Source: Ignisphaera aggregans DSM 17230
Lineage (GTDB): Archaea; Thermoproteota; Thermoprotei_A; Sulfolobales; Ignisphaeraceae
Reading direction: 5' to 3'
NCBI GenBank assembly: GCA_000145985.1
Contig: CP002098.1
Span: forward strand, 620,001-684,000
DNA length: 64,000 nucleotides
Shown: one piece after another, positions 1 to 64,000 of the stretch
How the letters are laid out: every line of letters begins with the position of its first letter
Position numbering within the stretch: the stretch's first letter is position 1
Notes under the pieces: generated by a model
The model's database searches: none
The model's input: only the letters and a program-made list of their open reading frames with translations
What the model was told of the DNA's origin: nothing
Program-made: the position numbers and the translations under genes

Positions 1-67
1 CTGCCTTACCTCCTAATATCTTTGGATCTACAACAATTCTATCCTCTTTTGCCAATATCTTCACCAT
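1..67 (-). CDS. DUF433-type antitoxin, N-terminal fragment
   Basis: Only the first 22 codons lie in the window; the gene runs off the left edge. The predicted peptide begins ATG GTG AAG and contains DRIVVDPKILGGK. This closely resembles the N-terminus of DUF433 proteins, small DNA-binding antitoxin-like proteins often paired with PIN toxins, where the family pattern is (D)PxIxxGKPxIxGTRI. The start could be the ATG at 67 or the GTG at 64; no clear ribosome binding site separates them. The partner gene, if any, would lie to the left of the window. Family assignment rests on a short segment, so it is moderate. Confidence 0.55.
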   Translation of the reverse strand, partial: MVKILAKEDRIVVDPKILGGKA

Positions 68-347
68 ATATAGCTTTATGTAAAGAACTTATATATTTTC
101 CTCTACACCATATCTATTAGCTATCTCATGATTTAGATGCTCTTAATACATCTGTGATGTGCTGAAAAAGATTTGAAAAGGGGTCTAAGATCCATAGCAA
201 TTCTATATAAAATTCTATATAACTATATATAGTTTTAATCTTGTTAAGCATTTCTATAAGTCTTCTTCTACCTCTTCATATGTTGTTAAAAAGGTTTTTA
301 ATGTCTATAGCTGTTACCCTTAAACTAAGATAGACTAGGTGTTTATT

Positions 348-721
348 ATGGGATCCATTGTTGGTGGTGTTAGGATTCGTGGATCTAGGGGTGAGGCTAC
401 TGTTAAAGCTCTTGTGATACAGGTTTCTATGGAGATTTAATTACATTGCCAAGATATGTTGAGGGTATAGGTATAGAGTTTAAATATGAGAGAATTAGGA
501 GGTTGCCCAATGGAAGAATTATCAAGGTTAGATTTGGTGGTGGGGAAATAGTATTGGAGGATACTGTTACATATGGAGATATAGAGGTATGGGAAGAATT
601 GAAACTACCAGAAGGTGTAGAGGCGCTACTAGGTGTAACAGCACTTGAGAAACTTGGATATAGGGTTAACCCAAGAACAGGAAAGCTTGAGAAAGTAGAA
701 TTCTACTTATTAACTATCTAA
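348..721 (+). pseudogene. Retroviral-type aspartyl protease-like gene, frameshifted
   Basis: The frame opens at ATG 348 (MGSIVGGVRIRGS) and runs to a stop 31 codons later, while the rest of the protein is open from about 424 to 721 in another frame. If one G is restored near 416/417 the reading becomes ALVDTGFYGDLITLPRYVE. That contains the catalytic DTG motif expected in archaeal aspartyl protease-like proteins (A-L-V-D-T-G then IP). The downstream part ends LLGVTALEKLGYRVNP, the usual flap and C-terminal pattern (LLGxxxLExLGxxV). A single-base deletion therefore separates the active-site aspartate from the rest of the fold. It is either a recent pseudogene, a sequencing error or, less likely, programmed frameshifting. 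A related relic lies at 5137-5392. Confidence 0.7.
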
Positions 722-901
722 GGTATACCACAGCAAAATAGCTCTTTTAATTCTATTAATTCTATACGTCATATTCCTTCTGATGACTATTTTCTCAACA
801 TTCTGTATCTCTTCTATAGTATTTTAATAAGTAGAAAATTGATTTGGATGGTGCTAAAGTTTTTAAGAGGTGAAATGTTTAGAGATTCAATAGTCTGAGG
901 A

Positions 902-1516
902 TTGATTGGGATTAGGGTTATGGCTAGTGGAATAGCTTCATGGTTCTATGAAACCTATGTTCCAGCTCAGTTTATTCTTGATGATGGTCTTTCTGAGTTT
1001 ATATCTGCATCTATTGTTGAGGAGAAGATGGTTCGAGAACCCCTCTTTCTGCTCTATGTATCTCCACATAGTATTGAAGCTATAGCTACCTCTCTAAGGA
1101 ATCAAGGATTTGTTGAGACTCATAGAGTTAGGGGAGAGGTTTATAGCTTTGTTAAGAGACTTGAAGATCCATGGGAACTATATATAAGGATTTTTAGCAA
1201 TGGATTTATCGAATCTGAGGTGAGAGTTGGAGATATTTTTGCGGAGAAGCTTGGGAGTATAAATCTCTTTGTAGTCTATGAACCATATAACTTCTATAGC
1301 CAGATATATAATAAGCTCCATATACTCTATAAACCTCGTAGAAAATGGGTTATCAAAGTCTTAAACAATTTCCGTATCCAGATGAGACCACCAAAGCTTT
1401 TAGCTCCTTGGAAAACCATTACCATTTCCTATGAAGCTCTATCTGTTACAGAACCACTTATCTATTTGTTGAGCAGGCTTGAGAGGGATGATGTAGGAGT
1501 TGCAATACCGATCTAA
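902..1516 (+). CDS. Hypothetical protein upstream of PaREP1
   Basis: An open frame of 204 codons from a TTG at 902, with an in-frame ATG at 920 that would give MASGIASWFYETYVPAQ. No family was recognised. The protein is mixed alpha/beta in look, with no membrane segment and no obvious catalytic motif. Its 3' end overlaps the next gene, a PaREP1-like protein, by 17 nt, so the two are probably co-translated. HEPN-like proteins such as PaREP1 are often paired with a second small protein (for example a nucleotidyltransferase), but I do not see the GSxxxGxxxxxSDxD signature of a minimal nucleotidyltransferase here. Function unknown. Confidence 0.6.
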   Translation: MIGIRVMASGIASWFYETYVPAQFILDDGLSEFISASIVEEKMVREPLFLLYVSPHSIEAIATSLRNQGFVETHRVRGEVYSFVKRLEDPWELYIRIFSNGFIESEVRVGDIFAEKLGSINLFVVYEPYNFYSQIYNKLHILYKPRRKWVIKVLNNFRIQMRPPKLLAPWKTITISYEALSVTEPLIYLLSRLERDDVGVAIPI

Positions 1517-1895
1517 ATTACATGAAGTGATAGATTTATGTAGAAAGTATATTGATGAAGCTATAGACCTTCTACAGAAGGGAGATTCTATTCAAGCTAG
1601 TGAGAAGCTATATAAAGTAGTAGAAGAAGCTTTAAAGATATTAGCAGAGATACATGGGCTTGAAGCATATAGGAAATCAGCTGAGATAGGTAGATGGAGT
1701 GTATCACGCCTAGAGGAAGCAGCTAAACAGTTAGCAACGATATATGGTGATAGTATCTATGACTCTTGGAAAATAGCTTATGAGAGACTACATATAGAGG
1801 GATTCCATGAGAAAAAGCTAACACCTGAAGATATACGTGAAGAAATAGATAAGGTGATATACCTAGTATCGCTACTTGAGATTCTTACAAGATAA
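1500..1895 (+). CDS. PaREP1 family (HEPN-like) protein
   Basis: 131 aa and all helical. It carries the pattern of the crenarchaeal PaREP1 family: DEAIDLLQKGDSIQASEKLY, then VVEEALKILAE, a weakly conserved helix, and ERLHIEGFHEKKL near the C-terminus. PaREP1 proteins are multicopy in Crenarchaeota and belong to the wider HEPN set of four-helix proteins; a role as toxin or nucleic-acid-associated factor is suspected for the group but not shown by this sequence. The start is TTG 1500 and lies inside the end of the upstream gene, which supports translational coupling. A second, more divergent member of this kind is at 36857-37252. Confidence 0.8.
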   Translation: MQYRSKLHEVIDLCRKYIDEAIDLLQKGDSIQASEKLYKVVEEALKILAEIHGLEAYRKSAEIGRWSVSRLEEAAKQLATIYGDSIYDSWKIAYERLHIEGFHEKKLTPEDIREEIDKVIYLVSLLEILTR

Positions 1896-2164
1896 TGGCA
1901 TGTTGTGCTACAAGTGTTATACACTACCTTTGGTAAATCGTTAAATTGGCGATAAAATTATGGGTAGAGAGCTTCTAAATCTTGAGATCGTTGAGGGGGA
2001 ATATAGTTGGAGGAATCCTCGAGGAATAGGCTACGAGAATCAAGGAGAGATTAAAGAAATTCTCAATGGTATCCAACTCTGTGAATTTATAGCTATAGCT
2101 ATTAATTTGATATACACAATAAATTTTTATTTTGTTTCTATGTAGATTTTGGTGGGTGAGAAAT

Positions 2165-3040
2165 ATGGGTGTTCGTTCCATACTTTCAGCTATATTGCTA
2201 GTTATAGGGCTTGCAATGGTTGTAACAGGTGTTGTGGTTATGGTGTTAAATCCTATAAGGATTGAGGTTTATCATGAAATTAAGTGGTTTACATATTTTG
2301 AACCTATGCTGAGACCTCCGGGAGAGTATAGAGATGTTGAGCTTAGCTATACATTGTCAAAGGATATAAGTTTTGATAGTCCATATGTAGAACTTCGACT
2401 TTGGAAATATCGTTTCTCACCTGAAGCCCAATTCAATGTTAGTTCAACCCAGTGTATCTTTCTTAGTAGAGACATATTATTGGAGTTCCATGGAACTGCA
2501 CCTAATAGAAATGGAACTCTGTTTATAGAGCTAAATAGTTGTGAAGATTTGAGGTGGGGAGCTAATCTTCTACGCAAAATATTGTTTATAGAGTCTCTAG
2601 GTACTGAGGGCTCATCTAGAGGGCTACATGACGTTGTAGCTAAGGGTGTGATACGTTTAGAGAAGGGGGAGCTGCTAATAGATTTCGTAGATATTATTCC
2701 TGTTGAGAATATTTCAGATGAGTGTATTAGGGTCTATGTATACTCCCCCGATATATCTATGAGATCACAAACATTATCAGCAAGTATTGAAGAGAGATAT
2801 AGGTGTAACTATACTGTTAGTCAACCACATCTATATGTATATCCCCATTTCATCTTCACCCCTGTTCCAAGAGATATACACCTAGAAAGCAAAATGTTTA
2901 CAACTGGACTCTCTATAGCTGTTATAGGAACAATGCTTTCAATACTATCACTAGCACTACAAATATCACAACTCAGACAAAGTAAAACCATAGACATTGA
3001 ACAAACAGTTGAAGGTACGAGCCAAAACCAAAATATATAG
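2165..3040 (+). CDS. Two-TM surface protein, unknown
   Basis: The frame is open from 2132, but the ATG at 2165 (MGVRSILSAILLVIG) follows a GGTGAG box by five bases and is the better start. Residues about 5-30 form a hydrophobic helix. The middle about 220 residues are hydrophilic and cysteine-containing (at least six Cys). A second hydrophobic helix (SIAVIGTMLSILSLAL) lies about 30 residues before the end, followed by a polar tail. The layout suggests a large extracellular domain held by membrane helices at both ends. The paired cysteines may form disulfides, common in hyperthermophile surface proteins. I recognise no family. Confidence 0.7.
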   Translation: MGVRSILSAILLVIGLAMVVTGVVVMVLNPIRIEVYHEIKWFTYFEPMLRPPGEYRDVELSYTLSKDISFDSPYVELRLWKYRFSPEAQFNVSSTQCIFLSRDILLEFHGTAPNRNGTLFIELNSCEDLRWGANLLRKILFIESLGTEGSSRGLHDVVAKGVIRLEKGELLIDFVDIIPVENISDECIRVYVYSPDISMRSQTLSASIEERYRCNYTVSQPHLYVYPHFIFTPVPRDIHLESKMFTTGLSIAVIGTMLSILSLALQISQLRQSKTIDIEQTVEGTSQNQNI

Positions 3041-3215
3041 ATTATATCGAACCCCTAACCTTAGCACCTTCTATAAACTCTTCATAACACACTAATAGCC
3101 TTTTCTCTCTATGCCTAGAGCAATGTAGTTATAAAAAACTGTCCACAGAATACAGAGGAATCTCAATAAGATATTTAGTTAGTCAACGAATATACAAAGG
3201 AAATGAACACTCCGG

Positions 3216-4013
3216 TTATTCTATAGACTCTGGCTCTATGTATTTTGGTTTCCTATGCTGTGAAGATTCTATATATTTGAGTTGTGGATCTGGTACGGTT
3301 TCGATGTATTCTGGTGTCGATGCCCATGCAACAATCTCTATTATGTTTGCGATAAACATTATTATTATACCTATGAGTATTATCGATAGTATACCACCTA
3401 TGAAGTATAGAAGACCTGCTACACTAAATATCTCTACCTTTACATACATCTTTACAAGGTCGTAAGATTTCTTTAGATACCATGTACCGACAACAGTTGG
3501 TATAAATATTGATATCCAGAACAAAACGATAATAACTATCAATGTATATAGATCTGTACCAATATGGGGTGATGTAGATGTGCTTAGCCACCTAGCTATA
3601 CCTGCAAGAGTTAGGTAAACAGCATACATCTGTAGTACTGGTCGCAATATTATTGTGCCTATTGTGGCTATTGCTAATGAGACTATAGAGAGTATGAAGT
3701 ATATGAGATAGCTATTCTTGATCTTAGCATCATTTACTGCTTCAGATATCTTGGATATACCTAGATACACAAGAATTATACCTACAATACCTACAAACGC
3801 TAGTAGTATTCCAATCAATTCGGAGATTAAGCTAGCTACAAAGGTTATGACCCATATAACGAAGGATACTATAGCACCTGCAAGACCAAGGGTCTTGGCA
3901 TCCCCAATATAAATCCTATTCCCTATGCCAACAACTCCAGAGCTACTAACCTGGGATACAGAGGCAAATCCTGTACGAGACATATCTATAGCTACCTCTA
4001 TCTTTGTATCCAT
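3216..4013 (-). CDS. DUF996-like integral membrane protein
   Basis: 265 aa. After a polar N-terminus of about 40 residues there are about five or six membrane helices. A stretch reading ILVYLGISKISEAVNDAKI, then NSYLIYFILSIVSLAIATIG, matches the layout of archaeal DUF996 membrane proteins, whose role is unknown. The C-terminal about 35 residues are polar with repeated KYIE motifs (LKYIESS, PKYIEPES). The gene stands alone, convergent with the 2165-3040 gene and upstream of no obvious partner. Family call is by pattern memory; function cannot be inferred. Confidence 0.65.
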   Translation of the reverse strand: MDTKIEVAIDMSRTGFASVSQVSSSGVVGIGNRIYIGDAKTLGLAGAIVSFVIWVITFVASLISELIGILLAFVGIVGIILVYLGISKISEAVNDAKIKNSYLIYFILSIVSLAIATIGTIILRPVLQMYAVYLTLAGIARWLSTSTSPHIGTDLYTLIVIIVLFWISIFIPTVVGTWYLKKSYDLVKMYVKVEIFSVAGLLYFIGGILSIILIGIIIMFIANIIEIVAWASTPEYIETVPDPQLKYIESSQHRKPKYIEPESIE

Positions 4014-4158
4014 AGCAAAACACAGAATTTAAATTTTCTCAAAATTGTGTGGAATCTATGTAAAAACAATGAAGTAGATATCTGACTATCTACTGCAATA
4101 TGAGCTTCTAAGAAGATGATGCATAGAATGGTCTCTATTGAGAAACAGATAAGACTTT

Positions 4159-4854
4159 CTAATATTCTCTTCCAACTACCAGTACTATCCCTAGCTCCTC
4201 AGCTCTTCTCCTAAGGTATGCAACAATTTCTTCTGGTGCATTTTCAACTGCTAGAACTTTCATGAATATCTTTCTCTTATAGAATTTCTCTGCTGCTTCT
4301 GTAGCTTCGAGTAGCTTTGCTATCTTTTTCTCAGCATCATCGATACTCTTTATAGATACTGTTGCTTCTCCAACTACGAGGGGATCTCTACAGAGAACAT
4401 CTATCTCTTTCTCACCATCTATAGGGAGAGTTACATTTACAATAGTCTTACATCTATAGCCTTTTTCAGCGAGATATAGCTCGATCCAGTGAGCTGTATA
4501 ATACTCATAGGCACCACCAAGCGATTCCCTAATCTCTATAAGAGCTCTCTCAACCCATCTATTAAACTTCAACTGCTCTTCAACAAACCTAAACATCTTC
4601 TCCCACCTTGCATCATTTTCCCTCCATCTCCTATCATTCTCTTCCCACTTCTTCATCTGTTCATCCATAAACCTCTTCAATTCCTCATTAAAACTCTGTT
4701 GATATCTAACAAACTCTCTAACATACTCAGCTAACGCCTTAATTGCTTCTGCAACCTCCCTAAGCTCCTCAGATCTAGATCTAGCCAAAGCCCTCTCAAC
4801 AGCTCTCTCAACAACCTCCTCAAGACTCCTCAAATCAACAGACATAACACTCAA
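4159..4854 (-). CDS. Coiled-coil protein with PD-(D/E)XK-like domain (DUF3782 type)
   Basis: 231 aa. Residues about 5-110 are a long charged coiled coil rich in E, R and W (KWEENDRRWRENDARWEKMF). The C-terminal half reads LGGAYEYYTAHWIELYL, then GEKEIDVLCRDPLVVGEATV and IVLVVG. The D(V)LC...GEATV stretch fits the beta-hairpin of a PD-(D/E)XK fold seen in the DUF3782/DUF8196 group of archaeal coiled-coil proteins, although a lysine after the E-x is missing, so catalysis is doubtful. Two relatives lie at 18884-19633 and 21321-22244. The biological role of this multicopy crenarchaeal family is not known to me. Confidence 0.7.
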   Translation of the reverse strand: MSVMSVDLRSLEEVVERAVERALARSRSEELREVAEAIKALAEYVREFVRYQQSFNEELKRFMDEQMKKWEENDRRWRENDARWEKMFRFVEEQLKFNRWVERALIEIRESLGGAYEYYTAHWIELYLAEKGYRCKTIVNVTLPIDGEKEIDVLCRDPLVVGEATVSIKSIDDAEKKIAKLLEATEAAEKFYKRKIFMKVLAVENAPEEIVAYLRRRAEELGIVLVVGREY

Positions 4855-5136
4855 CTCTAAGCTCTATAACTCTAGAGAGCTTATAAAGCACTCTTCATAT
4901 AAATCGATAAGCTTTTCCACACAATACAGATAACAGCTAAACCTCTGTAATTTCAATGCATTTTGCTCTATCTTACTCTTACCACTATCTATATTGATAA
5001 TGCTGTAGTTGGGATAGATATTGTTATCCATATCCAATAAAAGAACTGTATAGCTTTAGGGATATTGGCTTACTCTAACACCATCATATAAGAACTACGC
5101 AAAAACTATATGGATACTCTCGATAGATAAATTAGT

Positions 5137-5392
5137 TTAGATAGCTATTAAGCCAACCTTCCTAAGAGTTCCTGTCACTGGGTCTATAACAAAGCCTAGA
5201 GCTTCTAATGCTCTGATACCTATCAATACATTGAGAGGCATCTCATCAATAATCTCAATGATTACATAACCCTCAGAATCAAAGAGCTTCACCCTCCCAT
5301 AGGATACCTTTTCTTAGTAGTTATGTATATTATTATATGTCCTCTATCTTCATCATGCTCAAGAGATGCTATAGTTTTTCTACTGTCAACAT
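5137..5392 (-). pseudogene. Relic of a second aspartyl protease-like gene
   Basis: Read on the minus strand from ATG 5392, the peptide is MLTVEK, then TIASLEHDEDRGHIIIY in another frame, then RVKLFDSEGYVIIEIIDEM in a third, ending LIGIRALEALGFVIDPVTG. The last segment matches the C-terminus of the 348-721 gene (LLGVTALEKLGYRVNPRTG). Two single-base losses, one in an A-run near 5375 and one in a G-run near 5301, explain the frame changes. The piece lacks the N-terminal DTG region, so it is either the rest of a longer decayed gene or a short DTG-less relative. It is not expected to make a product. Confidence 0.6.
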
Positions 5393-5510
5393 CTTAATAC
5401 TATCATCATAAACCTCATATATAGCAAAACACTGCTCCAAAGTGTGGAGATATATAGAGACTTCTAGATTCTTCTAAAACAAATGAAATATCTGTATTAC
5501 ATTTTAAGCA

Positions 5511-5526
5511 TAAAAATTTAAATTTT
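5511..5526 (+). promoter_or_regulatory. AT-rich TATA-like promoter
   Basis: The stretch taaaaatttaaattttg lies about 27-40 bases before the GTG start of the Glucodextran_C gene. This spacing suits an archaeal TATA box that initiates at or next to the start codon, giving a leaderless mRNA; no strong Shine-Dalgarno box precedes the GTG. Confidence 0.4.
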
Positions 5527-5552
5527 GATAAAACTTGTATACTGCATAGGGT

Positions 5553-6650
5553 GTGAAATTGAGGAAGTATTTCGTATTCTATATATTATCAGTATTCTTG
5601 ATACTAGCGATATTCATTCAGATATCATATATGGCTGTAGCAAAGGCTGAACAACCAATTATATCGATTCCGGATCCTGCTGAGGATGATAAAGGACCTG
5701 GATATTATGGTTATCCAACAAATGCTGTATTCGGTAGTGGAGCCTTTGATATAATCAAGCTTGAAATTTATGTAACAGATACCTCTGTGGTTTTCAAGAC
5801 GTATTTTAGGAACTTAAGTGGTAATCCTTGGAATGGCCCTAATGGTTTCTCTCTCCAGTATGTCCAGATATATGTTAGAACAACTCAAAGGGGTTTGCCA
5901 GCTAGAGCTGATACTGCAGGCTTAGGTGTGTATCTTAGACCAGATTATAGTTGGCATTTTGCCCTTCTCATATCACCTGGCTGGGGCGATAGCCCACTTC
6001 CAGCTGGTGAAAAACCTGCGTTAGTATATGCTAATGGCACTATAGTTATGCAGAATGATGTGTTTAAGATATATGCTGATGCTACAAATAATGCTATTGT
6101 AGCAGAGGTTTCTAAGAGTCTTCTTTATGATGTAGATAATATAGCTAAGTGGTCAATTATAGTATTTGCAACGAGCTGGGCAGGTGAGAATCCAGATAGA
6201 ATTAGATCTCTAAGTGTTAACCAAGGGGAATGGGTTCTATGGGCAGCTACAGATCCAGCTTACTTAACTAGAATTGCGAAAGCAATAACATTCAATATAG
6301 CTCCTAAGGCCATGGATATGGCTATATATTCATCTGAGTATCCAAATGGAATTACGGCTGATGAGCAGTACAGAATTCTAGATAGCTACGATCCAGATAA
6401 AGGTATCCCTGCTATGGTTCCTGCACTACCCTCTGTAGCTTTGACTACCACAGTAACCCAAACCATATTCTCAACAATAGCAAAAACAGAGACTCAACTT
6501 ATGACTCAGACCCAGATACTAACCTATACGTCAACAATTACTACGACTCAGACCAGCACAATTTCTACTACGGACTATACCACTACAATCATATTAGGGA
6601 TTGCGCTCTTAGTTATTGGTATCGTAATTGGTTACTTCATTAGAAGATAG
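5553..6650 (+). CDS. Surface-anchored Glucodextran_C module protein
   Basis: 365 aa. A signal-like hydrophobic N-terminus (about residues 5-32) is followed by one Glucodextran_C domain (PF09985 type): DPAEDDKGPGYYGYP, then GGxFDI-like GAFDIIKLEIYV and NPWNGPNGFSLQYVQIYVRT. Next come a Thr/Ser-rich stalk of about 70 residues with many TTT and TQT runs, a single C-terminal helix (ILGIALLVIGIVIGYF) and a basic IRR end. The same module, stalk and anchor occur in the adjacent GH57 enzyme and the GH53 enzyme. No catalytic domain is present, so a role in holding polysaccharide or its products at the cell surface is likely. Start is GTG 5553. It precedes the GH57 gene by 50 nt on the same strand, probably as an operon. 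Confidence 0.85.
   Translation: MKLRKYFVFYILSVFLILAIFIQISYMAVAKAEQPIISIPDPAEDDKGPGYYGYPTNAVFGSGAFDIIKLEIYVTDTSVVFKTYFRNLSGNPWNGPNGFSLQYVQIYVRTTQRGLPARADTAGLGVYLRPDYSWHFALLISPGWGDSPLPAGEKPALVYANGTIVMQNDVFKIYADATNNAIVAEVSKSLLYDVDNIAKWSIIVFATSWAGENPDRIRSLSVNQGEWVLWAATDPAYLTRIAKAITFNIAPKAMDMAIYSSEYPNGITADEQYRILDSYDPDKGIPAMVPALPSVALTTTVTQTIFSTIAKTETQLMTQTQILTYTSTITTTQTSTISTTDYTTTIILGIALLVIGIVIGYFIRR
5820..5884 (+). repeat. 65-nt exact repeat, copy 1
   Basis: This stretch, encoding the GNPWNGPNGFSLQYVQIYVR region of the Glucodextran_C domain, is identical base for base to 9287-9351 in the GH57 gene, while the flanks differ. Silent positions are also identical, which suggests recent gene conversion or strong constraint. 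Confidence 0.9.
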
Positions 6651-6700
6651 CATTAGGTGGTAACAAGTTAATTTTGAATTAAATTTTTTAGGTTGATACT

Positions 6701-9700
6701 ATGTTTAATAATGGTAAAACAATTTTAGTAGTAATTATGATATCGCTTTTAATACTATCAATTCCAATTTTTACTTTAATTACCTTAAGTAGTATAGAGG
6801 GACAAGAACCTATATACCTAGCATTTATATGGCATTTTCATCAGCCATGGTATCTCGATGAATATAATTCAAGTTTCTTACTTCCATGGGTTAGAATGCA
6901 TAGTATTGGAAACTACTTTAAGATGGCATATATTCTCTCAAAGTATCCTAGTGTAAAAGTTGTTTTTACATTTCCTGGTTCTCTACTAAAGCAGTTAGAG
7001 CTATATCTTTCTGGAATCAAAGATTATAGACTTATCATCTCTGAGAAGATTGCATATGGAGAGAGTCTATCTATCGATGAGAAAATTGATATGTTGAGAA
7101 TCCCTGGAGGTTTCTTTGACATAAACTGGAACAGAATTGTAGATATTGTTCCTAGATACAGAGAGTTGAGAGATAGAGTACAGATGGCTTTCAATATATA
7201 TATGAATCTACCAGAAGATAGTATGAAGAGAGCCGTTGTTTCAGAGTTTTCAGAACAAGATTTCATAGACTTGGCATCACTATTCAATCTATTTTGGATA
7301 GATCCTCAAATATTAAGAGAGCTATACCCCGATATCTATAATCTTAGGGTTAAGGCTCTCAGTAGTAACTCAATACATTTTACTAGAGATGATCTGGTAA
7401 GGATATTAAATGTTCATAGAGATATAATGTCTAGGATTATTGATATGTATAAACAGCTTGCTAGGAGTGGACAGATTGAGCTTATACCTGTCCCTTATAG
7501 TCATCCACTAGCTCCAATAATAACAGATTTTGGTTGGTTTGAAGATTTTGAGATCCATGTTGAGAAGAGTTTAGATTTATTTAAATATTATTTTAGCTAT
7601 GAACCAAAGGGTATTTGGCCAGCTGAGCAAGCTATAAACGATTATGCTGCTAAAATATTTGCTGAGAAGGGCTTTCTATGGACTGTTACAGATCAGAGTA
7701 TCCTGAGTAAGAGTGGTATAGATGGAAGTGATCCTAGAAATTATTGTTATCCATGGAAAGCAACCTATGGGGATAGTGCTATATATGTCTTTTTCCGAGA
7801 TACTGAGCTCAGTAATCTGATAAGCTTTACTTATAGTAATTGGGATCCAGTTCAAGCTGTTAATGATTTGTTAAATAAGGTAATATCTAGGGGTAGACAG
7901 GCTGGAGCTGGTTCTATAGTTGTTATAGCTCTTGATGGCGAGAATCCGTGGGAGAATTATGAAGAGTTTGGAGATGTATTCCTTAATACTCTGTATTCAA
8001 AGATTTCAGAGCTACAAAACCAAGGAATAATAAGGACTGTACTACCATCTGACTACATATCAACGCATTCAGAATATGCTAAGAAACTTCCTATAGGTAT
8101 GAGGATCTATTTAGATCTAGCTGGGAGAGATATATCAGATATACCGCAAAACTATTTCAGAGATGCTTATGGAGAACTACCGAGAAAGTCTGTAATGGCT
8201 CAGTTAGGCGAGGGTTCTTGGGCTGGGGGTGAACTTGCGATATGGATTGGACAGAGACAAGAAAATGCTGCATGGATGTTATTGGCTAAGGCTAGAGAGG
8301 ATCTTCTAAAAACTCTCAATGCTACAACAATTAGAGAAGTCAGTATAATTAACCCATTAGCTGTTGAATATCTTCTTAGAGCTGAGGCTAGTGACTGGTT
8401 CTGGTGGTATGGAGGTGATGGAGGTGGAACATTTCCAGCCAATCCTTTGTTCAAGGGATATCTAAGAAGTATGTATAGGGCTCTAGGCGTTAATCCACCA
8501 CAATATCTATTAGGAGATTTCAATCCTGATGCAACTCCTAGCTGGACATTGAATATTGAGTCACCTAAGTCTATTGAAACTCCTCCGAAGATAGATGGTA
8601 ATATCAATATTATTGAGTGGAGAAATTCTCTTAATATTTCAGTAGGATATCCTGTTCCCTATGTCTTAGTTGGTATGGATTCTGATAATATCTATATAGC
8701 AACAATGTTTAATACATCTGAGATAAATCAAATAGGAATTGCCATATACTTTACAAATATGTACAGAAGTGTAAGTCCATATAATCCGGGGTACAATGCT
8801 CTGCCAAGATGTGGAAATACACCACTTGGTATGGGGCTCTTCTATGAAATCTATATAGATATTGCAAAGTCAATCGCAATAGTTTCAGTAGCTGATGGTA
8901 GAGGAGGTTGGATAGAACTATTTAAAGTAAATCAAATTGTCGTCACTAATAATTCTATAGAGCTTGCAGTCCCTTGGAAATACTTATCATTATCACCTGG
9001 TGATGTGAGCTATAGTGTTGTGGCTGTCTGTCGAGGCATAGATCTTGTAGCCTCTTCTCAGAGGCTTGGTGGAACCCATTATCTAGTTATTCCAAGACCT
9101 ATTGCATCTACTACAGGAAAAGTTATTCTTGATATAAAGGATCCTATCGGAGATGATAACGGTACTGGAACATATGTATATCCAAAGAATGCAGTATTTA
9201 AGCCGGGGGTCTTTGATTTAACAGGGTTTAAAGTTATAGATCAAGGGGATAAACTTATTTTCTATGTCTATGTTAGGGATCTTGGCGGTAATCCTTGGAA
9301 TGGCCCTAATGGTTTCTCTCTCCAGTATGTCCAGATATATGTTAGAACAACACTAGGGGTAGCCGGTAAAACAAATACTTTTGGCCTAAATGCTAATCTT
9401 ACAGAGGATTCTGCATGGCATTTCGCTCTATTGCTGGCACCTGGCTGGGGCAGTGATCCAGTTCCTATTGGTGAAAGAGCGGCTCTAGTATATTTCAATG
9501 GAACTACAGTTGTACAAGATGGAATTCTATCTGTCTATACCGATGTAGCGAGCAATGCAATTATAGCTGAAGTAGCAAAGATGGTGCTACCAGATGTTGA
9601 AAATGCTGGTAAATGGATATATACAGTAGTTCTCACAAGCTATGATGGTTATGGTACTGATAGAATAAGATCATTTTCTATTGAAGCTACTGAGTGGGTT

Positions 9701-10111
9701 GTAGGTGTAGGGAAAGATCTGGCTGTAGCCACAGCTTTAGGGGTAGTCCCAAGAATAATGGATTTACTAGCTCCATCGGCTGAACTACAATATACAATGC
9801 TAAACAGTTTTATAGCTGATTTGAAGACAGGTAAAGCAGTATTAGCACAGATATCAGGAATAAATGCTTCGATGGCTATAGAACAAGCTAAGCCTATCAC
9901 CATTACATATACTACTCTAGTGGAACGTAGCTATACTACTACAAGAACTATGACAGAGACTGTCACTACATATTCTATATCAACTATAAGGGAAGTAGTA
10001 AGAGAATATGATAGAGGGTTTATATTAGTCCTAACTATGCTTATGCTAGGAATAGGAATTGCAATAGGGTTCTTAGTGACAAGGCTAATAATAAACAGAC
10101 GTCGTATATAG
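6701..10111 (+). CDS. GH57 amylopullulanase-like surface enzyme
   Basis: 1136 aa. It probably hydrolyses alpha-1,4 and/or alpha-1,6 glucan bonds outside the cell. After a signal peptide, WHFHQPW (44-50) is the classic first GH57 motif. WPAEQ places the likely nucleophile at E309, and LDGENPWEN places the likely acid at D412. The 103-residue spacing is the same as I recall for Thermococcus amylopullulanase. A middle beta domain of DOMON/CBM9 look follows (IDGNINIIEW), then one Glucodextran_C domain (FDLTGFKV, NPWNGPNGF), a Thr-rich stalk and a C-terminal membrane helix with a basic tail. Start is ATG 6701, 50 nt after the preceding gene. The family fixes the mechanism, but the exact bond specificity cannot be read from sequence. 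Confidence 0.93.
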   Translation: MFNNGKTILVVIMISLLILSIPIFTLITLSSIEGQEPIYLAFIWHFHQPWYLDEYNSSFLLPWVRMHSIGNYFKMAYILSKYPSVKVVFTFPGSLLKQLELYLSGIKDYRLIISEKIAYGESLSIDEKIDMLRIPGGFFDINWNRIVDIVPRYRELRDRVQMAFNIYMNLPEDSMKRAVVSEFSEQDFIDLASLFNLFWIDPQILRELYPDIYNLRVKALSSNSIHFTRDDLVRILNVHRDIMSRIIDMYKQLARSGQIELIPVPYSHPLAPIITDFGWFEDFEIHVEKSLDLFKYYFSYEPKGIWPAEQAINDYAAKIFAEKGFLWTVTDQSILSKSGIDGSDPRNYCYPWKATYGDSAIYVFFRDTELSNLISFTYSNWDPVQAVNDLLNKVISRGRQAGAGSIVVIALDGENPWENYEEFGDVFLNTLYSKISELQNQGIIRTVLPSDYISTHSEYAKKLPIGMRIYLDLAGRDISDIPQNYFRDAYGELPRKSVMAQLGEGSWAGGELAIWIGQRQENAAWMLLAKAREDLLKTLNATTIREVSIINPLAVEYLLRAEASDWFWWYGGDGGGTFPANPLFKGYLRSMYRALGVNPPQYLLGDFNPDATPSWTLNIESPKSIETPPKIDGNINIIEWRNSLNISVGYPVPYVLVGMDSDNIYIATMFNTSEINQIGIAIYFTNMYRSVSPYNPGYNALPRCGNTPLGMGLFYEIYIDIAKSIAIVSVADGRGGWIELFKVNQIVVTNNSIELAVPWKYLSLSPGDVSYSVVAVCRGIDLVASSQRLGGTHYLVIPRPIASTTGKVILDIKDPIGDDNGTGTYVYPKNAVFKPGVFDLTGFKVIDQGDKLIFYVYVRDLGGNPWNGPNGFSLQYVQIYVRTTLGVAGKTNTFGLNANLTEDSAWHFALLLAPGWGSDPVPIGERAALVYFNGTTVVQDGILSVYTDVASNAIIAEVAKMVLPDVENAGKWIYTVVLTSYDGYGTDRIRSFSIEATEWVVGVGKDLAVATALGVVPRIMDLLAPSAELQYTMLNSFIADLKTGKAVLAQISGINASMAIEQAKPITITYTTLVERSYTTTRTMTETVTTYSISTIREVVREYDRGFILVLTMLMLGIGIAIGFLVTRLIINRRRI
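9287..9351 (+). repeat. 65-nt exact repeat, copy 2
   Basis: Identical to 5820-5884 and in the same position of the Glucodextran_C module. The GH53 gene on the opposite strand encodes a similar peptide (NPWNGPNGFSLQYIHIYIRT) but with different DNA, so identity is restricted to the two neighbours on the plus strand. Confidence 0.9.
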
Positions 10112-10135
10112 ATATATAGTTCTATAGAAAAGAAA

Positions 10136-10141
10136 TTTTTT
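10136..10141 (+). terminator. T-run after GH57 gene
   Basis: Six consecutive T bases 25 nt after the GH57 stop, between two convergent genes. T-rich tracts act as intrinsic terminators in archaea; nothing more specific is visible. Confidence 0.3.
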
Positions 10142-10177
10142 GTATTAGACTAAAAATATTAAAATGAAATATACTAT

Positions 10178-12610
10178 TTATTTCCTTCTAATGAAGTAAC
10201 CTATAGCAAATCCTATTATTAGTAGAACTAGTGATATTATAGTTGTAGCAATCCATTCTATCATAGTAGTAGTTATTGGAGTTGTTACTATTGTTGTTTC
10301 TACTTCCTTTACTGTTAGTGTTAGGGTTTCTCTAAAAGTTGTTGTAATAGACTCTGTAAGTGTTACTGTTACAGTTGGTACCTGTATAGCAGGTACTATA
10401 GCCATCTTCTTAGTCGATGGATCAAATTTACTTGTCCATTCATATTGTTGTTCTGCTGTAGCTCCATTTGGATATTCATCTGAATATATTGCCATATCAA
10501 AGAACTTTGGCAGAATGCCTACTACTATAGCTGAGGCTATCTTAGGAGTATCACCAGGTTTAGCATATTTAGTTGCATCACATATCCATTCACCACCTCC
10601 AGGAGCAAAACCACGAATTCTATCTGGATTCTCACCTGCCCAGCTTGTTGCAAATACTATAATTCTCCAATACCTTAAGTTTTCCCAGTCCGGCATCAGA
10701 TCTCTAGGTATTATAACTTCAATATAGTTTTCATCGAGATTCGCTGTAACATTGAAATCCTTATCCTCTACAAAAACCTTACCATTAGCGTAATAGAGTG
10801 CTGAGAGTTCTCCTTCAGGTACGGGTGCTGTGCCCCAGCCTGGCGTTATTAGAAGAGCGTATTGCCATTGATAATCTTCTCTCAATTCTATGTTTAGACC
10901 AAATGTATCTTTCCTATATATCATGTTTGTAATTGTGGGATTTGTAGTTCTGATATATATATGTATATATTGTAGACTAAAGCCATTGGGCCCATTCCAA
11001 GGATTACCACCTAGGTCAGCAAGATACACCCTTATATGTATGTTATTACCCATTACCTCAAATGTTGTATGAGTTATATCGAAAACACCAGCTCTATATA
11101 CATTTGCTGTTGGATATCCATAGGCTCCAATACCTTTGTCATCATCTTTTGAATCTGTAATATCTATTGAAAGTTTTTCTAATACAGTGATATTTGCAAT
11201 AACCTCTATATTTGTACCTTTAACATAGCCTTTGTGGGTATAACTTCCTGGTTTATCGAACACAGGAATATCTCCCCAGTCTACAGATGTAGGCTTTATC
11301 GAATGATCTGTATAAACCACTAGAACAGTCTTTGGTAGAATAGGTTTAGATCCAGCGTAGGTAGTTACAGTAATAGGGGAGGGATTATAGAGTTCTAATG
11401 GCTTAATTTCAACGGGTTGGGCTTCATAGACTAATCTGAATACTTTGAGAGAGGGTAGTGCACGGCCATTGAAATCAAATAGTGCTTGGTTCTCCCATGG
11501 ATTCCCCTCTCCAGTTTTCCAACCAGCACCAGGATATGGTATCCAGGTTGCCCCCCAATAGAATATTCCTAGAGCCTTGTCCTTTCCCTCTTCATATAAG
11601 GCTGCTATTAAGTCCCTTATGAAGCTGGCTTGCCCTTGTATACTCGCCTTATATCCTCCCTTAACCTCTAGATCCCTAGATCCAAATATGTTCGGATGTC
11701 CATCAGAGTCATCTAGTGTCCATGCATATGCTGTCTCAGCTACTAATATCTTTTTATCATATCTTTGAACCAATGTTCGTACAAGATTTCTGAAGTCATC
11801 CATTGTTCCATGCCAGTATGGATAGAATGATATTGCTATTACATCAAAACTTACACCACTATTTATCAGTCTATCAATGAAGTTTATATAGAAGTCTGCT
11901 TTTACCCCTGCCAAGTGAATAACAATCTTAATGTTGGGATTTACATCCTTAACAGCGGAAATCGCCGCTTTGAGTAACCCAACAAACTGAGTCCAGTTGG
12001 CAGCGCTTCCATCTGGCCAGAGAAATCCATTATTTATTTCATTTCCTATTTGTACCATATCGGGTAATGCGTTATGCTCAGCCATGTATTTCAGCGCATT
12101 GTATGTCCAGTTGTATACAGCTTCAACAAGTTCTGGGTATGACAAGTTTGCCCATGCTTTAGGCTTGCTCTGCTTGCTTGGATCTGCCCACCAATCACTA
12201 TAGTGGAAGTCTATAAGAACTCCAAACCCCTTAGCTTTAGCTTTAGCAGCAAAATCCGTCATCCTAGGCAGATCGCAGTTACCCCCACCGTACGGTCTGC
12301 CTTGTTCGTCGTATGGATCATTCCATACTCTCAATCTGATCCAGTTAACGCCATTCTCCTTCAGTATGTCTAGAAGGTCTCTCTCAACGCCGTTTTCATC
12401 ATAATACTTTCCACCTAGCTCAATAATCCACGGAGCTTCAGAGGCATCAACACCCCTAATAAAATCTACAGGTAGTCCTGGAACTGGGTTGATAATGACT
12501 GGATCACCTTCTGTATATGATTTATTACATATTTGTAGAGATGGTATAGCCAATATAAGTATCATCAGTATTATACCCATCACTCTATCAAAGTCTTTTT
12601 GAAGCCTCAT
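10178..12610 (-). CDS. GH53 endo-beta-1,4-galactanase, surface anchored
   Basis: 810 aa. It is predicted to cut beta-1,4-galactan side chains outside the cell. Signal peptide 1-35. The GH53 barrel begins FIRGVDASEAP (50-60) and carries LRVWNDPYDEQG and DFHYSDWWADP. The acid/base is E191 in QIGNEINNG and the nucleophile is E292 in VAETAYAW. A short Ig-like domain of Big_4 type follows (VVYTDHSIKP), then a Glucodextran_C domain, a Thr-rich stalk, a TM helix and an IRRK tail, the same architecture as its plus-strand neighbours. Start is ATG 12610, preceded by GGAGGT and AGGTG boxes. It lies downstream of, and on the same strand as, a sugar ABC importer, suggesting that the released galacto-oligosaccharides are imported by it. 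Confidence 0.93.
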   Translation of the reverse strand: MRLQKDFDRVMGIILMILILAIPSLQICNKSYTEGDPVIINPVPGLPVDFIRGVDASEAPWIIELGGKYYDENGVERDLLDILKENGVNWIRLRVWNDPYDEQGRPYGGGNCDLPRMTDFAAKAKAKGFGVLIDFHYSDWWADPSKQSKPKAWANLSYPELVEAVYNWTYNALKYMAEHNALPDMVQIGNEINNGFLWPDGSAANWTQFVGLLKAAISAVKDVNPNIKIVIHLAGVKADFYINFIDRLINSGVSFDVIAISFYPYWHGTMDDFRNLVRTLVQRYDKKILVAETAYAWTLDDSDGHPNIFGSRDLEVKGGYKASIQGQASFIRDLIAALYEEGKDKALGIFYWGATWIPYPGAGWKTGEGNPWENQALFDFNGRALPSLKVFRLVYEAQPVEIKPLELYNPSPITVTTYAGSKPILPKTVLVVYTDHSIKPTSVDWGDIPVFDKPGSYTHKGYVKGTNIEVIANITVLEKLSIDITDSKDDDKGIGAYGYPTANVYRAGVFDITHTTFEVMGNNIHIRVYLADLGGNPWNGPNGFSLQYIHIYIRTTNPTITNMIYRKDTFGLNIELREDYQWQYALLITPGWGTAPVPEGELSALYYANGKVFVEDKDFNVTANLDENYIEVIIPRDLMPDWENLRYWRIIVFATSWAGENPDRIRGFAPGGGEWICDATKYAKPGDTPKIASAIVVGILPKFFDMAIYSDEYPNGATAEQQYEWTSKFDPSTKKMAIVPAIQVPTVTVTLTESITTTFRETLTLTVKEVETTIVTTPITTTMIEWIATTIISLVLLIIGFAIGYFIRRK

Positions 12611-12652
12611 TAGCTATAACACCTAACCTCCAATTACATATATGATAAACAA

Positions 12653-12666
12653 GTTATAAGTATTTT
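12653..12666 (-). promoter_or_regulatory. TATA-like element before GH53 gene
   Basis: On the minus strand the sequence reads atacttataacttg about 45-55 bases before the GH53 start, followed by GGAGGT. This fits an archaeal TATA box with a short 5' leader carrying a Shine-Dalgarno box. Confidence 0.35.
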
Positions 12667-12776
12667 TGAGTAATGGTACTATTTACGGTTCATACCATAT
12701 CTATGGATTGAACAACACTTAGATTTGTTAATAGGGTTAATTCGGAGGAAAAAATAAAATGGTTGAAGTTACGTGA

Positions 12777-13634
12777 TTAACCTTTAGCTATTCCAAGTCT
12801 ATATGCTTCACCTATATACCTTTGAGCTAAAGCAAATAACACAATTATTGGAGTACCATATATTAATGAGGCTGCTGCAAATGTTCCAGGCTCCATAACC
12901 CCTACTTGTCCTGCTGCAGATTCATATATATATCTCCCAAGGGTTGTTATCCCCATGATATTGGCTATTATAAATTCACCCCAAGCACTCATAAATGCTA
13001 ACATTGCTATTATTATATATGCAGCTTTAGATGCTGGTAAAATAACTCGAAATATTATCATTAACCAGCTAGCACCATCTATGAAAGCTGCTTCATCTAG
13101 TTCCTTAGGGAGTTGATCAAAGTAGCTCTTTACAAGCCATGTTTGAAAAGGTATGAGACCTGAAACATATATGAATGGAAGTGTCATTGGATTTATTAGC
13201 TTTATACCAAAAGCTTGAAGTCTCATTAGGAACATGTAGAGTGCTAGAACAGCTATTATCCCAATTCCTCCTCCAGCTTGGCTCACTATAAGATAGAAGT
13301 AAAGTAGTGAATCCCGGCCACGAAAGCTAAATCTAGAGAATGCATAACCAGCTGGAATAATTATGGTTATAGCTAGTATCACTGTTATGCTTGCTATTAT
13401 AAGTGTTGTCGTAAGAGCACTAATGAATCTACTATTCATTAAGGTATTTAGAAAGTTATTTAGTGTAATACCATATGTGATGAGCTGTCGGAAATCTATT
13501 AAAATTATTGTTGGTTTACCTATCAATGCTTGGGCGACTATAAATGCTATTGGATACATTAACGACATTGCAATCATTATAGCAAAAATTGTAAGAGCAA
13601 TCTTAGCAATAACAAGCTTTATTGTGATTACCAT
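12777..13634 (-). CDS. Sugar ABC transporter permease (MalG type)
   Basis: 285 aa with six membrane helices. The inner-membrane coupling loop reads ELDEAAFIDGASWLMIIFRV followed by ILP, which is the EAA motif (EAAxxDGAsxxxxfxxxxLP) of carbohydrate-uptake permeases that contacts the MalK-type ATPase. The C-terminus (IGEAYRLGIAKG) also matches MalG proteins, which usually end G(x)GLTxGAVKG. It follows the MalF-like gene by 6 nt, so the two are translated together, and lies upstream of the GH53 galactanase. Likely substrates are galacto- or malto-oligosaccharides; this is inference from context. Confidence 0.92.
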   Translation of the reverse strand: MVITIKLVIAKIALTIFAIMIAMSLMYPIAFIVAQALIGKPTIILIDFRQLITYGITLNNFLNTLMNSRFISALTTTLIIASITVILAITIIIPAGYAFSRFSFRGRDSLLYFYLIVSQAGGGIGIIAVLALYMFLMRLQAFGIKLINPMTLPFIYVSGLIPFQTWLVKSYFDQLPKELDEAAFIDGASWLMIIFRVILPASKAAYIIIAMLAFMSAWGEFIIANIMGITTLGRYIYESAAGQVGVMEPGTFAAASLIYGTPIIVLFALAQRYIGEAYRLGIAKG

Positions 13635-13640
13635 TACAAC

Positions 13641-15098
13641 TCACCTCTGGCTTCTACTAGTGGCTATAAACCATATTGAGACATATGTCAGTATTATTAA
13701 GAGTATGACTAGATAGAGTGATGCCGCATATCCCCATTCATTGTCTATCATAACTTTATAGTAGCCTAAAAGAATCAGCATTTCATTCTTATATCCAACG
13801 CTAGTTCCTATATATGGAATAGTTATGGGTCCAACAGGTCCTCCTCCATTAAGAAGTAGCGGTATCATGAAAGCTTGTAATGAGGCACCAGTTGTCAGAA
13901 TAGTTGCAACCATTAGAGGTCTAGATATGAGAGGAAACATAATTTTTTTCAGCCTAAGCCACAGACTAGCACCATCAATATATGATGCCTCAATAACTTC
14001 CTTAGATACTCCGGTAAGTGCTCCTTGAGTGATGGTCATTATAAATGGGTATGCTAACCACATCTCAAAGAGACAGTACACTATAAATGCATCCCACTCA
14101 AATGCATTAATATTCAAATGGAAAAGCATTCCGAGCTGACCATTTGGTAGGAATAAGAATTTCCAAGCTAGAGCAGACATAAGAAATGGTGTAGCCCATG
14201 GAATAAGCAGTATAGCTCTAAGCACTCTACGCCCATATATCATAGGTGTTGAATAGAATAAAGCTAGTAATAATCCTGCAAATACTTTCATAGGAACGCT
14301 AACAGCTGTAAATGCTAAGGTTTTGAATAGTGAATTGTAGAAACGAGGATCTTTAAACAATTTGACGAAATTATCTAGTCCTACGAATTTTAGTGTCAAT
14401 TCATTAAGTCTACTATTTGCACTATCAATAAATTTATCTATATAGCCCTCATAGTCTATCTGAAGCATTGAGAAATAACCTAGAAGATAACTAGAGATGT
14501 TTAACCCGGTATATACCTGCCTCGACAATTCTTCAGTACTTACCCCTCGAAAGGATATGATTGAATATGTATAGAGTTGGCCTATGATACTATATAATGA
14601 ATCCATTCTATCTAGCATATCTCTTGGAATTATATCTAAATCTGTTTGATAACCGAGTTCTGTACAGTTAAATACTTTAGAAAATTTTATTAGTATATTA
14701 CTTAGATTGGTGGTAGCTTCTCTAGCTGTTTTTATATATTGTCGAAGGAGGGTAACGTTATTTTGAATATCTCCTGCTGCAATAATTCTTGACATGTTTA
14801 GGAGTGCCTTGCTTATGATATTTAGATCTGAAGTAGTAATATTGACTATTGTTTGTACCCTCCCTCTATGTTCAGACGATGTCCTTAGAAGTTCTGCACA
14901 TGCAATAGCATTTTTTATTGATGCTATTTTCTCAGGGCTTGGAGCAACATTATATCTATTAGCATCTGTAAATGCCAATCCTATTGAGAATATCATAGGC
15001 CATATATTGAAGAATACATACATGACAATACTTGGAAGAACGAGAATCAATGCAATTTTTATTGGAAAAAGTATTTTTTTAGGGTCAGAGTATTTCAT
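13641..15098 (-). CDS. Sugar ABC transporter permease (MalF type) with long outer insert
   Basis: 485 aa, longer than usual MalF-type permeases of about 290-320 aa. After a first helix (residues about 10-35), about 210 hydrophilic, mostly helical residues follow before the permease core resumes (LKTLAFTAVSVPMKVFAG). The EAA loop reads EVIEASYIDGASLWLRL with FPLI after it. The insert probably faces outside and could contact the binding protein, by analogy with the extra loop of E. coli MalF, although there it lies between helices 3 and 4 rather than after helix 1. The gene sits 32 nt after the binding-protein gene and 6 nt before MalG. Confidence 0.9.
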   Translation of the reverse strand: MKYSDPKKILFPIKIALILVLPSIVMYVFFNIWPMIFSIGLAFTDANRYNVAPSPEKIASIKNAIACAELLRTSSEHRGRVQTIVNITTSDLNIISKALLNMSRIIAAGDIQNNVTLLRQYIKTAREATTNLSNILIKFSKVFNCTELGYQTDLDIIPRDMLDRMDSLYSIIGQLYTYSIISFRGVSTEELSRQVYTGLNISSYLLGYFSMLQIDYEGYIDKFIDSANSRLNELTLKFVGLDNFVKLFKDPRFYNSLFKTLAFTAVSVPMKVFAGLLLALFYSTPMIYGRRVLRAILLIPWATPFLMSALAWKFLFLPNGQLGMLFHLNINAFEWDAFIVYCLFEMWLAYPFIMTITQGALTGVSKEVIEASYIDGASLWLRLKKIMFPLISRPLMVATILTTGASLQAFMIPLLLNGGGPVGPITIPYIGTSVGYKNEMLILLGYYKVMIDNEWGYAASLYLVILLIILTYVSIWFIATSRSQR

Positions 15099-15130
15099 TT
15101 GGCCCGACCATTTAGATTCTATATAAAGTG

Positions 15131-16759
15131 TTATGACTGAATCTTTGGTGCTACAGCGGCATATGCTTCATCCAGATACTGGTCAACTACTCCAAGAGCA
15201 GCTTTAACAGCTTCATCAATACTTCCAGTATTTGATAGTGTTGTTGTATAGACTTGTAGTATTGATTGTATGTACTGATCTACACCCCATACAACCTGCA
15301 TGTTCTTATCCTTGGGCATTGGAACGCTAGACATTACTTGTTCAAAGAATCCATAGACAACTTTGAATATTGGATCTTCATCCATATGTGTGTTAATATA
15401 GTCTGCAACACTAAGCTTAACTGGTACATAGCCATTTCCTTTAACTAGCTTTAACAATACATCATCATTTAAGGTTAGGTATAGTACTAATAATGCGGCA
15501 GCATATTTTCTCTCGGAGCCTCCAGCCATAGCCATTACTGATATATACATGTTTCTAAATCCGCTCCATGGCTTAGGACTTCTTCCATCAATCTCAGGGA
15601 ATGGAATCACAGTAAAATTGTTAATACCTAAGGTGCTTTTAGCATATGAGACATCACAAGGACCAGATATGTAAATCGGAGCTTTACCTTCTCCAAATAG
15701 CCTTCTTTGATAGTCGTGACCTAGATCTGTTACATCCATATATCTCAGAACATTGCTTATAAAGAACTTCATAGCCTCCTTAACTTCTGATGAATTCACA
15801 CCTAGTCTCTTCGATGATTCATCATACCAATATCCGTTAAAAGCTGTAGCCCAGGGATTCAGATGATAGATACCTGCTATCTGTCCAGAAATCCCATAAG
15901 TTTTGGCACTAGGATTATAGAACTGTTCCATTAGACTCCTTAATTCATTAAACGTCTTAGGTATATTGGAGACAAGCTGTGTATTGATGAATAGTGCTAT
16001 AGCTTCACCAGCGTATGGCAATCCATAGGTCTTACCACCATATCTAACAGCCGATAGAGCAGCTGGTACAAATATATCCTGCCTCTGAAGATCCACAATA
16101 GCTTCATAGCCTATTATATCTTCAAGTGCTACAATGTAGCCGGCATCGGCCATCCACCCAATCCAGTCATGAGCCCATGTAAAGACATCTGGAGCATTTC
16201 CTATCAATGCCTCCCTCTGATCTGGTGGTAGTGCACCAGCTGCTACTACTGCTGATTGCATATCACCCATACCACCATAAGCTATAATCTTTACGTTAAC
16301 CCCAGGGAATTGCTGCATGAACATATTTATTACTTCTTCAAATGTAGGTCTCTCTTCAGGAGCTAATGAATGTCCAAAGTATATAGTTACCGAGACTTCA
16401 CCTCTCTTAGCTCTCTCGACAAAATCTGCAAACTCAGGTGTGACACGAAGTGTTACCCCTGATATTGTTATTGTAGTTGTTGTTGGAGTTGGTGAGGGAC
16501 TAGTAGTTGAGGTAGTAGGACTTGGGATTGTTGTAGGGCTACTCGTAGGACTAGTTGTGGGTGTAGTAGTAGGAGTTGTTGTAGCTGTAGGTGATGGTGT
16601 TGATATTTGTGTAGTAGGACTTGGAGCTGTCTGCGTAGGTGTTGGTGTAGGTCCTTGTTGAGATATATAGTAGATTGCAACGCCTAGAATAGCTATAATA
16701 ACTATTGCTATTATAGCTATGGAAGCTGTTCTTGAAATGGCTTTACTAATTAAACCCAT
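15131..16759 (-). CDS. Extracellular sugar-binding protein of ABC importer
   Basis: 542 aa, family 1 solute-binding type. A signal/anchor helix (residues about 10-33) is followed by a Pro/Thr/Ser linker of about 60 residues (runs such as TTTPTTTPTTSP), and then the two-lobed binding fold beginning VTIYFGHSLAPEE. Motifs typical of the family include YGLPYAGEAIALFIN and APIYISGPCDVSYAKSTLG, with a late WGVDQYI. The linker resembles that of other archaeal surface-tethered binding proteins and is likely glycosylated. It is the first gene of the binding-permease-permease operon. The ligand cannot be told from sequence; the two nearby glycosidases point to galactan or alpha-glucan fragments. Confidence 0.92.
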   Translation of the reverse strand: MGLISKAISRTASIAIIAIVIIAILGVAIYYISQQGPTPTPTQTAPSPTTQISTPSPTATTTPTTTPTTSPTSSPTTIPSPTTSTTSPSPTPTTTTITISGVTLRVTPEFADFVERAKRGEVSVTIYFGHSLAPEERPTFEEVINMFMQQFPGVNVKIIAYGGMGDMQSAVVAAGALPPDQREALIGNAPDVFTWAHDWIGWMADAGYIVALEDIIGYEAIVDLQRQDIFVPAALSAVRYGGKTYGLPYAGEAIALFINTQLVSNIPKTFNELRSLMEQFYNPSAKTYGISGQIAGIYHLNPWATAFNGYWYDESSKRLGVNSSEVKEAMKFFISNVLRYMDVTDLGHDYQRRLFGEGKAPIYISGPCDVSYAKSTLGINNFTVIPFPEIDGRSPKPWSGFRNMYISVMAMAGGSERKYAAALLVLYLTLNDDVLLKLVKGNGYVPVKLSVADYINTHMDEDPIFKVVYGFFEQVMSSVPMPKDKNMQVVWGVDQYIQSILQVYTTTLSNTGSIDEAVKAALGVVDQYLDEAYAAVAPKIQS

Positions 16760-16979
16760 ATTAGAGACCCCGTAGCTATAACTACTAGTTTTAGGTGGTT
16801 ATAAATCTTGTTGAGTGTTAATCTAACAATGAATATATATGAATTGAATGTAGTTTAAACAAGCTAAATTTAGCTATATTGTTTATTGCTAAATGTTTTG
16901 GATAGACTTATAGATTTAAAGAATTGTTTTAAGCTATTCTAGACTATTTATAGTAATAATGTTCTAGAGGATATCGTGT

Positions 16980-18095
16980 TTAAGCTATTAGATTCTCTGT
17001 TTTGGCATCGAACAGAAGTACTTTATTCCAGTCTACTATAAGGTAGACCTTCTCACCCATATTATATTTTACACCTGGTGGAGCTTTAGCTTTGACCATT
17101 GTATTGCCTAATTTAACATTAACTATTGTTTCAGAGCCAAGAGACTCTGTTATAAGTACTTCTGTAGGTATGGAGCCGGGGACAGCTTCTCTACTTATAC
17201 TTAAATGTTCAGGGCGAATGCCTATGAAAATTTCTGGTCCATATCCATGGAATTCTATCTCCTTGTATATATCTTCATCAAGTATCTTTTCAAATCCTTC
17301 ACATATAATCACAGGTTTTTTATCTCTATGATCTATTCTACATGGAATCATATTCATAGGTGGAACTCCTATAAATCCCGCTACAAATACATTTGATGGT
17401 TTATTGTAGAGTTCATCTGGTGTACCTACCTGCTGAACTCTACCCTTATTTAGTACTGCTATTCTATCTGCCATACTCATAGCCTCTGCCTGGTCATGGG
17501 TAACATATATTGTTGTTATACCCAGCTTCTTTTGAAGCCTCTTTAATTCTGCACGCATAAGTAGTCTTAGCTTTGCATCTAAGTTGCTTAGTGGTTCATC
17601 CATTAGAAACACCTTGGGTTGTCTAACCAGAGCTCTAGCCAAAGCCACACGCTGCTGTTCTCCACCACTTAACTGACTAGGTTTACGATTCAGAAGATGT
17701 TCTATTCCAAGCATATTGGCAACTTCAACTACCCTCTTTCTTATCTCATCATCAGATATTTTTAGCTGTCTCTTTCTTGCAATCAATGGAAACGCGATAT
17801 TTTCATATACTGTCATATGCGGATATAATGCATAGTTCTGAAACACCATGGCAATATCCCTATCCTTTGGATGTACATTGTTAACCAACTTATCATCAAT
17901 ATAGATGTCCCCTTCATCAGGAAACTCTAGACCTGCTATAAGCCTTAGTATTGTAGTTTTACCACTACCAGAAGGACCTAACAAACAGAAAAACTCTCCA
18001 TCACTTATATCTAGATTGACATGATCTACAGCAACTACATTTCCAAATCTCTTAACAACATTTACAAGTCTAACCTTAGCCAATGATATCCCCAC
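16980..18095 (-). CDS. MalK/UgpC-type ABC transporter ATPase
   Basis: 371 aa. Walker A GPSGSGKT (40-47), Q-loop in [10 protein letters not shown], signature LSGGEQQR (142-149), Walker B VFLMDEP (162-168), D-loop SNLD and switch histidine in VTHDQAEAM. The C-terminal third is the OB/TOBE domain ([16 protein letters not shown]) of CUT1 carbohydrate importers. It should power the adjacent binding protein and permeases. It is separated from the binding-protein gene by 220 nt, so it may have its own promoter. The annotated start is GTG 18095, but a TTG four codons later follows a GGGGAT box and is equally likely. Confidence 0.93.
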
Positions 18096-18334
18096 TAAAT
18101 GAATTTAGGTTTAGCTTTCCATAACTACTCTGCTGTGAGAGTTATTAAAGCGTTAGTGTTATATTTTCATTCATTTGATATTCATGCTCAGTACATTTGA
18201 TTTTTATTGACATTACAGTACATGAAGATCTATCTAATAATAATCTAGAGATTGTAAATATAGATTGTATTGAGGAGTTTGAGAGCTCAACGAGTTTTTA
18301 CCCTCTGTAGATATATGGAGCAAGGTGGATAGCT

Positions 18335-18793
18335 GTGCTCCAGGACGCTACAAAGATGAGGATCCTTTCCCTTGCCTTCGCTTTGGAGAGAGGTGTGCTG
18401 GCATATATGAGTACCAGGAGTCTATACGATGCCTATTGGACTGTGATGAATAAGCTTGAGGATGGGGGTGATGAAGATCTGAAGAATTTGGTTCGGGTAC
18501 ACTGGGGAGATATCGCAGAGAGGATTAAGGCTATTGCAGCTACAGCCTGGAAAATCTTTGATGAGCTTGTAGAGTTAGAGATTGGTCGTATAAAAGAGGT
18601 TATGAGGAAGATACTTATAAGTGAAATACTTCGGTATGTCGATAGCTATGACATAGCTCGAGACATAAATAGAGCTCTAACAAAAATTGCCGAAGAATTT
18701 GGGTCTAAGATCCTCAAAGCTGTTAGCGATGAATGTGAAAAACTTGCAGAAGAACTAATCAAAAAAGCTGAAGAGAAGCCTCAACCACCATAG
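18335..18793 (+). CDS. Hypothetical helical protein
   Basis: 152 aa from GTG 18335, preceded by AAGGTGGA at suitable distance. The whole chain is predicted helical and highly charged (for example LVELEIGRIKEVMRKIL, ending IKKAEEKPQPP). It contains no membrane segment and no motif I recognise. A weakly similar-looking helical protein of 126 aa is at 28066-28446, but I cannot show homology. Next on the same strand, about 90 nt on, is a coiled-coil nuclease-like gene. Confidence 0.65.
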   Translation: MLQDATKMRILSLAFALERGVLAYMSTRSLYDAYWTVMNKLEDGGDEDLKNLVRVHWGDIAERIKAIAATAWKIFDELVELEIGRIKEVMRKILISEILRYVDSYDIARDINRALTKIAEEFGSKILKAVSDECEKLAEELIKKAEEKPQPP

Positions 18794-18883
18794 AAACAGG
18801 TATAGCATCCATTAGATTAGGAGGTAAAACACCTCTAACAAAACACTTTTTAACCCTCTAGCTACTCTATGGTGAGGAGATAT

Positions 18884-19633
18884 ATGGGTTCAGAGCTACT
18901 TACTAAGGAGGAGAAGGAGAGGATACTAAAGACACTTGAAATAGATATAGAGTTTCGATATGCTATAGCAGGTCTCATAGGTCTGAATGAGATTCTTAGG
19001 AGGCTTGATAGGCATGAGGAGGAACTTGTTAGAATTAGGGAGGAGCAGAAGAGGATTTGGGAGGAGATTGCAAGACTAAGGGAGGATATGAATAAACTTA
19101 GAGAGGATATGATTAAAGGATTCGAAAGACATGATATAGAATTGGCAAAGCTTAGGGAAGATTTTTTGAAGATGGTTGAGAGGATTGATAGGGTTGAGGA
19201 GAGGCTAGATAATATGAATGTTAGGTTGGGTAGGGTTGAGAGGACTTTGGAGAAGCTCACCTTGGATATTGAGGAGGAGGCAAGATCTATTATTAGGTAT
19301 AGGCTTAGGAATGAGCTTGGTATAGATATAGAGTTGAAATCTCTCCATCTACCTGATATGGAGATTAATATCTATGGATGTAGAGACGATATATGCATTG
19401 TTGGAGAAGCAAGTGTTAGGGCAAGTGCAAATCTCCTCGATGAACTTCTAGACAAAGTAAAAGATCTGAAGAAAAAATATCCAGAGAAATTAAAGCCAAA
19501 AACAATTCTAGTCATATACACAAGCCTAGCACTACCAGAACTAGTAGAAAAAGCAGAGAAACACAACATATGGGTATTGAAAGCAACAGAAGACTACTAC
19601 AAACCAGATCTAGCGAAAATAGTCTTCTCATAA
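18884..19633 (+). CDS. Coiled-coil protein with PD-(D/E)XK-like domain, second copy
   Basis: The frame opens at ATG 18869, but ATG 18884 has a perfect GGTGAGGAG box five bases before it and gives MGSELLTKEEKERIL. The N-terminal module EFRYAIAGLIGLNEILRRLD is nearly identical to that of the 21321-22244 protein, followed by about 120 residues of coiled coil with EDMIKGFERHDIELAKLRED. The C-terminal domain (NELGIDIELKSLHLPDMEIN, CIVGEAS, TILVIYTS) looks like a degenerate PD-(D/E)XK or related alpha/beta fold; the GEAS element aligns with GEAT in the 4159-4854 protein. The intact catalytic triad is not evident, so activity is uncertain. Confidence 0.7.
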   Translation: MGSELLTKEEKERILKTLEIDIEFRYAIAGLIGLNEILRRLDRHEEELVRIREEQKRIWEEIARLREDMNKLREDMIKGFERHDIELAKLREDFLKMVERIDRVEERLDNMNVRLGRVERTLEKLTLDIEEEARSIIRYRLRNELGIDIELKSLHLPDMEINIYGCRDDICIVGEASVRASANLLDELLDKVKDLKKKYPEKLKPKTILVIYTSLALPELVEKAEKHNIWVLKATEDYYKPDLAKIVFS

Positions 19634-19917
19634 CCATACAAAACTGCTATGCATTGTCATATGAGGGATTGTTTGCTGGGCAAGACATAGTATTGACATA
19701 CAGCATAGCAATGTTTGCTTGACGCAATGAACTTCAATGAATTCTCCCACATATTTTCAGTAGTGTTATATCCTCAGATACATATAGCGTTATACATAAC
19801 TTGTGTGATTTTTGTACTTTTTAGCAATATTCTTTTCTGTCACCAATATATACTGGGTAAGCTCGGGAATTGAAACCCTTAATCTAGATGGGCTTTCTAA
19901 GGTGTTCTGTAGTCGTT

Positions 19918-21009
19918 TTAAGAAGTTGGAGGTCTGGTGTTGTCGCTATGTTGATGGGTTTTGAGGGTTTTTCTTATGGCTTCTCTGTGTAGGGGTGATT
20001 GCCATGCTGTTTCATCTCCAATCCCTATGTCTCTATCTGTTGTTGGGGGTTCGTCTATCCATATATGTTCGCTTCTAATGCTTACATCGTCTACAATTAG
20101 GTTTAGCTCTATGAGACTGTCTATAAGTGTTATAATCTCATCCTTCTCTTGCCTTGTCCTCGCTTCTCTAAGTCTAAACACCAGTGCATCGGGATCCTCT
20201 ATACTCTCCAACAATACCCTGCGCTGAGTATCTGAAAGTCTATCTATAAACCTTTTAAGCCCTCTAGCCGCAATGATTCCATCTATAACTGAATCAGCAC
20301 TCCAGCTATACATATAGAGTTTCTTAAGCATCCCAGGGTTTCCACCAGTTAGCCTCCAGATCTCTTCAAACTGGGGCTTCTCCCCAGGTATCTGCTCATA
20401 GAGTTCTCTGAAACCATCCCTAGACATGTTCCACATAATTCTGATACCAGCCCACCTATGTCTACCAACCCTCGTCTTTGTAATACCTTCACTCGATCCA
20501 ACAAATATAAATGCCTTCTCCAACTCCTCAGGAGGATACTCAACAAAGTTTAGAAGTCTCTTGACATAGATCTCAGCTCTATCCAAGCCTACAGCCTGAA
20601 ATATATCGTCAGCTAGAAGTGCTACTAGTTTTCTACGCTTAGACAGTATACCAAATATCTTTATAGCTAGATCAACTAGTGTAGCACCCTTCTCACCTAC
20701 AGCAACTCTAAGAACATCTTCAACAATACTCCTCGAATCTGGTGAAACTCTAATTCTCCACTCCTCTTCTTCATCTTCAATAGGATTTACATATATTACT
20801 GTATAGCCCATAGATTCAAGGATTTCATAGGTCTGTTTGAATAGAGCAGTCTTTCCACAGCCCTCAGGGCCATAGATAACTATAGGTTCATATATCCCCT
20901 CCTCAGCCAGCTTCTCAATCTGTTTAAGCGCCTTATCCCTATTGGCAAAGGTAACCTCCACACCTCTAGCAAACCTCAGCTTAACTCTGCTATAAGCCAT
21001 TCGAATCAC
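19918..21009 (-). CDS. Archaeal STAND/AAA-type ATPase with C-terminal wHTH
   Basis: 363 aa. Walker A is GPEGCGKTALF at about residues 46-56 and the Walker B candidate is LVALLADDIFQAVG. Sensor-like arginine and tryptophan motifs (RVGRHRWAGIRIMW) and a GGNPG element (WRLTGGNPGMLKKLY) are typical of archaeal ATPases of the DUF234/Arch_ATPase group. The C-terminal third resembles a winged helix. Such proteins are multicopy in Crenarchaeota, and their targets are unknown. It stands alone on the minus strand between two coiled-coil nuclease-like genes. Start is ATG 21009; an internal ATG four codons later (MAYSRVKLR) is also possible. Confidence 0.8.
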   Translation of the reverse strand: MIRMAYSRVKLRFARGVEVTFANRDKALKQIEKLAEEGIYEPIVIYGPEGCGKTALFKQTYEILESMGYTVIYVNPIEDEEEEWRIRVSPDSRSIVEDVLRVAVGEKGATLVDLAIKIFGILSKRRKLVALLADDIFQAVGLDRAEIYVKRLLNFVEYPPEELEKAFIFVGSSEGITKTRVGRHRWAGIRIMWNMSRDGFRELYEQIPGEKPQFEEIWRLTGGNPGMLKKLYMYSWSADSVIDGIIAARGLKRFIDRLSDTQRRVLLESIEDPDALVFRLREARTRQEKDEIITLIDSLIELNLIVDDVSIRSEHIWIDEPPTTDRDIGIGDETAWQSPLHREAIRKTLKTHQHSDNTRPPTS

Positions 21010-21320
21010 TATCTCTAACTCCTAGACAATTCAAATCCTAGACAAGCTTATAACCCTATCCTCATAGAAGTCTCTATAGCTCAACATAGAGTAGCTCCAA
21101 TATCGACATATTACAGACCTTGCTTAGCACATACAAGGTCTATATCCTCAAACCCATTGCCGCCACCCCATAAAGCATCTCACCAACAATACTAAGCAAA
21201 TAGATATATAGACATACCTAAGCTTTACAACCCTCTATACAGGTCTTCAGAAGAAGCTCTATAGACATAAAGCTACATCAAAAAAGAACGAAAATACTTT
21301 GAAACAATTTGGATAGTATG
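21010..21320 (-). other. Intergenic, no gene seen
   Basis: 311 nt between two minus-strand genes. I find no open frame of note, no tRNA-like cloverleaf sequence and no repeat; it presumably holds the promoter of the ATPase gene's downstream neighbour region. Confidence 0.4.
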
Positions 21321-22244
21321 CTATACCCTTGTATATATCTCTATCCCTAGTTTTGCCGCTGCTTCAAGAGCATTTTCATCTGCATATGGTGTTACTATTA
21401 TTAGTCTATCTGGTTCTCTACCAGTCTTCTCCTTGTATAGCTCAGCCTTCCTCTTAAATGTATATACATCTGATGCTCTTACATGTGAGGATATTTCAAT
21501 TAGTATTATCTTTTTATCAACTATAGCTACATCTATCTCAACCTCACTTGGATAGCCAAACACTATACCCTTATCATCGCGAGCCTTCCACCTCTCAACC
21601 TTGAAACCAAGCTCCTTCTCAAGTATTCCCCTCAAACCCTCTCTAAAAGCCTCCTCAGACTCAATACCCCATCTAGCACCAAGAGCAGATATACGTCTAT
21701 CAATCCTCTCAAAACCCTTTACCATATCCTCTCTAAGCCTCTTAATCTCCTCCTCATGCCTATCAAGTCTATTCACAATAATCTCAAACCTTTTATCTAT
21801 AGCCTCAAACCTCTTGTTAACCTCATCAAATCTTCTATCTATCTCCTCAAATCTCTTCTCAAATAACTGGATAGCTCTATTGAAATCCTCCCTAAGCTTA
21901 GCCAACTCTATATCATGTCTTTCGAATCCTTTAACCATATCCTCTCTTAACTTTGCTAATTCCATATCGTGTCTCTCAAAACCCTTTACCATATCCTCCC
22001 TAAGTTTTGCAATTTCATTCCATAATTTTGCAATCTGCTGATCATATCTCTCAAATCCTCTATTCATATCCTCCCTTAATCTTGCGATCTCCTCCCAGAT
22101 CTTCTTAAGCTCCTCCTCATGCCTATCAAGCCTCCTAAGAATCTCACCCAAACCTATAAGACCAGCTACAGCATATCTAAACTCTGTATCCTCCTCCAAA
22201 AGCTTCAACAACCTCGCTTTAAGCTCAGCAATATCCATAGACAT
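21321..22244 (-). CDS. Coiled-coil protein with tandem 18-aa repeats and PD-(D/E)XK-like domain
   Basis: 307 aa. N-terminal module EFRYAVAGLIGLGEILRRLD (shared with 18884-19633). Residues about 45-190 are a long coiled coil in which the unit ELAKLREDMVKGFERHDM repeats in tandem, twice nearly perfectly and again in degraded form. The C-terminal about 110 residues read SEVEIDVAIVDKKIILIEISSHV and RLIIVTPYADENALEAA. EIDVAI...LIEIS fits the core of a PD-(D/E)XK nuclease fold, with serine where lysine is usual. This resembles the DUF3782 group of archaeal proteins. The coiled-coil length clearly varies by repeat number among copies. Function unknown; such proteins may act as multimeric nucleic-acid-binding factors. 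Confidence 0.75.
   Translation of the reverse strand: MSMDIAELKARLLKLLEEDTEFRYAVAGLIGLGEILRRLDRHEEELKKIWEEIARLREDMNRGFERYDQQIAKLWNEIAKLREDMVKGFERHDMELAKLREDMVKGFERHDIELAKLREDFNRAIQLFEKRFEEIDRRFDEVNKRFEAIDKRFEIIVNRLDRHEEEIKRLREDMVKGFERIDRRISALGARWGIESEEAFREGLRGILEKELGFKVERWKARDDKGIVFGYPSEVEIDVAIVDKKIILIEISSHVRASDVYTFKRKAELYKEKTGREPDRLIIVTPYADENALEAAAKLGIEIYTRV
21906..22013 (-). repeat. Tandem 54-nt coding repeats
   Basis: Two adjacent 54-nt units, differing at a number of mostly silent positions, each encode 18 residues of the coiled coil (ELAKLREDMVKGFERHD plus M or I). A more diverged third unit precedes them in the protein. Repeat gain and loss would change the rod length. Confidence 0.8.
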
Positions 22245-22611
22245 TATACTCCAACCCTATATATCTAGAAAACCCTATAAAGAGTTATATATCTATAGGT
22301 TAGACTCTGGTCTTCAACCATTGAATTGAGGAGGTCTGCATAGATAGAATGGCTCTAGAGTATTTTTGTTTCTCCATCTATTCAAAGTAACTAATCTATG
22401 GAGTTAGTCTATATGTGGTATTCACATAGCATTCTAATAGACTGTGATGAAGGGTTACTATGTTGAGGGTATCTATGTAGATGGGTTTGATCTCCATATT
22501 GTGTTTTGGCAATGATGCCATGTTGTTGAGGCTATGTTTGTTTTGATGATGTAATATGTTTTTAGGTTGGGTTTGAAATATTTGTGTTTGGTGTTTGGTT
22601 ATGGGTAGTGG
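22245..22611. other. Intergenic, no gene seen
   Basis: About 370 nt between divergent genes. The minus-strand open frame here has a low-complexity, His/Asn/Thr-rich translation typical of antisense noise and no ribosome binding site. I see no RNA gene. The right end carries the Shine-Dalgarno box of the next gene. Confidence 0.4.
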
Positions 22612-22668
22612 GGTGAGAGGAGTATAAGCTATTGCCCCTACTGTGGCTCTTCTCTGCCTATTGTTGAG

Positions 22669-23334
22669 ATGGCTACAGATATGATGAGTGGGGGTGTAGA
22701 GGGTGTTGATGCAAGAATACATAAACCGTCTATATATGGGGGAAAGCCTCTATCGTCTCGAGCTTTTGGCATTGCTGCTCTTATCCTCTGGATCCTCTAT
22801 ATGTTTTTACTTATTGTAGCTCTCTCAACAGATGTGAGAGTTCTTGGGGATTGTGATAATGCTATAAACTCTGCTATCTCAGTGCTAGAACAAGCAAATA
22901 GTATAGCTAAAAGTATATTTATGAGGATACCAGATATTGATGAAATCATCAGAGCTCTGAGAATGGTTCAAATAGGAAACTATCTGTATATAGCTATAGA
23001 GATTCTATCTATTATCATCATACCCTCTACACTTTATTACATCGCTATAGACAGACCCAGTGGATTCAAAACCTCTGTAGTCTCAATCTTCACACTCCAG
23101 ATACTAGGTGGAGCAATAGCATGGCTCCTCTCTACCTATGGACTTGAATCCCTAGGGAAGTATCTATCCATGTTACCACAACCCATATACAACATGCTAA
23201 CAAAATACATAGGCAGGTTATCGCTAATACAACAAGCAATAGAATCAACAGAGTGGTTCATAGCTATATCGATAACGATAGCAGTAATCCTCATAACAAT
23301 CTCATATCTAACCTATAGAGAAATGAAGAAATAG
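22669..23334 (+). CDS. Membrane protein, probably with an N-terminal CPYCG knuckle and ATA start
   Basis: From ATG 22669 the protein has 221 aa with four membrane helices (about 30-50, 108-128, 140-160, 195-215) and no known family. The frame is open upstream to 22618, and the upstream codons from ATA 22624 read ISYCPYCGSSLPIVEM. CPYCG is a zinc-knuckle half often found at the N-terminus of archaeal membrane proteins. A strong GGTGAGAGG box lies just before ATA 22624, and none lies before ATG 22669. The true start is therefore probably ATA 22624, or an ATG that mutated to ATA. The second CxxC expected in a full zinc ribbon is absent. Confidence 0.7.
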   Translation: MATDMMSGGVEGVDARIHKPSIYGGKPLSSRAFGIAALILWILYMFLLIVALSTDVRVLGDCDNAINSAISVLEQANSIAKSIFMRIPDIDEIIRALRMVQIGNYLYIAIEILSIIIIPSTLYYIAIDRPSGFKTSVVSIFTLQILGGAIAWLLSTYGLESLGKYLSMLPQPIYNMLTKYIGRLSLIQQAIESTEWFIAISITIAVILITISYLTYREMKK

Positions 23335-23426
23335 AAATATCGAATCTATTGCTTTAAGCAGTGTTATTATCCATGCAGAAACCTTTTTAACTTCCAAAAC
23401 AACTAGTGAGATCTAGGAGCATATTA

Positions 23427-23675
23427 ATGAGTCTTACCATTAAGACTCGTGTAGGTAGGAAGAACACTATCTATATACCTAAGGCTATAGCTGAAGCTGT
23501 AGGGCTTAGGGAGGGGGACATAGTTACGATATCTGTTAAGAATGGCAAGATAGTGATAGAGGTTATTCCAAATCCATTTGATCTCGCCTTAAGAGGATCG
23601 AAGTTTGCTGAAACAACATTTGAGGAGTTTGAGAGAGAGTCTGAGGAGATGCAGAGTGAGCTATTCAAAGAGTAG
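23427..23675 (+). CDS. VapB-like AbrB-family antitoxin
   Basis: 82 aa from ATG 23427, chosen over GTG 23406 because AGGAG lies seven bases before it. The N-terminal half is a swapped-hairpin AbrB domain (TRVGRKNTIYIPKAIAEAVG, LREGDIVTISV, GKIVIEV), which binds DNA and represses its own operon. The C-terminal half (FEEFERESEEMQSELFKE) is the acidic tail that would sit in the toxin groove. The partner PIN toxin gene begins 6 nt after its stop but is broken, so this antitoxin may be an orphan. Confidence 0.85.
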   Translation: MSLTIKTRVGRKNTIYIPKAIAEAVGLREGDIVTISVKNGKIVIEVIPNPFDLALRGSKFAETTFEEFERESEEMQSELFKE

Positions 23676-23681
23676 AATACT

Positions 23682-23976
23682 TTGGGCACAACATATATAC
23701 TTCCAATTGTTGGCATAAATGTTAGTGGTGTTGAGGAGACTCTTTCAATACTCGAAAAGCTGTATAGATCCAAATCTGTGGAGATATTCTATACGCAATT
23801 CAGTATACTTGAAATCATAGGTAAGCTGTCTAGGTTAGATTACGATAGGAGAAGGGTAGAGATTGGACTTAAAGCAATTAGATCGAGATTCAAAATGGTT
23901 TACACCAACAACAAGAGGATATATAGAGGCTCTAGAGCTACGTAAAAAAGGGTTTAGAGATCTCATATACCTGCTT
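23682..23976 (+). pseudogene. VapC-like PIN toxin gene, frameshifted and truncated
   Basis: Begins TTG 23682 (GTTYILPIVGINVSGVEE) and continues FYTQFSILEIIGKLSRLDYD, a pattern I associate with a crenarchaeal PIN subgroup. Near 23900 the coding frame shifts: the first frame runs to a stop at 23943, while the other continues PTTRGYIEALELRKKGFRDL, which is the expected next part. After DLIYLL (about 23976) no PIN-like C-terminus (T-x-D then G-x-x-x) can be found, and the convergent 1000-aa gene begins to overlap. The toxin is thus probably dead, leaving the antitoxin gene intact. Confidence 0.6.
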
Positions 23977-24080
23977 TCAGCAGGAAGTTTTAAGGTAGGG
24001 GAATTCAAAACTAAAGTTGTAGTAAATCTATGGGAGGGATCTAATGCTGTAAAAAACTTGTTTTGGAGGAGCAAACTGGG

Positions 24081-27000
24081 TTACCGCTTCCTGTGCATCA
24101 GTATCACAGCTATCGCTATCACTACAGCTATAACTCCTACCACCACTAGAACTGTGCCCAGCTGTATACTAGGTGTTGTCTGGGTGGTTGGTGTGGGTGA
24201 TGAGCTAGGTAAATATGTTGATATTGATGTTGTAGCTGTTGTTGGTGTTGTTGTAGATGTGACTGTTGTTTTACTGACTGGAGTGGTTGTTGGGCTAGGT
24301 GGTGTAGTAGCTGTTGGAGAGGTAATAGTGGTTGTTAGGGGAGTAGTAGTTGGAAACATAGTGGTAGTTATAGCAGTTGTTGTAATGGTTGTGGTAGTTG
24401 TGGTTACTGGTGTAGTAGTAGTTGTTGGAGATGTAGTTGTTGCATAGGCTTCAAACTTAATGGTTACATAGATACTATTTAGAGATGCTTCTGATCCTGC
24501 TTTAAGTAGGAGTACGACGTCTCCACTCTTCTCAACATCTACAACTATCTTAGTCACTGTATCGCTAATCCTAGTTATATTCACTATCTTTGCATCTCCC
24601 TTGGCTATATCTATATATACATTGCTTGTTGGATGAGCTATAGCTATGTAGAGTCTTCCTGTGGATAGGCTCAGCTTTATCTCAGCTCCACCCTCCTCAT
24701 TGAGTATAAGTCCATCTGAGAACACCTCCTTACCTTGTAAGGTTGCTACAACATCTCTGAACCTAGTTGCAACATCTTTTGGAACCCTTAGGACTCCTCC
24801 GAGAAGCTCTGTAACATCTCTAAACTGCCACTTTCTAACCCACTCAACAGCATTGACCAAAAGCTTCTCAGCTATATCTCCAGAGACAGCCTCAACCTCA
24901 AAACTGAAGTATACAGCTCTATAGCCATTCAGATCCCAGAACTTGTCATGAACAACAATACCAGCTAGACCATTGGGAGATAGGGCAACTATTTTAACAG
25001 GCATCCTCTGGAGAATGTTTAGCAGAGCCTCTTTACCAACATCAATAGATATGTTCATAGATCTGCCAACCCCAATAGGTATAGATATGTTGAAGGTTGA
25101 ACCCCTGATTCTAGCTGCATTCAAAGACCTATAGAAGTCTCTTAAACCCCCTTCAAGACCTCTGTCGAGATGGGATTTCAGCTTCGCTTCGTCGACTACT
25201 CCACCAGTAATGTTTCCAATGAGCATTGAAAGTCTATCTCTAAGCACAGCAAAATGCTCCCTCGCCTCATAGGATGAATTCCATGCAACGTAAGCTAGAG
25301 CCCTCGGCAAGGCAAACTGCCACCCGACCTCTGTATAGGCTCTGAATCCATACTCCTTGAGTAGAGTGGACATCTCTACTGTGAATTCTTGTGGCAGATC
25401 CCATCCCAGATCCTTTGCCTCTGGTGTAAGTCTCAGAACACCATTCCAGGGGATGTGAGGTACCTGGAGAGGTATTGAACCGATAAGCATTCCAATCTCT
25501 GGCTGCTCTATACAGATAGCCATAGCTATAGCATCCCTTACATACTCCCATAGTGCTAGCTCAGGCATTCCGAGGAGAGCTGCCACAGTCCTCTCATTTA
25601 GTATGTCCATATCCGATAGATTGTAGCCTATATGGCCACGCGCACCTATCTTAACCCTCTCCCCACAGCTTGTCCACACAATCCAGTCGCTCAAAGTAGC
25701 ATGTGTAGCTATGAGACCTGCATGACTAGTCTTGATATATGATGCTAAGGTGTCAAGCAGGCTTCTCCCATCAGCATGGATATCCCTGAGATCCCAGTTC
25801 CAGATACCTCCACCCTGGAGCCCGAGACCCAGACTACTCAATATGATGACACTAGGCTTAAAGGTATTGAGAAGATTAGCAACATCGCTCTTGGGCCACG
25901 CTATATATATGTTGTAGTATTTACCTAGATATTCCCAGTGATGGAAAGAAACAATTCCGTATCTCTCTACAGATCCTGAAATACTTTTGATATATGCTAT
26001 GGGTCTAGAGATATCGTCTGGAATACCATAGCTATAAACACTCTTTGAAATGTTGGTTATAGACCTTAAATTTTCTATAGATAGCCATAGCAATATATGT
26101 GGATCTATAACTAGGATTCTTGTATCACTAGATTTGTTGACAACATAGTACATTCCTATTGGCGAAACCATGGTGTTTCCATCAACATCTGTAGCAATAG
26201 CTCTAAACATGACATATGTACCCGGGTTCTGGGGAGGTATAACGGCTTCTGCTATTCTAATAGTTGGTATAGATCTTGGGATTTCTATGCTATAGTACTG
26301 TCTAATCCAATCCTCTATAGACTTTATATTGCTGTTAATGCTGATAGTCAAATTATATAGTTTCTCCATAGCCAGACTATCGCTTATTGGAGCTGGGGTC
26401 CAGGAACCATCACCCACTCTATACTCGAATCTTAGCATAGGCTTAGAGCTATCGTCTATAGCTATAATCATTACCCTAACACTCTCTCCACCACCAATAA
26501 CCCAGCCATGTGGACCTAAGCCAAAGGTCTCCTCCATAATGCTTGGATCGATGAGAGCATCATATATAAATGCATAGACAAGTGGAGTTGTATATCTAGA
26601 TACTCCTCCCTCTTTAACGATATAGCTATCAGAAGCTACTGTATCCCCATCAACAATAAGGCTATATATAACCTTACTACTTATATTAACCCATACAACA
26701 TTTTCCCTAGATAGAAACCTTGTGCTAAAACTCAGGCTCTCCGCAGGTAAACCAGGTATATAAGCCATATACCATTTAGAAGCCCATGGAATAGGAACCA
26801 TAGGTATCCTCTGCACCACACCAGATATAAACGGTGGTGACAGCCCTATACCACTTGTCCTAATCCCAATATGTATATAGATCTCAAGCTCAACAACTCT
26901 ACCACTAGGAACATAGGCAAAGACCAGTACAGGTTGCATTGAATAGACATCGATGGGAACTCTAACAAGTCTATACCCAATCTGTGTATCTATAGATGGT

Positions 27001-27083
27001 GTAGAGGGGGTGAAGCCCAATGTTAGTAACAACATAAGCAATACTATAAACAAGACATAGAGTCTCTCCATAGAGTTCACCAA
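24081..27083 (-). CDS. Large surface protein with Thr-rich stalk and C-terminal anchor
   Basis: 1000 aa. Signal peptide 1-28; then about 870 residues of extracellular domains. A central alpha/beta part (RILVIDPHILLWLS, FKPSVIILSSLGLGLQGG, AGLIATHATLSDWIVW) has the look of a class I glutamine amidotransferase/ThuA-like fold. The last domain before the stalk is a beta domain (GDVVLLLKAGSEASLNS). A TTT/TP-rich stalk of about 100 residues, one membrane helix (LVVVGVIAVVIAIAVIL) and a basic HRKR tail follow. The stalk-plus-anchor layout equals that of the glycosidases at 5.5-12.6 kb, but there is no Glucodextran_C domain and no glycosidase motif I can recognise. It may act on or bind extracellular polymer; function unknown. 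Confidence 0.8.
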   Translation of the reverse strand: MVNSMERLYVLFIVLLMLLLTLGFTPSTPSIDTQIGYRLVRVPIDVYSMQPVLVFAYVPSGRVVELEIYIHIGIRTSGIGLSPPFISGVVQRIPMVPIPWASKWYMAYIPGLPAESLSFSTRFLSRENVVWVNISSKVIYSLIVDGDTVASDSYIVKEGGVSRYTTPLVYAFIYDALIDPSIMEETFGLGPHGWVIGGGESVRVMIIAIDDSSKPMLRFEYRVGDGSWTPAPISDSLAMEKLYNLTISINSNIKSIEDWIRQYYSIEIPRSIPTIRIAEAVIPPQNPGTYVMFRAIATDVDGNTMVSPIGMYYVVNKSSDTRILVIDPHILLWLSIENLRSITNISKSVYSYGIPDDISRPIAYIKSISGSVERYGIVSFHHWEYLGKYYNIYIAWPKSDVANLLNTFKPSVIILSSLGLGLQGGGIWNWDLRDIHADGRSLLDTLASYIKTSHAGLIATHATLSDWIVWTSCGERVKIGARGHIGYNLSDMDILNERTVAALLGMPELALWEYVRDAIAMAICIEQPEIGMLIGSIPLQVPHIPWNGVLRLTPEAKDLGWDLPQEFTVEMSTLLKEYGFRAYTEVGWQFALPRALAYVAWNSSYEAREHFAVLRDRLSMLIGNITGGVVDEAKLKSHLDRGLEGGLRDFYRSLNAARIRGSTFNISIPIGVGRSMNISIDVGKEALLNILQRMPVKIVALSPNGLAGIVVHDKFWDLNGYRAVYFSFEVEAVSGDIAEKLLVNAVEWVRKWQFRDVTELLGGVLRVPKDVATRFRDVVATLQGKEVFSDGLILNEEGGAEIKLSLSTGRLYIAIAHPTSNVYIDIAKGDAKIVNITRISDTVTKIVVDVEKSGDVVLLLKAGSEASLNSIYVTIKFEAYATTTSPTTTTTPVTTTTTTITTTAITTTMFPTTTPLTTTITSPTATTPPSPTTTPVSKTTVTSTTTPTTATTSISTYLPSSSPTPTTQTTPSIQLGTVLVVVGVIAVVIAIAVILMHRKR

Positions 27084-27384
27084 ATACCAATTAGATTCCT
27101 CATTTAGAGCACAAATAAATCTTTATGTCCTATACAGCCCCTTCTACAACAACAATTGAAATGAGGAACTAACTTGTATTGTGTTGCTATTCGCTTGACT
27201 AGAAGCTAATCATGATTGTATAACTTAGGTTATTGATCTGTAACAGAATAGATTTCTAATTGATAGACATCTTAATTATGTAGTGAAGGTTCTGTGAGGT
27301 GCAGGATAACTCTATAGGATTTAGGAATTGGGAGTTAGAGTATGGGATGGGGGAAGTGGCTAGAGGTAGTGTTTCGATGTAGCT
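27084..27384. other. Intergenic, nothing specific seen
   Basis: 301 nt between two minus-strand genes. No convincing open frame, tRNA or repeat was found; it should contain the terminator of the coiled-coil gene region and the promoter of the 1000-aa protein. Confidence 0.4.
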
Positions 27385-27924
27385 TTACCTCAATATCCAA
27401 TGTGTAATAACCAATATAACTATGTTTACTATGAGTGTTGCTATCACTCCTGCTGTAAGTGTCCAGGAGATCTTTGCCACATAGTCAAGTCTCTTATCCA
27501 GTGAATCAATCCTCTTATCTAGTGCATCTATTCTCTTATCAAAATCATTCATTCTCTCAACAAGCTGTGAGACTATTCCCTCTAACTTAGACAACCTCTC
27601 CCTAACATCTACAAGATCAGCTCTGATCTTCTCAATCTCATCCCTCAAAATCTTTACATCCTCCTTAGTCGCATACTCCCCTCTAATCTTCTCTATCTCA
27701 CTCCCCAATATCTTTATATCTTCTTTAGTTGCATACTCACTCCTAATCTTATCGAACTCACCTCTAATTCTCTCAATATCACTCTTAGTAGCAACATCCC
27801 TAAGAACAGCATTAATAATAGCTAATCTTATATCAGGCTCAGAAACAAGGAGCTCAGCCAACCTCTTTCTAGCCCTTACATCCTTCTCAAAGAGTTCAAC
27901 AATAGCTTCAGCAGTTATAGCCAC
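27385..27924 (-). CDS. Coiled-coil protein with C-terminal membrane helix
   Basis: 179 aa. A short N-terminal helical module (residues 1-45, with LLVSEPDIRLAIINAVLRDV) is followed by about 100 residues of coiled coil containing repeats of the type ATKEDIKILGSEIEKIRGEY and DKRIDALDKRIDSLDKRLD, and by one C-terminal helix (TAGVIATLIVNIVILVITHW). The layout recalls the CCDC90/DUF1640 group of tail-anchored coiled-coil proteins found in archaea and mitochondria. It is divergent from the gene at 28066. No enzymatic domain is seen. Confidence 0.75.
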   Translation of the reverse strand: MAITAEAIVELFEKDVRARKRLAELLVSEPDIRLAIINAVLRDVATKSDIERIRGEFDKIRSEYATKEDIKILGSEIEKIRGEYATKEDVKILRDEIEKIRADLVDVRERLSKLEGIVSQLVERMNDFDKRIDALDKRIDSLDKRLDYVAKISWTLTAGVIATLIVNIVILVITHWILR

Positions 27925-28065
27925 AGCACATCCCTGAGAGTATATATGTTCAATGAGTATATAAGTGTTGCTACACTGCTGTGTTGCAGAGTATTTCTAG
28001 AGGGGGTATATCAATCTATGGATTGATTAGCTAGATAGTATATCGAAACAATTTAGTGTATTGGC

Positions 28066-28446
28066 ATGGATATAAAGATTTATAATGGCCTTATCTCGAC
28101 TTTGTATAGTGTTAGAAAGGTAGTGTTGATGGAGGGTATAGTTGAGGCTTTGAGGAAGCTTGGGGAGCTGGATACATATCAACTCTTTGAAGAGGAATAT
28201 ACCGTATTTATGGATATAGCTACCAAGATCCTTGGAAATAGAGTAGAGGTTGAAAGAGATGTAATAGATAAGATGCTACGGCATTACAATGGAGCAATCT
28301 TTCTAGGCAGTAGAATAAAGAATATGGCATCTATAAACTGGATGCTTGAGAGCGAAGAAAGAGACATGATTATCAAATTCATACTAAGCAGAATCGAGGA
28401 TATGAGGCAAAAACTCATAGATGTAATAGAACATCTAAGGAGATAA
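28066..28446 (+). CDS. Hypothetical helical protein
   Basis: 126 aa from ATG 28066. All helical, with a central segment FEEEYTVFMDIATKIL and a C-terminus EDMRQKLIDVIEHLRR. No membrane segment and no recognised family. It is divergent from the tail-anchored coiled-coil gene, with 141 nt between starts that must hold both promoters. Confidence 0.65.
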   Translation: MDIKIYNGLISTLYSVRKVVLMEGIVEALRKLGELDTYQLFEEEYTVFMDIATKILGNRVEVERDVIDKMLRHYNGAIFLGSRIKNMASINWMLESEERDMIIKFILSRIEDMRQKLIDVIEHLRR

Positions 28447-28663
28447 CAACTATATAAAAACACTTTGGATATCCATAAACGCATTTCTATTCCTTTACAT
28501 GTAGATGAAGTTCAATAAACCTATAAAAATATGTAGATTTTTATTGTCTCTATGATTCATAGCTCTGAGTCACTATATCTATTTCCTCTTGATTATATAT
28601 CCTATTGCTATACCTACTACCAATAGTACTACTTCTCCTCCTATCGGGGTCTCTGTATATAAT

Positions 28664-29284
28664 CTACTTGGTGAGTAGACTCCCTCTATACTCTGCGAGA
28701 GTTTTTAGTGCATCTTCTAGGCTACCGGACACAAATACTTCGTGTTTCTCCGAGACCTTCATGTAGCCCATACCTGTGCGACTCTCTTTGGGTATGCTCT
28801 CCATGCGTTCACGTAACTCCTGTAGTGCTTCTGGAGACATACCCGATGCTTTGCCTTCCTCATACCACATCTCATATATCATCTTCTGGAGCACCCCAGC
28901 TCTAGTCCCGTTCACATATATCATTGAGCCGCTATCAGCAAACGCTCTTATCATCTCCTTAACCTCCTCTCTATCTGCATTCAATTCAAGCCACTCACTA
29001 CTCAAAACAACTACCGTGGATCTACCTGCATACCGCAGAATCTCTGGAGTAAAGTTGCTGTACACAATCACCTTATCAACCCTACCGCTTAGCTCCTCAA
29101 CAACTCTGTCAGCAAAGTCCCCAAAGCCCAGAACCACAGCTGTAATATTAAGCCTGGTAACACTTGGGGAGATCTTTGGTTGGGCAACTGGTAACGCGAG
29201 GCTAGGTAAGACTACCGCTACAATTACTGTAGTCACGATTGCGATGACCAGCACTATCAACACAATGTATTTTAGTCTCGTCAC
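28664..29284 (-). CDS. Membrane-anchored extracellular protein, probably frameshifted at the C-terminus
   Basis: 206 aa as read: an N-terminal membrane helix (LIVLVIAIVTTVIVAVVLP), then an alpha/beta extracellular domain (ITAVVLGFGDFADRVVEEL, KVIVYSNF, TVVVLSSEWLEL). The annotated stop is at 28664. In the +1 frame the DNA continues SRLYTETPIGGEVVLLVV, then GIAIGYIIKRK and a stop at 28579. This is the same Thr-flanked, G-x-x-I(K/R)RK membrane anchor seen in the surface proteins of this window. A one-base change near 28690 would join the two, so the original gene was probably 28579-29284 with a C-terminal anchor. Domain function unknown. Confidence 0.65.
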   Translation of the reverse strand: MTRLKYIVLIVLVIAIVTTVIVAVVLPSLALPVAQPKISPSVTRLNITAVVLGFGDFADRVVEELSGRVDKVIVYSNFTPEILRYAGRSTVVVLSSEWLELNADREEVKEMIRAFADSGSMIYVNGTRAGVLQKMIYEMWYEEGKASGMSPEALQELRERMESIPKESRTGMGYMKVSEKHEVFVSGSLEDALKTLAEYRGSLLTK

Positions 29285-29499
29285 AGCCAGACACCACCTC
29301 CAACCTATCTACATCTGGTCAGCCTGTTAATAAGCTTTACTATCGTAAAGCAGAAGCTCCATTGAGGCACTGCGATCTGAAGCTATGAACAGCTCTGCAC
29401 ATACGCCATGGCCACAGGGGGATGTAGAGGGAAAACATCATACCCCCGACTCTCGGTGCCTCTCCAGGATCCTTTAGACCACTGCCCTCGACAGCTTCG
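29285..29499. other. Intergenic, GC-richer stretch
   Basis: The segment 29340-29500 is richer in G and C than its surroundings and contains no intact frame. It may be the decayed upstream part of the relic at 29500-29631. I could not fold it into a recognisable RNA. Confidence 0.3.
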
Positions 29500-29631
29500 A
29501 GTCATTCAACATATTATAACACCCCACCCGAATTTCACCATGAGATACTAAACAAACCACAATGGAGAGTAGTGCCCAAGAACCTCACAGCACAGCTGAT
29601 CACAGAGCTGGAGAGATCAATCTTCACCTAG
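29500..29631 (+). pseudogene. Possible decayed coding segment
   Basis: The plus-strand frame reads SHSTYYNTPPEFHHEILNKP, then QWRVVPKNLTAQLITELERS and a TAG stop, with residue choice typical of real protein. There is no start codon, and the frame breaks upstream in the GC-richer stretch. It is probably the 3' end of an inactivated gene. The family is not recognisable. Confidence 0.3.
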
Positions 29632-29806
29632 GTGGTTGATAACACTCACAATATCTAGGCTTTGTAGAACTCTAGAAGAATTTACATCATTACACTATCT
29701 ATAAATATTTCTAGATGTTTATAGCTAGGTCTATTAGAGTCCTATGTCTTATTATGAATCATCTCTACATAAGCTTTATGTATCTGTGGATTGCTATAGT
29801 GTTTAG

Positions 29807-30763
29807 GTGTTTGTTGTGGGTAGACGTACTGTAGTTATAGGTATTGTAGCTGTGGTTGTGTTGATTGCTATAGGTGTTTCTGTGTATATGTTTTTCTTTA
29901 GGGGTGGTGTAGGTGTGAAGGGGTTTGTCAACATAACTAGTATTGAATTATATGTTGATTGTGATAGGGTTTCTGAGGATATAACTCCTATAGAGATCTA
30001 TATAGATATATCTAATGGCTTTCCTATAGATGTTGATGTATCTGGAGGTAGAATGGATTTATATGTAAATGGTCTTAGGACTGGTGATATATCTATACCG
30101 AGTACAAAGATTGGTAGGGGTGTGAATAGACTTGTTATAGACTTTGTATTAAGCAATGATCTTATCGATGATGTTTGGTATAGACATCTAAAGAATAATG
30201 AGTCTTCTGTAGCTGTTTTGAGGGGTGGTATAGGATTTAAGACTCCTATAGGCGATATAGAGATTCCTATAGATTTTGGAAGAAATGTTTCGACACACAT
30301 ATTCCCAATTGAGGAGGAACTGGATAGGGAGGTAGATCTAGGGGTTCTGGGAAAGATCATTATAAAAAGTATTAGAATAGAGCTAGAGAACATATCGCTA
30401 ACAGAGACAGGGCTTAGAGCTCATCTAGCTATTGAGAATAGATTGAAAGCTATACCACTATATATCAACTGGATAGCATTTAGAGTAAAAATAAATGATA
30501 TTGCTATCGCTGAAGGCAGACAAGAAACAGCAACCTCTATAGCACCTGGAGAAATAGATTCCATACCATTTACAATATCGTTAGAAAACACAAAAATCCC
30601 ACTAGCATGGTACAAACATATAAAGAATAGAGAAAGATCAGATATATCAATAGAGATATGGCTAGAGATAAACATCGCTGGAAAAACCATAGAAATACTA
30701 AAAGAAAACCCACTAACAATAAAAACATCGCTAGAGACAAATATATTCAAATACAAAGAATAA
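29807..30763 (+). CDS. LEA14/WHy-type membrane-anchored surface protein, two domains
   Basis: 318 aa. An N-terminal membrane helix (residues about 8-32) is followed by two similar beta-rich domains of about 130 residues. Each has the order of an LEA type 2/WHy domain: SIELYVDC...IEIYIDISNGFPIDVDV in the first and SIRIELENI...LRAHLAIENRLKAIPLYI in the second. Both include LAWYKHIKN/VWYRHLKN-like motifs near the end, which shows an internal duplication. Such domains are thought to act in protein or membrane protection outside the cell; the role here is unknown. GTG 29807 is given as start, but GTG 29816 is also possible. Confidence 0.75.
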   Translation: MFVVGRRTVVIGIVAVVVLIAIGVSVYMFFFRGGVGVKGFVNITSIELYVDCDRVSEDITPIEIYIDISNGFPIDVDVSGGRMDLYVNGLRTGDISIPSTKIGRGVNRLVIDFVLSNDLIDDVWYRHLKNNESSVAVLRGGIGFKTPIGDIEIPIDFGRNVSTHIFPIEEELDREVDLGVLGKIIIKSIRIELENISLTETGLRAHLAIENRLKAIPLYINWIAFRVKINDIAIAEGRQETATSIAPGEIDSIPFTISLENTKIPLAWYKHIKNRERSDISIEIWLEINIAGKTIEILKENPLTIKTSLETNIFKYKE

Positions 30764-30825
30764 CACATTCTATATAAACATCAAACTAATTCCAAAGCCC
30801 TAAACAATATTTTCATCAAAGCTGT

Positions 30826-30943
30826 AATGCTTTTCTTCTAAATCTAATTGGTTTGACTTCTTTTAATGTCTATGAGAACCCCTTTAAGCATTTCGAGGAC
30901 CCTCCAGCTCCTGCATGACTAGGTAGGAGCCATATCCGCATGA
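30826..30943 (+). pseudogene. Decayed C-terminal coding fragment, possibly TnpB-like
   Basis: The frame reads LIGLTSFNVYENPFKHFEDP, then PAPA and a TGA. One base out of frame it would go on HD-x-VGAISA and then stop. The composition and the PPAPAHDE-like end recall C-termini of some crenarchaeal IS605 OrfB (TnpB) transposases, but this is memory of a short pattern and could be wrong. No other transposase part is present nearby. Confidence 0.25.
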
Positions 30944-31110
30944 TATTTTGTGTCTAAGGCTTATGCTCTTGAACAAGGATACAAATGTTTTTCATAACTC
31001 TCAAAGGTGTGACCAACCTATGTGTGAAGCCATTAGAAGAGCTTGAATCTATACACTAAAAATTGGATGTGGTTTTATTTTGGATTTGCAGAAGGAGGAA
31101 TTGGAATGAT

Positions 31111-32778
31111 TTAGTCTGAAGCAGATACTTTGCATATAACGATTTTCTCGCTTTCTACTGGACACACATCAATTTGATACTTGCCATCCTTTGAGACAAG
31201 TATATCTCGTAGAATTGTTTGGTGAAGCTCTTCGATACTTCTCCTCATTCTGTTGATGCCTATCCTCCTTTGTATTGGTTCAGTACTTCCTTCGAGGTCC
31301 TTCAATTCTTTAATCAAACTATAGGTATATTTTACTACATGGCTATATGTAGAGGTTGCACGAACCGCTAAGTAGTATTCTTTCCCTTTACCTACAGGTC
31401 TCTTAACAACGATGAAGTCTCTTGAAAGGATTACGCCGTCTCCATCGAATATCAAAACATCGGACGATCTGGTCTTTGTAAACCTTGCTGTTTTAGGAAG
31501 CTTTATGCCGTCTCTTTCAATATTGAGAATGAACTTAACTAGCTCTGCTACATAAGTAGCTAAGCCCTGCGAAGGCTCTACATCCAGCTTTAGAGGTTTA
31601 ATGGTAAGTTTTGTAATAATTGTGTTATACCTTTCAATAAGTTCCCGCATTCTGCTATCAAGTGGTGCAACTCTTTCAAAAAGGGCTGATAAAACGGATA
31701 GAACAGCTAGTATCTGTAGAGAGTATCCAACCAAGTATCTAAGGTCACTCACTAGGGGCCCTTCTGGAATCTGTTCCCTCACTAAATACGAATTTAGATT
31801 ACTGAGCCAACTCTCATCTTGACCAAGGTCTTCCAGTAGCCGAAGGACTCTACGTATTCTATCTTGTGTTCCCTCTGTACCTATAATCGCTGAAATATTT
31901 TCCCAGATCTTGTCCCGTATACCTTCTAGCTCTTGTCCTCCGGGAACATGCTGCAAAACTATTTTGTCGAAGATGTATTTAGTACTCTCTAAGTGTATTC
32001 TCTCATTCGACTTCGAAAGCCGGGATAAGAAGTAGTACAACAATGCAGAGCTACGCTCCATTGACAGGTCTCTAGCAGTAAGCCTTATGAAGCTCTCGAC
32101 ACGGATTCTGCTTTCTTGCATCAAACAATCGCCTATACTTTCAATGAATGCTAACGAACCTCTTTCGAGTGACATGACCGAAGCCGACACGCAGTTGCGA
32201 AACCGTTCCATAACCTCTTCAGTCAGAGGAACTCTTATTGTATTGTATGTTTTGAACTCAGGAATACAGAGGACTCCTGCACCTTCTAACCCCTCTTTCA
32301 TCTTCATTGTAAAGTTCATTGCATCCTTACGCAAACTCTCTATCAGCGTTTCCTCTACCGGGATAGAGCCCTTGTAAACGAAATCTAGGTCGTATAATGC
32401 ATACAGGCTATACTTTGATTCGTCAGAGACATTCCATAGTTTACTCAAAATTTCATATAAGTCTGTACAGGGAGGTGTAGCCGATAACCATACCCTATCA
32501 CTTTCTCCCCACAACCATAGCTCCTGTGTTCTAATATTTGAAACTATTTTGCTAAATAACTCTGCTCTGTCAGGGAGAATCTTAGATATGAACCGAATGT
32601 CCATCCCGATTCTGTTGGAGGTGTCTTCTGTAACAATGATACCTCCTTCTACAACAGCATGTCCCAATAGTCGTACTAGATTTAAGTCTTCTGGCTTAAC
32701 TATACCAAATAACAATAATGTTTTGATAATATTGTCACATAGCTTGATCTCCTCTGTTACGGAATTCCTATCCGACAT
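31111..32778 (-). CDS. Hypothetical protein, third gene of ATPase operon
   Basis: 555 aa, soluble and mostly helical until about residue 430. A C-terminal beta-rich part follows (TRSSDVLIFDGDGVILSRDF, IVVKRP, YYLAVRATSTYSHVV). The sequence SSDVLIFDGDGV might be mistaken for a HAD DxD motif, but it sits in the C-terminal third without the rest of the HAD fold. No family recognised. It starts 22 nt after the stop of the 536-aa ATPase gene and is the last gene of a three-gene operon (314, 536 and 555 aa). The position in an island with Argonaute and nucleases suggests a defence or mobile-element role, by inference only. Confidence 0.65.
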   Translation of the reverse strand: MSDRNSVTEEIKLCDNIIKTLLLFGIVKPEDLNLVRLLGHAVVEGGIIVTEDTSNRIGMDIRFISKILPDRAELFSKIVSNIRTQELWLWGESDRVWLSATPPCTDLYEILSKLWNVSDESKYSLYALYDLDFVYKGSIPVEETLIESLRKDAMNFTMKMKEGLEGAGVLCIPEFKTYNTIRVPLTEEVMERFRNCVSASVMSLERGSLAFIESIGDCLMQESRIRVESFIRLTARDLSMERSSALLYYFLSRLSKSNERIHLESTKYIFDKIVLQHVPGGQELEGIRDKIWENISAIIGTEGTQDRIRRVLRLLEDLGQDESWLSNLNSYLVREQIPEGPLVSDLRYLVGYSLQILAVLSVLSALFERVAPLDSRMRELIERYNTIITKLTIKPLKLDVEPSQGLATYVAELVKFILNIERDGIKLPKTARFTKTRSSDVLIFDGDGVILSRDFIVVKRPVGKGKEYYLAVRATSTYSHVVKYTYSLIKELKDLEGSTEPIQRRIGINRMRRSIEELHQTILRDILVSKDGKYQIDVCPVESEKIVICKVSASD

Positions 32779-32800
32779 TTTTCATAGCCTCTGATTCGTT

Positions 32801-34411
32801 TTATTCTTTCTTTTCCTTCTTAATGTTCTGAATCACGTATTCCTCTATATTGATTTCATTTCCTATCAAATCATAGGGATCCTTGAGAAGCCACCTAATA
32901 AAGGCCTCATCGACAACATAAATGCTAGAACCCTTTCTAGTGGTTATCATTTTTACGACCTGCCATTGAAGTCTGATGCTGTTTAGTCTTTCCCTAATCT
33001 TGTTTATGGCGTCGGGGTTCCAAGGCTGACACTTGTTGGGATGTATCTCGAAAATAGTGCATAAGGATTTGACAACGACATCGTAGAAGTTCTTCAGCTC
33101 ATCGCCAGGAGGAATTGTTGGTCTAGGCAATACATCTACTGGAAGAGCAATCAGACCGTGTTCTAAAAGTCCACATGTACGTTTCAGCCATTTGGCATGG
33201 CTCGGAATTCTCTTTTCATTCTTTAGCTTTGTGTCCAACTCGTAACATTTATCTATTCCACTACTGAATACCTTAGAAAGTGCTTCATAATCGAACCGCT
33301 TTACTCCAGCACTCCTCAGCTGGTTGAGTATGTTCACGTACGTCCTCATTGAAAGGCTCATAACTTCGAAGTAGTTAAAGATCTCTTCAACAACAGGTTC
33401 GATGCTAACCTGTTTCGCCAGCTCCTTATAGTCACCAGCTTTGTATTTCAGCTCAACAGCATAATTCATAATCCTCTGCCTGACCGCAGGATCTGACAAT
33501 ACAAATCTTCCAGCATAGGACTTGCTTAGAATTTCAGCTTCCCTCAGCCTCTCATCTATTGTTCGACCTTCAGTAACTCTTCTATAGTCCTTTTCTTCAA
33601 CACGCAAATGATGTAACAATGTTATAAGTGTTCCATCTTCAGGATAGGTTGCCAACTCCTTGAGCGTCTCTTTAACCCACGATTCATCCATCTTTATAGC
33701 TGTTAATATCACTAATACTCCATATATATTAGGAGGATTTGCGAACCACTCGTAGAGCCGAACAATTACATCATCTACCATTACACTTGGAGCATCTTCG
33801 AAGGCTGTAAGAACGTATCTGCGTGTACCTCTCAACAGAAAGGCTTCAAACTCATCGAGCACTACTACAGGTACAAATCCAAGGTCATTTACAGTCTTAA
33901 TGAGGTTCTTAAAGGTTGTTGGAGCGGTTTGAATAATGGTCTTTAACACCTCTTCTCTACTCTTCAGCACTTCGGTAACAGTCTTGCCTTCCGACCAGCC
34001 ATAGCTACCTAGAAACTCTTTGTGTAACTCAAACCACTTCAGAAGAGCATATGGTAGAATGTTGCGTCCCGAGATCTTTACATTGAGAGATTTAGCGAGA
34101 TTCAGCAACTCTTCCTCACGAGTTAGTGCAAGCTTCCTGAAGGGGATGTATATTGGCATCACGTCTGGATGGTTCCTAAAGGCGTAGAGTAGTGCTCGTC
34201 TGACTAGAAGCGTCTTACCCATCCCATAAAATCCTTCCACTATCACTGCCTTGACATAGCTCTCACCAATCCTCATACGGCTCCGAACGTTATCCAGCTC
34301 TGTATCGAAAAGTCCGAAAAACCTCCTTGGCGGGTCTCCCACTGGATAGTAGTTCAAAATCTCATCAACTGAGAAGTCTTCGGTCTGAATGCGAAGTGTT
34401 GTACTATTCAT
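32801..34411 (-). CDS. AAA+/STAND-type P-loop ATPase, second gene of operon
   Basis: 536 aa. Walker A GFYGMGKT (60-67) and Walker B PVVVLDEFEAF with D186/E187. A sensor-like strand reads YGVLVILTAIKMDESW, and an arginine-rich segment follows. The first 40 residues (PVGDPPRRFFGLFDTELDNV) resemble the ORC/Cdc6-like or DUF499-like ATPases that start with a short region before the P-loop. The C-terminal half is helical, ending with a short polar tail (NIKKEKKE). Its start overlaps the stop of the 314-aa gene by four bases (ATGA), so translation is coupled. I infer a nucleic-acid- or complex-remodelling ATPase that works with the flanking two proteins. Confidence 0.8.
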   Translation of the reverse strand: MNSTTLRIQTEDFSVDEILNYYPVGDPPRRFFGLFDTELDNVRSRMRIGESYVKAVIVEGFYGMGKTLLVRRALLYAFRNHPDVMPIYIPFRKLALTREEELLNLAKSLNVKISGRNILPYALLKWFELHKEFLGSYGWSEGKTVTEVLKSREEVLKTIIQTAPTTFKNLIKTVNDLGFVPVVVLDEFEAFLLRGTRRYVLTAFEDAPSVMVDDVIVRLYEWFANPPNIYGVLVILTAIKMDESWVKETLKELATYPEDGTLITLLHHLRVEEKDYRRVTEGRTIDERLREAEILSKSYAGRFVLSDPAVRQRIMNYAVELKYKAGDYKELAKQVSIEPVVEEIFNYFEVMSLSMRTYVNILNQLRSAGVKRFDYEALSKVFSSGIDKCYELDTKLKNEKRIPSHAKWLKRTCGLLEHGLIALPVDVLPRPTIPPGDELKNFYDVVVKSLCTIFEIHPNKCQPWNPDAINKIRERLNSIRLQWQVVKMITTRKGSSIYVVDEAFIRWLLKDPYDLIGNEINIEEYVIQNIKKEKKE

Positions 34412-35352
34412 CTTCTCAGCCTAGAAATCACCATTTCGATTGCTACTTGTTGCCACTTAGGTGCAGATTCTGGTACTCTCATTTCAGTAACATACTTCAG
34501 AGCTTCTGTAAAGTTAAGCCATACACCAAGGGCTTTTCTATACTCTTTGTGATATTTGCTACCTCTTGCTGGAAAATCTTTATTTACTTCACTAACTGTA
34601 TGGGTTATACTACGCATAGGAATTATCATACCTGCAACACATGCCAACATTAATAATGTTGAGGCATCGTTTAGGGGTCTCAATGATGTGATTATTTCTA
34701 TTCCGTTGACTGTAAATCCTAGTGTATTCTCTTTAGTGTTCCACCTCTGCACCGAGTATCTAAGTTCATCAAGTATTATCCTGTCATATATATTTAGACT
34801 GAGGTTACTCAAATCCACTAGAACTTGATCCTCACCAGGCTTCGTCTTCATCAATGCCAGTAAAATCCTTCTGGCAAGCCCATCTTCTAGGAATAGAGAC
34901 CATTGAAGAGATGCACCAGTTAGAATACCTGAATTGAAATCTCGAACAGAGAGCCTTTCGGGATAAATCACATTAACAACTATTTTATCGGCACGTAGTG
35001 CCAATCCCTTGACATCTAGCTCCAAAACTCTGAAGACTTGCATAGCCCTGAGGACCATAAGGAATGAACGCCAATTCCACACCCTCTTCCTGCCTTGGCG
35101 CTTTGGATATAAATCAAGCTCCATCAACATAGCTTTTGCTTCATCAGTAAGCTCCCTCTCCATTAGGTCGGCCAACTCTATAAGCGTTAGCCTCCCTCTA
35201 GCCGAGATTTTCGGAAGAATCCAACCCAAAACACCTAAGAATTTAATCCATTCCTCATAACCCCTCAAAACAAGAACACCCCTACGAGCCTTTTTCGAGC
35301 CTTTAACCAACAGCTCATTAGGTCTTAAAGGCAACAACATATATCTCTCCAC
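34408..35352 (-). CDS. Hypothetical protein, first gene of ATPase operon
   Basis: 314 aa from ATG 35352 with a GGTGGAGAG box five bases before it. The first about 110 residues are basic and helical (KKARRGVLVLRGYEEWIKFL, KRQGRKRVWNWRSFLMVLR) and could be a winged-helix DNA-binding region. The middle is alpha/beta (RADKIVVNVIYPERLSV, EDQVLVDLSNLSLNIY). The last third has a hydrophobic helix (TLLMLACVAGMIIPM). No family recognised. It heads the 314-536-555 operon and overlaps the ATPase gene by four bases. Confidence 0.65.
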   Translation of the reverse strand: MERYMLLPLRPNELLVKGSKKARRGVLVLRGYEEWIKFLGVLGWILPKISARGRLTLIELADLMERELTDEAKAMLMELDLYPKRQGRKRVWNWRSFLMVLRAMQVFRVLELDVKGLALRADKIVVNVIYPERLSVRDFNSGILTGASLQWSLFLEDGLARRILLALMKTKPGEDQVLVDLSNLSLNIYDRIILDELRYSVQRWNTKENTLGFTVNGIEIITSLRPLNDASTLLMLACVAGMIIPMRSITHTVSEVNKDFPARGSKYHKEYRKALGVWLNFTEALKYVTEMRVPESAPKWQQVAIEMVISRLRR

Positions 35353-35467
35353 CTTAACCTAGTTCTTGGTGTAGCCTATACATAAGAAATACTTTGTAGA
35401 GAAATTAAATTTTATTGAATATAGAATTACAATAACAAAACTCAATACTTTAAAGATCCCAGTGTTG

Positions 35468-35638
35468 ATGAAGCTAAAAAGAGAATTGATAGTATGGCTG
35501 AAGATATACCAATCTTCGTCGGAAAGTTATTATTGGAAGAGATTTAATCCTGACAATTTGGCTAGGTTTATATCTGTTATGCTATTAAGAAATACTGATG
35601 GTGGTTATTTAGAGCTGAATCCAATGCTATATAGCTAG
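35468..35638 (+). CDS. Possible small ORF or gene remnant
   Basis: 56 codons from ATG 35468 (MKLKRELIVWLKIY, then YYWKRFNPDNLARFISVMLL, ending ELNPMLYS). An alternative frame over its first half also looks protein-like (VDEAKKRIDSMAEDIPIFV), so this may be one gene interrupted by a frameshift. No ribosome binding site of note. The rest of the 388-nt gap (35353-35740) holds the promoter of the ATPase operon (AT-rich near 35405-35425) and nothing else I can support. Confidence 0.25.
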   Translation: MKLKRELIVWLKIYQSSSESYYWKRFNPDNLARFISVMLLRNTDGGYLELNPMLYS

Positions 35639-35740
35639 ATCACAACCAAAGCTATATCAGCTACTTCACCAATACCCAATCAAAATAATTGATCGTAGGA
35701 TAGAAATAATAAAGGGATATAGAGATACCCTTAATTTGCA

Positions 35741-36724
35741 TTAGATTATATTGATTATTTCATCTGCTATCTTTAGTAGTTTATTTGGGGATGTGTTTAG
35801 GATTTCTAGCACTATTCCTAGGGGTGTGCCGTTGGTTCTTTTCTCGAGTAGGTGTTTAATGAGGTTTTTCATCTTTGTTAGCTCGTCTGGGGAGGGGATG
35901 CCGTGCCCTCTTCCTCCTCTGGCTTTTGGTGAGTGTACATGTATTTCTTCTACTATGTTGGGATCTCTATCAGCTATATCGAATATCTCGTTCCATACTT
36001 CTTCAAAGCTCCTCTGTTTCAATATTGATTGACCGGGGTCTAGAACTAGTTTGAGTCCATGGCTCTTAGCAAATTGATATGCTTTCTCATGGGTATCTAG
36101 ACTCTGTGGTTCGTAGATCTTGCTTCCAGCCCTAGGCTCAACAACAAATATCATGTTTGTCCCAGCTCTCTCCTGAAGTTCATATCTAAACAGATCTATG
36201 CATCTCCCAAGCCTCTCCAAATCTCTCTCAATATCTTTGCAGTAAAGTCTATCCCTCCTATAGCGACATGTCCCAAGATTAGTGAAACCTGGATGAGTCT
36301 CCACCACAAACTCTCCACTCAATCCATAGACCCTCAGCTTCTCGCTAAGATCATTGATAAGCTTAGGTATTACATCAAGATATCTATCTCTAAACAACTC
36401 ATTACACCATAGAGGTAAGCCATACTCTGTATGGAAAACCACCCTAACACCTACAGCATGGGCTACTCTGGAAAGAGTCTTGACAAGCTCATCGAATCGC
36501 CTAACCATTTTCAGGGTATCGCTATAGATAATCCCTCTATCCAAAGACTCTAAGACAATATCGTCTACAGACATATACTCCCTCGAAAAACCTTCTGCCA
36601 CCAGCCTAAGGGGATGAAAGAATGTTACAACACCTATCCTCTGCACCACTCTCGCATAATACTCTCTAACAACAGAATAATCAACATAGTTACCTGTAAA
36701 ACCTATGGCTATAACCCTAACCAA
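35741..36724 (-). CDS. TIM-barrel sugar isomerase/AP endonuclease family 2-like protein
   Basis: 327 aa. It has the sequence rhythm of the xylose isomerase-like TIM barrel (AP_endonuc_2): FVVETHPGF at strand 4-5, MIFVVEPRAGSKIYEPQ, LKLVLDPGQS, EEIHVHSPKARGGRGHG, and a late GIVLEIL. The metal ligands expected in the superfamily (Glu, Asp, His, Glu) can be assigned to E in VVEPRAG, D in LDPGQS, H in IHVHS and E in VLEIL. The HGIPSPDEL segment also resembles the HxxxGxGxxd end of the fold. The substrate is unknown. It stands alone, and its link to the surrounding island is unclear. Confidence 0.8.
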   Translation of the reverse strand: MVRVIAIGFTGNYVDYSVVREYYARVVQRIGVVTFFHPLRLVAEGFSREYMSVDDIVLESLDRGIIYSDTLKMVRRFDELVKTLSRVAHAVGVRVVFHTEYGLPLWCNELFRDRYLDVIPKLINDLSEKLRVYGLSGEFVVETHPGFTNLGTCRYRRDRLYCKDIERDLERLGRCIDLFRYELQERAGTNMIFVVEPRAGSKIYEPQSLDTHEKAYQFAKSHGLKLVLDPGQSILKQRSFEEVWNEIFDIADRDPNIVEEIHVHSPKARGGRGHGIPSPDELTKMKNLIKHLLEKRTNGTPLGIVLEILNTSPNKLLKIADEIINII

Positions 36725-36856
36725 GCCATATCAACCCACAACCCAATTAGATATATGGTATAAGACAAACATTAAAACATTTCTCCACACAATACCTACA
36801 TCGCCCTACCTAGATACAGACTTCAAAACCTGAACATCTTTGCTAAGCAGAGCATA

Positions 36857-37252
36857 TCAGAGTTTCGAAGGCTGTTCTCTAGTTCTAAGCTTTTTGGTCT
36901 CTTCATCGACGAATCTCAAGATCTCTTCAACCTTTGAGATCTCATACTCTACAAACTCAGCATCGCATATACCGTCGTAGAAACAGTCGATGTGTAGAAA
37001 CTTTTCTCTGGCAGCAAACCCGTCCCTCAGAGCTTCATAGCCAAGCTTCCTAAGCCAGTCCCTCTTCTCCCTGTAGCTCCTAACCTCTACACCCAGAGCC
37101 ACAAGAAGCGCTTCCACAGCCCTGCTAACCGCTAGCCACGCCTTCTCAGCAACATCCCTCAGCCTCATCATATCCCCACTCCTCTTAGACTCCATCAGCT
37201 CCATCATCGAAGCATCCAAAAGAATCTCCTCAACAGAGAACAAACACAACAC
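36857..37252 (-). CDS. HEPN/PaREP1-like helical protein
   Basis: 131 aa. The core reads RLRDVAEKAWLAVSRAVEAL, LVALG, then ALRDGFAAREKFLHIDCFYD and a C-terminal helix. The AEKAW...A...LL..G and AREKFLHxDxFY patterns match HEPN-type proteins of the PaREP1 kind; R and H in AREKFLH could serve as a HEPN R-x4-6-H-like pair. It is a single gene on the minus strand between the TIM-barrel gene and a gap. HEPN proteins are common in defence islands, as toxins or RNases; that role here is inference. Confidence 0.7.
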   Translation of the reverse strand: MLCLFSVEEILLDASMMELMESKRSGDMMRLRDVAEKAWLAVSRAVEALLVALGVEVRSYREKRDWLRKLGYEALRDGFAAREKFLHIDCFYDGICDAEFVEYEISKVEEILRFVDEETKKLRTREQPSKL

Positions 37253-37728
37253 CTACATACCAAAGCACCCAACAGTATTTATAATCCTTCATCAAATTCC
37301 ATCAACCCAAGATAATTTATGTTTTTAAACAATGATATTCAAACTACCTGAAGCCTTGAGACAAAGCCCCCAACACAAAGTACTATAAACCTCAGATCTA
37401 CAAATTCGTCCAATGTACTATTAGCTATTCCAACAATATCCTAGAGAAGATCTATTGCAAAACATACATAGCGAGACCTCAGCAGTAAAACCTAGCTCCT
37501 TAACCATTTTCAATATCTCACCAACCCTCATATTGAATTTGTGTAGCATTCTATCCTCGTACAAATGAATATTTTTAGACATGGTGCATACCAAAGAGCA
37601 TAGCACTAGACTTGCCTAGGGATCTGGTTATTAGGATCTCTAGATGATTTGTTTGTAAGAGGCTATGAGAAGGGTGTAAAATGACGAGAAATGTTTTTGG
37701 TTATGAAAACTATTGATTTGCTACATCG
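37253..37728. other. Gap with one weak ORF
   Basis: 476 nt. The minus-strand frame 37421-37606 could encode MSKNIHLYEDRMLHKFNMRV and about 30 more residues from ATG 37582, but its Cys-rich end (CMFCNRSSLGYCWNS) looks unnatural, so it is more likely a remnant. No RNA gene or repeat is seen. Confidence 0.3.
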
Positions 37729-37977
37729 TTATATTGTTGTCTTTGGCTTACTAGCTTTACCTCCTACAATTAGACCTATACCTATCATAATCAATATTAT
37801 TCCAGGAATTGCTAGGAATCCCAATGAGTGTAGAACTACTTCAGGTTCATATGTAGTTGTATATGATGTGACAACTGTATATGTTGAATATTCTGCTATA
37901 ATCTTTGTATAGACTGATTTTGATGTGATTAGAGAGAATGTGCCGTCATAGACAAAGCGATCTTCATACTCTGTCAC
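37729..37977 (-). CDS. Small protein with Thr/Tyr stalk and C-terminal membrane helix
   Basis: 82 aa. The N-terminal half is polar with a TSYTTTYEPE stretch, then LGFLAIPGIILIMIGIGLIV forms a membrane helix, followed by a short basic tail. The gene begins 15 nt after the stop of the 395-aa membrane protein, which suggests co-transcription. It may be the tail fragment of a larger surface protein, since a stalk plus helix at the C-terminus matches others here but no extracellular domain is present. Confidence 0.45.
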   Translation of the reverse strand: MTEYEDRFVYDGTFSLITSKSVYTKIIAEYSTYTVVTSYTTTYEPEVVLHSLGFLAIPGIILIMIGIGLIVGGKASKPKTTI

Positions 37978-37992
37978 GGATTAGGCACTAAG

Positions 37993-39180
37993 CTAATGTG
38001 GGGAATGATCTCTGGAAAGATGTTGAAGAAGTAACTCTACGACCAACTTGAGGAAGTATGTGATAGGCCCCATTGAGAAAGTCATTAATATTGCTGGTAT
38101 AAATGTGTACAAGTTCGTAAACTCGCTTGGTATTCCCCCTCTCCACATGCTTTTAAGAAATATTGAGACAAACGGGATGGCCACATCATAGGAGATTTCA
38201 ACAAGCAGTGATCGCTTTAATTGCGATAGACGAATATCTAGCTGAGAAGATATATTCCACCTTCTTAGGTACCTTAAAGTCTGTACGACAAATACATAGT
38301 AGTCAATTGTTAATGTAAAGGGGAAGATGTAGAATAGCGATATAAACAAGAGTTCTAGTCCGTATTGCTTTAAAGCCTCATTGTTATTGTTACTTAGAAA
38401 GCTCAACTCTATGGATTTTTGAAGAAATCCCTCAAATGATCCAAAACTAAATCCTTTCAGTCCATGTGCTAAAAATATTGCTACATACCCTAGAACTATG
38501 GCTATAAGGGTGGAGAGCCCTATCGACGCTTTAGTATCAGAGAAGAACTTGCGAGGATCGTTAGACAAACCAAGAATGTTTATAGCGTCTTTCACATCTT
38601 TGGGTAACTCAGAGGATTCTCGGCAATCCCTTCTATCAAGCAACATGCTCTTATAGATTTTTGCACGTATATATCCAAATTGCAAACCAAAAACAATGAA
38701 GAGCAAGTTGAATATTATTGTTAACGCCTTTATCGACCAAATTGTAATGAAAAACTGTGAGAAGATAAACAAACTTATTAAAAGCACTAAGGCAATTACA
38801 TTAAATTTATTAAATACAACCCCTTTCCAAAAACACTTCTGTATATAGATGTCCAACTTTACATAGTACTCCATGTTTGTGTCGAACCCTGATGAGTATA
38901 TGCTTCTCAAGAGAGGGTACATAAGTAGAGAATGTAGTGGACCAGGAAGTATGAAGACTAATATCGGTATATACAGTAAAGCTATGTAAAAATCTGGCAA
39001 TACAATTAGAAAATAGAAGACTATGAGCGTCACTATAGCTAATACTAGCACTAATAGCGGTTTAAGATATCCTGGGTCACTTAAGCTTAGTTTCAGATAT
39101 AGCTTGAGCAACAAATATAACTTGGTCATAAGATACCTGAGCTTCTTTACGAGCATAGTATACAAGTATTGGGGCTTCAA
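37993..39180 (-). CDS. Polytopic membrane protein, unknown
   Basis: 395 aa with about eight hydrophobic helices: two near residues 42-85, two near 125-170, one near 215-240, and three in the last third. A hydrophilic loop around 180-215 reads LLDRRDCRESSELPKDVKDA. It has no signature of a known transporter family that I can recognise. The topology of paired helices with a long central loop recalls TadC/FlaJ-type assembly platform proteins of archaeal pili (GSP F-like), but the typical motifs are not clear. A small stalk-helix protein follows it by 15 nt. Confidence 0.6.
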   Translation of the reverse strand: MKPQYLYTMLVKKLRYLMTKLYLLLKLYLKLSLSDPGYLKPLLVLVLAIVTLIVFYFLIVLPDFYIALLYIPILVFILPGPLHSLLMYPLLRSIYSSGFDTNMEYYVKLDIYIQKCFWKGVVFNKFNVIALVLLISLFIFSQFFITIWSIKALTIIFNLLFIVFGLQFGYIRAKIYKSMLLDRRDCRESSELPKDVKDAINILGLSNDPRKFFSDTKASIGLSTLIAIVLGYVAIFLAHGLKGFSFGSFEGFLQKSIELSFLSNNNNEALKQYGLELLFISLFYIFPFTLTIDYYVFVVQTLRYLRRWNISSQLDIRLSQLKRSLLVEISYDVAIPFVSIFLKSMWRGGIPSEFTNLYTFIPAILMTFSMGPITYFLKLVVELLLQHLSRDHSPH

Positions 39181-39309
39181 TATATTAGGTTTTTATGTGT
39201 TTACTAGCTGAAAATAACAAACAGAATAGTCGAAGACGTGGCCCAAAATACTGTAGCAGAAGTGAATTAAGCTTCTAGGTACCAATTAACATCAGTATCA
39301 GGTGAAAGC

Positions 39310-39765
39310 TTGGCTACACTTAGATTAGTGATCGAAGCTGTTTATGTTCCTCCATCCAATATTGAAATCAGTATTAACGATATGGAATCGAAGCTATTAA
39401 CTTTAGAGCTGGTGATAGATCCTGGCTTTCGAATTAGAATAGCAAAGATACGCCTTCAATCAGATAAACAGTGAAGAAAGCTAATTGTGCACTTCGAAGA
39501 TGAAGCCGAAGTATTTGAAGCTCTAGTTGCAGCTTTGAATGACGTTGATAATCTTAGTAGCAAGCTCATCAAAGCGCTTAAAGAGGTAGCTACTTTTGTA
39601 ATCCTGCGTGGGCTTGAACTCGGTTTTTCACCTCTCATATTAGCTGATACTAGGTCGTTACAAATATGTATTGATTATTATAAACACAAACTCCTCATCC
39701 TCAAAGATGCCTTACAGATGTCTGCCACATGCATTTTAGCAATAGAGAGTGCTCAAGCCAAATAA
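39310..39765 (+). pseudogene. Decayed gene with in-frame TGA, upstream of HEPN relic
   Basis: A single frame reads LATLRLVIEAVYVPPSNIEI, then NDMESKLLTLELVIDPGFRI and SDKQ, a TGA at 39472, and then without frame change RKLIVHFEDEAEVFEALVA and on to TAA at 39763. The same frame extends upstream past another stop (TAA 39268) with VEDVAQNTVAEVN. An AGGTGA box stands five bases before TTG 39310. Continuous protein-like composition across the stops shows a once-longer gene. A shortened product from GTG 39487 (92 codons) is possible. No family recognised. Confidence 0.55.
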
Positions 39766-40252
39766 CCTTGATGATATTGCAAAGAGGTTTGTATGTTTGG
39801 TGAAGTCGGCTTACAAATCTGAAAAGAATAAAGAAATGTTAGACTTGCTAAGGAGGATGTACAAATGGTACTTCTATGCACAAAACGAGAAAAAGCGAGT
39901 ATGACTGGCTCGTGAATTACCTAATGATACTCAAAAATGGAAGCTGTACAAAGCATACAAAGACGATGACAATGATATATACCGCAGGACGACCATAATC
40001 AGAGGAGTAAGTGGATACAACATAAGAAATGTCTCAATAAAGCAGTTGAAAGCTTATGTCAAGAAGCCTTCAGCAAACTAGAGAGGGGAGGGTTTTAGCG
40101 AATTTTATGAAACGAGAAACAAGATAATACATGAAAGTTTGTGAGATGTAACATCAAAGTATATCAATGTAGTGTCAGAATGTACAAGAAAAATAATTGA
40201 AGAGGCACAGAACGAGGTTTGCAACATCTTGCAGTCTTGCCTTCAACAGTGA
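39749..40252 (+). pseudogene. HEPN-like gene with three in-frame stops
   Basis: From GTG 39749, 168 codons stay in one frame and look like real protein but are interrupted by TGA 39902, TAG 40079 and TGA 40142. The segments include PNNLDDIAKRFVCLVKSAYK, then KWKLYKAYKDDDNDIYRRTT and GFSEFYETRNKIIHESL. The last holds R-N-x3-H (RNKIIH), the catalytic motif of HEPN RNases. A final helical part (VVSECTRKIIEEAQNEVCNI) ends at TGA 40250. It overlaps the end of the 39310-39765 relic by 17 nt, as a two-gene operon would. It is convergent with Argonaute, 125 nt from its stop. It may be a dead toxin-like companion. Confidence 0.6.
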
Positions 40253-40377
40253 ATGTTTTTACATGGAATATCCATAGCCTTCTACAGATAATGTACAAAG
40301 CATAGTTAGAAGACCTCTACTTCCTTGATGTACGTTATCAGATCAAACATTATCACATGTTAGACAATAATACAACG

Positions 40378-42843
40378 CTACGTTACCTTTACAGGTATTC
40401 CCATTGACAGCATATAGGCTAGTATGTGGGCCATCTTTATTGGTAGAGCCAACTTATGGGTACCGGTTCTTAGGTTCCAGAAATTCAGTCTGGTAAGCGA
40501 TAGGTACTCCTCCGCAATCTTCTTCACATCGTCCTTAGAGTATTTTCTTTGCATTTCGTAAATTCTCAGAATTATTGGTCTTACTGTCCCTGGAGATTCC
40601 TCTTCACTCTCCTCAGGCCTAGAAGCCACCACTAAAACTTCGTGAGCATAGTAACCGAGGTGTTTCATTCTATATAGATATACATATGTGCCTTGGATAG
40701 GATTAGTTTTAAACCCCTTATCACCGGCAAAAATCCTCACATTACTGTCTTTAATGACTGCTACATAATCCAGAGAAGCATTGTATCTTAGTTCTCTAGT
40801 AATAACATTGAATGCGTCTAAACAACCCTTAATTTCGTCGGGGCTTTTCGGTACTCCATCTCTTAATATCACTATTCTAGTTAAACCTCTATCCCGGGCC
40901 ATTGAAACCATGTATCTTAGGATCTCGTAGTAATCATCATAGCTGAGAGTCTCTGTCCTCAAGGAAATGATCTTGGCATCTATTAGTTTTCCATAAGGAT
41001 CCAATAGAATGAATGCTGCACCTGCTACACCCTTTTTGGTTGAAACATCTAGTCCTACATACATGCTCTTTCCTTCCTGATCTGCAGGCTTGTCCAAGAT
41101 CCAAGTAAGAGGACCGGACAAAGATCCTTCATTTTTGCTCTTCTGAATCAGAAACTCAGCGTAGATTCCTCCACAGATCTCACTAAGCAAAGATCCTAAA
41201 GCGTTTTCTAAAGTCTTCCTTTCTTTAGCTTTTGGATTACGTTTTTCAAGTTCTTTAATTTTCTTTATATATTCAAAAGTTTTGTTGAATGTATCCAAAT
41301 TAACTAATTGACTATGAAAGCCCTTCATGCTAGCTACTTCTTTCGAAGCTTTATAGAACTTTTCGTTGTCAGGTATTATTATTAATGGAAAGTATCTATG
41401 CGGATCACGCACCTCGAGAGTTTTCTGTATTGTTCTCTCAAGTGAGGTCAAGCTTTCGGAGAGGTTCGCAGGATCGTAGCTGTAACTATGGCATTCATGG
41501 TCATATACCTCTATATCACCGAGATTAAAGTTGCTGAAATATGATTGCAGACTTTGTACGAATTCCTTTAGTTCTCCGATTTTCAGTGATGATGGGTATA
41601 TCACAGTTAAAATTAGTTTAATTTTGCCTGCATACGGCATAAGTCCTCTACTGCTGAAGGCAACGATCGGTGAAGCATAGTCAGGTTTTTCGTTACCATT
41701 TTTGTCCTTGTATCTCAATTTCACAACTTGATTTTTGAGCACCTTCTCGTAGTTGGATCCTGTATAGAAGTTTAGCTTTATGCCTACAGCATCTGTGTCA
41801 GAAAGCTTATACTTAATATATTTGAAATGAATACTTTTGCCAGTTAAATTCTCATAGATTCTCTTAATGTTTTCTTCAACAATTCTAACCAATTTGACTA
41901 TGTTATCCCATCTCGTCGAGGGATCAGGCCTTTGTGGTACTCCAAAGATCCGTAGTAATGATGGGGGATAGGTGAACTCTGCATCACGACCGAAGATTCT
42001 CACTTTGAAGAGAGGGTACTCCCATTCACTAGGTTCAGTTCCAACAAACCTCTTAACAACCTCATTCTTGCGAAATCTCTCAATCCAGAGATTGTAAATT
42101 GTCTGACCATTGGGCAAAACTATATCGCGGGAGAACGAGGGTTCCACACCTGTGATCTCTCCATACACATATTTTACGTCTGTCCCCATCAGCGTTAAGA
42201 CTGATGATCCTTCATATGAGTGAGCTAGCTCCAAGCACTTTTTTCTAAGCGCCTCATCGTCTCTAAGGAGGTGAAAATCATCTATTCCTAATTTTTCAAG
42301 CAATTCATCGGCTAAGGTGCGCTGATTCACAATACCATAATCGATGAATAGTATGCCGTGATACTTTTCATTGGGCGTCCCAGATGTCTCTACTATCTCT
42401 ATTATTGTTCTTTTCTTTAGATACTTACTGGGATCGTTCGGATCAAGAAATTTTCCTTGTCCTAGATATTTGAAACCTGCTTCTCTAAGAGCTGCATCAA
42501 CAAGCAAATCGAAGAAGGTTTCAATAGCAAAATATGAAGGCTTCTCACCCTCAACGCGCTTAAGTTCTCCTTTTAGAATGTCCTTTAAGCGTTCTTTTAC
42601 ATTGTTAAGTGTATCTACATCCTTTACGTATAATTTAGCAAGGCATCCATCAGTAAGCTTTACAAGTTCGTATGTAGTAGGCTTCCCGTCTAGAAGCATA
42701 TCTATGAAAAGTCCGTGAAGCCTACGCTTACACTCACTATAATCACACTTCAGGGTAGCCTCAAAGCATTCAAACGAATCCAACTCTATCGTCTCCTCAG
42801 AGCGTATACCATTTAATGTGAGGCTTTCATATGGAAATACCAT
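40378..42843 (-). CDS. Prokaryotic Argonaute, long type with complete DEDH tetrad
   Basis: 821 aa, with N, PAZ-like, MID and PIWI regions as in long archaeal Argonautes. It should bind a short nucleic-acid guide and cut matching targets. MID (about 480-560): Y497 and K498 in NEKFYKAS, Q512 in GFHSQLV and K521 fit the 5'-phosphate pocket of Y-K-Q-K type. PIWI: D599 in YVGLDVS, E631 in RTETLSYDDYYEIL (aligned to the glutamate finger), D662 in VILRDG and H806 in LPIKMAHILAYM form the D-E-D-H set needed for cleavage. Guide and target type cannot be told from sequence. Start is ATG 42843 with GAGGTG nine bases before it, and it has its own TATA-like box. It is divergent from the 475/609/958 operon. 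Confidence 0.93.
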   Translation of the reverse strand: MVFPYESLTLNGIRSEETIELDSFECFEATLKCDYSECKRRLHGLFIDMLLDGKPTTYELVKLTDGCLAKLYVKDVDTLNNVKERLKDILKGELKRVEGEKPSYFAIETFFDLLVDAALREAGFKYLGQGKFLDPNDPSKYLKKRTIIEIVETSGTPNEKYHGILFIDYGIVNQRTLADELLEKLGIDDFHLLRDDEALRKKCLELAHSYEGSSVLTLMGTDVKYVYGEITGVEPSFSRDIVLPNGQTIYNLWIERFRKNEVVKRFVGTEPSEWEYPLFKVRIFGRDAEFTYPPSLLRIFGVPQRPDPSTRWDNIVKLVRIVEENIKRIYENLTGKSIHFKYIKYKLSDTDAVGIKLNFYTGSNYEKVLKNQVVKLRYKDKNGNEKPDYASPIVAFSSRGLMPYAGKIKLILTVIYPSSLKIGELKEFVQSLQSYFSNFNLGDIEVYDHECHSYSYDPANLSESLTSLERTIQKTLEVRDPHRYFPLIIIPDNEKFYKASKEVASMKGFHSQLVNLDTFNKTFEYIKKIKELEKRNPKAKERKTLENALGSLLSEICGGIYAEFLIQKSKNEGSLSGPLTWILDKPADQEGKSMYVGLDVSTKKGVAGAAFILLDPYGKLIDAKIISLRTETLSYDDYYEILRYMVSMARDRGLTRIVILRDGVPKSPDEIKGCLDAFNVITRELRYNASLDYVAVIKDSNVRIFAGDKGFKTNPIQGTYVYLYRMKHLGYYAHEVLVVASRPEESEEESPGTVRPIILRIYEMQRKYSKDDVKKIAEEYLSLTRLNFWNLRTGTHKLALPIKMAHILAYMLSMGIPVKVT

Positions 42844-42901
42844 ATGTTATACACCTCATGCACTTTATTTCATGATTTCCTTAACTATCTTCTATACAAC
42901 G

Positions 42902-42913
42902 CTATATATTTAT
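42902..42913 (-). promoter_or_regulatory. TATA-like box of the Argonaute gene
   Basis: The minus strand reads ataaatatatag about 60-70 bases before the Argonaute ATG. With a transcription start about 25 bases on, this would leave a short leader that contains the GAGGTG box. Confidence 0.4.
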
Positions 42914-43003
42914 GTAGTGAGTCCAGCGTTACTATTTATATCACCTTATTTGCCAAATTCGTTGTCAATCCCTTCAAGCACAGAATAGAACTTCTCAACA
43001 CAT

Positions 43004-43234
43004 TTAGTGAGCACTTCTTGGAGAAAATCTCTCAAATCGTTTAAAGTATCCCAGATCTAACTTAGCTGTTGCAGTATCTATTTCTCGGACAACACTATCC
43101 TCAACCACATATAGCTCAAGGTTACGCACATAAAACTCAGTATGGTATCTGTTATCCATATGTGCTTTAAGGAGAAGAGCTATAGCATGACTAGGAGATT
43201 TACATAAAGTTTCAATATTTATATGGGCTGTCAT
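43004..43234 (-). CDS. Small protein upstream of Argonaute, weakly Pcc1-like
   Basis: 76 aa from ATG 43234 (MTAHINIETLCKSPSHAIAL), chosen as more natural than ATG 43258. Predicted beta-alpha-beta-beta-alpha order, with IDTATAKLDLGYFKRF near the end. Length and order recall the KEOPS subunit Pcc1 (S-x-I-D-D-LLR end), but similarity is too weak to assert. It lies on the same strand as Argonaute, 160 nt upstream, and is the gene directly next to the divergent promoter region. Confidence 0.5.
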   Translation of the reverse strand: MTAHINIETLCKSPSHAIALLLKAHMDNRYHTEFYVRNLELYVVEDSVVREIDTATAKLDLGYFKRFERFSPRSAH

Positions 43235-43266
43235 AGCTAAGAATATATGGCATAACAACTATATAA

Positions 43267-43302
43267 GGTTTGTATAAACATTGGCAATTCTTATACAAAA
43301 CC
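43267..43302. promoter_or_regulatory. Inverted repeat in the divergent promoter region
   Basis: Arms GGTTTGTATAA (43267-43277) and TTATACAAAACC (43291-43302) face each other across 13 bases, with a perfect 9-bp core. It lies between the divergent small gene/Argonaute and the 475/609/958 operon, just upstream of both. It is a plausible operator for a dimeric regulator controlling both sides. An RNA hairpin is also possible. Confidence 0.5.
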
Positions 43303-43354
43303 AAGAGATTATCTCATCACAAAAATCCTATTGATTCCAATAGATTTTCATATA

Positions 43355-43367
43355 GGAATTTTATTCC
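43355..43367 (+). promoter_or_regulatory. Palindrome and probable promoter of the 475-aa gene
   Basis: GGAATTTTATTCC is a perfect 5+3+5 palindrome about 32-45 bases before the TTG start at 43399. Its AT-rich centre could serve as TATA element; its symmetry could bind a repressor. Confidence 0.35.
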
Positions 43368-43398
43368 TGGTAAACTTCCAATCCTCTGGGTATAGGTT

Positions 43399-44826
43399 TT
43401 GTCTAAGTTAATCACGTTTAACGATCTAAGGGATTACTTCAAACAGATTTGGGTACTTAACAAACTCACATCGAAATTCCTAGAGCTCTATAACACCAAG
43501 ATAAGGTCTCTACATGGAAAACTTATTACAGAAGTTCAGGATGATGCAAAGGTTATGGTTCTAGGAGGACTTAGGTCTGACGGAACCTTTGGTGAGAATG
43601 CTTATGCAAGGTTTGTCTATGACTTTCTTGGTCTTAGGCTTGAGGATGTTCAGCGCTATGTTACTTTGGTTAGAATGGGGAGGGAGCCTGATGTTAGAGT
43701 AGTCTTAGATGAAAAGCCAGAGCACTTTAACTTTATTAGATTTATCCATTACTTGAACAAGTTATCTGAGTTTATGCTGAATAAAGCACATAGCACTGGG
43801 ATACTGCCTTCCTCAGAGGTTGTAATATCATCAGAAGATGTGATAGATGTAGATGAACTTGTGACAAATATCATTGAGAAAGCATTCGAACTTATGATAG
43901 GTATCAACAGGGTTACAACATTTGTGTTTAGTATTAGGAAGATAACATCAGAATATCTAAGAGCAACTTATGGTGATGTTCCTAACGAATTGCTGGAGTT
44001 CCTGGGGTTTTCTGAGTTATTGAAGATGGACAACATTGGGCTATGGGGTTTCAAAGACTATTTCACTAAATTAGTTCTAATTGAAAGAAGTAAATGGTAT
44101 AGTGGGAACAGATACACATATATACTCAGACCGGTAATCAATGGTATGCCACTTTATAAACAGGAACAGTCCTCTGCTTCTGGAGATACTTTAGAAAAGA
44201 TGTTTCTCAATGTTGAGAGTATCAAGCCTGAGACATTGGGAGGTGCTATCTGTAGCCTTAACACTACCATTATGATGGCTTTTGAGAATCTAAATAATAT
44301 ACGCAGATGGTTCCCAGAGACCGTCAAAGCTATTGATGAGTATTTTAATGAAGCGAGAAAGAGTCTCGAGGCAGTAGAATGGAGGCTTCCCGAGTATCTC
44401 AAGTTCGAAGCAGTTACTCACATCCTTATGTACACAGGTGGAGGAATGGACAGGAAGCCATCAACTGTTATTCCCATCATATCGATGTATGATATAATTA
44501 ACGGAATTAATGCAGTAGACGGTTACTGGGCACTGAAGTATGATGAAACCTTCATAGTTCAACAAGTAGAACACTACGTTGAGCATGAGTTAATCCACTT
44601 CAATGAGAGCAGAACTCATGGCATCTACAGATCAACCTCAAGAATCCCCAGATACTTCGCTCTCTCAGAGCTACTCAGAGATCTAATGCCAGCAATATTT
44701 CTGGGCTTAGTTGACATAATACTTCAATATGCAATCATTAGGGAATCAGAACACATTACAAGGGATATACTGGATAAGACTAAATACGATAATGCCCTTC
44801 TAATCTTCGCGAGAATGAGGTACTGA
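43399..44826 (+). CDS. Unknown protein with HELIH zincin-like motif, first gene of operon
   Basis: 475 aa from TTG 43399 (MSKLITFNDLRDYFKQIW). Soluble, mainly helical. The only motif I can name is HELIH at residues 396-400 in EHYVEHELIHFNESRTHG, which fits the HExxH zinc site of metallopeptidases. Downstream glutamates near 424, 449 and 451 could be third ligands, but no other zincin feature is clear, so chance is possible. It is followed 3 nt later by the 609-aa nuclease-like gene and then by the GHKL ATPase gene, so all three are one operon. The role inside that set is unknown. Confidence 0.7.
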   Translation: MSKLITFNDLRDYFKQIWVLNKLTSKFLELYNTKIRSLHGKLITEVQDDAKVMVLGGLRSDGTFGENAYARFVYDFLGLRLEDVQRYVTLVRMGREPDVRVVLDEKPEHFNFIRFIHYLNKLSEFMLNKAHSTGILPSSEVVISSEDVIDVDELVTNIIEKAFELMIGINRVTTFVFSIRKITSEYLRATYGDVPNELLEFLGFSELLKMDNIGLWGFKDYFTKLVLIERSKWYSGNRYTYILRPVINGMPLYKQEQSSASGDTLEKMFLNVESIKPETLGGAICSLNTTIMMAFENLNNIRRWFPETVKAIDEYFNEARKSLEAVEWRLPEYLKFEAVTHILMYTGGGMDRKPSTVIPIISMYDIINGINAVDGYWALKYDETFIVQQVEHYVEHELIHFNESRTHGIYRSTSRIPRYFALSELLRDLMPAIFLGLVDIILQYAIIRESEHITRDILDKTKYDNALLIFARMRY

Positions 44827-44829
44827 ACC

Positions 44830-46659
44830 TTGGCTATGGACTATATGGCTAAGCAGGAACAGGAGAGTTTAAAGCGAACCCAAAAGAAAAGTGAGGAGGT
44901 TGCTGAAGATAAGAAAACCGAGGTAATGAAGTCTCAACATGTAGAAAGTTTCATCCAGATTATATCTCCCCAATCCAGCAGGACCCAAACCTCTCCATTT
45001 ACAACTCTAGAAAATGTCTTAATTGTGGTACCAAAACCTTCACAGCTAGCATATCTGAAGAAAGTAAGTAAGCCGGTCTTAAACAAAGAAATGCTTGTAT
45101 CCCCAATGCAGAAACCAACTCTATTGCTAGTTTCACCGATATCAATCACAAGATTTAGACCTTCTGAACAGATAAGGATTCTAAACCTAGACAAGAACAT
45201 TTTCAGAAACCCTCTTAGTGCATCTGTTAACATGTCCATACCCAAAGTTCCACACATATCCATGCCCACTATACATCTACAGCCCTTGGAGCGTTCCATA
45301 GTTAATATAAGCCAAGCCATGAAACTGCAAACCATAGTTAGACCTCCAGAAATATATACAAAATTCTCAATACCTCAACTAGACAAAACATACACCTTGA
45401 AAATAACGTCTACGGCTCAATCAGTTCAAACGAAAGTAAAGACTATTGACTCTACACAGGAAAGAAAAATTAAGACATCTAAAGAAGCTGAGGGTGTAAT
45501 GCTAACTTCTCTCACTATACATGTACCACCATCACTTCTAAAGCTGTTGTTCAAATCGCTTAAAAAGTTCAATGTTAAAGGATTGCTCGAGGTTTCGCCA
45601 GAAAGACCTGTAATTGTTGTTGCGATAAAGTCAGCAGGACCTGAGCTGAAGTATAGAGCAACACTTCTCACAATTCTTAGAGAGCTCTTCCGCATAAAGA
45701 AGAGGTTTCCACAAACCATCGCTGCTACAGCGAGAGGTGAAACCGATATTGTTCAAAGCTACCTCATGGAGAGCGGCATCATAAAATTTATCGATGATTC
45801 TGAAGCTGATTTCCTCAATTTCTTTGGGATAAGGAGAGTTGAAGACTTTGACAAGGTAGATCTGGATAGGCTTAGGAGTAGGTTGTTAGAACATACAAAC
45901 TCGGACTTTTCATTCCTAGTGTTCCATATCAATGAAAGTAAAGTTACTCAGCTATTGAAGTATTTGAAAATGCTACGGAGCGATCTTGGCAGATCCAAGC
46001 TTGTTGTTATATGTCCTCGTAGGTTATCTCTAAAGGTTGTTAAGAAGCTTATAGAGATAATATGGGGCTTCACCAAATTTAGATGTTTCGACAAATCTCT
46101 CGATGGTTGTTTTGCTGCTGGTGAGAAAACCTTCTATGATGAACTTGAAAAGCTTTCGACAAACCCAAGTTATGCCAAGGTTAGGCATGTTGAAAACGAA
46201 TCAGAATTGCATTACCAGCTAAAGGTCTTTGTATATAGCTACCTTGTTAATAAGCTGAAGCTAGATCCAAGATATGTGAAGACAGAATATGATCTTGGTG
46301 GAGTGAAGCCCGATATCTGGGTGGAGTCCAGCCGTATTGCAATAGAGATCGAAACTCTCTATGGTACAGGTGTCACCCCCTGGAACAAGTTATATGAGAC
46401 TATAGAGAAGTACCATAGTCTTAGCGTTAATGAGGTATGGCTTGTAATTCCACCTCTTCAGCTATCACTCTTCATCGGAGATCTTTTGAAGCTGTACAAG
46501 ATATTGAAAGAGGAATATGGAGATAAAGTGAAGGTATTTACAATAAACCTAACCCAGAGGGAACTGATATCTCTAGAAGACTACATAAAGAAGTTTAGTA
46601 TGGTCATATATAGAACGATGAAAGGTAATAAAGGAGAAGATCTAAAATCGAATATGTGA
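44830..46659 (+). CDS. PD-(D/E)XK nuclease-like protein, second gene of operon
   Basis: 609 aa. The first about 215 residues are a low-structure region rich in P, S, T, K and V, unusual for the neighbourhood. Residues about 220-440 form an alpha/beta domain (EVSPERPVIVVAIKSAG, SKLVVICPRRLSLKVV). From 455 onward is a restriction-endonuclease-like fold: helix ESELHYQLKVFVYSYL, then TEYDLGGVKPDIWVESSR with D495, then IAIEIETLYGTG with E506 and E508, and later VNEVWLVIPP. The order E-helix, PD, (D/E)-x-E fits the PD-(D/E)XK superfamily with E in place of K. Starts 3 nt after the previous stop and ends 1 nt before the next ATG. Confidence 0.8.
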   Translation: MAMDYMAKQEQESLKRTQKKSEEVAEDKKTEVMKSQHVESFIQIISPQSSRTQTSPFTTLENVLIVVPKPSQLAYLKKVSKPVLNKEMLVSPMQKPTLLLVSPISITRFRPSEQIRILNLDKNIFRNPLSASVNMSIPKVPHISMPTIHLQPLERSIVNISQAMKLQTIVRPPEIYTKFSIPQLDKTYTLKITSTAQSVQTKVKTIDSTQERKIKTSKEAEGVMLTSLTIHVPPSLLKLLFKSLKKFNVKGLLEVSPERPVIVVAIKSAGPELKYRATLLTILRELFRIKKRFPQTIAATARGETDIVQSYLMESGIIKFIDDSEADFLNFFGIRRVEDFDKVDLDRLRSRLLEHTNSDFSFLVFHINESKVTQLLKYLKMLRSDLGRSKLVVICPRRLSLKVVKKLIEIIWGFTKFRCFDKSLDGCFAAGEKTFYDELEKLSTNPSYAKVRHVENESELHYQLKVFVYSYLVNKLKLDPRYVKTEYDLGGVKPDIWVESSRIAIEIETLYGTGVTPWNKLYETIEKYHSLSVNEVWLVIPPLQLSLFIGDLLKLYKILKEEYGDKVKVFTINLTQRELISLEDYIKKFSMVIYRTMKGNKGEDLKSNM

Positions 46660-46660
46660 T

Positions 46661-49537
46661 ATGTATTCCAGGTGCCAAAAGGGTTATGCTATGTCTGGAG
46701 CAGTACATGTTAAAGAGATTTTAGAGGGTTACTTAAGATCTGATATAAGAACCTTAGAATCATTAGATGGTGCTTTAAATGAAACATTAATGAATTTCTT
46801 GCGTAGTGGTGCACCCGAAAGACAATTCATATTGGAGTATCTTCAAAATGCTATTGATGCTGGTTCAAAGAATGTGAAAATAGTTCTCGATTATGATAAT
46901 GTTAGAATTCTTGTTTATAACGATGGTACAGAATTCAATCACGATGACTTTGAAAGTTTTTGTAAAATAGCTAGATCGAGAAAAGATCCCAACAAAATGC
47001 TCATTGGATATATAGGCATAGGAGCGAAATCGGCTTTTGCTATTGCAAGGAAACTCGAACTTCATTCAGGAGAGTATCATGTAACTTTCGAAGAATCTAA
47101 CATTCCAGAGGAATTATCAAAGAACTACAATCTAAAATATCTATGGATGATAGTTCCACGAACAAAGGATGAATGTTATAGCAGTAGCTGTAGATATTTG
47201 ATGAACACAGCAAGTTTCAGAACGGTATTTGTATTAGAGAATCTGACAAAGGATAAGGAAACCCTCGAGATCATTCATCGTACACTTCTGGATTATAACT
47301 ATGAATATTTTCTCGACGCTAGAACATTACTATTCATACCTGTCCATAATATCAAGGTTGAGATATGCATCTTCAAAAATGGTGTTGAAAAATGTTTGAG
47401 AAGAATAGAAAAGTTTCATGAAAAGGAGATACAAAGTGGTATACCTCATCTTAGAAAAGTTGTTGTAAAGCTAAGAGAGATATTAAGTGATAGAGAAGAA
47501 ACTGAAGACTGGCTTATCATATTAAAGGAGGTGGAAGTACCGGAAAACATTAGAAGAGACCCTATAACAGCTATATTTAAACGTGAAAATGTTGTTAGGA
47601 GACTTGTTGGTATAGCCTTTAAAACTGAGAATGACAAACTTATACCTACTAAGGGTGTTGTCAAATTCAGTATCTTTAGCTATATGCCTATAAGAGAAAT
47701 AGAATCAGGTTTTAATTATTTGTTACATGCCGATTTCCTTACAGATCCAGGACGTGGAGGAATAATCGAGAATATTGCTTGGAATGAGTGGCTTCGAAAC
47801 GAGTTGGTTAAGTTCCTTGTAGATGATGTATTGGAGGAGTTTAAACATGACGATATATTGAAATATCAGACAATGATACTCATACCTCATACATCTCCCA
47901 CCGATCCATTTATCTACAAGCTCTATAGTGAAATTATGAAAAATATTAAGGAGAAAGATCTTGTAATGACATATGATGGTTTCAAAAGAGTTACTACAAC
48001 TACTCTGCTTCCTAAAATAGTATACCAAGTCTTAACAGACGAGCAGCTTTGTTCATTGCCAAAGGATCCCTATGTTAAGAGTATTGCTCATAGAAGGGTA
48101 TATGACTATATTGTAGAAATGCTAAATCTACTTCCGCAAAATGCTAGAAATGTATTGCTAAGCTCATACATAAGCTACATGTATCTAGGACTTCGTAAAA
48201 TTATTGAAATCGGAGATGATGATACATATAAAGGTGTTAAAAGCATATACCAGATCCTGTGGCAGTATAGCAAAAGTAAAGACTTTATAAAGAACATGAT
48301 AGAATTCATAATGAATGACTATTTGGAGAAAAACGCTGCTACAGTTTATTCTATTAACAAAATGTTGAGCAATTTGATGGTCTTATCCATTAAAGGGGAG
48401 GTTAAGAAACTTAAAGATGTTTCTATTGTCCCAACATCAAAGCTTGTTGCATATCTAGCTAAGGTTCTTAGCATAGATGAATCTAAATTAAGAGAGTTAC
48501 TACAGGATATTCCCATAATAGAAGAGGATTTGATAGGCTATATAGTTAAGCTATGCGACTCAATGGGCCGTGCCCATTGTTGGTTAGACACCACAAGGTA
48601 CTTAATTGTTGAAGCCTTTGCTGATGAACGATTCTTGCAGAATTTTGTCAGTGAAAAACTATTCGAGGTACTAAAGCATGTACTAGAAGAGAAAATAGCT
48701 CAACTAGAAAAGGCGATAGAACAAAATGATGAATTGCAAATACGTGATGTTATGAAGAGGTTAGTTGAAGTATATTATCCTATTCTCAAAACTAGAAAAG
48801 ATAAACTGCGTGAGGTTCTAAAAGATAAGGTTAAAGTTAAGGTGTTGGATGACGGATTTATCGAAGTGTCAAGGGTCATGCTTCCGGAAAGTGATTGGCA
48901 TTCACTTAAAAATGTTTTGGAAACTATTGATCAAGAGCAAAATAAATTAGTTAACACAGGTTTTCATCCTAGTACAGATTATGAAAAACTTAGGTCTGAA
49001 ATCAAGTTTGTAGATTTAGAATTCTACCAAGGTGTTAACATAGAATTATTGAAACAATTCTTATTGGATTTAGGTGCCGAATTTAGAGATTCCGAACAAA
49101 GGTTTATCGAGTTTAAGAAGAGGATTAGTGAAGTTCTCTCTGTAGAAATTGCTAGAGTGTGGTTAGCAAAATCAGGATACTTTGTGTCCTCTGGATCTGC
49201 AAAGAGTGGCTGGGACATAACAGCGATGCATAAATCAGAATCTAGCATAGCTAGGGTTGAGGTTAAGGGTACTACTGACAAAGAGTATCGCGGATCTATA
49301 GCACTGAGATGCGATGCAAAGGAATTTATTGATTGTAGAGAAAAGTGTGATAAAAACGAGAAATGCCTCATAATCATTGTAGAAAATGTCGCCAAAGATC
49401 CACAAATCAGGGTTATCAATATATGTGAGCTACCCAAAGAGATAGTTGAAAAATATAGAATAGAACTACCTAATGATGTATTAGAGCATACCAAGCCTAT
49501 TAGATTCAATGAATTAAGAGGTATACAACCCTATTAA
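46661..49537 (+). CDS. GHKL (Hsp90-like) ATPase with C-terminal DUF3883-like nuclease domain
   Basis: 958 aa. An N-terminal GHKL fold carries the N-box EYLQNAIDAGSK (E59, N63, D66), G1 box YNDGTEF (D88, G89) and G2 box GYIGIGAKSAF, as in Hsp90, MutL, MORC and sacsin-like proteins. It should bind and hydrolyse ATP and clamp. A middle of about 500 helical residues follows. The C-terminal domain reads ARVWLAKSGYFVS, SGWDITAMH (D852), IARVEVKGTTDKEYRG (E867, K869): a complete PD-(D/E)XK-like set of the NOV/DUF3883 kind. It is the last gene of the operon. ATG 46661 is given; ATG 46691 (MSGAVHVKEILEGYL) is also likely. I infer an ATP-gated nuclease. Confidence 0.85.
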   Translation: MYSRCQKGYAMSGAVHVKEILEGYLRSDIRTLESLDGALNETLMNFLRSGAPERQFILEYLQNAIDAGSKNVKIVLDYDNVRILVYNDGTEFNHDDFESFCKIARSRKDPNKMLIGYIGIGAKSAFAIARKLELHSGEYHVTFEESNIPEELSKNYNLKYLWMIVPRTKDECYSSSCRYLMNTASFRTVFVLENLTKDKETLEIIHRTLLDYNYEYFLDARTLLFIPVHNIKVEICIFKNGVEKCLRRIEKFHEKEIQSGIPHLRKVVVKLREILSDREETEDWLIILKEVEVPENIRRDPITAIFKRENVVRRLVGIAFKTENDKLIPTKGVVKFSIFSYMPIREIESGFNYLLHADFLTDPGRGGIIENIAWNEWLRNELVKFLVDDVLEEFKHDDILKYQTMILIPHTSPTDPFIYKLYSEIMKNIKEKDLVMTYDGFKRVTTTTLLPKIVYQVLTDEQLCSLPKDPYVKSIAHRRVYDYIVEMLNLLPQNARNVLLSSYISYMYLGLRKIIEIGDDDTYKGVKSIYQILWQYSKSKDFIKNMIEFIMNDYLEKNAATVYSINKMLSNLMVLSIKGEVKKLKDVSIVPTSKLVAYLAKVLSIDESKLRELLQDIPIIEEDLIGYIVKLCDSMGRAHCWLDTTRYLIVEAFADERFLQNFVSEKLFEVLKHVLEEKIAQLEKAIEQNDELQIRDVMKRLVEVYYPILKTRKDKLREVLKDKVKVKVLDDGFIEVSRVMLPESDWHSLKNVLETIDQEQNKLVNTGFHPSTDYEKLRSEIKFVDLEFYQGVNIELLKQFLLDLGAEFRDSEQRFIEFKKRISEVLSVEIARVWLAKSGYFVSSGSAKSGWDITAMHKSESSIARVEVKGTTDKEYRGSIALRCDAKEFIDCREKCDKNEKCLIIIVENVAKDPQIRVINICELPKEIVEKYRIELPNDVLEHTKPIRFNELRGIQPY

Positions 49538-49954
49538 TAACCTCCTGTTGTTCTATACCATAAAAGTTTTTGGATATTTTGAATCAGATATCATTCCCAG
49601 AATGGTGCAATTGTATCAAATAAATTTGTATAAAAGAAGACGCATCACCTCTCTAGACCTATTGTATTTAGACCATAATGCGAGCCAAGAAAAACAATTC
49701 TAAATAGAGGATTCTACTTAGGATATAATATTGGTCTTAAAGCTACAACAGTTTTGTAATTCTTATGTTCTCAAACCTTTGGAACACGTTGCCATGGCTA
49801 GATAACACGGCCTGAAATAGCTATTCACAAATATGTTCCAAACATAATATAATAAATTTATTACGTGGCATAGAAATAGTTGTTATGAATAGAATTCTAC
49901 AAAAAGTTTTTAAGTTGTCTTTTCATATATTTATTTTCACAGAAGTGGATCGAT
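49538..49954. other. Intergenic region after the operon
   Basis: 417 nt. No intact frame or RNA gene is recognised. It holds the 9-mer TTTGTATAA (49625-49633), which equals the core of the inverted repeat at 43267-43302 but occurs singly here, and an AT-rich stretch (aaaaagtttttaag, about 49903-49916) suitable as promoter for the gene at 49955. Confidence 0.35.
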
Positions 49955-50458
49955 ATGAGCATACTATTTAAGGTTAGATTTGTTGCGGTATCTCATCCTG
50001 ATACTCGTTCGAGTAGCCGTAGAATGATTTATTATTTATTGAAAAAACATGCTGTTGAGACCCCATTTGGCTTTATTCTTTTAAATGAATCTGCTTGGGA
50101 TAGACTCATGTATTTAAATGAGAGGGCTAGAGCTGAGGTTGGCAGGGACGTTGTACAATATATAGATGTTTATATATCTGATGAGGAGCTTGTAAGAATT
50201 CTGAAAATGCTTGCCGAGAGTAAGGTTGGATCTACATCTACAGAAGCTTTGCTTCTCAAGAGGTTTATTGAGGAGTTAGAGAAGAGATTGAGGTGGAGTA
50301 ACACAAAAGAGGAGTTCTCATCTTCTAAAGGTGAGCATAGAGAAAATAAAGAGTTTCGTGAAGCTACTGAGGAGTCTAAGCATGTTCTTGAGAAAAAGTT
50401 TGAAGAATATGGAAAGATGTTAGAGAATGGAGATGAAGAGGATGGTGAGGGTATCTGA
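49955..50458 (+). CDS. Unknown 167-aa protein, first of a pair
   Basis: Begins MSILFKVRFVAVSHPDTRSS from ATG 49955. The first 100 residues are alpha/beta (VETPFGFILLNESAWDRLMY), then a charged helical tail rich in E and K (FREATEESKHVLEKKFEEYG, ending EDGEGI). No family recognised and no membrane segment. The 357-aa gene follows closely on the same strand, so the two form an operon. It lies 418 nt after the GHKL ATPase operon and might be part of the same island system. Confidence 0.65.
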   Translation: MSILFKVRFVAVSHPDTRSSSRRMIYYLLKKHAVETPFGFILLNESAWDRLMYLNERARAEVGRDVVQYIDVYISDEELVRILKMLAESKVGSTSTEALLLKRFIEELEKRLRWSNTKEEFSSSKGEHRENKEFREATEESKHVLEKKFEEYGKMLENGDEEDGEGI

Positions 50459-50480
50459 GTCATGAACTGTGGTGATGTGT

Positions 50481-51542
50481 ATGGAGTCTCCCAGGATAGT
50501 CTCCACCGAGGTTAGGATATGTGAAGATACTGTAGCACCTTGCCTATTCCTCAAGATCCGTGTTGAGGGGATTGAGACTGGTGGAAGCGTCTACATACCT
50601 GTTGGCGGAATGCTGTACTCAGATGATGGTAAGCTCCTATCCCAGGTAATCATAGACGATGCCTTTTTTGGTCCTGCGGGATCTATAGCTGCTCCATCTA
50701 TAATAGTGAACTATCTCGAGGCTTATAGTAGCATAGCTGGACTTACCCACACTCTAGATCTTAGATGTAGAGCATTTCTAGATACAAAATCTGTTAGCTA
50801 CATCGAGGAGAGGAGGAGGTCAAATAAATACCATAGAGTTATGTTGAAGCTCAGACTGAGGTTCTTGGCCCTTCATAGCACAGTTTATCACTACGATTAT
50901 ATATATGGAGCTAGGGGGCAATATTTCTCTTCACTTCCAAGTGGTGCAATAGTGCTGAAGTCGGGAAAACCTCTACTATACGTAGAGCCTCAGGTATATG
51001 AAGAGCTGGAAACGAATATTGTGATTGATGGTCCTCAATGGATTAGAGATTTCCTTCCAGTGCTAGGGTTAGGGAATTATGTATTACTCGAAATTCCGTT
51101 GCCTAGAGCTCCATCAATTCCAGACAAAGCTCTACAGTACTTCATCAACACTATAGAATTGTTGAGGCAGACTAAGGAGATTCTGCATGAAACACTCAAT
51201 GTGGGTTCTTCGCTAACAGCTCTAAGGAATGCTCTAAATCAGTTCTGCGAAGCTTTGAAGTCCCTAGATCTAGCGGTGAGTAGGGATGGAGGTTGCGAGA
51301 TTGATTATGAACGACTCGTAGAGTTATTCCAGGGCATTAAAGAGCTTGCTGATGTTGTGGTGACGATCTACACCAAGGTTAAGCGTATTGCAACAGTAGG
51401 TCCAGAGCCTACACAACCACATATAGCACCAAGACCAGCATTGGCGTTGCACCAGGTAGAGTCTCTAATAGGGTTAGCATCATACATAATCAAGTTGGTA
51501 ATGGACACATACATCGATAGGCTATCACATAGCCAAACTTAG
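50481..51542 (+). CDS. Unknown 353-aa protein, second of a pair
   Basis: ATG 50481 (MESPRIVSTEVRICED) is preferred over GTG 50469 because a GGTGAT box lies six bases before it. The N-terminal third is beta-rich (ETGGSVYIPVGGMLYSDDGK, QVIIDDAFFGPAGSIAAPS), the middle basic (YIEERRRSNKYHRVMLKLRL), and the C-terminal half helical (LLRQTKEILHETLNVGSSL). No motif of a known enzyme family. It is the second gene of a pair with the 167-aa protein and is followed by a convergent metallophosphoesterase. Confidence 0.65.
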   Translation: MESPRIVSTEVRICEDTVAPCLFLKIRVEGIETGGSVYIPVGGMLYSDDGKLLSQVIIDDAFFGPAGSIAAPSIIVNYLEAYSSIAGLTHTLDLRCRAFLDTKSVSYIEERRRSNKYHRVMLKLRLRFLALHSTVYHYDYIYGARGQYFSSLPSGAIVLKSGKPLLYVEPQVYEELETNIVIDGPQWIRDFLPVLGLGNYVLLEIPLPRAPSIPDKALQYFINTIELLRQTKEILHETLNVGSSLTALRNALNQFCEALKSLDLAVSRDGGCEIDYERLVELFQGIKELADVVVTIYTKVKRIATVGPEPTQPHIAPRPALALHQVESLIGLASYIIKLVMDTYIDRLSHSQT

Positions 51543-51666
51543 TTAGCAATATCATTTGGGAGAATGCCTATGAAGTTTTTACATAGCTCCATGTATAAAG
51601 GGTTGTAGCCATGCACATCAATATAGAGTCCTCAGCAACATGTACAAACTCTGTGATGCGAAGAAT

Positions 51667-52575
51667 TTATATATCCTCTGGGTAAGGCTTAAGCCACTCA
51701 TATCTTTCATATAGACGTCTCCGAAATCTTTGTTCAGCCTCAGGCTTTACAATATTACCTCTATAATCATATAGTGTGATTTTGGGTGGAGCATCTTGGT
51801 CTATGTCTATGACAGCATATTTTATTCCAGCTGTAAATGCAGCTGGAATGTTGTTAACAAGGTATTTCCCTGAAAGAAAGTGTCCCCCGATTATGAGTTT
51901 AGGCTTCAACTCAGCTATTATGGGTATTCTGCTCAGTTCGCTGTGAGCTACTACAACATCTACTCTACCCCTATACATCGCCACTATCTCTCTGAGCTTC
52001 TGCCGATAATGTGTTTCTTCAAAACCTAGCCCAAGGAAACGCATACCTCCAATTTCTACAAACCTCCCAGAGATCTCTGAACACCCTGGTATACCATTAA
52101 TTCTATTGACATCATAGTCTCCCTCAAAATCATAATCATGATCACCCCTGACCACCAACACTCTAGATCTCCTACCAGCATACTCTAGAAAATGATAGAA
52201 CTTCTCAACATGAATTCTCTTCACAATTTCGTGAAACTCTCTACTTTTTCTATACTTCTCCTCTATAGATAGAATCTCCTTCATAACCATAAGACGCCTA
52301 GGATCGAGAGGACTGATCATTATAGAGGGGTATGGAACATGTTCCTCCCATACAAACTCCACACCAAGCTCCCTAAGTTTTTCTATAACCTCCTGCCTAT
52401 AGGCAGGTATCTGTGTTAGAGCCTTACTCCAGAAAGCAGCACCACCATCAGAGGTCAAATCACCTGCTAAACAAACAACATCAGGCTTCACCATATCCAA
52501 TATCTCCTCATAACCCTCCCACCTACGGACATCAGAAAAGGCAAGAATCCTCAAAATATTACACCTCCTAAACAT
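51667..52575 (-). CDS. Metallophosphoesterase (calcineurin-like)
   Basis: 302 aa. Motifs in order: AFSDVRRW (canonical D-x-H has R instead of H), LAGDLTSDGG (GD), VVRGDHDYDF (G-N/D-H-D), DVVVAHSEL (H) and IIGGHFLSGKY (GH without the last H). Two metal-ligand positions are therefore changed from the classic D-x-H ... G-H-x-H set, but the remaining D, N/D, H and H residues could still bind at least one metal. Substrates of this superfamily range from phosphodiesters to nucleic acids; none can be named here. It is divergent from the small gene at 52577 with almost no spacer. Confidence 0.8.
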   Translation of the reverse strand: MFRRCNILRILAFSDVRRWEGYEEILDMVKPDVVCLAGDLTSDGGAAFWSKALTQIPAYRQEVIEKLRELGVEFVWEEHVPYPSIMISPLDPRRLMVMKEILSIEEKYRKSREFHEIVKRIHVEKFYHFLEYAGRRSRVLVVRGDHDYDFEGDYDVNRINGIPGCSEISGRFVEIGGMRFLGLGFEETHYRQKLREIVAMYRGRVDVVVAHSELSRIPIIAELKPKLIIGGHFLSGKYLVNNIPAAFTAGIKYAVIDIDQDAPPKITLYDYRGNIVKPEAEQRFRRRLYERYEWLKPYPEDI

Positions 52576-52576
52576 T

Positions 52577-52933
52577 TTGTTTATCAGAAAATTTATTTTT
52601 GTTTTGCTCTACATAGCTATTATTAGACTTGAGAAGAGGACAACTCTTGAGAAAGATAAGCCTATTCAAATACCTGCAAATAGCTATACAACCCTTGTAT
52701 ACAGCCTAGAATATGCAGGCTATATAGAGATAACATTTCAGGCTACCAGAAATGTATATTTCTATGTGAGCAACGGAGACTACTGGGTTAGACACCCTAC
52801 AAACTGCAACACATATACCGATTCAGGAAGATTCATAGTACCTGTACTCCCAGGAACAACATATATAAAGATATACAATCCATCACTACTCTTCGGCGTA
52901 AGCGTAACAATAACAGTGGTATATGTATACTAA
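52577..52933 (+). CDS. Small secreted beta-sandwich-like protein
   Basis: 118 aa as read from TTG 52577. The N-terminal about 17 residues are hydrophobic (FIRKFIFVLLYIAIIRLE) like a signal or anchor, then beta-rich sequence (YTTLVYSLEYAGYIEITFQA, NVYFYVSNGDYWVR, GTTYIKIYNPSLLFGVSV). The start is poorly supported: TTG lies 2 nt from the divergent metallophosphoesterase ATG and has no ribosome binding site, and the frame stays open further upstream. The gene may be 5'-truncated. No family recognised. Confidence 0.45.
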   Translation: MFIRKFIFVLLYIAIIRLEKRTTLEKDKPIQIPANSYTTLVYSLEYAGYIEITFQATRNVYFYVSNGDYWVRHPTNCNTYTDSGRFIVPVLPGTTYIKIYNPSLLFGVSVTITVVYVY

Positions 52934-53072
52934 AGACCATGTAACAGCAATAGAGCTTCACCTAATGCTCTAGGCTATAGATCATCAATCTTAGATTTAA
53001 ATCAGAAGCACAACAATTGTAGCTGAACAGTATTCTTTATTAGTAGCTACCTACTGTTTTGGGATTTCTTCA

Positions 53073-53447
53073 CTATGAATATCTAGACACCCTGATAACT
53101 AACACCATAACGCCATACCAAATCAGCACCATATCGAATAGATCTAGCGAACCTATTGCAGATTTCAAGATCAACCCTATTACAAATCCAAAAAGATATG
53201 CTGTACCTCAATATTTCATCCTCTCAATTCCTGTCAAGAAGTCTATCAAAGACATTATTATTATAAGACCAATCAACATTCTAATCGATACAATTAGATT
53301 ACTAGGAACTCCTAAAACAGCAAGACTCTTCTCAAATACCTGTATCAACAAATCTGTTACAAGCCCTGAGATAAACCCTAAGACAGCTCTTCTTATACCA
53401 TACCATATGTCATATCCAAATCTTCTTACCATAGTTCTTCTAATCAA
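53073..53447 (-). pseudogene. Small membrane protein gene with in-frame TGA
   Basis: From ATG 53447 the frame gives MIRRTMVRRFGYDIWYGIRR, a helix AVLGFISGLVTDLLIQVF and a second helix SIRMLIGLIIIMSLIDFL, and then meets TGA at 53208. The same frame continues GTAYLFGFVIGLILKSAIGS, then LDLFDMVLIWYGVMVLVI to TAG at 53073, again with membrane-helix composition. A four-helix protein of 124 codons with one premature stop is the simplest reading. The long plus-strand frame over the same DNA is its antisense shadow. The rest of the gap (52934-53072 and 53448-53574) shows nothing. Confidence 0.5.
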
Positions 53448-53574
53448 TTTCTATCATGTTTCTCAGCTATAAGACGAGACACCAGCGAAACTAACAATTT
53501 TAAAATCATTTTATGAAGAATCTCAATGTAGATAACTAGAGATATAATAGGTTTATTTGTGTATGTTGAAAAAA

Positions 53575-54333
53575 TCACTTTGTTATGGCTATTGCAACAC
53601 CATAAACTTTCTTCACATTGAAATACTCTTTTAGTATCTTGGCTATATAGCTTAGTGTAGCACCCGACGTAATAACATCATCTATTATAGCCATAGATTC
53701 TATATCCACATCAACATGAACTTGTTCTAAAGGTTTATAGAGCTGTTGCACCGTGAGCCATCTTTCTTCAACAGACATGTTCTTTAGATCTACATGTTTA
53801 ACCTTTTCAACTAGCTTTACTACAGGTTTATTAACATACTTACCTACACGTTTTGCTAGTTCTTCAGCTATGCACATACATTCATTTGTCTTGGGATCTA
53901 TGCGTAGATTTTGTTCGTGACATGGCACATAAGTCAATGCTTCAACATTCTTCAACTCTTCATAAATATTGAATAGCTTTGATATTAGCATTGATGCTAC
54001 CTCTATACATTTTCTATCCACATCTTTAACGTCTGACACTATAGGTGTAACGTCATCGGGTAGAGGTAGGTATACCCCTCTCTTCTGCTGTTGATAGGTA
54101 CCTACAGCAAATATGTTGTCTAGATATCTACGGTGTAAAAATCTATCTTGTCTAGCATTGATTTTCTTCATCTCCCCTCGCAAATATTCTCGTGCTACAA
54201 ATCTTTGAATACCATATCTCCCTAAAGCCCTATCCACATCCCTCGCAACATAGAAGTCAACAGATTTCACCCCTCCAATAATATACGAACCTATCTCCAT
54301 AGCAATACTCTCGTTCTCAAATATTATAGCCAC
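53575..54333 (-). CDS. Phosphoribosyltransferase-like protein (ComF-like)
   Basis: 252 aa. The C-terminal part carries the PRPP-binding signature AIIDDVITSGATLSYIAKIL (two acidic residues, then T-S-G-A-T), after a segment typical of the type I PRTase hood and first strand (ALTYVPCHEQN). The N-terminal about 100 residues are basic (RGEMKKINARQDRFLHRRYL) with a YLPLPDDVTPIV element. Overall it resembles ComF-like PRTases that sit near restriction or DNA-uptake genes. It lies 371 nt from the divergent methyltransferase. The real substrate is unknown; it may be a nucleotide-signal or repair factor. Confidence 0.75.
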   Translation of the reverse strand: MAIIFENESIAMEIGSYIIGGVKSVDFYVARDVDRALGRYGIQRFVAREYLRGEMKKINARQDRFLHRRYLDNIFAVGTYQQQKRGVYLPLPDDVTPIVSDVKDVDRKCIEVASMLISKLFNIYEELKNVEALTYVPCHEQNLRIDPKTNECMCIAEELAKRVGKYVNKPVVKLVEKVKHVDLKNMSVEERWLTVQQLYKPLEQVHVDVDIESMAIIDDVITSGATLSYIAKILKEYFNVKKVYGVAIAITK

Positions 54334-54704
54334 GGAGATGTTGTCTGAAACTGATCTAACAACACTATAAATATCTATAGCAGGTGAACAGGCTTCTTCG
54401 CTATATCCGATGATCGCAGATGCTAGTTGGGTACAGCTATCAGAAACCTCTACAGGCTACATACCTCTAAAAGGAGTCTCTGCACACCTTAACTTCTACA
54501 AGAGCTATCTAGGGTTCCAAATATATCACTGCAATTAGCTTTTCTAGAGAGTCCCACTAAGATGTAAGGTATAGACTGGATGAGAGGTGGCTGAACTTCA
54601 TCAGAAGAATGAAAGGGAATTAGTACTTTTTTGTAATGCTAACTTACGCTAAAGTGTCGCTACTTAAAATCGAGTTTTGTCGACTAGACACTAGAGGTAA
54701 GGAA
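54334..54704. other. Divergent promoter region with a weak ORF
   Basis: Between the divergent PRTase and methyltransferase genes. A 42-codon plus frame (ATG 54410, MIADASWVQLSETSTGYIPL onward to TAG 54536) has protein-like composition but no partner or ribosome binding site; it could be a remnant. The rest is AT-rich and must hold the two promoters. Confidence 0.3.
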
Positions 54705-56810
54705 ATGTCTTGGCTTAGCTTACAATTAAAACCTGTCATATCTTTGCTTCAGAGCAGAGTTGCCCGTGTAAATGCTGAAAAGGTTAATAAATGGATCGAA
54801 GTGCAGGGATTGGGGCGGGCTACGGATCCAAAATATGTGCTAAGCGTACATCTAGCATTCAATGTTTTTGCTAGGCTGCTAATCTATGAGAGGCATGTAG
54901 GGGAATTGAGGAACAGCTTAACGCTCCTAGATATTGCAGATTCTGAGAAAGATGTGCTTCAAAGTTCTGCACTTAAGCCTTATGTGCTAGATGAGATATC
55001 CGACGAAATTCTAGAGGACTCAATTAGAGATGAGATTTTCCGAAGGGTGACCACCATAGCTAAGAGGTATAGCTATGCAGACGCTGTAAATGATGAACTG
55101 GGTAAAGCATTCGAAGAACTCATACCCAACGCTGAGCGTCGAAAGCTAGGCCAGTTCTTCACACCTATACCAATAGCGGATCTAATGGTCGAATACATAC
55201 GTAGGAATGTGGAGAGGGGGAGGATAGTTGATCCAGCTGTTGGAACCGGCAGATTTATACTTAGGTTGATGCTGAAGAGTGGGATCTCTAAGGACTACAG
55301 AATTACGGGTATAGACGTAAGCCCCCTAATGATATTGCTCACCGCTACAAACATATCCTATGTCTCCGACCTTAAGCGTTTAGAGCTTATAGTGGGAGAC
55401 ATGTTCGACCTCGATGATGCTATAAAGGAGAGCGATGCCATAATATGCAACCCTCCCTACAGTAGGCACCACGAATTAGAGCCCGACTATAAGAGGAAGT
55501 TACAGGAGAAAGTTAAGGCTGCTAGTGATGTGACGCTATCAAGGTACTCAAGTTTCTTCGCATATGCTCTGCTCTACCTCTCATCCCTATTAAAGAAGGG
55601 TGGATATGTGTCGTATATATGCCCCCTAGAAATATTTGAAGCAAATTATAGCGATGTTGTAAAGAGGTATGTAGCTGAACACAATCTACTTGAAAGAGTG
55701 ATTGTATTCGACGAGGATTCGTTCATCTTTCCATACGCAGAGAACGCTGCTACCGTAATTTTCTTGCACAAAGATTCGCCTACAAAAGTGTACTTTGTGA
55801 GAGTTAAAACCATTGAGGCAAGCTCCTTAGAGAAACTTCTGGAAGCTGTAGAAGAGGGAGACTTTGGATGGTGCTCTACTAAGATTGTAGATATCTCTGA
55901 ACTTCTGAATACGAGCAATTGGAGTCTGTACTATGTTAAAAGGGCTATCCCCATCATTGAGGAGGTGATACACCATCCCCTTGTTGTCTCCTTCAAGCAC
56001 ATTGCAAGAATAATGCGCGGAATAGCTACAGGAGCCAACGATTTCTTCTTGCTTAACGATGAAGAGGTGAAGCGATGGGGAATCGAGGAGGAGTTCCTCA
56101 GACCAGCACTAGTAAAAACAAGGTGGGTTCTGAACTATGTTTATGATAGAGAAGCATTTAACAGATTGAGGAATGCGAATGAGAAGTGTTGGCTCTTCTA
56201 CTGTCAAGTACCCCCTGCACTGCTGAAGGGGAAAAATGCATACAAATATGTAAGCTATGGGGAGAGATTGGGATTACCTAACAGAAGCTTGATCCGCTTA
56301 AGGAGGATCTGGTATCAAGTTGAAAAACGGGAACCACCGCCAATAGTCTTCACGTACCTCTCCCGAGGAAGACCAAGGTTTATACATAATGAAGTCGGTG
56401 CTCTACCACTCAACACATTTCTATGCATTTATCCGCTACCAGAAATCTCAAAGGACGAAGTACTCCTCAGAGCATTACTGGCCTATCTGAACTCAAACAT
56501 AGCTTTAGAGCTACTTAAAATAGTTGGAAGGAGGTATGGAGGTAGCACATTGAAGCTAGAGCCTAGAGAACTTGACGAGTTACCTGTACTAGATGTAAGA
56601 AAGCTGAGCCGCGAAGAAGCGGAGCACTTAGCTCGATTATTCGACGAGCTCAAATATGCTACTAGAGGTGATGAGGAATTAAAGTCAAAAATTGACAATG
56701 CCATCCTCTCCATTTTAAGGAGGTACAGCGCAGTACAACCAAAGAGAACTCTGGTGGATTATATGAAAAATATGAGGGTGGGAACAGCTTCACTAGTTAA
56801 TGTCCTCTAG
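54705..56810 (+). CDS. N6-adenine DNA methyltransferase of a restriction-modification pair
   Basis: 701 aa from ATG 54705, which has AGAGGTAAGG just before it; the frame is open 23 codons further up. Motifs: LGQFFTPIPIADLM (G149 to P154), DPAVGTGRF (from D176, SAM loop) and CNPPYSRHH (N249-P-P-Y252, catalytic). The C-terminal about 300 residues (IMRGIATGANDFFLLNDEEV, PLNTFLCIYPLPE, GRRYGGSTLKLEPRELDELP) are the TaqI-like/type IIG-type target recognition region. The arrangement is gamma-class adenine methyltransferase. It overlaps tail to tail by 14 nt with the endonuclease gene. It should protect the host's sites from that enzyme; the recognition site is unknown. Confidence 0.93.
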   Translation: MSWLSLQLKPVISLLQSRVARVNAEKVNKWIEVQGLGRATDPKYVLSVHLAFNVFARLLIYERHVGELRNSLTLLDIADSEKDVLQSSALKPYVLDEISDEILEDSIRDEIFRRVTTIAKRYSYADAVNDELGKAFEELIPNAERRKLGQFFTPIPIADLMVEYIRRNVERGRIVDPAVGTGRFILRLMLKSGISKDYRITGIDVSPLMILLTATNISYVSDLKRLELIVGDMFDLDDAIKESDAIICNPPYSRHHELEPDYKRKLQEKVKAASDVTLSRYSSFFAYALLYLSSLLKKGGYVSYICPLEIFEANYSDVVKRYVAEHNLLERVIVFDEDSFIFPYAENAATVIFLHKDSPTKVYFVRVKTIEASSLEKLLEAVEEGDFGWCSTKIVDISELLNTSNWSLYYVKRAIPIIEEVIHHPLVVSFKHIARIMRGIATGANDFFLLNDEEVKRWGIEEEFLRPALVKTRWVLNYVYDREAFNRLRNANEKCWLFYCQVPPALLKGKNAYKYVSYGERLGLPNRSLIRLRRIWYQVEKREPPPIVFTYLSRGRPRFIHNEVGALPLNTFLCIYPLPEISKDEVLLRALLAYLNSNIALELLKIVGRRYGGSTLKLEPRELDELPVLDVRKLSREEAEHLARLFDELKYATRGDEELKSKIDNAILSILRRYSAVQPKRTLVDYMKNMRVGTASLVNVL

Positions 56811-57621
56811 AAGCTTTATCTAGGAGCTTCAATCCTTCATCAGTTATTCTGAGATTTCCATTAACAAATTCCGCCATGGGCCACAGCTGCCCCATCTCGT
56901 CAATTAGAACCCTTCCTCGTATATCTGGAAGGGGGTTAAATTCTCCAAATAGTACACCATACTTCAAGCATGAGATGTAGTATGTCATCTTTTTCGTCTT
57001 TCTATCAACTTTAGCCTTCACTCCTTCTATAGACTCTCCGATCCTTTTACGCTCTATAAGGTTGCGAACAGCACTAAATGTTGTTGCATATGCTCTATCG
57101 TAAAATGTTTGTACAATTACTATTTCCTTATTGAAGTATGTTACCCATTTAATTAGAGGTTCAAGATCCTCCTCTTTAATAGTAAACGTAGGACCCAGTA
57201 TAGAGGTCTTTCTACGCTTCTTTCCTTGGTACTCCAGCATTTTACCTACATGCCATTTGCTCACCTCTACCTCCACACCAAAAAGTGCTTCCTCCACCAC
57301 TTTATCAGCTTCACTATTAGGGACATCCATCAGGTTATCCATTATACTACCCCATCTCTGCTTCAACTCCTGATAGGTATTGGAGTCGAAGACTAAGAGG
57401 TCGGGTCTTTTTCCGTGGAGGTACATTCTCTGAAGTCTCTGGTAATACCTAGCATACTCCTCGAAGCTGAAAGAACCAGCTCTCGAAACACCATACCTTA
57501 CTGCAACATATCTCCCTGTATCATTGATGGCTTCAAGAACTCTATCTTCAGACCACGAACCCATGGACCAATTGATTAGAAAGTCAACGCCCCTAGGTTT
57601 AGGAATCTTCGGTTTTTTCAT
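56797..57621 (-). CDS. Type II restriction endonuclease-like partner
   Basis: 274 aa. RPDLLVFDS (D74) followed by ALFGVEVEVSKW (E117, E119, K122) fits a PD-(D/E)XK active site, here P-D-(x)n-E-x-E with a lysine nearby. The helical N-terminus, basic middle (KRRKTSILGPTF) and C-terminal segment (DIRGRVLIDEMGQLWPMAEF) resemble the AccI-type group in general look, but I cannot confirm this. The gene is convergent with and overlaps the methyltransferase by 14 nt, the usual geometry of many type II systems with opposed genes. Start is ATG 57621. Confidence 0.75.
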   Translation of the reverse strand: MKKPKIPKPRGVDFLINWSMGSWSEDRVLEAINDTGRYVAVRYGVSRAGSFSFEEYARYYQRLQRMYLHGKRPDLLVFDSNTYQELKQRWGSIMDNLMDVPNSEADKVVEEALFGVEVEVSKWHVGKMLEYQGKKRRKTSILGPTFTIKEEDLEPLIKWVTYFNKEIVIVQTFYDRAYATTFSAVRNLIERKRIGESIEGVKAKVDRKTKKMTYYISCLKYGVLFGEFNPLPDIRGRVLIDEMGQLWPMAEFVNGNLRITDEGLKLLDKASRGH

Positions 57622-57797
57622 AGCTCTACACTTAAGCTACGTTATAGATACCCCTCTTAATATTTTTATCTTCTTGTCTACTATTTCACATCTCTTTACT
57701 TCTTACCATGAATATTTTCACACTACCTTAGAGATAAGATGCAAATATCCAGCATCTAGCCACTATATCTACCCCTATTATAGTTCCTAGTCTAGCT

Positions 57798-59099
57798 TTA
57801 TCTGCTTTGCTCCAACATCTGCTGAACCACTGTGTATACCAGTCTCGGATGTTTTGTGTGTATTGGTATAAGTTTCTTTGGCTTCAATATATCTACTATG
57901 TTTCTCAGCTCATGTGGATAGTAGTGTCCTGAGAATCTTGCTCTATATATCTGTATCCCTAATGTATATAGCCATGTTATAAGGGTCTTCTCCTCAACCT
58001 CAAGTTCTGTTTCTAGAGGTTCTGGTGTTGTTAGAATTGCTATAGCGTTCCTCGGCAGCTCCTCTCCCCAGAGTCTCATCTGCCTAAGCATCTCCAGAAA
58101 ACTCACAGGTTCTTGTATCAATAGAAAGTTTTCTGGTGTTCTAAAAACATCTTGTTTTAGACCTACATACTGTAGTGGTACTGTAGTGGGTTTCTCTAGC
58201 TCGATTGCAATTGCTATTCTAGATAAATCTATGTTGTTTGTATTGCTTGTTTTGAGCCACTTGGGCAGAACATCGATGATTCTAGGTGATGCAATGGTGA
58301 TGGTTCTTCCACTAAGTAGTGCTAGCTCAGATATCGCTGTAAATAGTTCATAGTCTAGAGGATCTATCGATATAATTACCAATATATTCTCCATAAGAAT
58401 TCTATTCATTATATTTCTAAACTCTTCAGAACCTATAGGAGTCTCTATTCCACCAATATTTGTAGCCTCTAACAAAGCTATATCCAGATTCATCGAATCT
58501 ATAGCTCTCTCTATATTCGACAATGTATCAATCCTAGATCTCAGCGGGCTATCAACCCTGAGATCCCCACTATAAAACAATGTTTTGCTGTATCCCTCAT
58601 ATAGAAAAGCATATGATGGATAAGCACTATGGCTTACAGGTATAGGAATAACACCATGTTCATCCATATGATAAGCACTAAACTCCTCAATCTTTATATT
58701 TAGTCTATGGGGTATCTCAGCAAGCCATGTAGATGATCTTCTATACCAATCCTCAATAACCTCTAGAATATCTATAGATGGGACATATACTTTTACCCCT
58801 GGTGGAAGTGCTCCAAGTAATCCAAGATGATCTAAATGGAAGTGAGAGATATAGATAGCATCTATATCCTCAAATATGTTTAGCGGTGGTATAGCACCAA
58901 TACTCCTCAGCTCATTTATACCAAGAGGCTGGATTCTCCCACGATAATATTTTCTAAGAACCTGGAATCTAATACCATTATCAAAAACAATCTTTCTATC
59001 TCTATCTTTAACCAGTACACAGTTACCACCAATCTCCCCATAACCACCATAGATCTCTAAAGTTAGAGAGTCTTCAGATATTGTTAGCTGAGGCTTCAT
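57798..59099 (-). CDS. Beta-CASP/RNase J-like metallo-beta-lactamase protein
   Basis: 433 aa. YGGYGEIGGN (17-26) and HFHLDH (86-91) are the RNase J-like start and the metal-binding H-x-H-x-D-H motif. Further metal ligands appear in LFYSGDLRVDSPL and near the end SGHYYPHELRNIV and LIPIHTKHPRL, where the last histidines match motif A-C of beta-CASP nucleases. It should cut RNA or DNA, 5'-3' or endonucleolytically. It is the last gene of the DUF499-like/helicase operon: its ATG overlaps the helicase stop by four bases (ATGA). That linkage suggests a nuclease arm of that system. Confidence 0.88.
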   Translation of the reverse strand: MKPQLTISEDSLTLEIYGGYGEIGGNCVLVKDRDRKIVFDNGIRFQVLRKYYRGRIQPLGINELRSIGAIPPLNIFEDIDAIYISHFHLDHLGLLGALPPGVKVYVPSIDILEVIEDWYRRSSTWLAEIPHRLNIKIEEFSAYHMDEHGVIPIPVSHSAYPSYAFLYEGYSKTLFYSGDLRVDSPLRSRIDTLSNIERAIDSMNLDIALLEATNIGGIETPIGSEEFRNIMNRILMENILVIISIDPLDYELFTAISELALLSGRTITIASPRIIDVLPKWLKTSNTNNIDLSRIAIAIELEKPTTVPLQYVGLKQDVFRTPENFLLIQEPVSFLEMLRQMRLWGEELPRNAIAILTTPEPLETELEVEEKTLITWLYTLGIQIYRARFSGHYYPHELRNIVDILKPKKLIPIHTKHPRLVYTVVQQMLEQSR

Positions 59100-62000
59100 C
59101 CACCTGTACCCTCAGGTCTAAATCTATATCTCTTAACACTAACCTCTCTCCACCTCATATTATTTACAGGGTCTTGAATTGCTAATATTCTAGGACTCTT
59201 TGTACCAATTCCATAGACTATATAGAGCCAATACTTATCACCCTTCTCTCTAGCAACATTAAACTCTGCTTCAGTAAGCTCTACCTCTAGATCCAGTCCC
59301 GATTTCCCCTTAACCTCTATAAACCTTATCTCACCAGTTCTAGGATCTCTACTAAAAATATCGAAATGCTCCCTCATGCTAACATCCTCTGGAATTCTTC
59401 CAGATTTAATCTCATACTCCATAGCTATCTTCATAGCCTTCTCCTCTATCTCCTTAACCATAACCGGTGTAGGTATAGCACCCTGAGCAGCTTCAGAGGG
59501 GGTGGTAAAGATTATTGCACCTAGATACTCCATCTTATCGCTATAGAGATCAAGATTATTTGGTCTAGGCTCCCAGTATTGATGATAAGCACTAAAACCA
59601 AGTCCCTCAACCCTAGATATATATTCTCTAAACTCCTTCAGAGCCTCAGACACAACACTCCTTAGAACAATCTTTGACGCACTTATTTTAAGAGACTCTA
59701 GGAATTCATTTGGAATAGAGTATTCCTGTATAGCAGATACAATATTATTTTGAGAAGAAGCTACAGTAATTATTTCAAATAGTTTCCTCCCCCTGATAAA
59801 CTCCCTATCATTATTCTTTACACCAACACCAATAACCTCTGAATATATGGGTCTATCTCTAAAGAATACCATAACCCTAAATAGGTGAAGCTCCTTTAAA
59901 CCTTCTAACTGTGCTGAAGATAATAGGTATACAGGTTTATTGTCAGTATTTGGAAGAAGCGAATTGATATTATCATAAATATCGTATATGTTGTCCAGTT
60001 TTGATGTATCTACATATATTCTATTTCCATCAATTTTAACATTAAGCTTTCTTAAACTTACAATAACTATGAATAGATCCTTAAACACTCTCTCAACTTC
60101 ATTTCCACGAAAATCACCAAGAATATCACGAAGTATTCTCTCAATTCTTATTGTAAGTCCTTTTCTAGCTAATCCAATTCTCTCAAGACTCTTCTTCAAA
60201 GATTCTAAAGCACTTATGATACTTTTGATATAGCTCTCTAGACCTATACGACCCTCGCGTATATATGTTAGCAAAGCCTTGTATTCACTATATTTTGGAA
60301 CTCCCTTCTCAGTATCAATTGGAATAGTGATATGTCCTTCCTCTGTCATCATATCTATCACTACCTCCTCTCCTATAGGCACCTTAGATTCTTGTAGTGA
60401 GCGTCCAAGTGCTAACAGCTTCTTGTATAGAATATCTAGAACATCTTTATCACTCCTTATATCTAGGAATATTGTATAGCTGGTAACATCTCTCTCCTGC
60501 CCAAGTCTCCAGACTCTTCCAAGTCTCTGCTCTATTTTGATAGGGCTCCAAGTAGGTTCATAGTTTATTATAATATTTGCTACCTGTAGATTTAGACCCT
60601 CAGAAGCAACATCTGTAGAAATAACAACCTTGATACGGCCTTGACCCAAATATTTCTTTAAATCCTCTATATCAGGATTTCTCCTTTCTCTCCACCCAGG
60701 AATCTCTATCCTTTCACCAGTAATGAGAGCTGCCTCCTTTGCAATATCTGGCATCTCTATAGAGAGCTGTCTATAGATATACTCAGCAGTATCTCTATAC
60801 TCAGTAAACACAACAACTTTCTCCCCCCTCAAAACATGTTCCTCAATAACTCTAAACACTGTTCTAAGCCTACTATCACCACGTCCAACAATACTATTGG
60901 CATAGCTTACAAGAGTCCTAATTATCTCAACATCTCTATCATTGATTAGAGGGGCACATTCTTCAGCAAATCTATTGATAATCTCATCAGGATTCTTCTC
61001 CTCTTCATCATAAATATCACTATAATCCTCAAATCCGAGTCCTAGAAGAGCATCAGCTATACTCCTAGCCTCTTCATCAAGTTTAGCAACATCTAATGAA
61101 GGTGCTCTGCCTTTAACTACCATAGCTCTTTTGCTTATTATCCTCTCAAGAGTTTTCATTGCTGCATATGGACTTGAAGAAGCTCTTTTTGCTATGAGTG
61201 CAAGTAGAAGTGGTAATGCTTTTGGCTCTTCACCAACATATTCATGATACTCTAAAAGTTTGTCTCTAAGAAATTCGAATAGAAGTTCATTAAATTTCTC
61301 CTCCTCTGGAGTGGCTTTTACAACTCTTGCAATAAATCTTGCATTTTTAAATATGAGTCTATGTTCATACACATCATTTATATCCATCTTAGTTCTACGT
61401 ACAACAATAGCATCACGTGTAAGGCTATAGAAAGACTCATTATCTAACTCCTTCTCACCCCCAATAAGATATGGATCCACAAGCCTTAGCCTAGATATAT
61501 AGTCTGCTACATACCCCCTATGTGGTGTAGCTGACAATAAAATTACATTACGATTAGCAACCTTAGCCAACTCCTCTACAAGTTCATATCTCTGTGTAGC
61601 ACTCCTTTGACCAGATCTTGTTTTTCCAACTCTATGTGCTTCATCAACTATAACAATATCCCAATCAACACCAAGTATCTTCGATTTATGTGGTTCTCTC
61701 TTCACAAGATCTATCGATGCTAGATACCATCCATCGGGAAAACCCTGGCGATGATATGCATCAATAACCTTTCTCTCTATGACTTTAGCTAGAACTCCAA
61801 AACGCTTAAGTTCTGATCTCCACTGCTCTACAAGGATTCTAGGTACAAGGATCAGTATTTTTCTAGCTCCATCTCTCTTCTCAAGCATTTTAGCAATTAG
61901 TATTGCCTCAATGGTTTTACCAAGCCCTATCTCATCACCAATCAATATCCTTATAGGTCTACGAAAAGCTAGCTTAAATAATAACTCTACTTGGTGTGCA

Positions 62001-62179
62001 AATGGTAATGCTGGTGGATCTGCTTTACAATTCAATATAAAGAAAAATGGGTGGTAATCAAAACCTCTAATAACCTTGGAGAAAAGCTGTAGTGCTTGTT
62101 CCCTAGTCAATTCTGTGTAAGATTCTGAAGGCCTTAGCAATTCTACACACACCCCAGAACCCTTCATTCTCATAAGCAT
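59096..62179 (-). CDS. SNF2-type helicase with C-terminal DUF3883 domain
   Basis: 1027 aa. Helicase motifs: ILIGDEIGLGKTIEA (Walker A, 81-89), VIVDEAHRVGK (DEAH, 179-182), LLSATPHRG, STDVASEGLNLQVAN (motif V) and QRLGRVWRLGQERDV (motif VI). This is the SNF2/HepA group of superfamily 2 translocases. The C-terminal domain contains EHFDIFSRDPRTGEIRFIEV followed by KGKSG, the DUF3883 (NOV) nuclease-like pattern D...E-x-K. Such helicase-DUF3883 fusions occur in defence systems such as DISARM-like loci. It overlaps the upstream small gene by 77 nt, so the start may be ATG 62179, 62173 or 62164. Confidence 0.9.
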   Translation of the reverse strand: MLMRMKGSGVCVELLRPSESYTELTREQALQLFSKVIRGFDYHPFFFILNCKADPPALPFAHQVELLFKLAFRRPIRILIGDEIGLGKTIEAILIAKMLEKRDGARKILILVPRILVEQWRSELKRFGVLAKVIERKVIDAYHRQGFPDGWYLASIDLVKREPHKSKILGVDWDIVIVDEAHRVGKTRSGQRSATQRYELVEELAKVANRNVILLSATPHRGYVADYISRLRLVDPYLIGGEKELDNESFYSLTRDAIVVRRTKMDINDVYEHRLIFKNARFIARVVKATPEEEKFNELLFEFLRDKLLEYHEYVGEEPKALPLLLALIAKRASSSPYAAMKTLERIISKRAMVVKGRAPSLDVAKLDEEARSIADALLGLGFEDYSDIYDEEEKNPDEIINRFAEECAPLINDRDVEIIRTLVSYANSIVGRGDSRLRTVFRVIEEHVLRGEKVVVFTEYRDTAEYIYRQLSIEMPDIAKEAALITGERIEIPGWRERRNPDIEDLKKYLGQGRIKVVISTDVASEGLNLQVANIIINYEPTWSPIKIEQRLGRVWRLGQERDVTSYTIFLDIRSDKDVLDILYKKLLALGRSLQESKVPIGEEVVIDMMTEEGHITIPIDTEKGVPKYSEYKALLTYIREGRIGLESYIKSIISALESLKKSLERIGLARKGLTIRIERILRDILGDFRGNEVERVFKDLFIVIVSLRKLNVKIDGNRIYVDTSKLDNIYDIYDNINSLLPNTDNKPVYLLSSAQLEGLKELHLFRVMVFFRDRPIYSEVIGVGVKNNDREFIRGRKLFEIITVASSQNNIVSAIQEYSIPNEFLESLKISASKIVLRSVVSEALKEFREYISRVEGLGFSAYHQYWEPRPNNLDLYSDKMEYLGAIIFTTPSEAAQGAIPTPVMVKEIEEKAMKIAMEYEIKSGRIPEDVSMREHFDIFSRDPRTGEIRFIEVKGKSGLDLEVELTEAEFNVAREKGDKYWLYIVYGIGTKSPRILAIQDPVNNMRWREVSVKRYRFRPEGTGG

Positions 62180-62537
62180 TTACTATCTTACTATACCAGA
62201 ATATAGCTTCAAACTCCCCTATACCCACAATAGCATCGCCAAGCTGTAAAGCCTTTGAAGAACTCTTTACACATTGTCTAAAACCTGTAAAGATTACAAG
62301 TCTCCTAAAAATATCCTCTGCCTGTGGCCCCTCAAGATATATAGTCTTTCCCGATCTACTCCTCTTTACAGAAGCATCAAATCTCTCAAGAAAACTAGAA
62401 ACAACATCATATTCACAATAAGCGCTAAACACTCTACTACCAATATTATCATAGAAATACACAACTTCAATAGGATTTCTATGCTTTCTACTTCTAGTGA
62501 AGAAACGTATTGTAAATATCTTTTCTGTCTCCCCCAT
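62103..62537 (-). CDS. Hypothetical 144-aa protein of the DUF499-helicase operon
   Basis: ATG 62537 (MGETEKIFTIRFFTRSRKHR) has a GAGGAG box before it and lies 4 nt after the upstream stop, so it is preferred over ATG 62585. The protein is basic at the N-terminus and has an alpha/beta middle (EVVYFYDNIGSRVFSAYCEY, GKTIYLEGPQAEDIFRRL). It ends in a helix (VCRIAKAFRILHRID). No family recognised. It is locked between the DUF499-like gene and the helicase by overlap on both sides, so its product is probably a partner of theirs. Confidence 0.7.
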   Translation of the reverse strand: MGETEKIFTIRFFTRSRKHRNPIEVVYFYDNIGSRVFSAYCEYDVVSSFLERFDASVKRSRSGKTIYLEGPQAEDIFRRLVIFTGFRQCVKSSSKALQLGDAIVGIGEFEAIFWYSKIVNAYENEGFWGVCRIAKAFRILHRID

Positions 62538-62541
62538 AGAA

Positions 62542-64000
62542 CTACTCCTCATATGGATAATATGTAATGCATTTACAGTTCTCAAGCTCCTTTATATCAG
62601 CCTCACTAAACTCTGGAACAATCACATAGTCTCCTTTCCTTGGCTTCAATCTAACTCTATAGCTAATATGTTTTACGAAGAGACCACCATATCTTGTAAC
62701 AATAGCTGAAAACATTGATTTAACATCATCGAGTGTAACATTGTTAAGTCTCAAAGCTATTTTTGATCTCCTATCCTGTATCTCGGCCTCTACCTCAAGA
62801 ACAGCTTCCTCAACATCACACTCAGAACCAAGTCTAGTACTAAATATTCTTATAGGTCCAAGATTTGGCATTCCCATCTCGATCTCTAGCATAGAAATCT
62901 TTGATCCTTTTGGTGGCACCCCCTGGATAGGTCTGATTCCCTTTGGCTTAACGATAATATTGATTTTAGCAGATCTAAGAGTCTCGCCAAGGCTATTGAG
63001 AACCTTTATATCATAGCTATACTCCCCAGGTTTATCTGGTGCTCTCAATCTCCATTCTACTATAGCTGACGGTCTATCATCACCAAGAACAATTTTATCA
63101 AGACTAAGACTACCATTTGATGCAACTAGAGTTACATCGCCTTTAAATGAGCCGATACGCTCAACAACAATATTTATAGAGAGATCCTCGCCGGGAGTAG
63201 CTATAGCTTCATATCTATCTAGCTTTATATCCACACCCTCCTGCAAAAACTCTACAACTCTAACAAGAGGACTCTCACGTAGAACACCTATATCAAATTT
63301 CTCTAGAGCTTCATCAACAGGTATCGGATTTCCACTGATATAGAATGCATACCATATCCTCCTAATACCACCAGAAACCTTCTCCTCCTTAACACCCTTC
63401 AAACCCTCGATCTGCTCCCTAAGAGCAGTTCTCCACGGCAAAACAACATCATTTAACCCTATATCACTTGGAACCTCTCCCTCTTCATATGAAGGCAATC
63501 TACATTCATATCTAGATTGACACTCATACACCTTTTTATAATATATCTTGCCCTCCTTCTTTATACCTATCTTAAGCTTCTTCACACCATCAATCAGAGC
63601 GTCTTTTACAGTTGTTTCTCTAACTATTGGTAGTCTTGGATTAGAATAGAAATAGTCTATAATATCAGAAACACTTCTCGACATATCACCTTCAGATATA
63701 TCGATACCCACCTGAGAAAGCAGATATTCAAGAGTCTCGAAATCGAGTTCTTCATAATATTTCTGTGGTTTAATGCTCTTTAGAGTTCTCGTAACATTCT
63801 CCACTATAGATTCAGCACCCGTAGAGGTTTCAGTGATTCTAAAGGTATTTCTATGGTTTTGCTCATCAAAACTAGGATAAGCAACAGTGTTGAGTCCCTG
63901 AAGAATTGATTGTGCAAGAAGACTTATAACACCTCCTTCACCTGTACAATAGCCTCGTAGCTTTTTCTCCATAACCTCACGTATATCCTCATCTCTATAT
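62542..64000 (-). CDS. DUF499-like protein, C-terminal part
   Basis: The frame is open to the right edge (upstream residues read YRDEDIREVMEKKLRGYCTG), so the N-terminus is outside the window. About 486 residues are visible. They contain a helical segment (ESIVENVTRTLKSIKPQKYY), a basic region (LKIGIKKEGKIYYKKVYECQ), a beta-sandwich (DDRPSAIVEWRLRAPDKPGE, then YSYDIKVLNSLG) and a last alpha/beta part (KHISYRVRLKPRKGDYVIVP). This order fits the C-termini of large DUF499 ATPases of archaeal defence loci; the ATPase core would be beyond the edge. The next genes follow with 4-nt spacing or overlap. Confidence 0.7.
   Translation of the reverse strand, partial: YRDEDIREVMEKKLRGYCTGEGGVISLLAQSILQGLNTVAYPSFDEQNHRNTFRITETSTGAESIVENVTRTLKSIKPQKYYEELDFETLEYLLSQVGIDISEGDMSRSVSDIIDYFYSNPRLPIVRETTVKDALIDGVKKLKIGIKKEGKIYYKKVYECQSRYECRLPSYEEGEVPSDIGLNDVVLPWRTALREQIEGLKGVKEEKVSGGIRRIWYAFYISGNPIPVDEALEKFDIGVLRESPLVRVVEFLQEGVDIKLDRYEAIATPGEDLSINIVVERIGSFKGDVTLVASNGSLSLDKIVLGDDRPSAIVEWRLRAPDKPGEYSYDIKVLNSLGETLRSAKINIIVKPKGIRPIQGVPPKGSKISMLEIEMGMPNLGPIRIFSTRLGSECDVEEAVLEVEAEIQDRRSKIALRLNNVTLDDVKSMFSAIVTRYGGLFVKHISYRVRLKPRKGDYVIVPEFSEADIKELENCKCITYYPYEE

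Follow-up and report, generated by a model that had tools for sequence, protein, structure and literature searches.

A recurrent archaeal gene pair encoding a putative PD-(D/E)XK nuclease lies beside a Tiamat-family ATPase in a defence island of Ignisphaera aggregans

Some nucleases of the PD-(D/E)XK type, BamHI among them, use E-x-E in the active site. Gabija is a defence system of two genes, one for an ATPase and one for a nuclease, and TmtA (Tiamat) is a recognised single-gene family of defence ATPases in PADLOC, whose models carry a NOV_C/DUF3883 domain at the C-terminus. GHKL proteins of the MORC and paraMORC type are found in restriction-modification (R-M) systems (PMC2292703), and DUF3883/NOV_C is a restriction-like domain, known for example from SNF2-DUF3883 proteins (PMC3710099). 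Here, a locus of Ignisphaera aggregans DSM 17230 is compared with these systems. It lies in a 64,000-nucleotide stretch of the chromosome (hereafter the window), in which three same-strand ORFs, g1, g2 and g3, follow one another with gaps of 3 nt (g1-g2) and 1 nt (g2-g3), as had been stated by an earlier sequence-only reading. The features are as follows.

40378..42843, minus strand: prokaryotic Argonaute (pAgo, PIWI), island context, outside the pair
43399..44826, plus strand: g1, helical partner protein, ORF of 475 aa, predicted start
44584..44598, plus strand: HELIH codons of g1 (residues 396-400), in the low-confidence insert 336-418
44830..46659, plus strand: g2, putative PD-(D/E)XK-type nuclease, ORF of 609 aa, predicted start
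44926..45516, plus strand: disordered low-complexity tether of g2 (residues 33-229), pLDDT<50
46198..46353, plus strand: nuclease motif span of g2, E457xxxH461xxxK465...E486...D495...E506-x-E508, from the homologue alignment
46661..49537, plus strand: g3, TmtA (Tiamat)-family GHKL ATPase with C-terminal NOV_C, ORF of 958 aa, predicted start
46814..47095, plus strand: GHKL ATP-binding region of g3 (E59, N63, D66, G116/G119/G121)
49178..49417, plus strand: NOV_C/DUF3883 domain of g3 (D852, E867-x-K869), from Pfam
54636..57621, both strands: N6 DNA methylase (plus) and AccI-like restriction enzyme (minus), island context
59096..63972, minus strand: Hma-like system, SNF2 helicase-NOV_C (HmaA-like) and DUF499 ATPase

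By its sequence, g3 belongs with the TmtA (Tiamat) family. Its N-terminus matched the Pfam families HATPase_c_3 (2e-9) and SACS (3e-8) and its C-terminus NOV_C/DUF3883 (1.2e-4), which bears out the earlier description of a GHKL ATPase joined to the nuclease-like DUF3883/NOV domain. The ATP-binding residues E59, N63, D66 and G116/G119/G121 were invariant in five aligned homologues. In PADLOC, the TmtA model PDLC03972 was matched over the N-terminal GHKL ATPase half (5e-51), as were six further TmtA models; g3 has the same C-terminal end as these models, and relatives in the same order also matched the NOV_C end of the model. It differs from Tiamat in length (958 aa, versus 1063-1782 for the models) and in being, here, the last of three closely packed ORFs. 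The closest solved relatives were the N-domains of sacsin and Hsp90/TRAP1. In the earlier label "Hsp90/MORC-type", the MORC part was imprecise: g3 shares with MORC and paraMORC proteins a GHKL ATPase domain and a neighbourhood of R-M and nuclease genes, but in sequence it is nearest to the sacsin/Hsp90 type. The DUF3883/NOV_C domain is present in g3 and in the HmaA-like helicase of the window, but is missing from g1 and g2. An iterated profile joined the segment 59096-62179 to g3 as a second copy; this was rejected, as PADLOC and Pfam identify it as an SNF2 helicase sharing only NOV_C. All ORF starts are predicted, and for g3 a second in-frame ATG at 46691 fits the N-termini of homologues about equally well; starting there, the g2-g3 gap would be 31 nt.

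From the narrow spacing, it had been proposed that the three genes act together; they were further suggested to form an ATP-driven clamp that loads on DNA and exposes two nuclease domains. The gaps of 1 and 3 nt, and the resemblance of both g2 and g3 to DNA-defence proteins, are consistent with such a machine. However, in the 39 g2 loci where the downstream gene could be read, g3 followed g2 just once, in this window. No homologue of g3 elsewhere had g1 or g2 as a neighbour, those of G053, G151, G168 and G088 included. The refuting test named by the sequence-only reading, whether the trio is conserved in other genomes, thus went against that reading. Because g1-g2 recurs in the absence of g3, whereas g3 comes from a known family, stands alone elsewhere and matches stand-alone TmtA models, the clamp with two nucleases is unsupported and we consider it highly improbable; the trio was rejected as one unit. 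Within the island, g3 is a defence gene in its own right, adjoining g1-g2 here by chance and perhaps co-transcribed with it. Its membership in Tiamat is uninformative about g1 and g2. The earlier remark that no named defence system with these three proteins came to mind was right as regards g1-g2, for which no name was found.

What recurs is the g1-g2 pair. A genome scan with the single g1 protein as query gave no matches. The g2 scan was made with a narrower alignment, the first one being too diverged for scanning. Among the 48 g2 occurrences examined, the gene directly 5' of g2 was g1 in 33 and another gene, gX, in four more. gX, which is similar to the middle part of g1 (hhalign 94%, E 1.5e-7), is the immediate 5' neighbour of g2 in Natrialba and Lokiarchaeota. 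Gaps between g1 and g2 were mostly between -62 and +30 nt, and the g1/gX-g2 pairs were hosted by Thermoproteota, Ca. Alkanophaga, Archaeoglobaceae, an unclassified euryarchaeal bin and Bacterium HR23. Some genomes have a further gene, either proteasome-subunit-like or of the Schlafen/AlbA_2 type, 1-2 nt downstream of g1-(gX)-g2. The spread is patchy, with 38 positive genomes among the 398 sampled from the phylum and two among 11 of the genus; the g2 proteins of these two share about 30% identity.

The g2 protein consists of an N-terminal helix, some 200 disordered residues, an alpha/beta middle domain and a C-terminal domain assigned as a nuclease. The low-complexity region that had been noticed ahead of the active site corresponds to the long disordered stretch 33-229. 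In 37 readable homologues, D495 and H461 were conserved throughout, E457 and K465 in 36 and E486 in 35; the E-helix/D/E-x-E site reported from the window alone is conserved across these homologues. The paired residues were E-x-E in 27 homologues and D-x-K in 10, and never mixed. In the predicted structure, strands 496-498 and 503-507 come after helix 459-475, in agreement with the residue pattern of PD-(D/E)XK enzymes (an acidic D, a (D/E)x(K/E) on a beta-hairpin and an upstream E helix). Therefore the assignment of g2 to the PD-(D/E)XK type, made on residue pattern, holds, and the protein is predicted to be an active nuclease. Searches of Pfam, NCBIfam, PHROGs, PADLOC, the PDB and Foldseek gave no significant match to g2. 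No nuclease profile of Pfam, NCBIfam, PHROGs or the PDB matched it, nor did any PADLOC model match the g2 of the window; Foldseek gave no PD-(D/E)XK match among the matches listed, only weak AAA+ look-alikes. Foldseek hinted at a degenerate archaeal AAA+ ATPase (PF01637) in the middle domain, yet the hhalign probability was below 1% and this candidate was discarded. Compared with BamHI-like enzymes, g2 has the same E...D...E-x-E order, and 10 of its homologues have the classical D-x-K, but neither profile nor fold comparison matched it to a known member, and it has in addition the conserved E457/H461/K465 helix, the long disordered tether and the partner g1.

The g1 protein has a confidently predicted core (about residues 10-220 and 270-330) with no recognisable fold. 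No significant match to it was found in Pfam, PADLOC, the PDB or Foldseek, and its fold has no counterpart in the PDB or viral libraries. In PADLOC, the g1 of the window matched no model and the whole g1 family gave two isolated weak matches (E 0.014 and 0.039). The HELIH motif is literally present at residues 396-400, but it is not a meaningful one. It is a chance match and no metalloprotease site, because it is missing from the 45 other proteins among the 46 of the g1 family and lies within a disordered insert (336-418, pLDDT<50), off any ordered helix; an HExxH metalloprotease was thus ruled out. Of the 203 ORFs of 350 aa or more in the loci fetched, five contain HExxH.

A two-gene operon with the partner first and the nuclease second is also the arrangement of a toxin-antitoxin-like pair, in which g2 freed from g1 would damage the cell's own DNA, for plasmid maintenance or for suicide on infection. 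Tandem g1-like copies at one locus (L065) and HEPN/MNT pairs near some loci are in line with this. Against it, both proteins are large (about 300-480 aa for g1 and 450-880 aa for g2 across the family), g1 has no convincing match to PADLOC toxin models, and the sole plasmid match is a haloarchaeal fusion; a toxin-antitoxin function is quite unlikely. That match, the only g2 domain in 72,556 plasmids, adjoins orc1/cdc6 and integrase genes. It is one of two observations that would suit the pair being cargo of integrated plasmids, serving the element in inter-element competition or replication, the other being an N-terminal remnant of g1 (G000:697547) surrounded by small genes. The rarity on plasmids, and the lack of any match to the pair in phages, viral contigs or PHROGs, make such cargo very unlikely.

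The surroundings in the window are those of a defence island, the setting that the sequence-only reading had suggested. Genes for pAgo, a TmtA-like protein, AccI-like R-M and an Hma-like system all lie within about 25 kb, and an HmaB-like methylase follows just beyond the window end. In a second genome (G007), the pair is near the same Hma-like cluster, on its opposite side, and in a third (G035) genes for an N6/N4 methylase and for a restriction enzyme are just upstream. Strong DNA methylases within 15 kb of g2 numbered three versus 0.24 expected (P 0.0015), or two versus 0.22 without the window's own genome (P 0.02), a comparison based on few loci with limits of 15 kb and 40 bits picked after the hits were seen. 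pAgo was beside the pair in this window only, and an association between them was rejected. Elsewhere the neighbours of g2 are mixed, many of them ordinary genes.

Some of these neighbours are HerA/NurA and UDG repair genes, and in the f7 family (one contig of which is labelled Pyrodictium delaneyi) g2 stands without adjacent g1 in a gene order shared by several genomes (L051, L053, L060), which looks like stable inheritance. Both observations fit a nuclease and partner for genome maintenance (repair or recombination) rather than defence, with an accessory spread arising from loss and transfer. In contrast, the very patchy and strongly diverged distribution within one genus, the R-M, pAgo and Hma neighbours, and the tight pairing across phyla at 15-40% identity, a common trait of conflict systems, make maintenance unlikely.

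We favour reading g1-(gX)-g2 as a nuclease module of archaea, as yet unnamed and probably directed against invaders (viruses or plasmids), with a tethered PD-(D/E)XK effector and a helical regulatory partner; its probability is put at about 0.58. The functional unit would be the g1-g2 pair, or g1-gX-g2 in some genomes. g2 would be a DNase whose catalytic domain is carried at the tip of a long, flexible tether, and g1 and gX, encoded just upstream, would most likely recruit or restrain it. Recognition of something foreign by g1 could then lead to DNA cutting, most likely as innate immunity. In favour of this reading are the recurrent pairing, the strict active-site pattern, the patchy, fast-evolving distribution, the island and methylase neighbours and the failure to find the pair in viruses; against it are the lack of a PADLOC model for g1 or g2, the mixed neighbours with many ordinary genes, the constant gene order around solo g2 in f7, the few loci behind the methylase comparison and the Foldseek result for g2. 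The pair resembles Gabija as two adjacent genes, one of nuclease type, in a defence-island setting, but no ATPase family and no GajA or GajB model matches g1 or g2. More tentatively, at somewhat under even odds, the module may be an undescribed immune system of Thermoproteota, Archaeoglobaceae, Alkanophaga, haloarchaea, Lokiarchaeota and at least one bacterium, with a sensor or partner fold unlike solved structures and a tethered DNase in two coupled active-site versions (E-x-E or D-x-K).

According to a survey from 2026 that covered 7747 archaeal genomes, archaeal immunity is poorly characterised: nearly a third of the genomes showed no system beyond CRISPR and R-M, and archaea-specific systems were called for (PMC12988326). 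The analysis corrects the trio hypothesis, in that a tight gap in a single genome is no evidence of one machine. What is new is the g1-g2 pair, g3 being already recognised as a TmtA/Tiamat-family ATPase. A conserved nuclease pair, mainly archaeal and missed by the models searched, is a direct candidate for archaea-specific immunity, and the profiles and residues of g1-g2 make this candidate testable.

In the window, three ORFs follow one another on the same strand, with the gaps that the sequence-only reading had recorded (3 nt between g1 and g2, 1 nt between g2 and g3). An alternative in-frame ATG of g3 at 46691 would widen the second gap to 31 nt.

43399–44826, + strand: g1, helical protein, predicted TTG start
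44830–46659, + strand: g2, putative PD-(D/E)XK-type nuclease, predicted TTG start
46661–49537, + strand: g3, GHKL ATPase-NOV_C/DUF3883 protein, predicted start

The search covered approximately 200 relatives together with 398 genomes from the phylum; genes were called on the fetched loci, and profiles were used for annotation. The g1 gene lay immediately 5' of g2, on the same strand, in 33 of 48 g2 occurrences, and a small gene resembling the middle of g1 (gX) held that place in 4; the remainder had other genes or contig edges upstream. Downstream of g2, among 39 readable cases, an opposite-strand gene was found in 23 and g3 in the window only. Few genomes of the order carry a GHKL-type homologue of g3, and outside the window neither g1 nor g2 adjoins one. 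The trio was not found together in any other genome searched, and the proposal of a single ATP-clamp and two-nuclease operon is therefore very unlikely; the conserved unit is the g1-g2 pair. A main rival reading makes this pair a genome-maintenance nuclease; the best evidence for a role other than defence is a g2 group (f7, one contig labelled Pyrodictium delaneyi) whose genomes keep a stable, unpaired g2.

The four gX genes come from distant archaea and encode proteins of 208–238 aa, directly 5' of the nuclease gene.

7467–8120: gX in L163, a locus of an unclassified euryarchaeal bin
8620–9246: gX in the fetched locus L054
7817–8503: gX in L165, from Natrialba
6767–7483: gX in L174, from a Lokiarchaeota bin

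The order is g1-gX-g2 in L054 and L163, and gX-g2 with no recognised g1 in L165 and L174. The gX proteins are mutually related (pairwise phmmer E 8e-8 to 2e-25), and the family aligns with the central part of g1 (hhalign 94%, E 1.5e-7). A Pfam scan of gX gave nothing above cut-off. Close to the C-terminus of the L054 copy there is a weak TFIIE-alpha-like winged-helix match.

The g2 model is disordered over residues 33–229 and folded over 230–600. Invariant columns of a first alignment were E457, H461, K465, E486 and D495, and in a larger set of 37 homologues these were kept in 36, 37, 36, 35 and 37 proteins, respectively. The catalytic pair is E-x-E in 27/37 and D-x-K in 10/37, with no mixed forms, a coupled exchange that an active PD-(D/E)XK site would be expected to show. 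E-x-E is the form found in BamHI. Since the family matched no nuclease profile in Pfam, NCBIfam, PHROGs or PDB, its PD-(D/E)XK membership is based on the order of the motifs and on the secondary structure predicted for them; the E457...D495...E-x-E/D-x-K pattern agrees with the class first proposed. Foldseek found the middle domain faintly AAA+-like, a candidate that was dropped because ten PF01637 proteins encoded in the same genome showed no similarity to it when profiles were compared.

On a haloarchaeal plasmid, the C-terminal third of a 1403-aa protein (L104:6908–11119) is g2-like, and its gene sits downstream of a PLD/NgoFVII-like nuclease gene. A proteasome-subunit-domain gene (L163:10106–10885, E 4.5e-17) starts 1 nt past the g2 homologue of the unclassified euryarchaeal bin, and a Schlafen/AlbA_2 gene (L174:9468–10616) 2 nt past that of the Lokiarchaeota bin.

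The g1 protein is modelled with confidence as helical in its core (pLDDT >90 across much of 10–220), and conserved positions include G56-G57, Y191, G203 and G217. No match to solved or viral structures was found (best E 1.6 and 0.62), and a profile search of PDB gave nothing significant. The HELIH motif, to which attention had been drawn, carries no weight: it is present in 1 of 46 g1 proteins, it lies (residues 396–400) in an insert, 336–418, that is disordered in the model, and among the 203 ORFs in the fetched loci that reach 350 aa, 5 contain HExxH. In one genome, a 64-aa ORF (G000:C1:697547–697663; L044:11554–11748) with 56% identity to the g1 N-terminus is likely the remnant of a second g1 copy, some 33 kb from the first.

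The third protein bears out its first description, with HATPase_c_3, SACS and NOV_C all above Pfam cut-offs, and it and its domain combination are already known. It matches the PADLOC models of TmtA, the Tiamat single-gene defence family, with E down to 5e-51, its relatives in the order match TmtA across the ATPase and NOV_C ends alike, and its solved relatives are sacsin and TRAP1/HtpG. It is best placed in the TmtA/Tiamat family, as a compact member. On two contigs of another genome, an approximately 200-aa gene of unknown family overlaps the end of a TmtA-like gene (L068:6577–7194 and L069:3049–3654, 43% identity between the two copies); such a gene is absent beside g3 in the window.

The locus is a defence island: a pAgo gene lies upstream of g1-g2 on the opposite strand, and the genes on the downstream side encode an N6 methylase, an AccI-like restriction enzyme, a SNF2-NOV_C helicase and a DUF499 ATPase, with an HmaB-like methylase just beyond the window end.

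56797–63972 of the window, and L046:1983–5018: Hma-like defence system (SNF2 helicase-NOV_C, DUF499 ATPase, HmaB-like methylase) with adjoining AccI-like restriction enzyme

The divergent Argonaute (821 aa) adjoins a 395-aa, seemingly multi-membrane-spanning protein (37993–42843 together) for which ten genomes of the genus gave no match. By analogy with the SiAgo system, in which an Argonaute has an effector partner, the 395-aa protein may possibly play that part.

The Hma-like genes are shared with a genome of the same genus (G007), which carries a g1-g2 pair of its own on the other side of the cluster, at a distance of about 10 kb; identity between the two g2 proteins is only about 30%. Immediately 5' of g1-gX-g2 in G035 are genes for a DNA methylase and a restriction enzyme. 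Neighbour scans in other genomes were mixed. Among g2-bearing genomes, strong DNA methylases were found within 15 kb of g2 in 3 cases versus 0.24 expected (P 0.0015), or 2 versus 0.22 without the window's genome (P 0.02), in a small test whose limits (15 kb, 40 bits) were fixed after hits were seen, so that the proximity is supporting, not decisive.

No name for the pair was found in PADLOC, Pfam or the openly accessible literature searched, nor one for g2 in NCBIfam and PHROGs scans. The other main rival takes g1-g2 as a toxin-antitoxin-like pair. The sequences show the pairing, its conservation and the motif. We infer that g2 would be a nuclease effector carried on a flexible tether, and that g1, sometimes with gX, may be the helical partner that senses or restrains it. 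A tethered nuclease with a helical partner, acting against invading DNA, is the most likely reading of g1-(gX)-g2.
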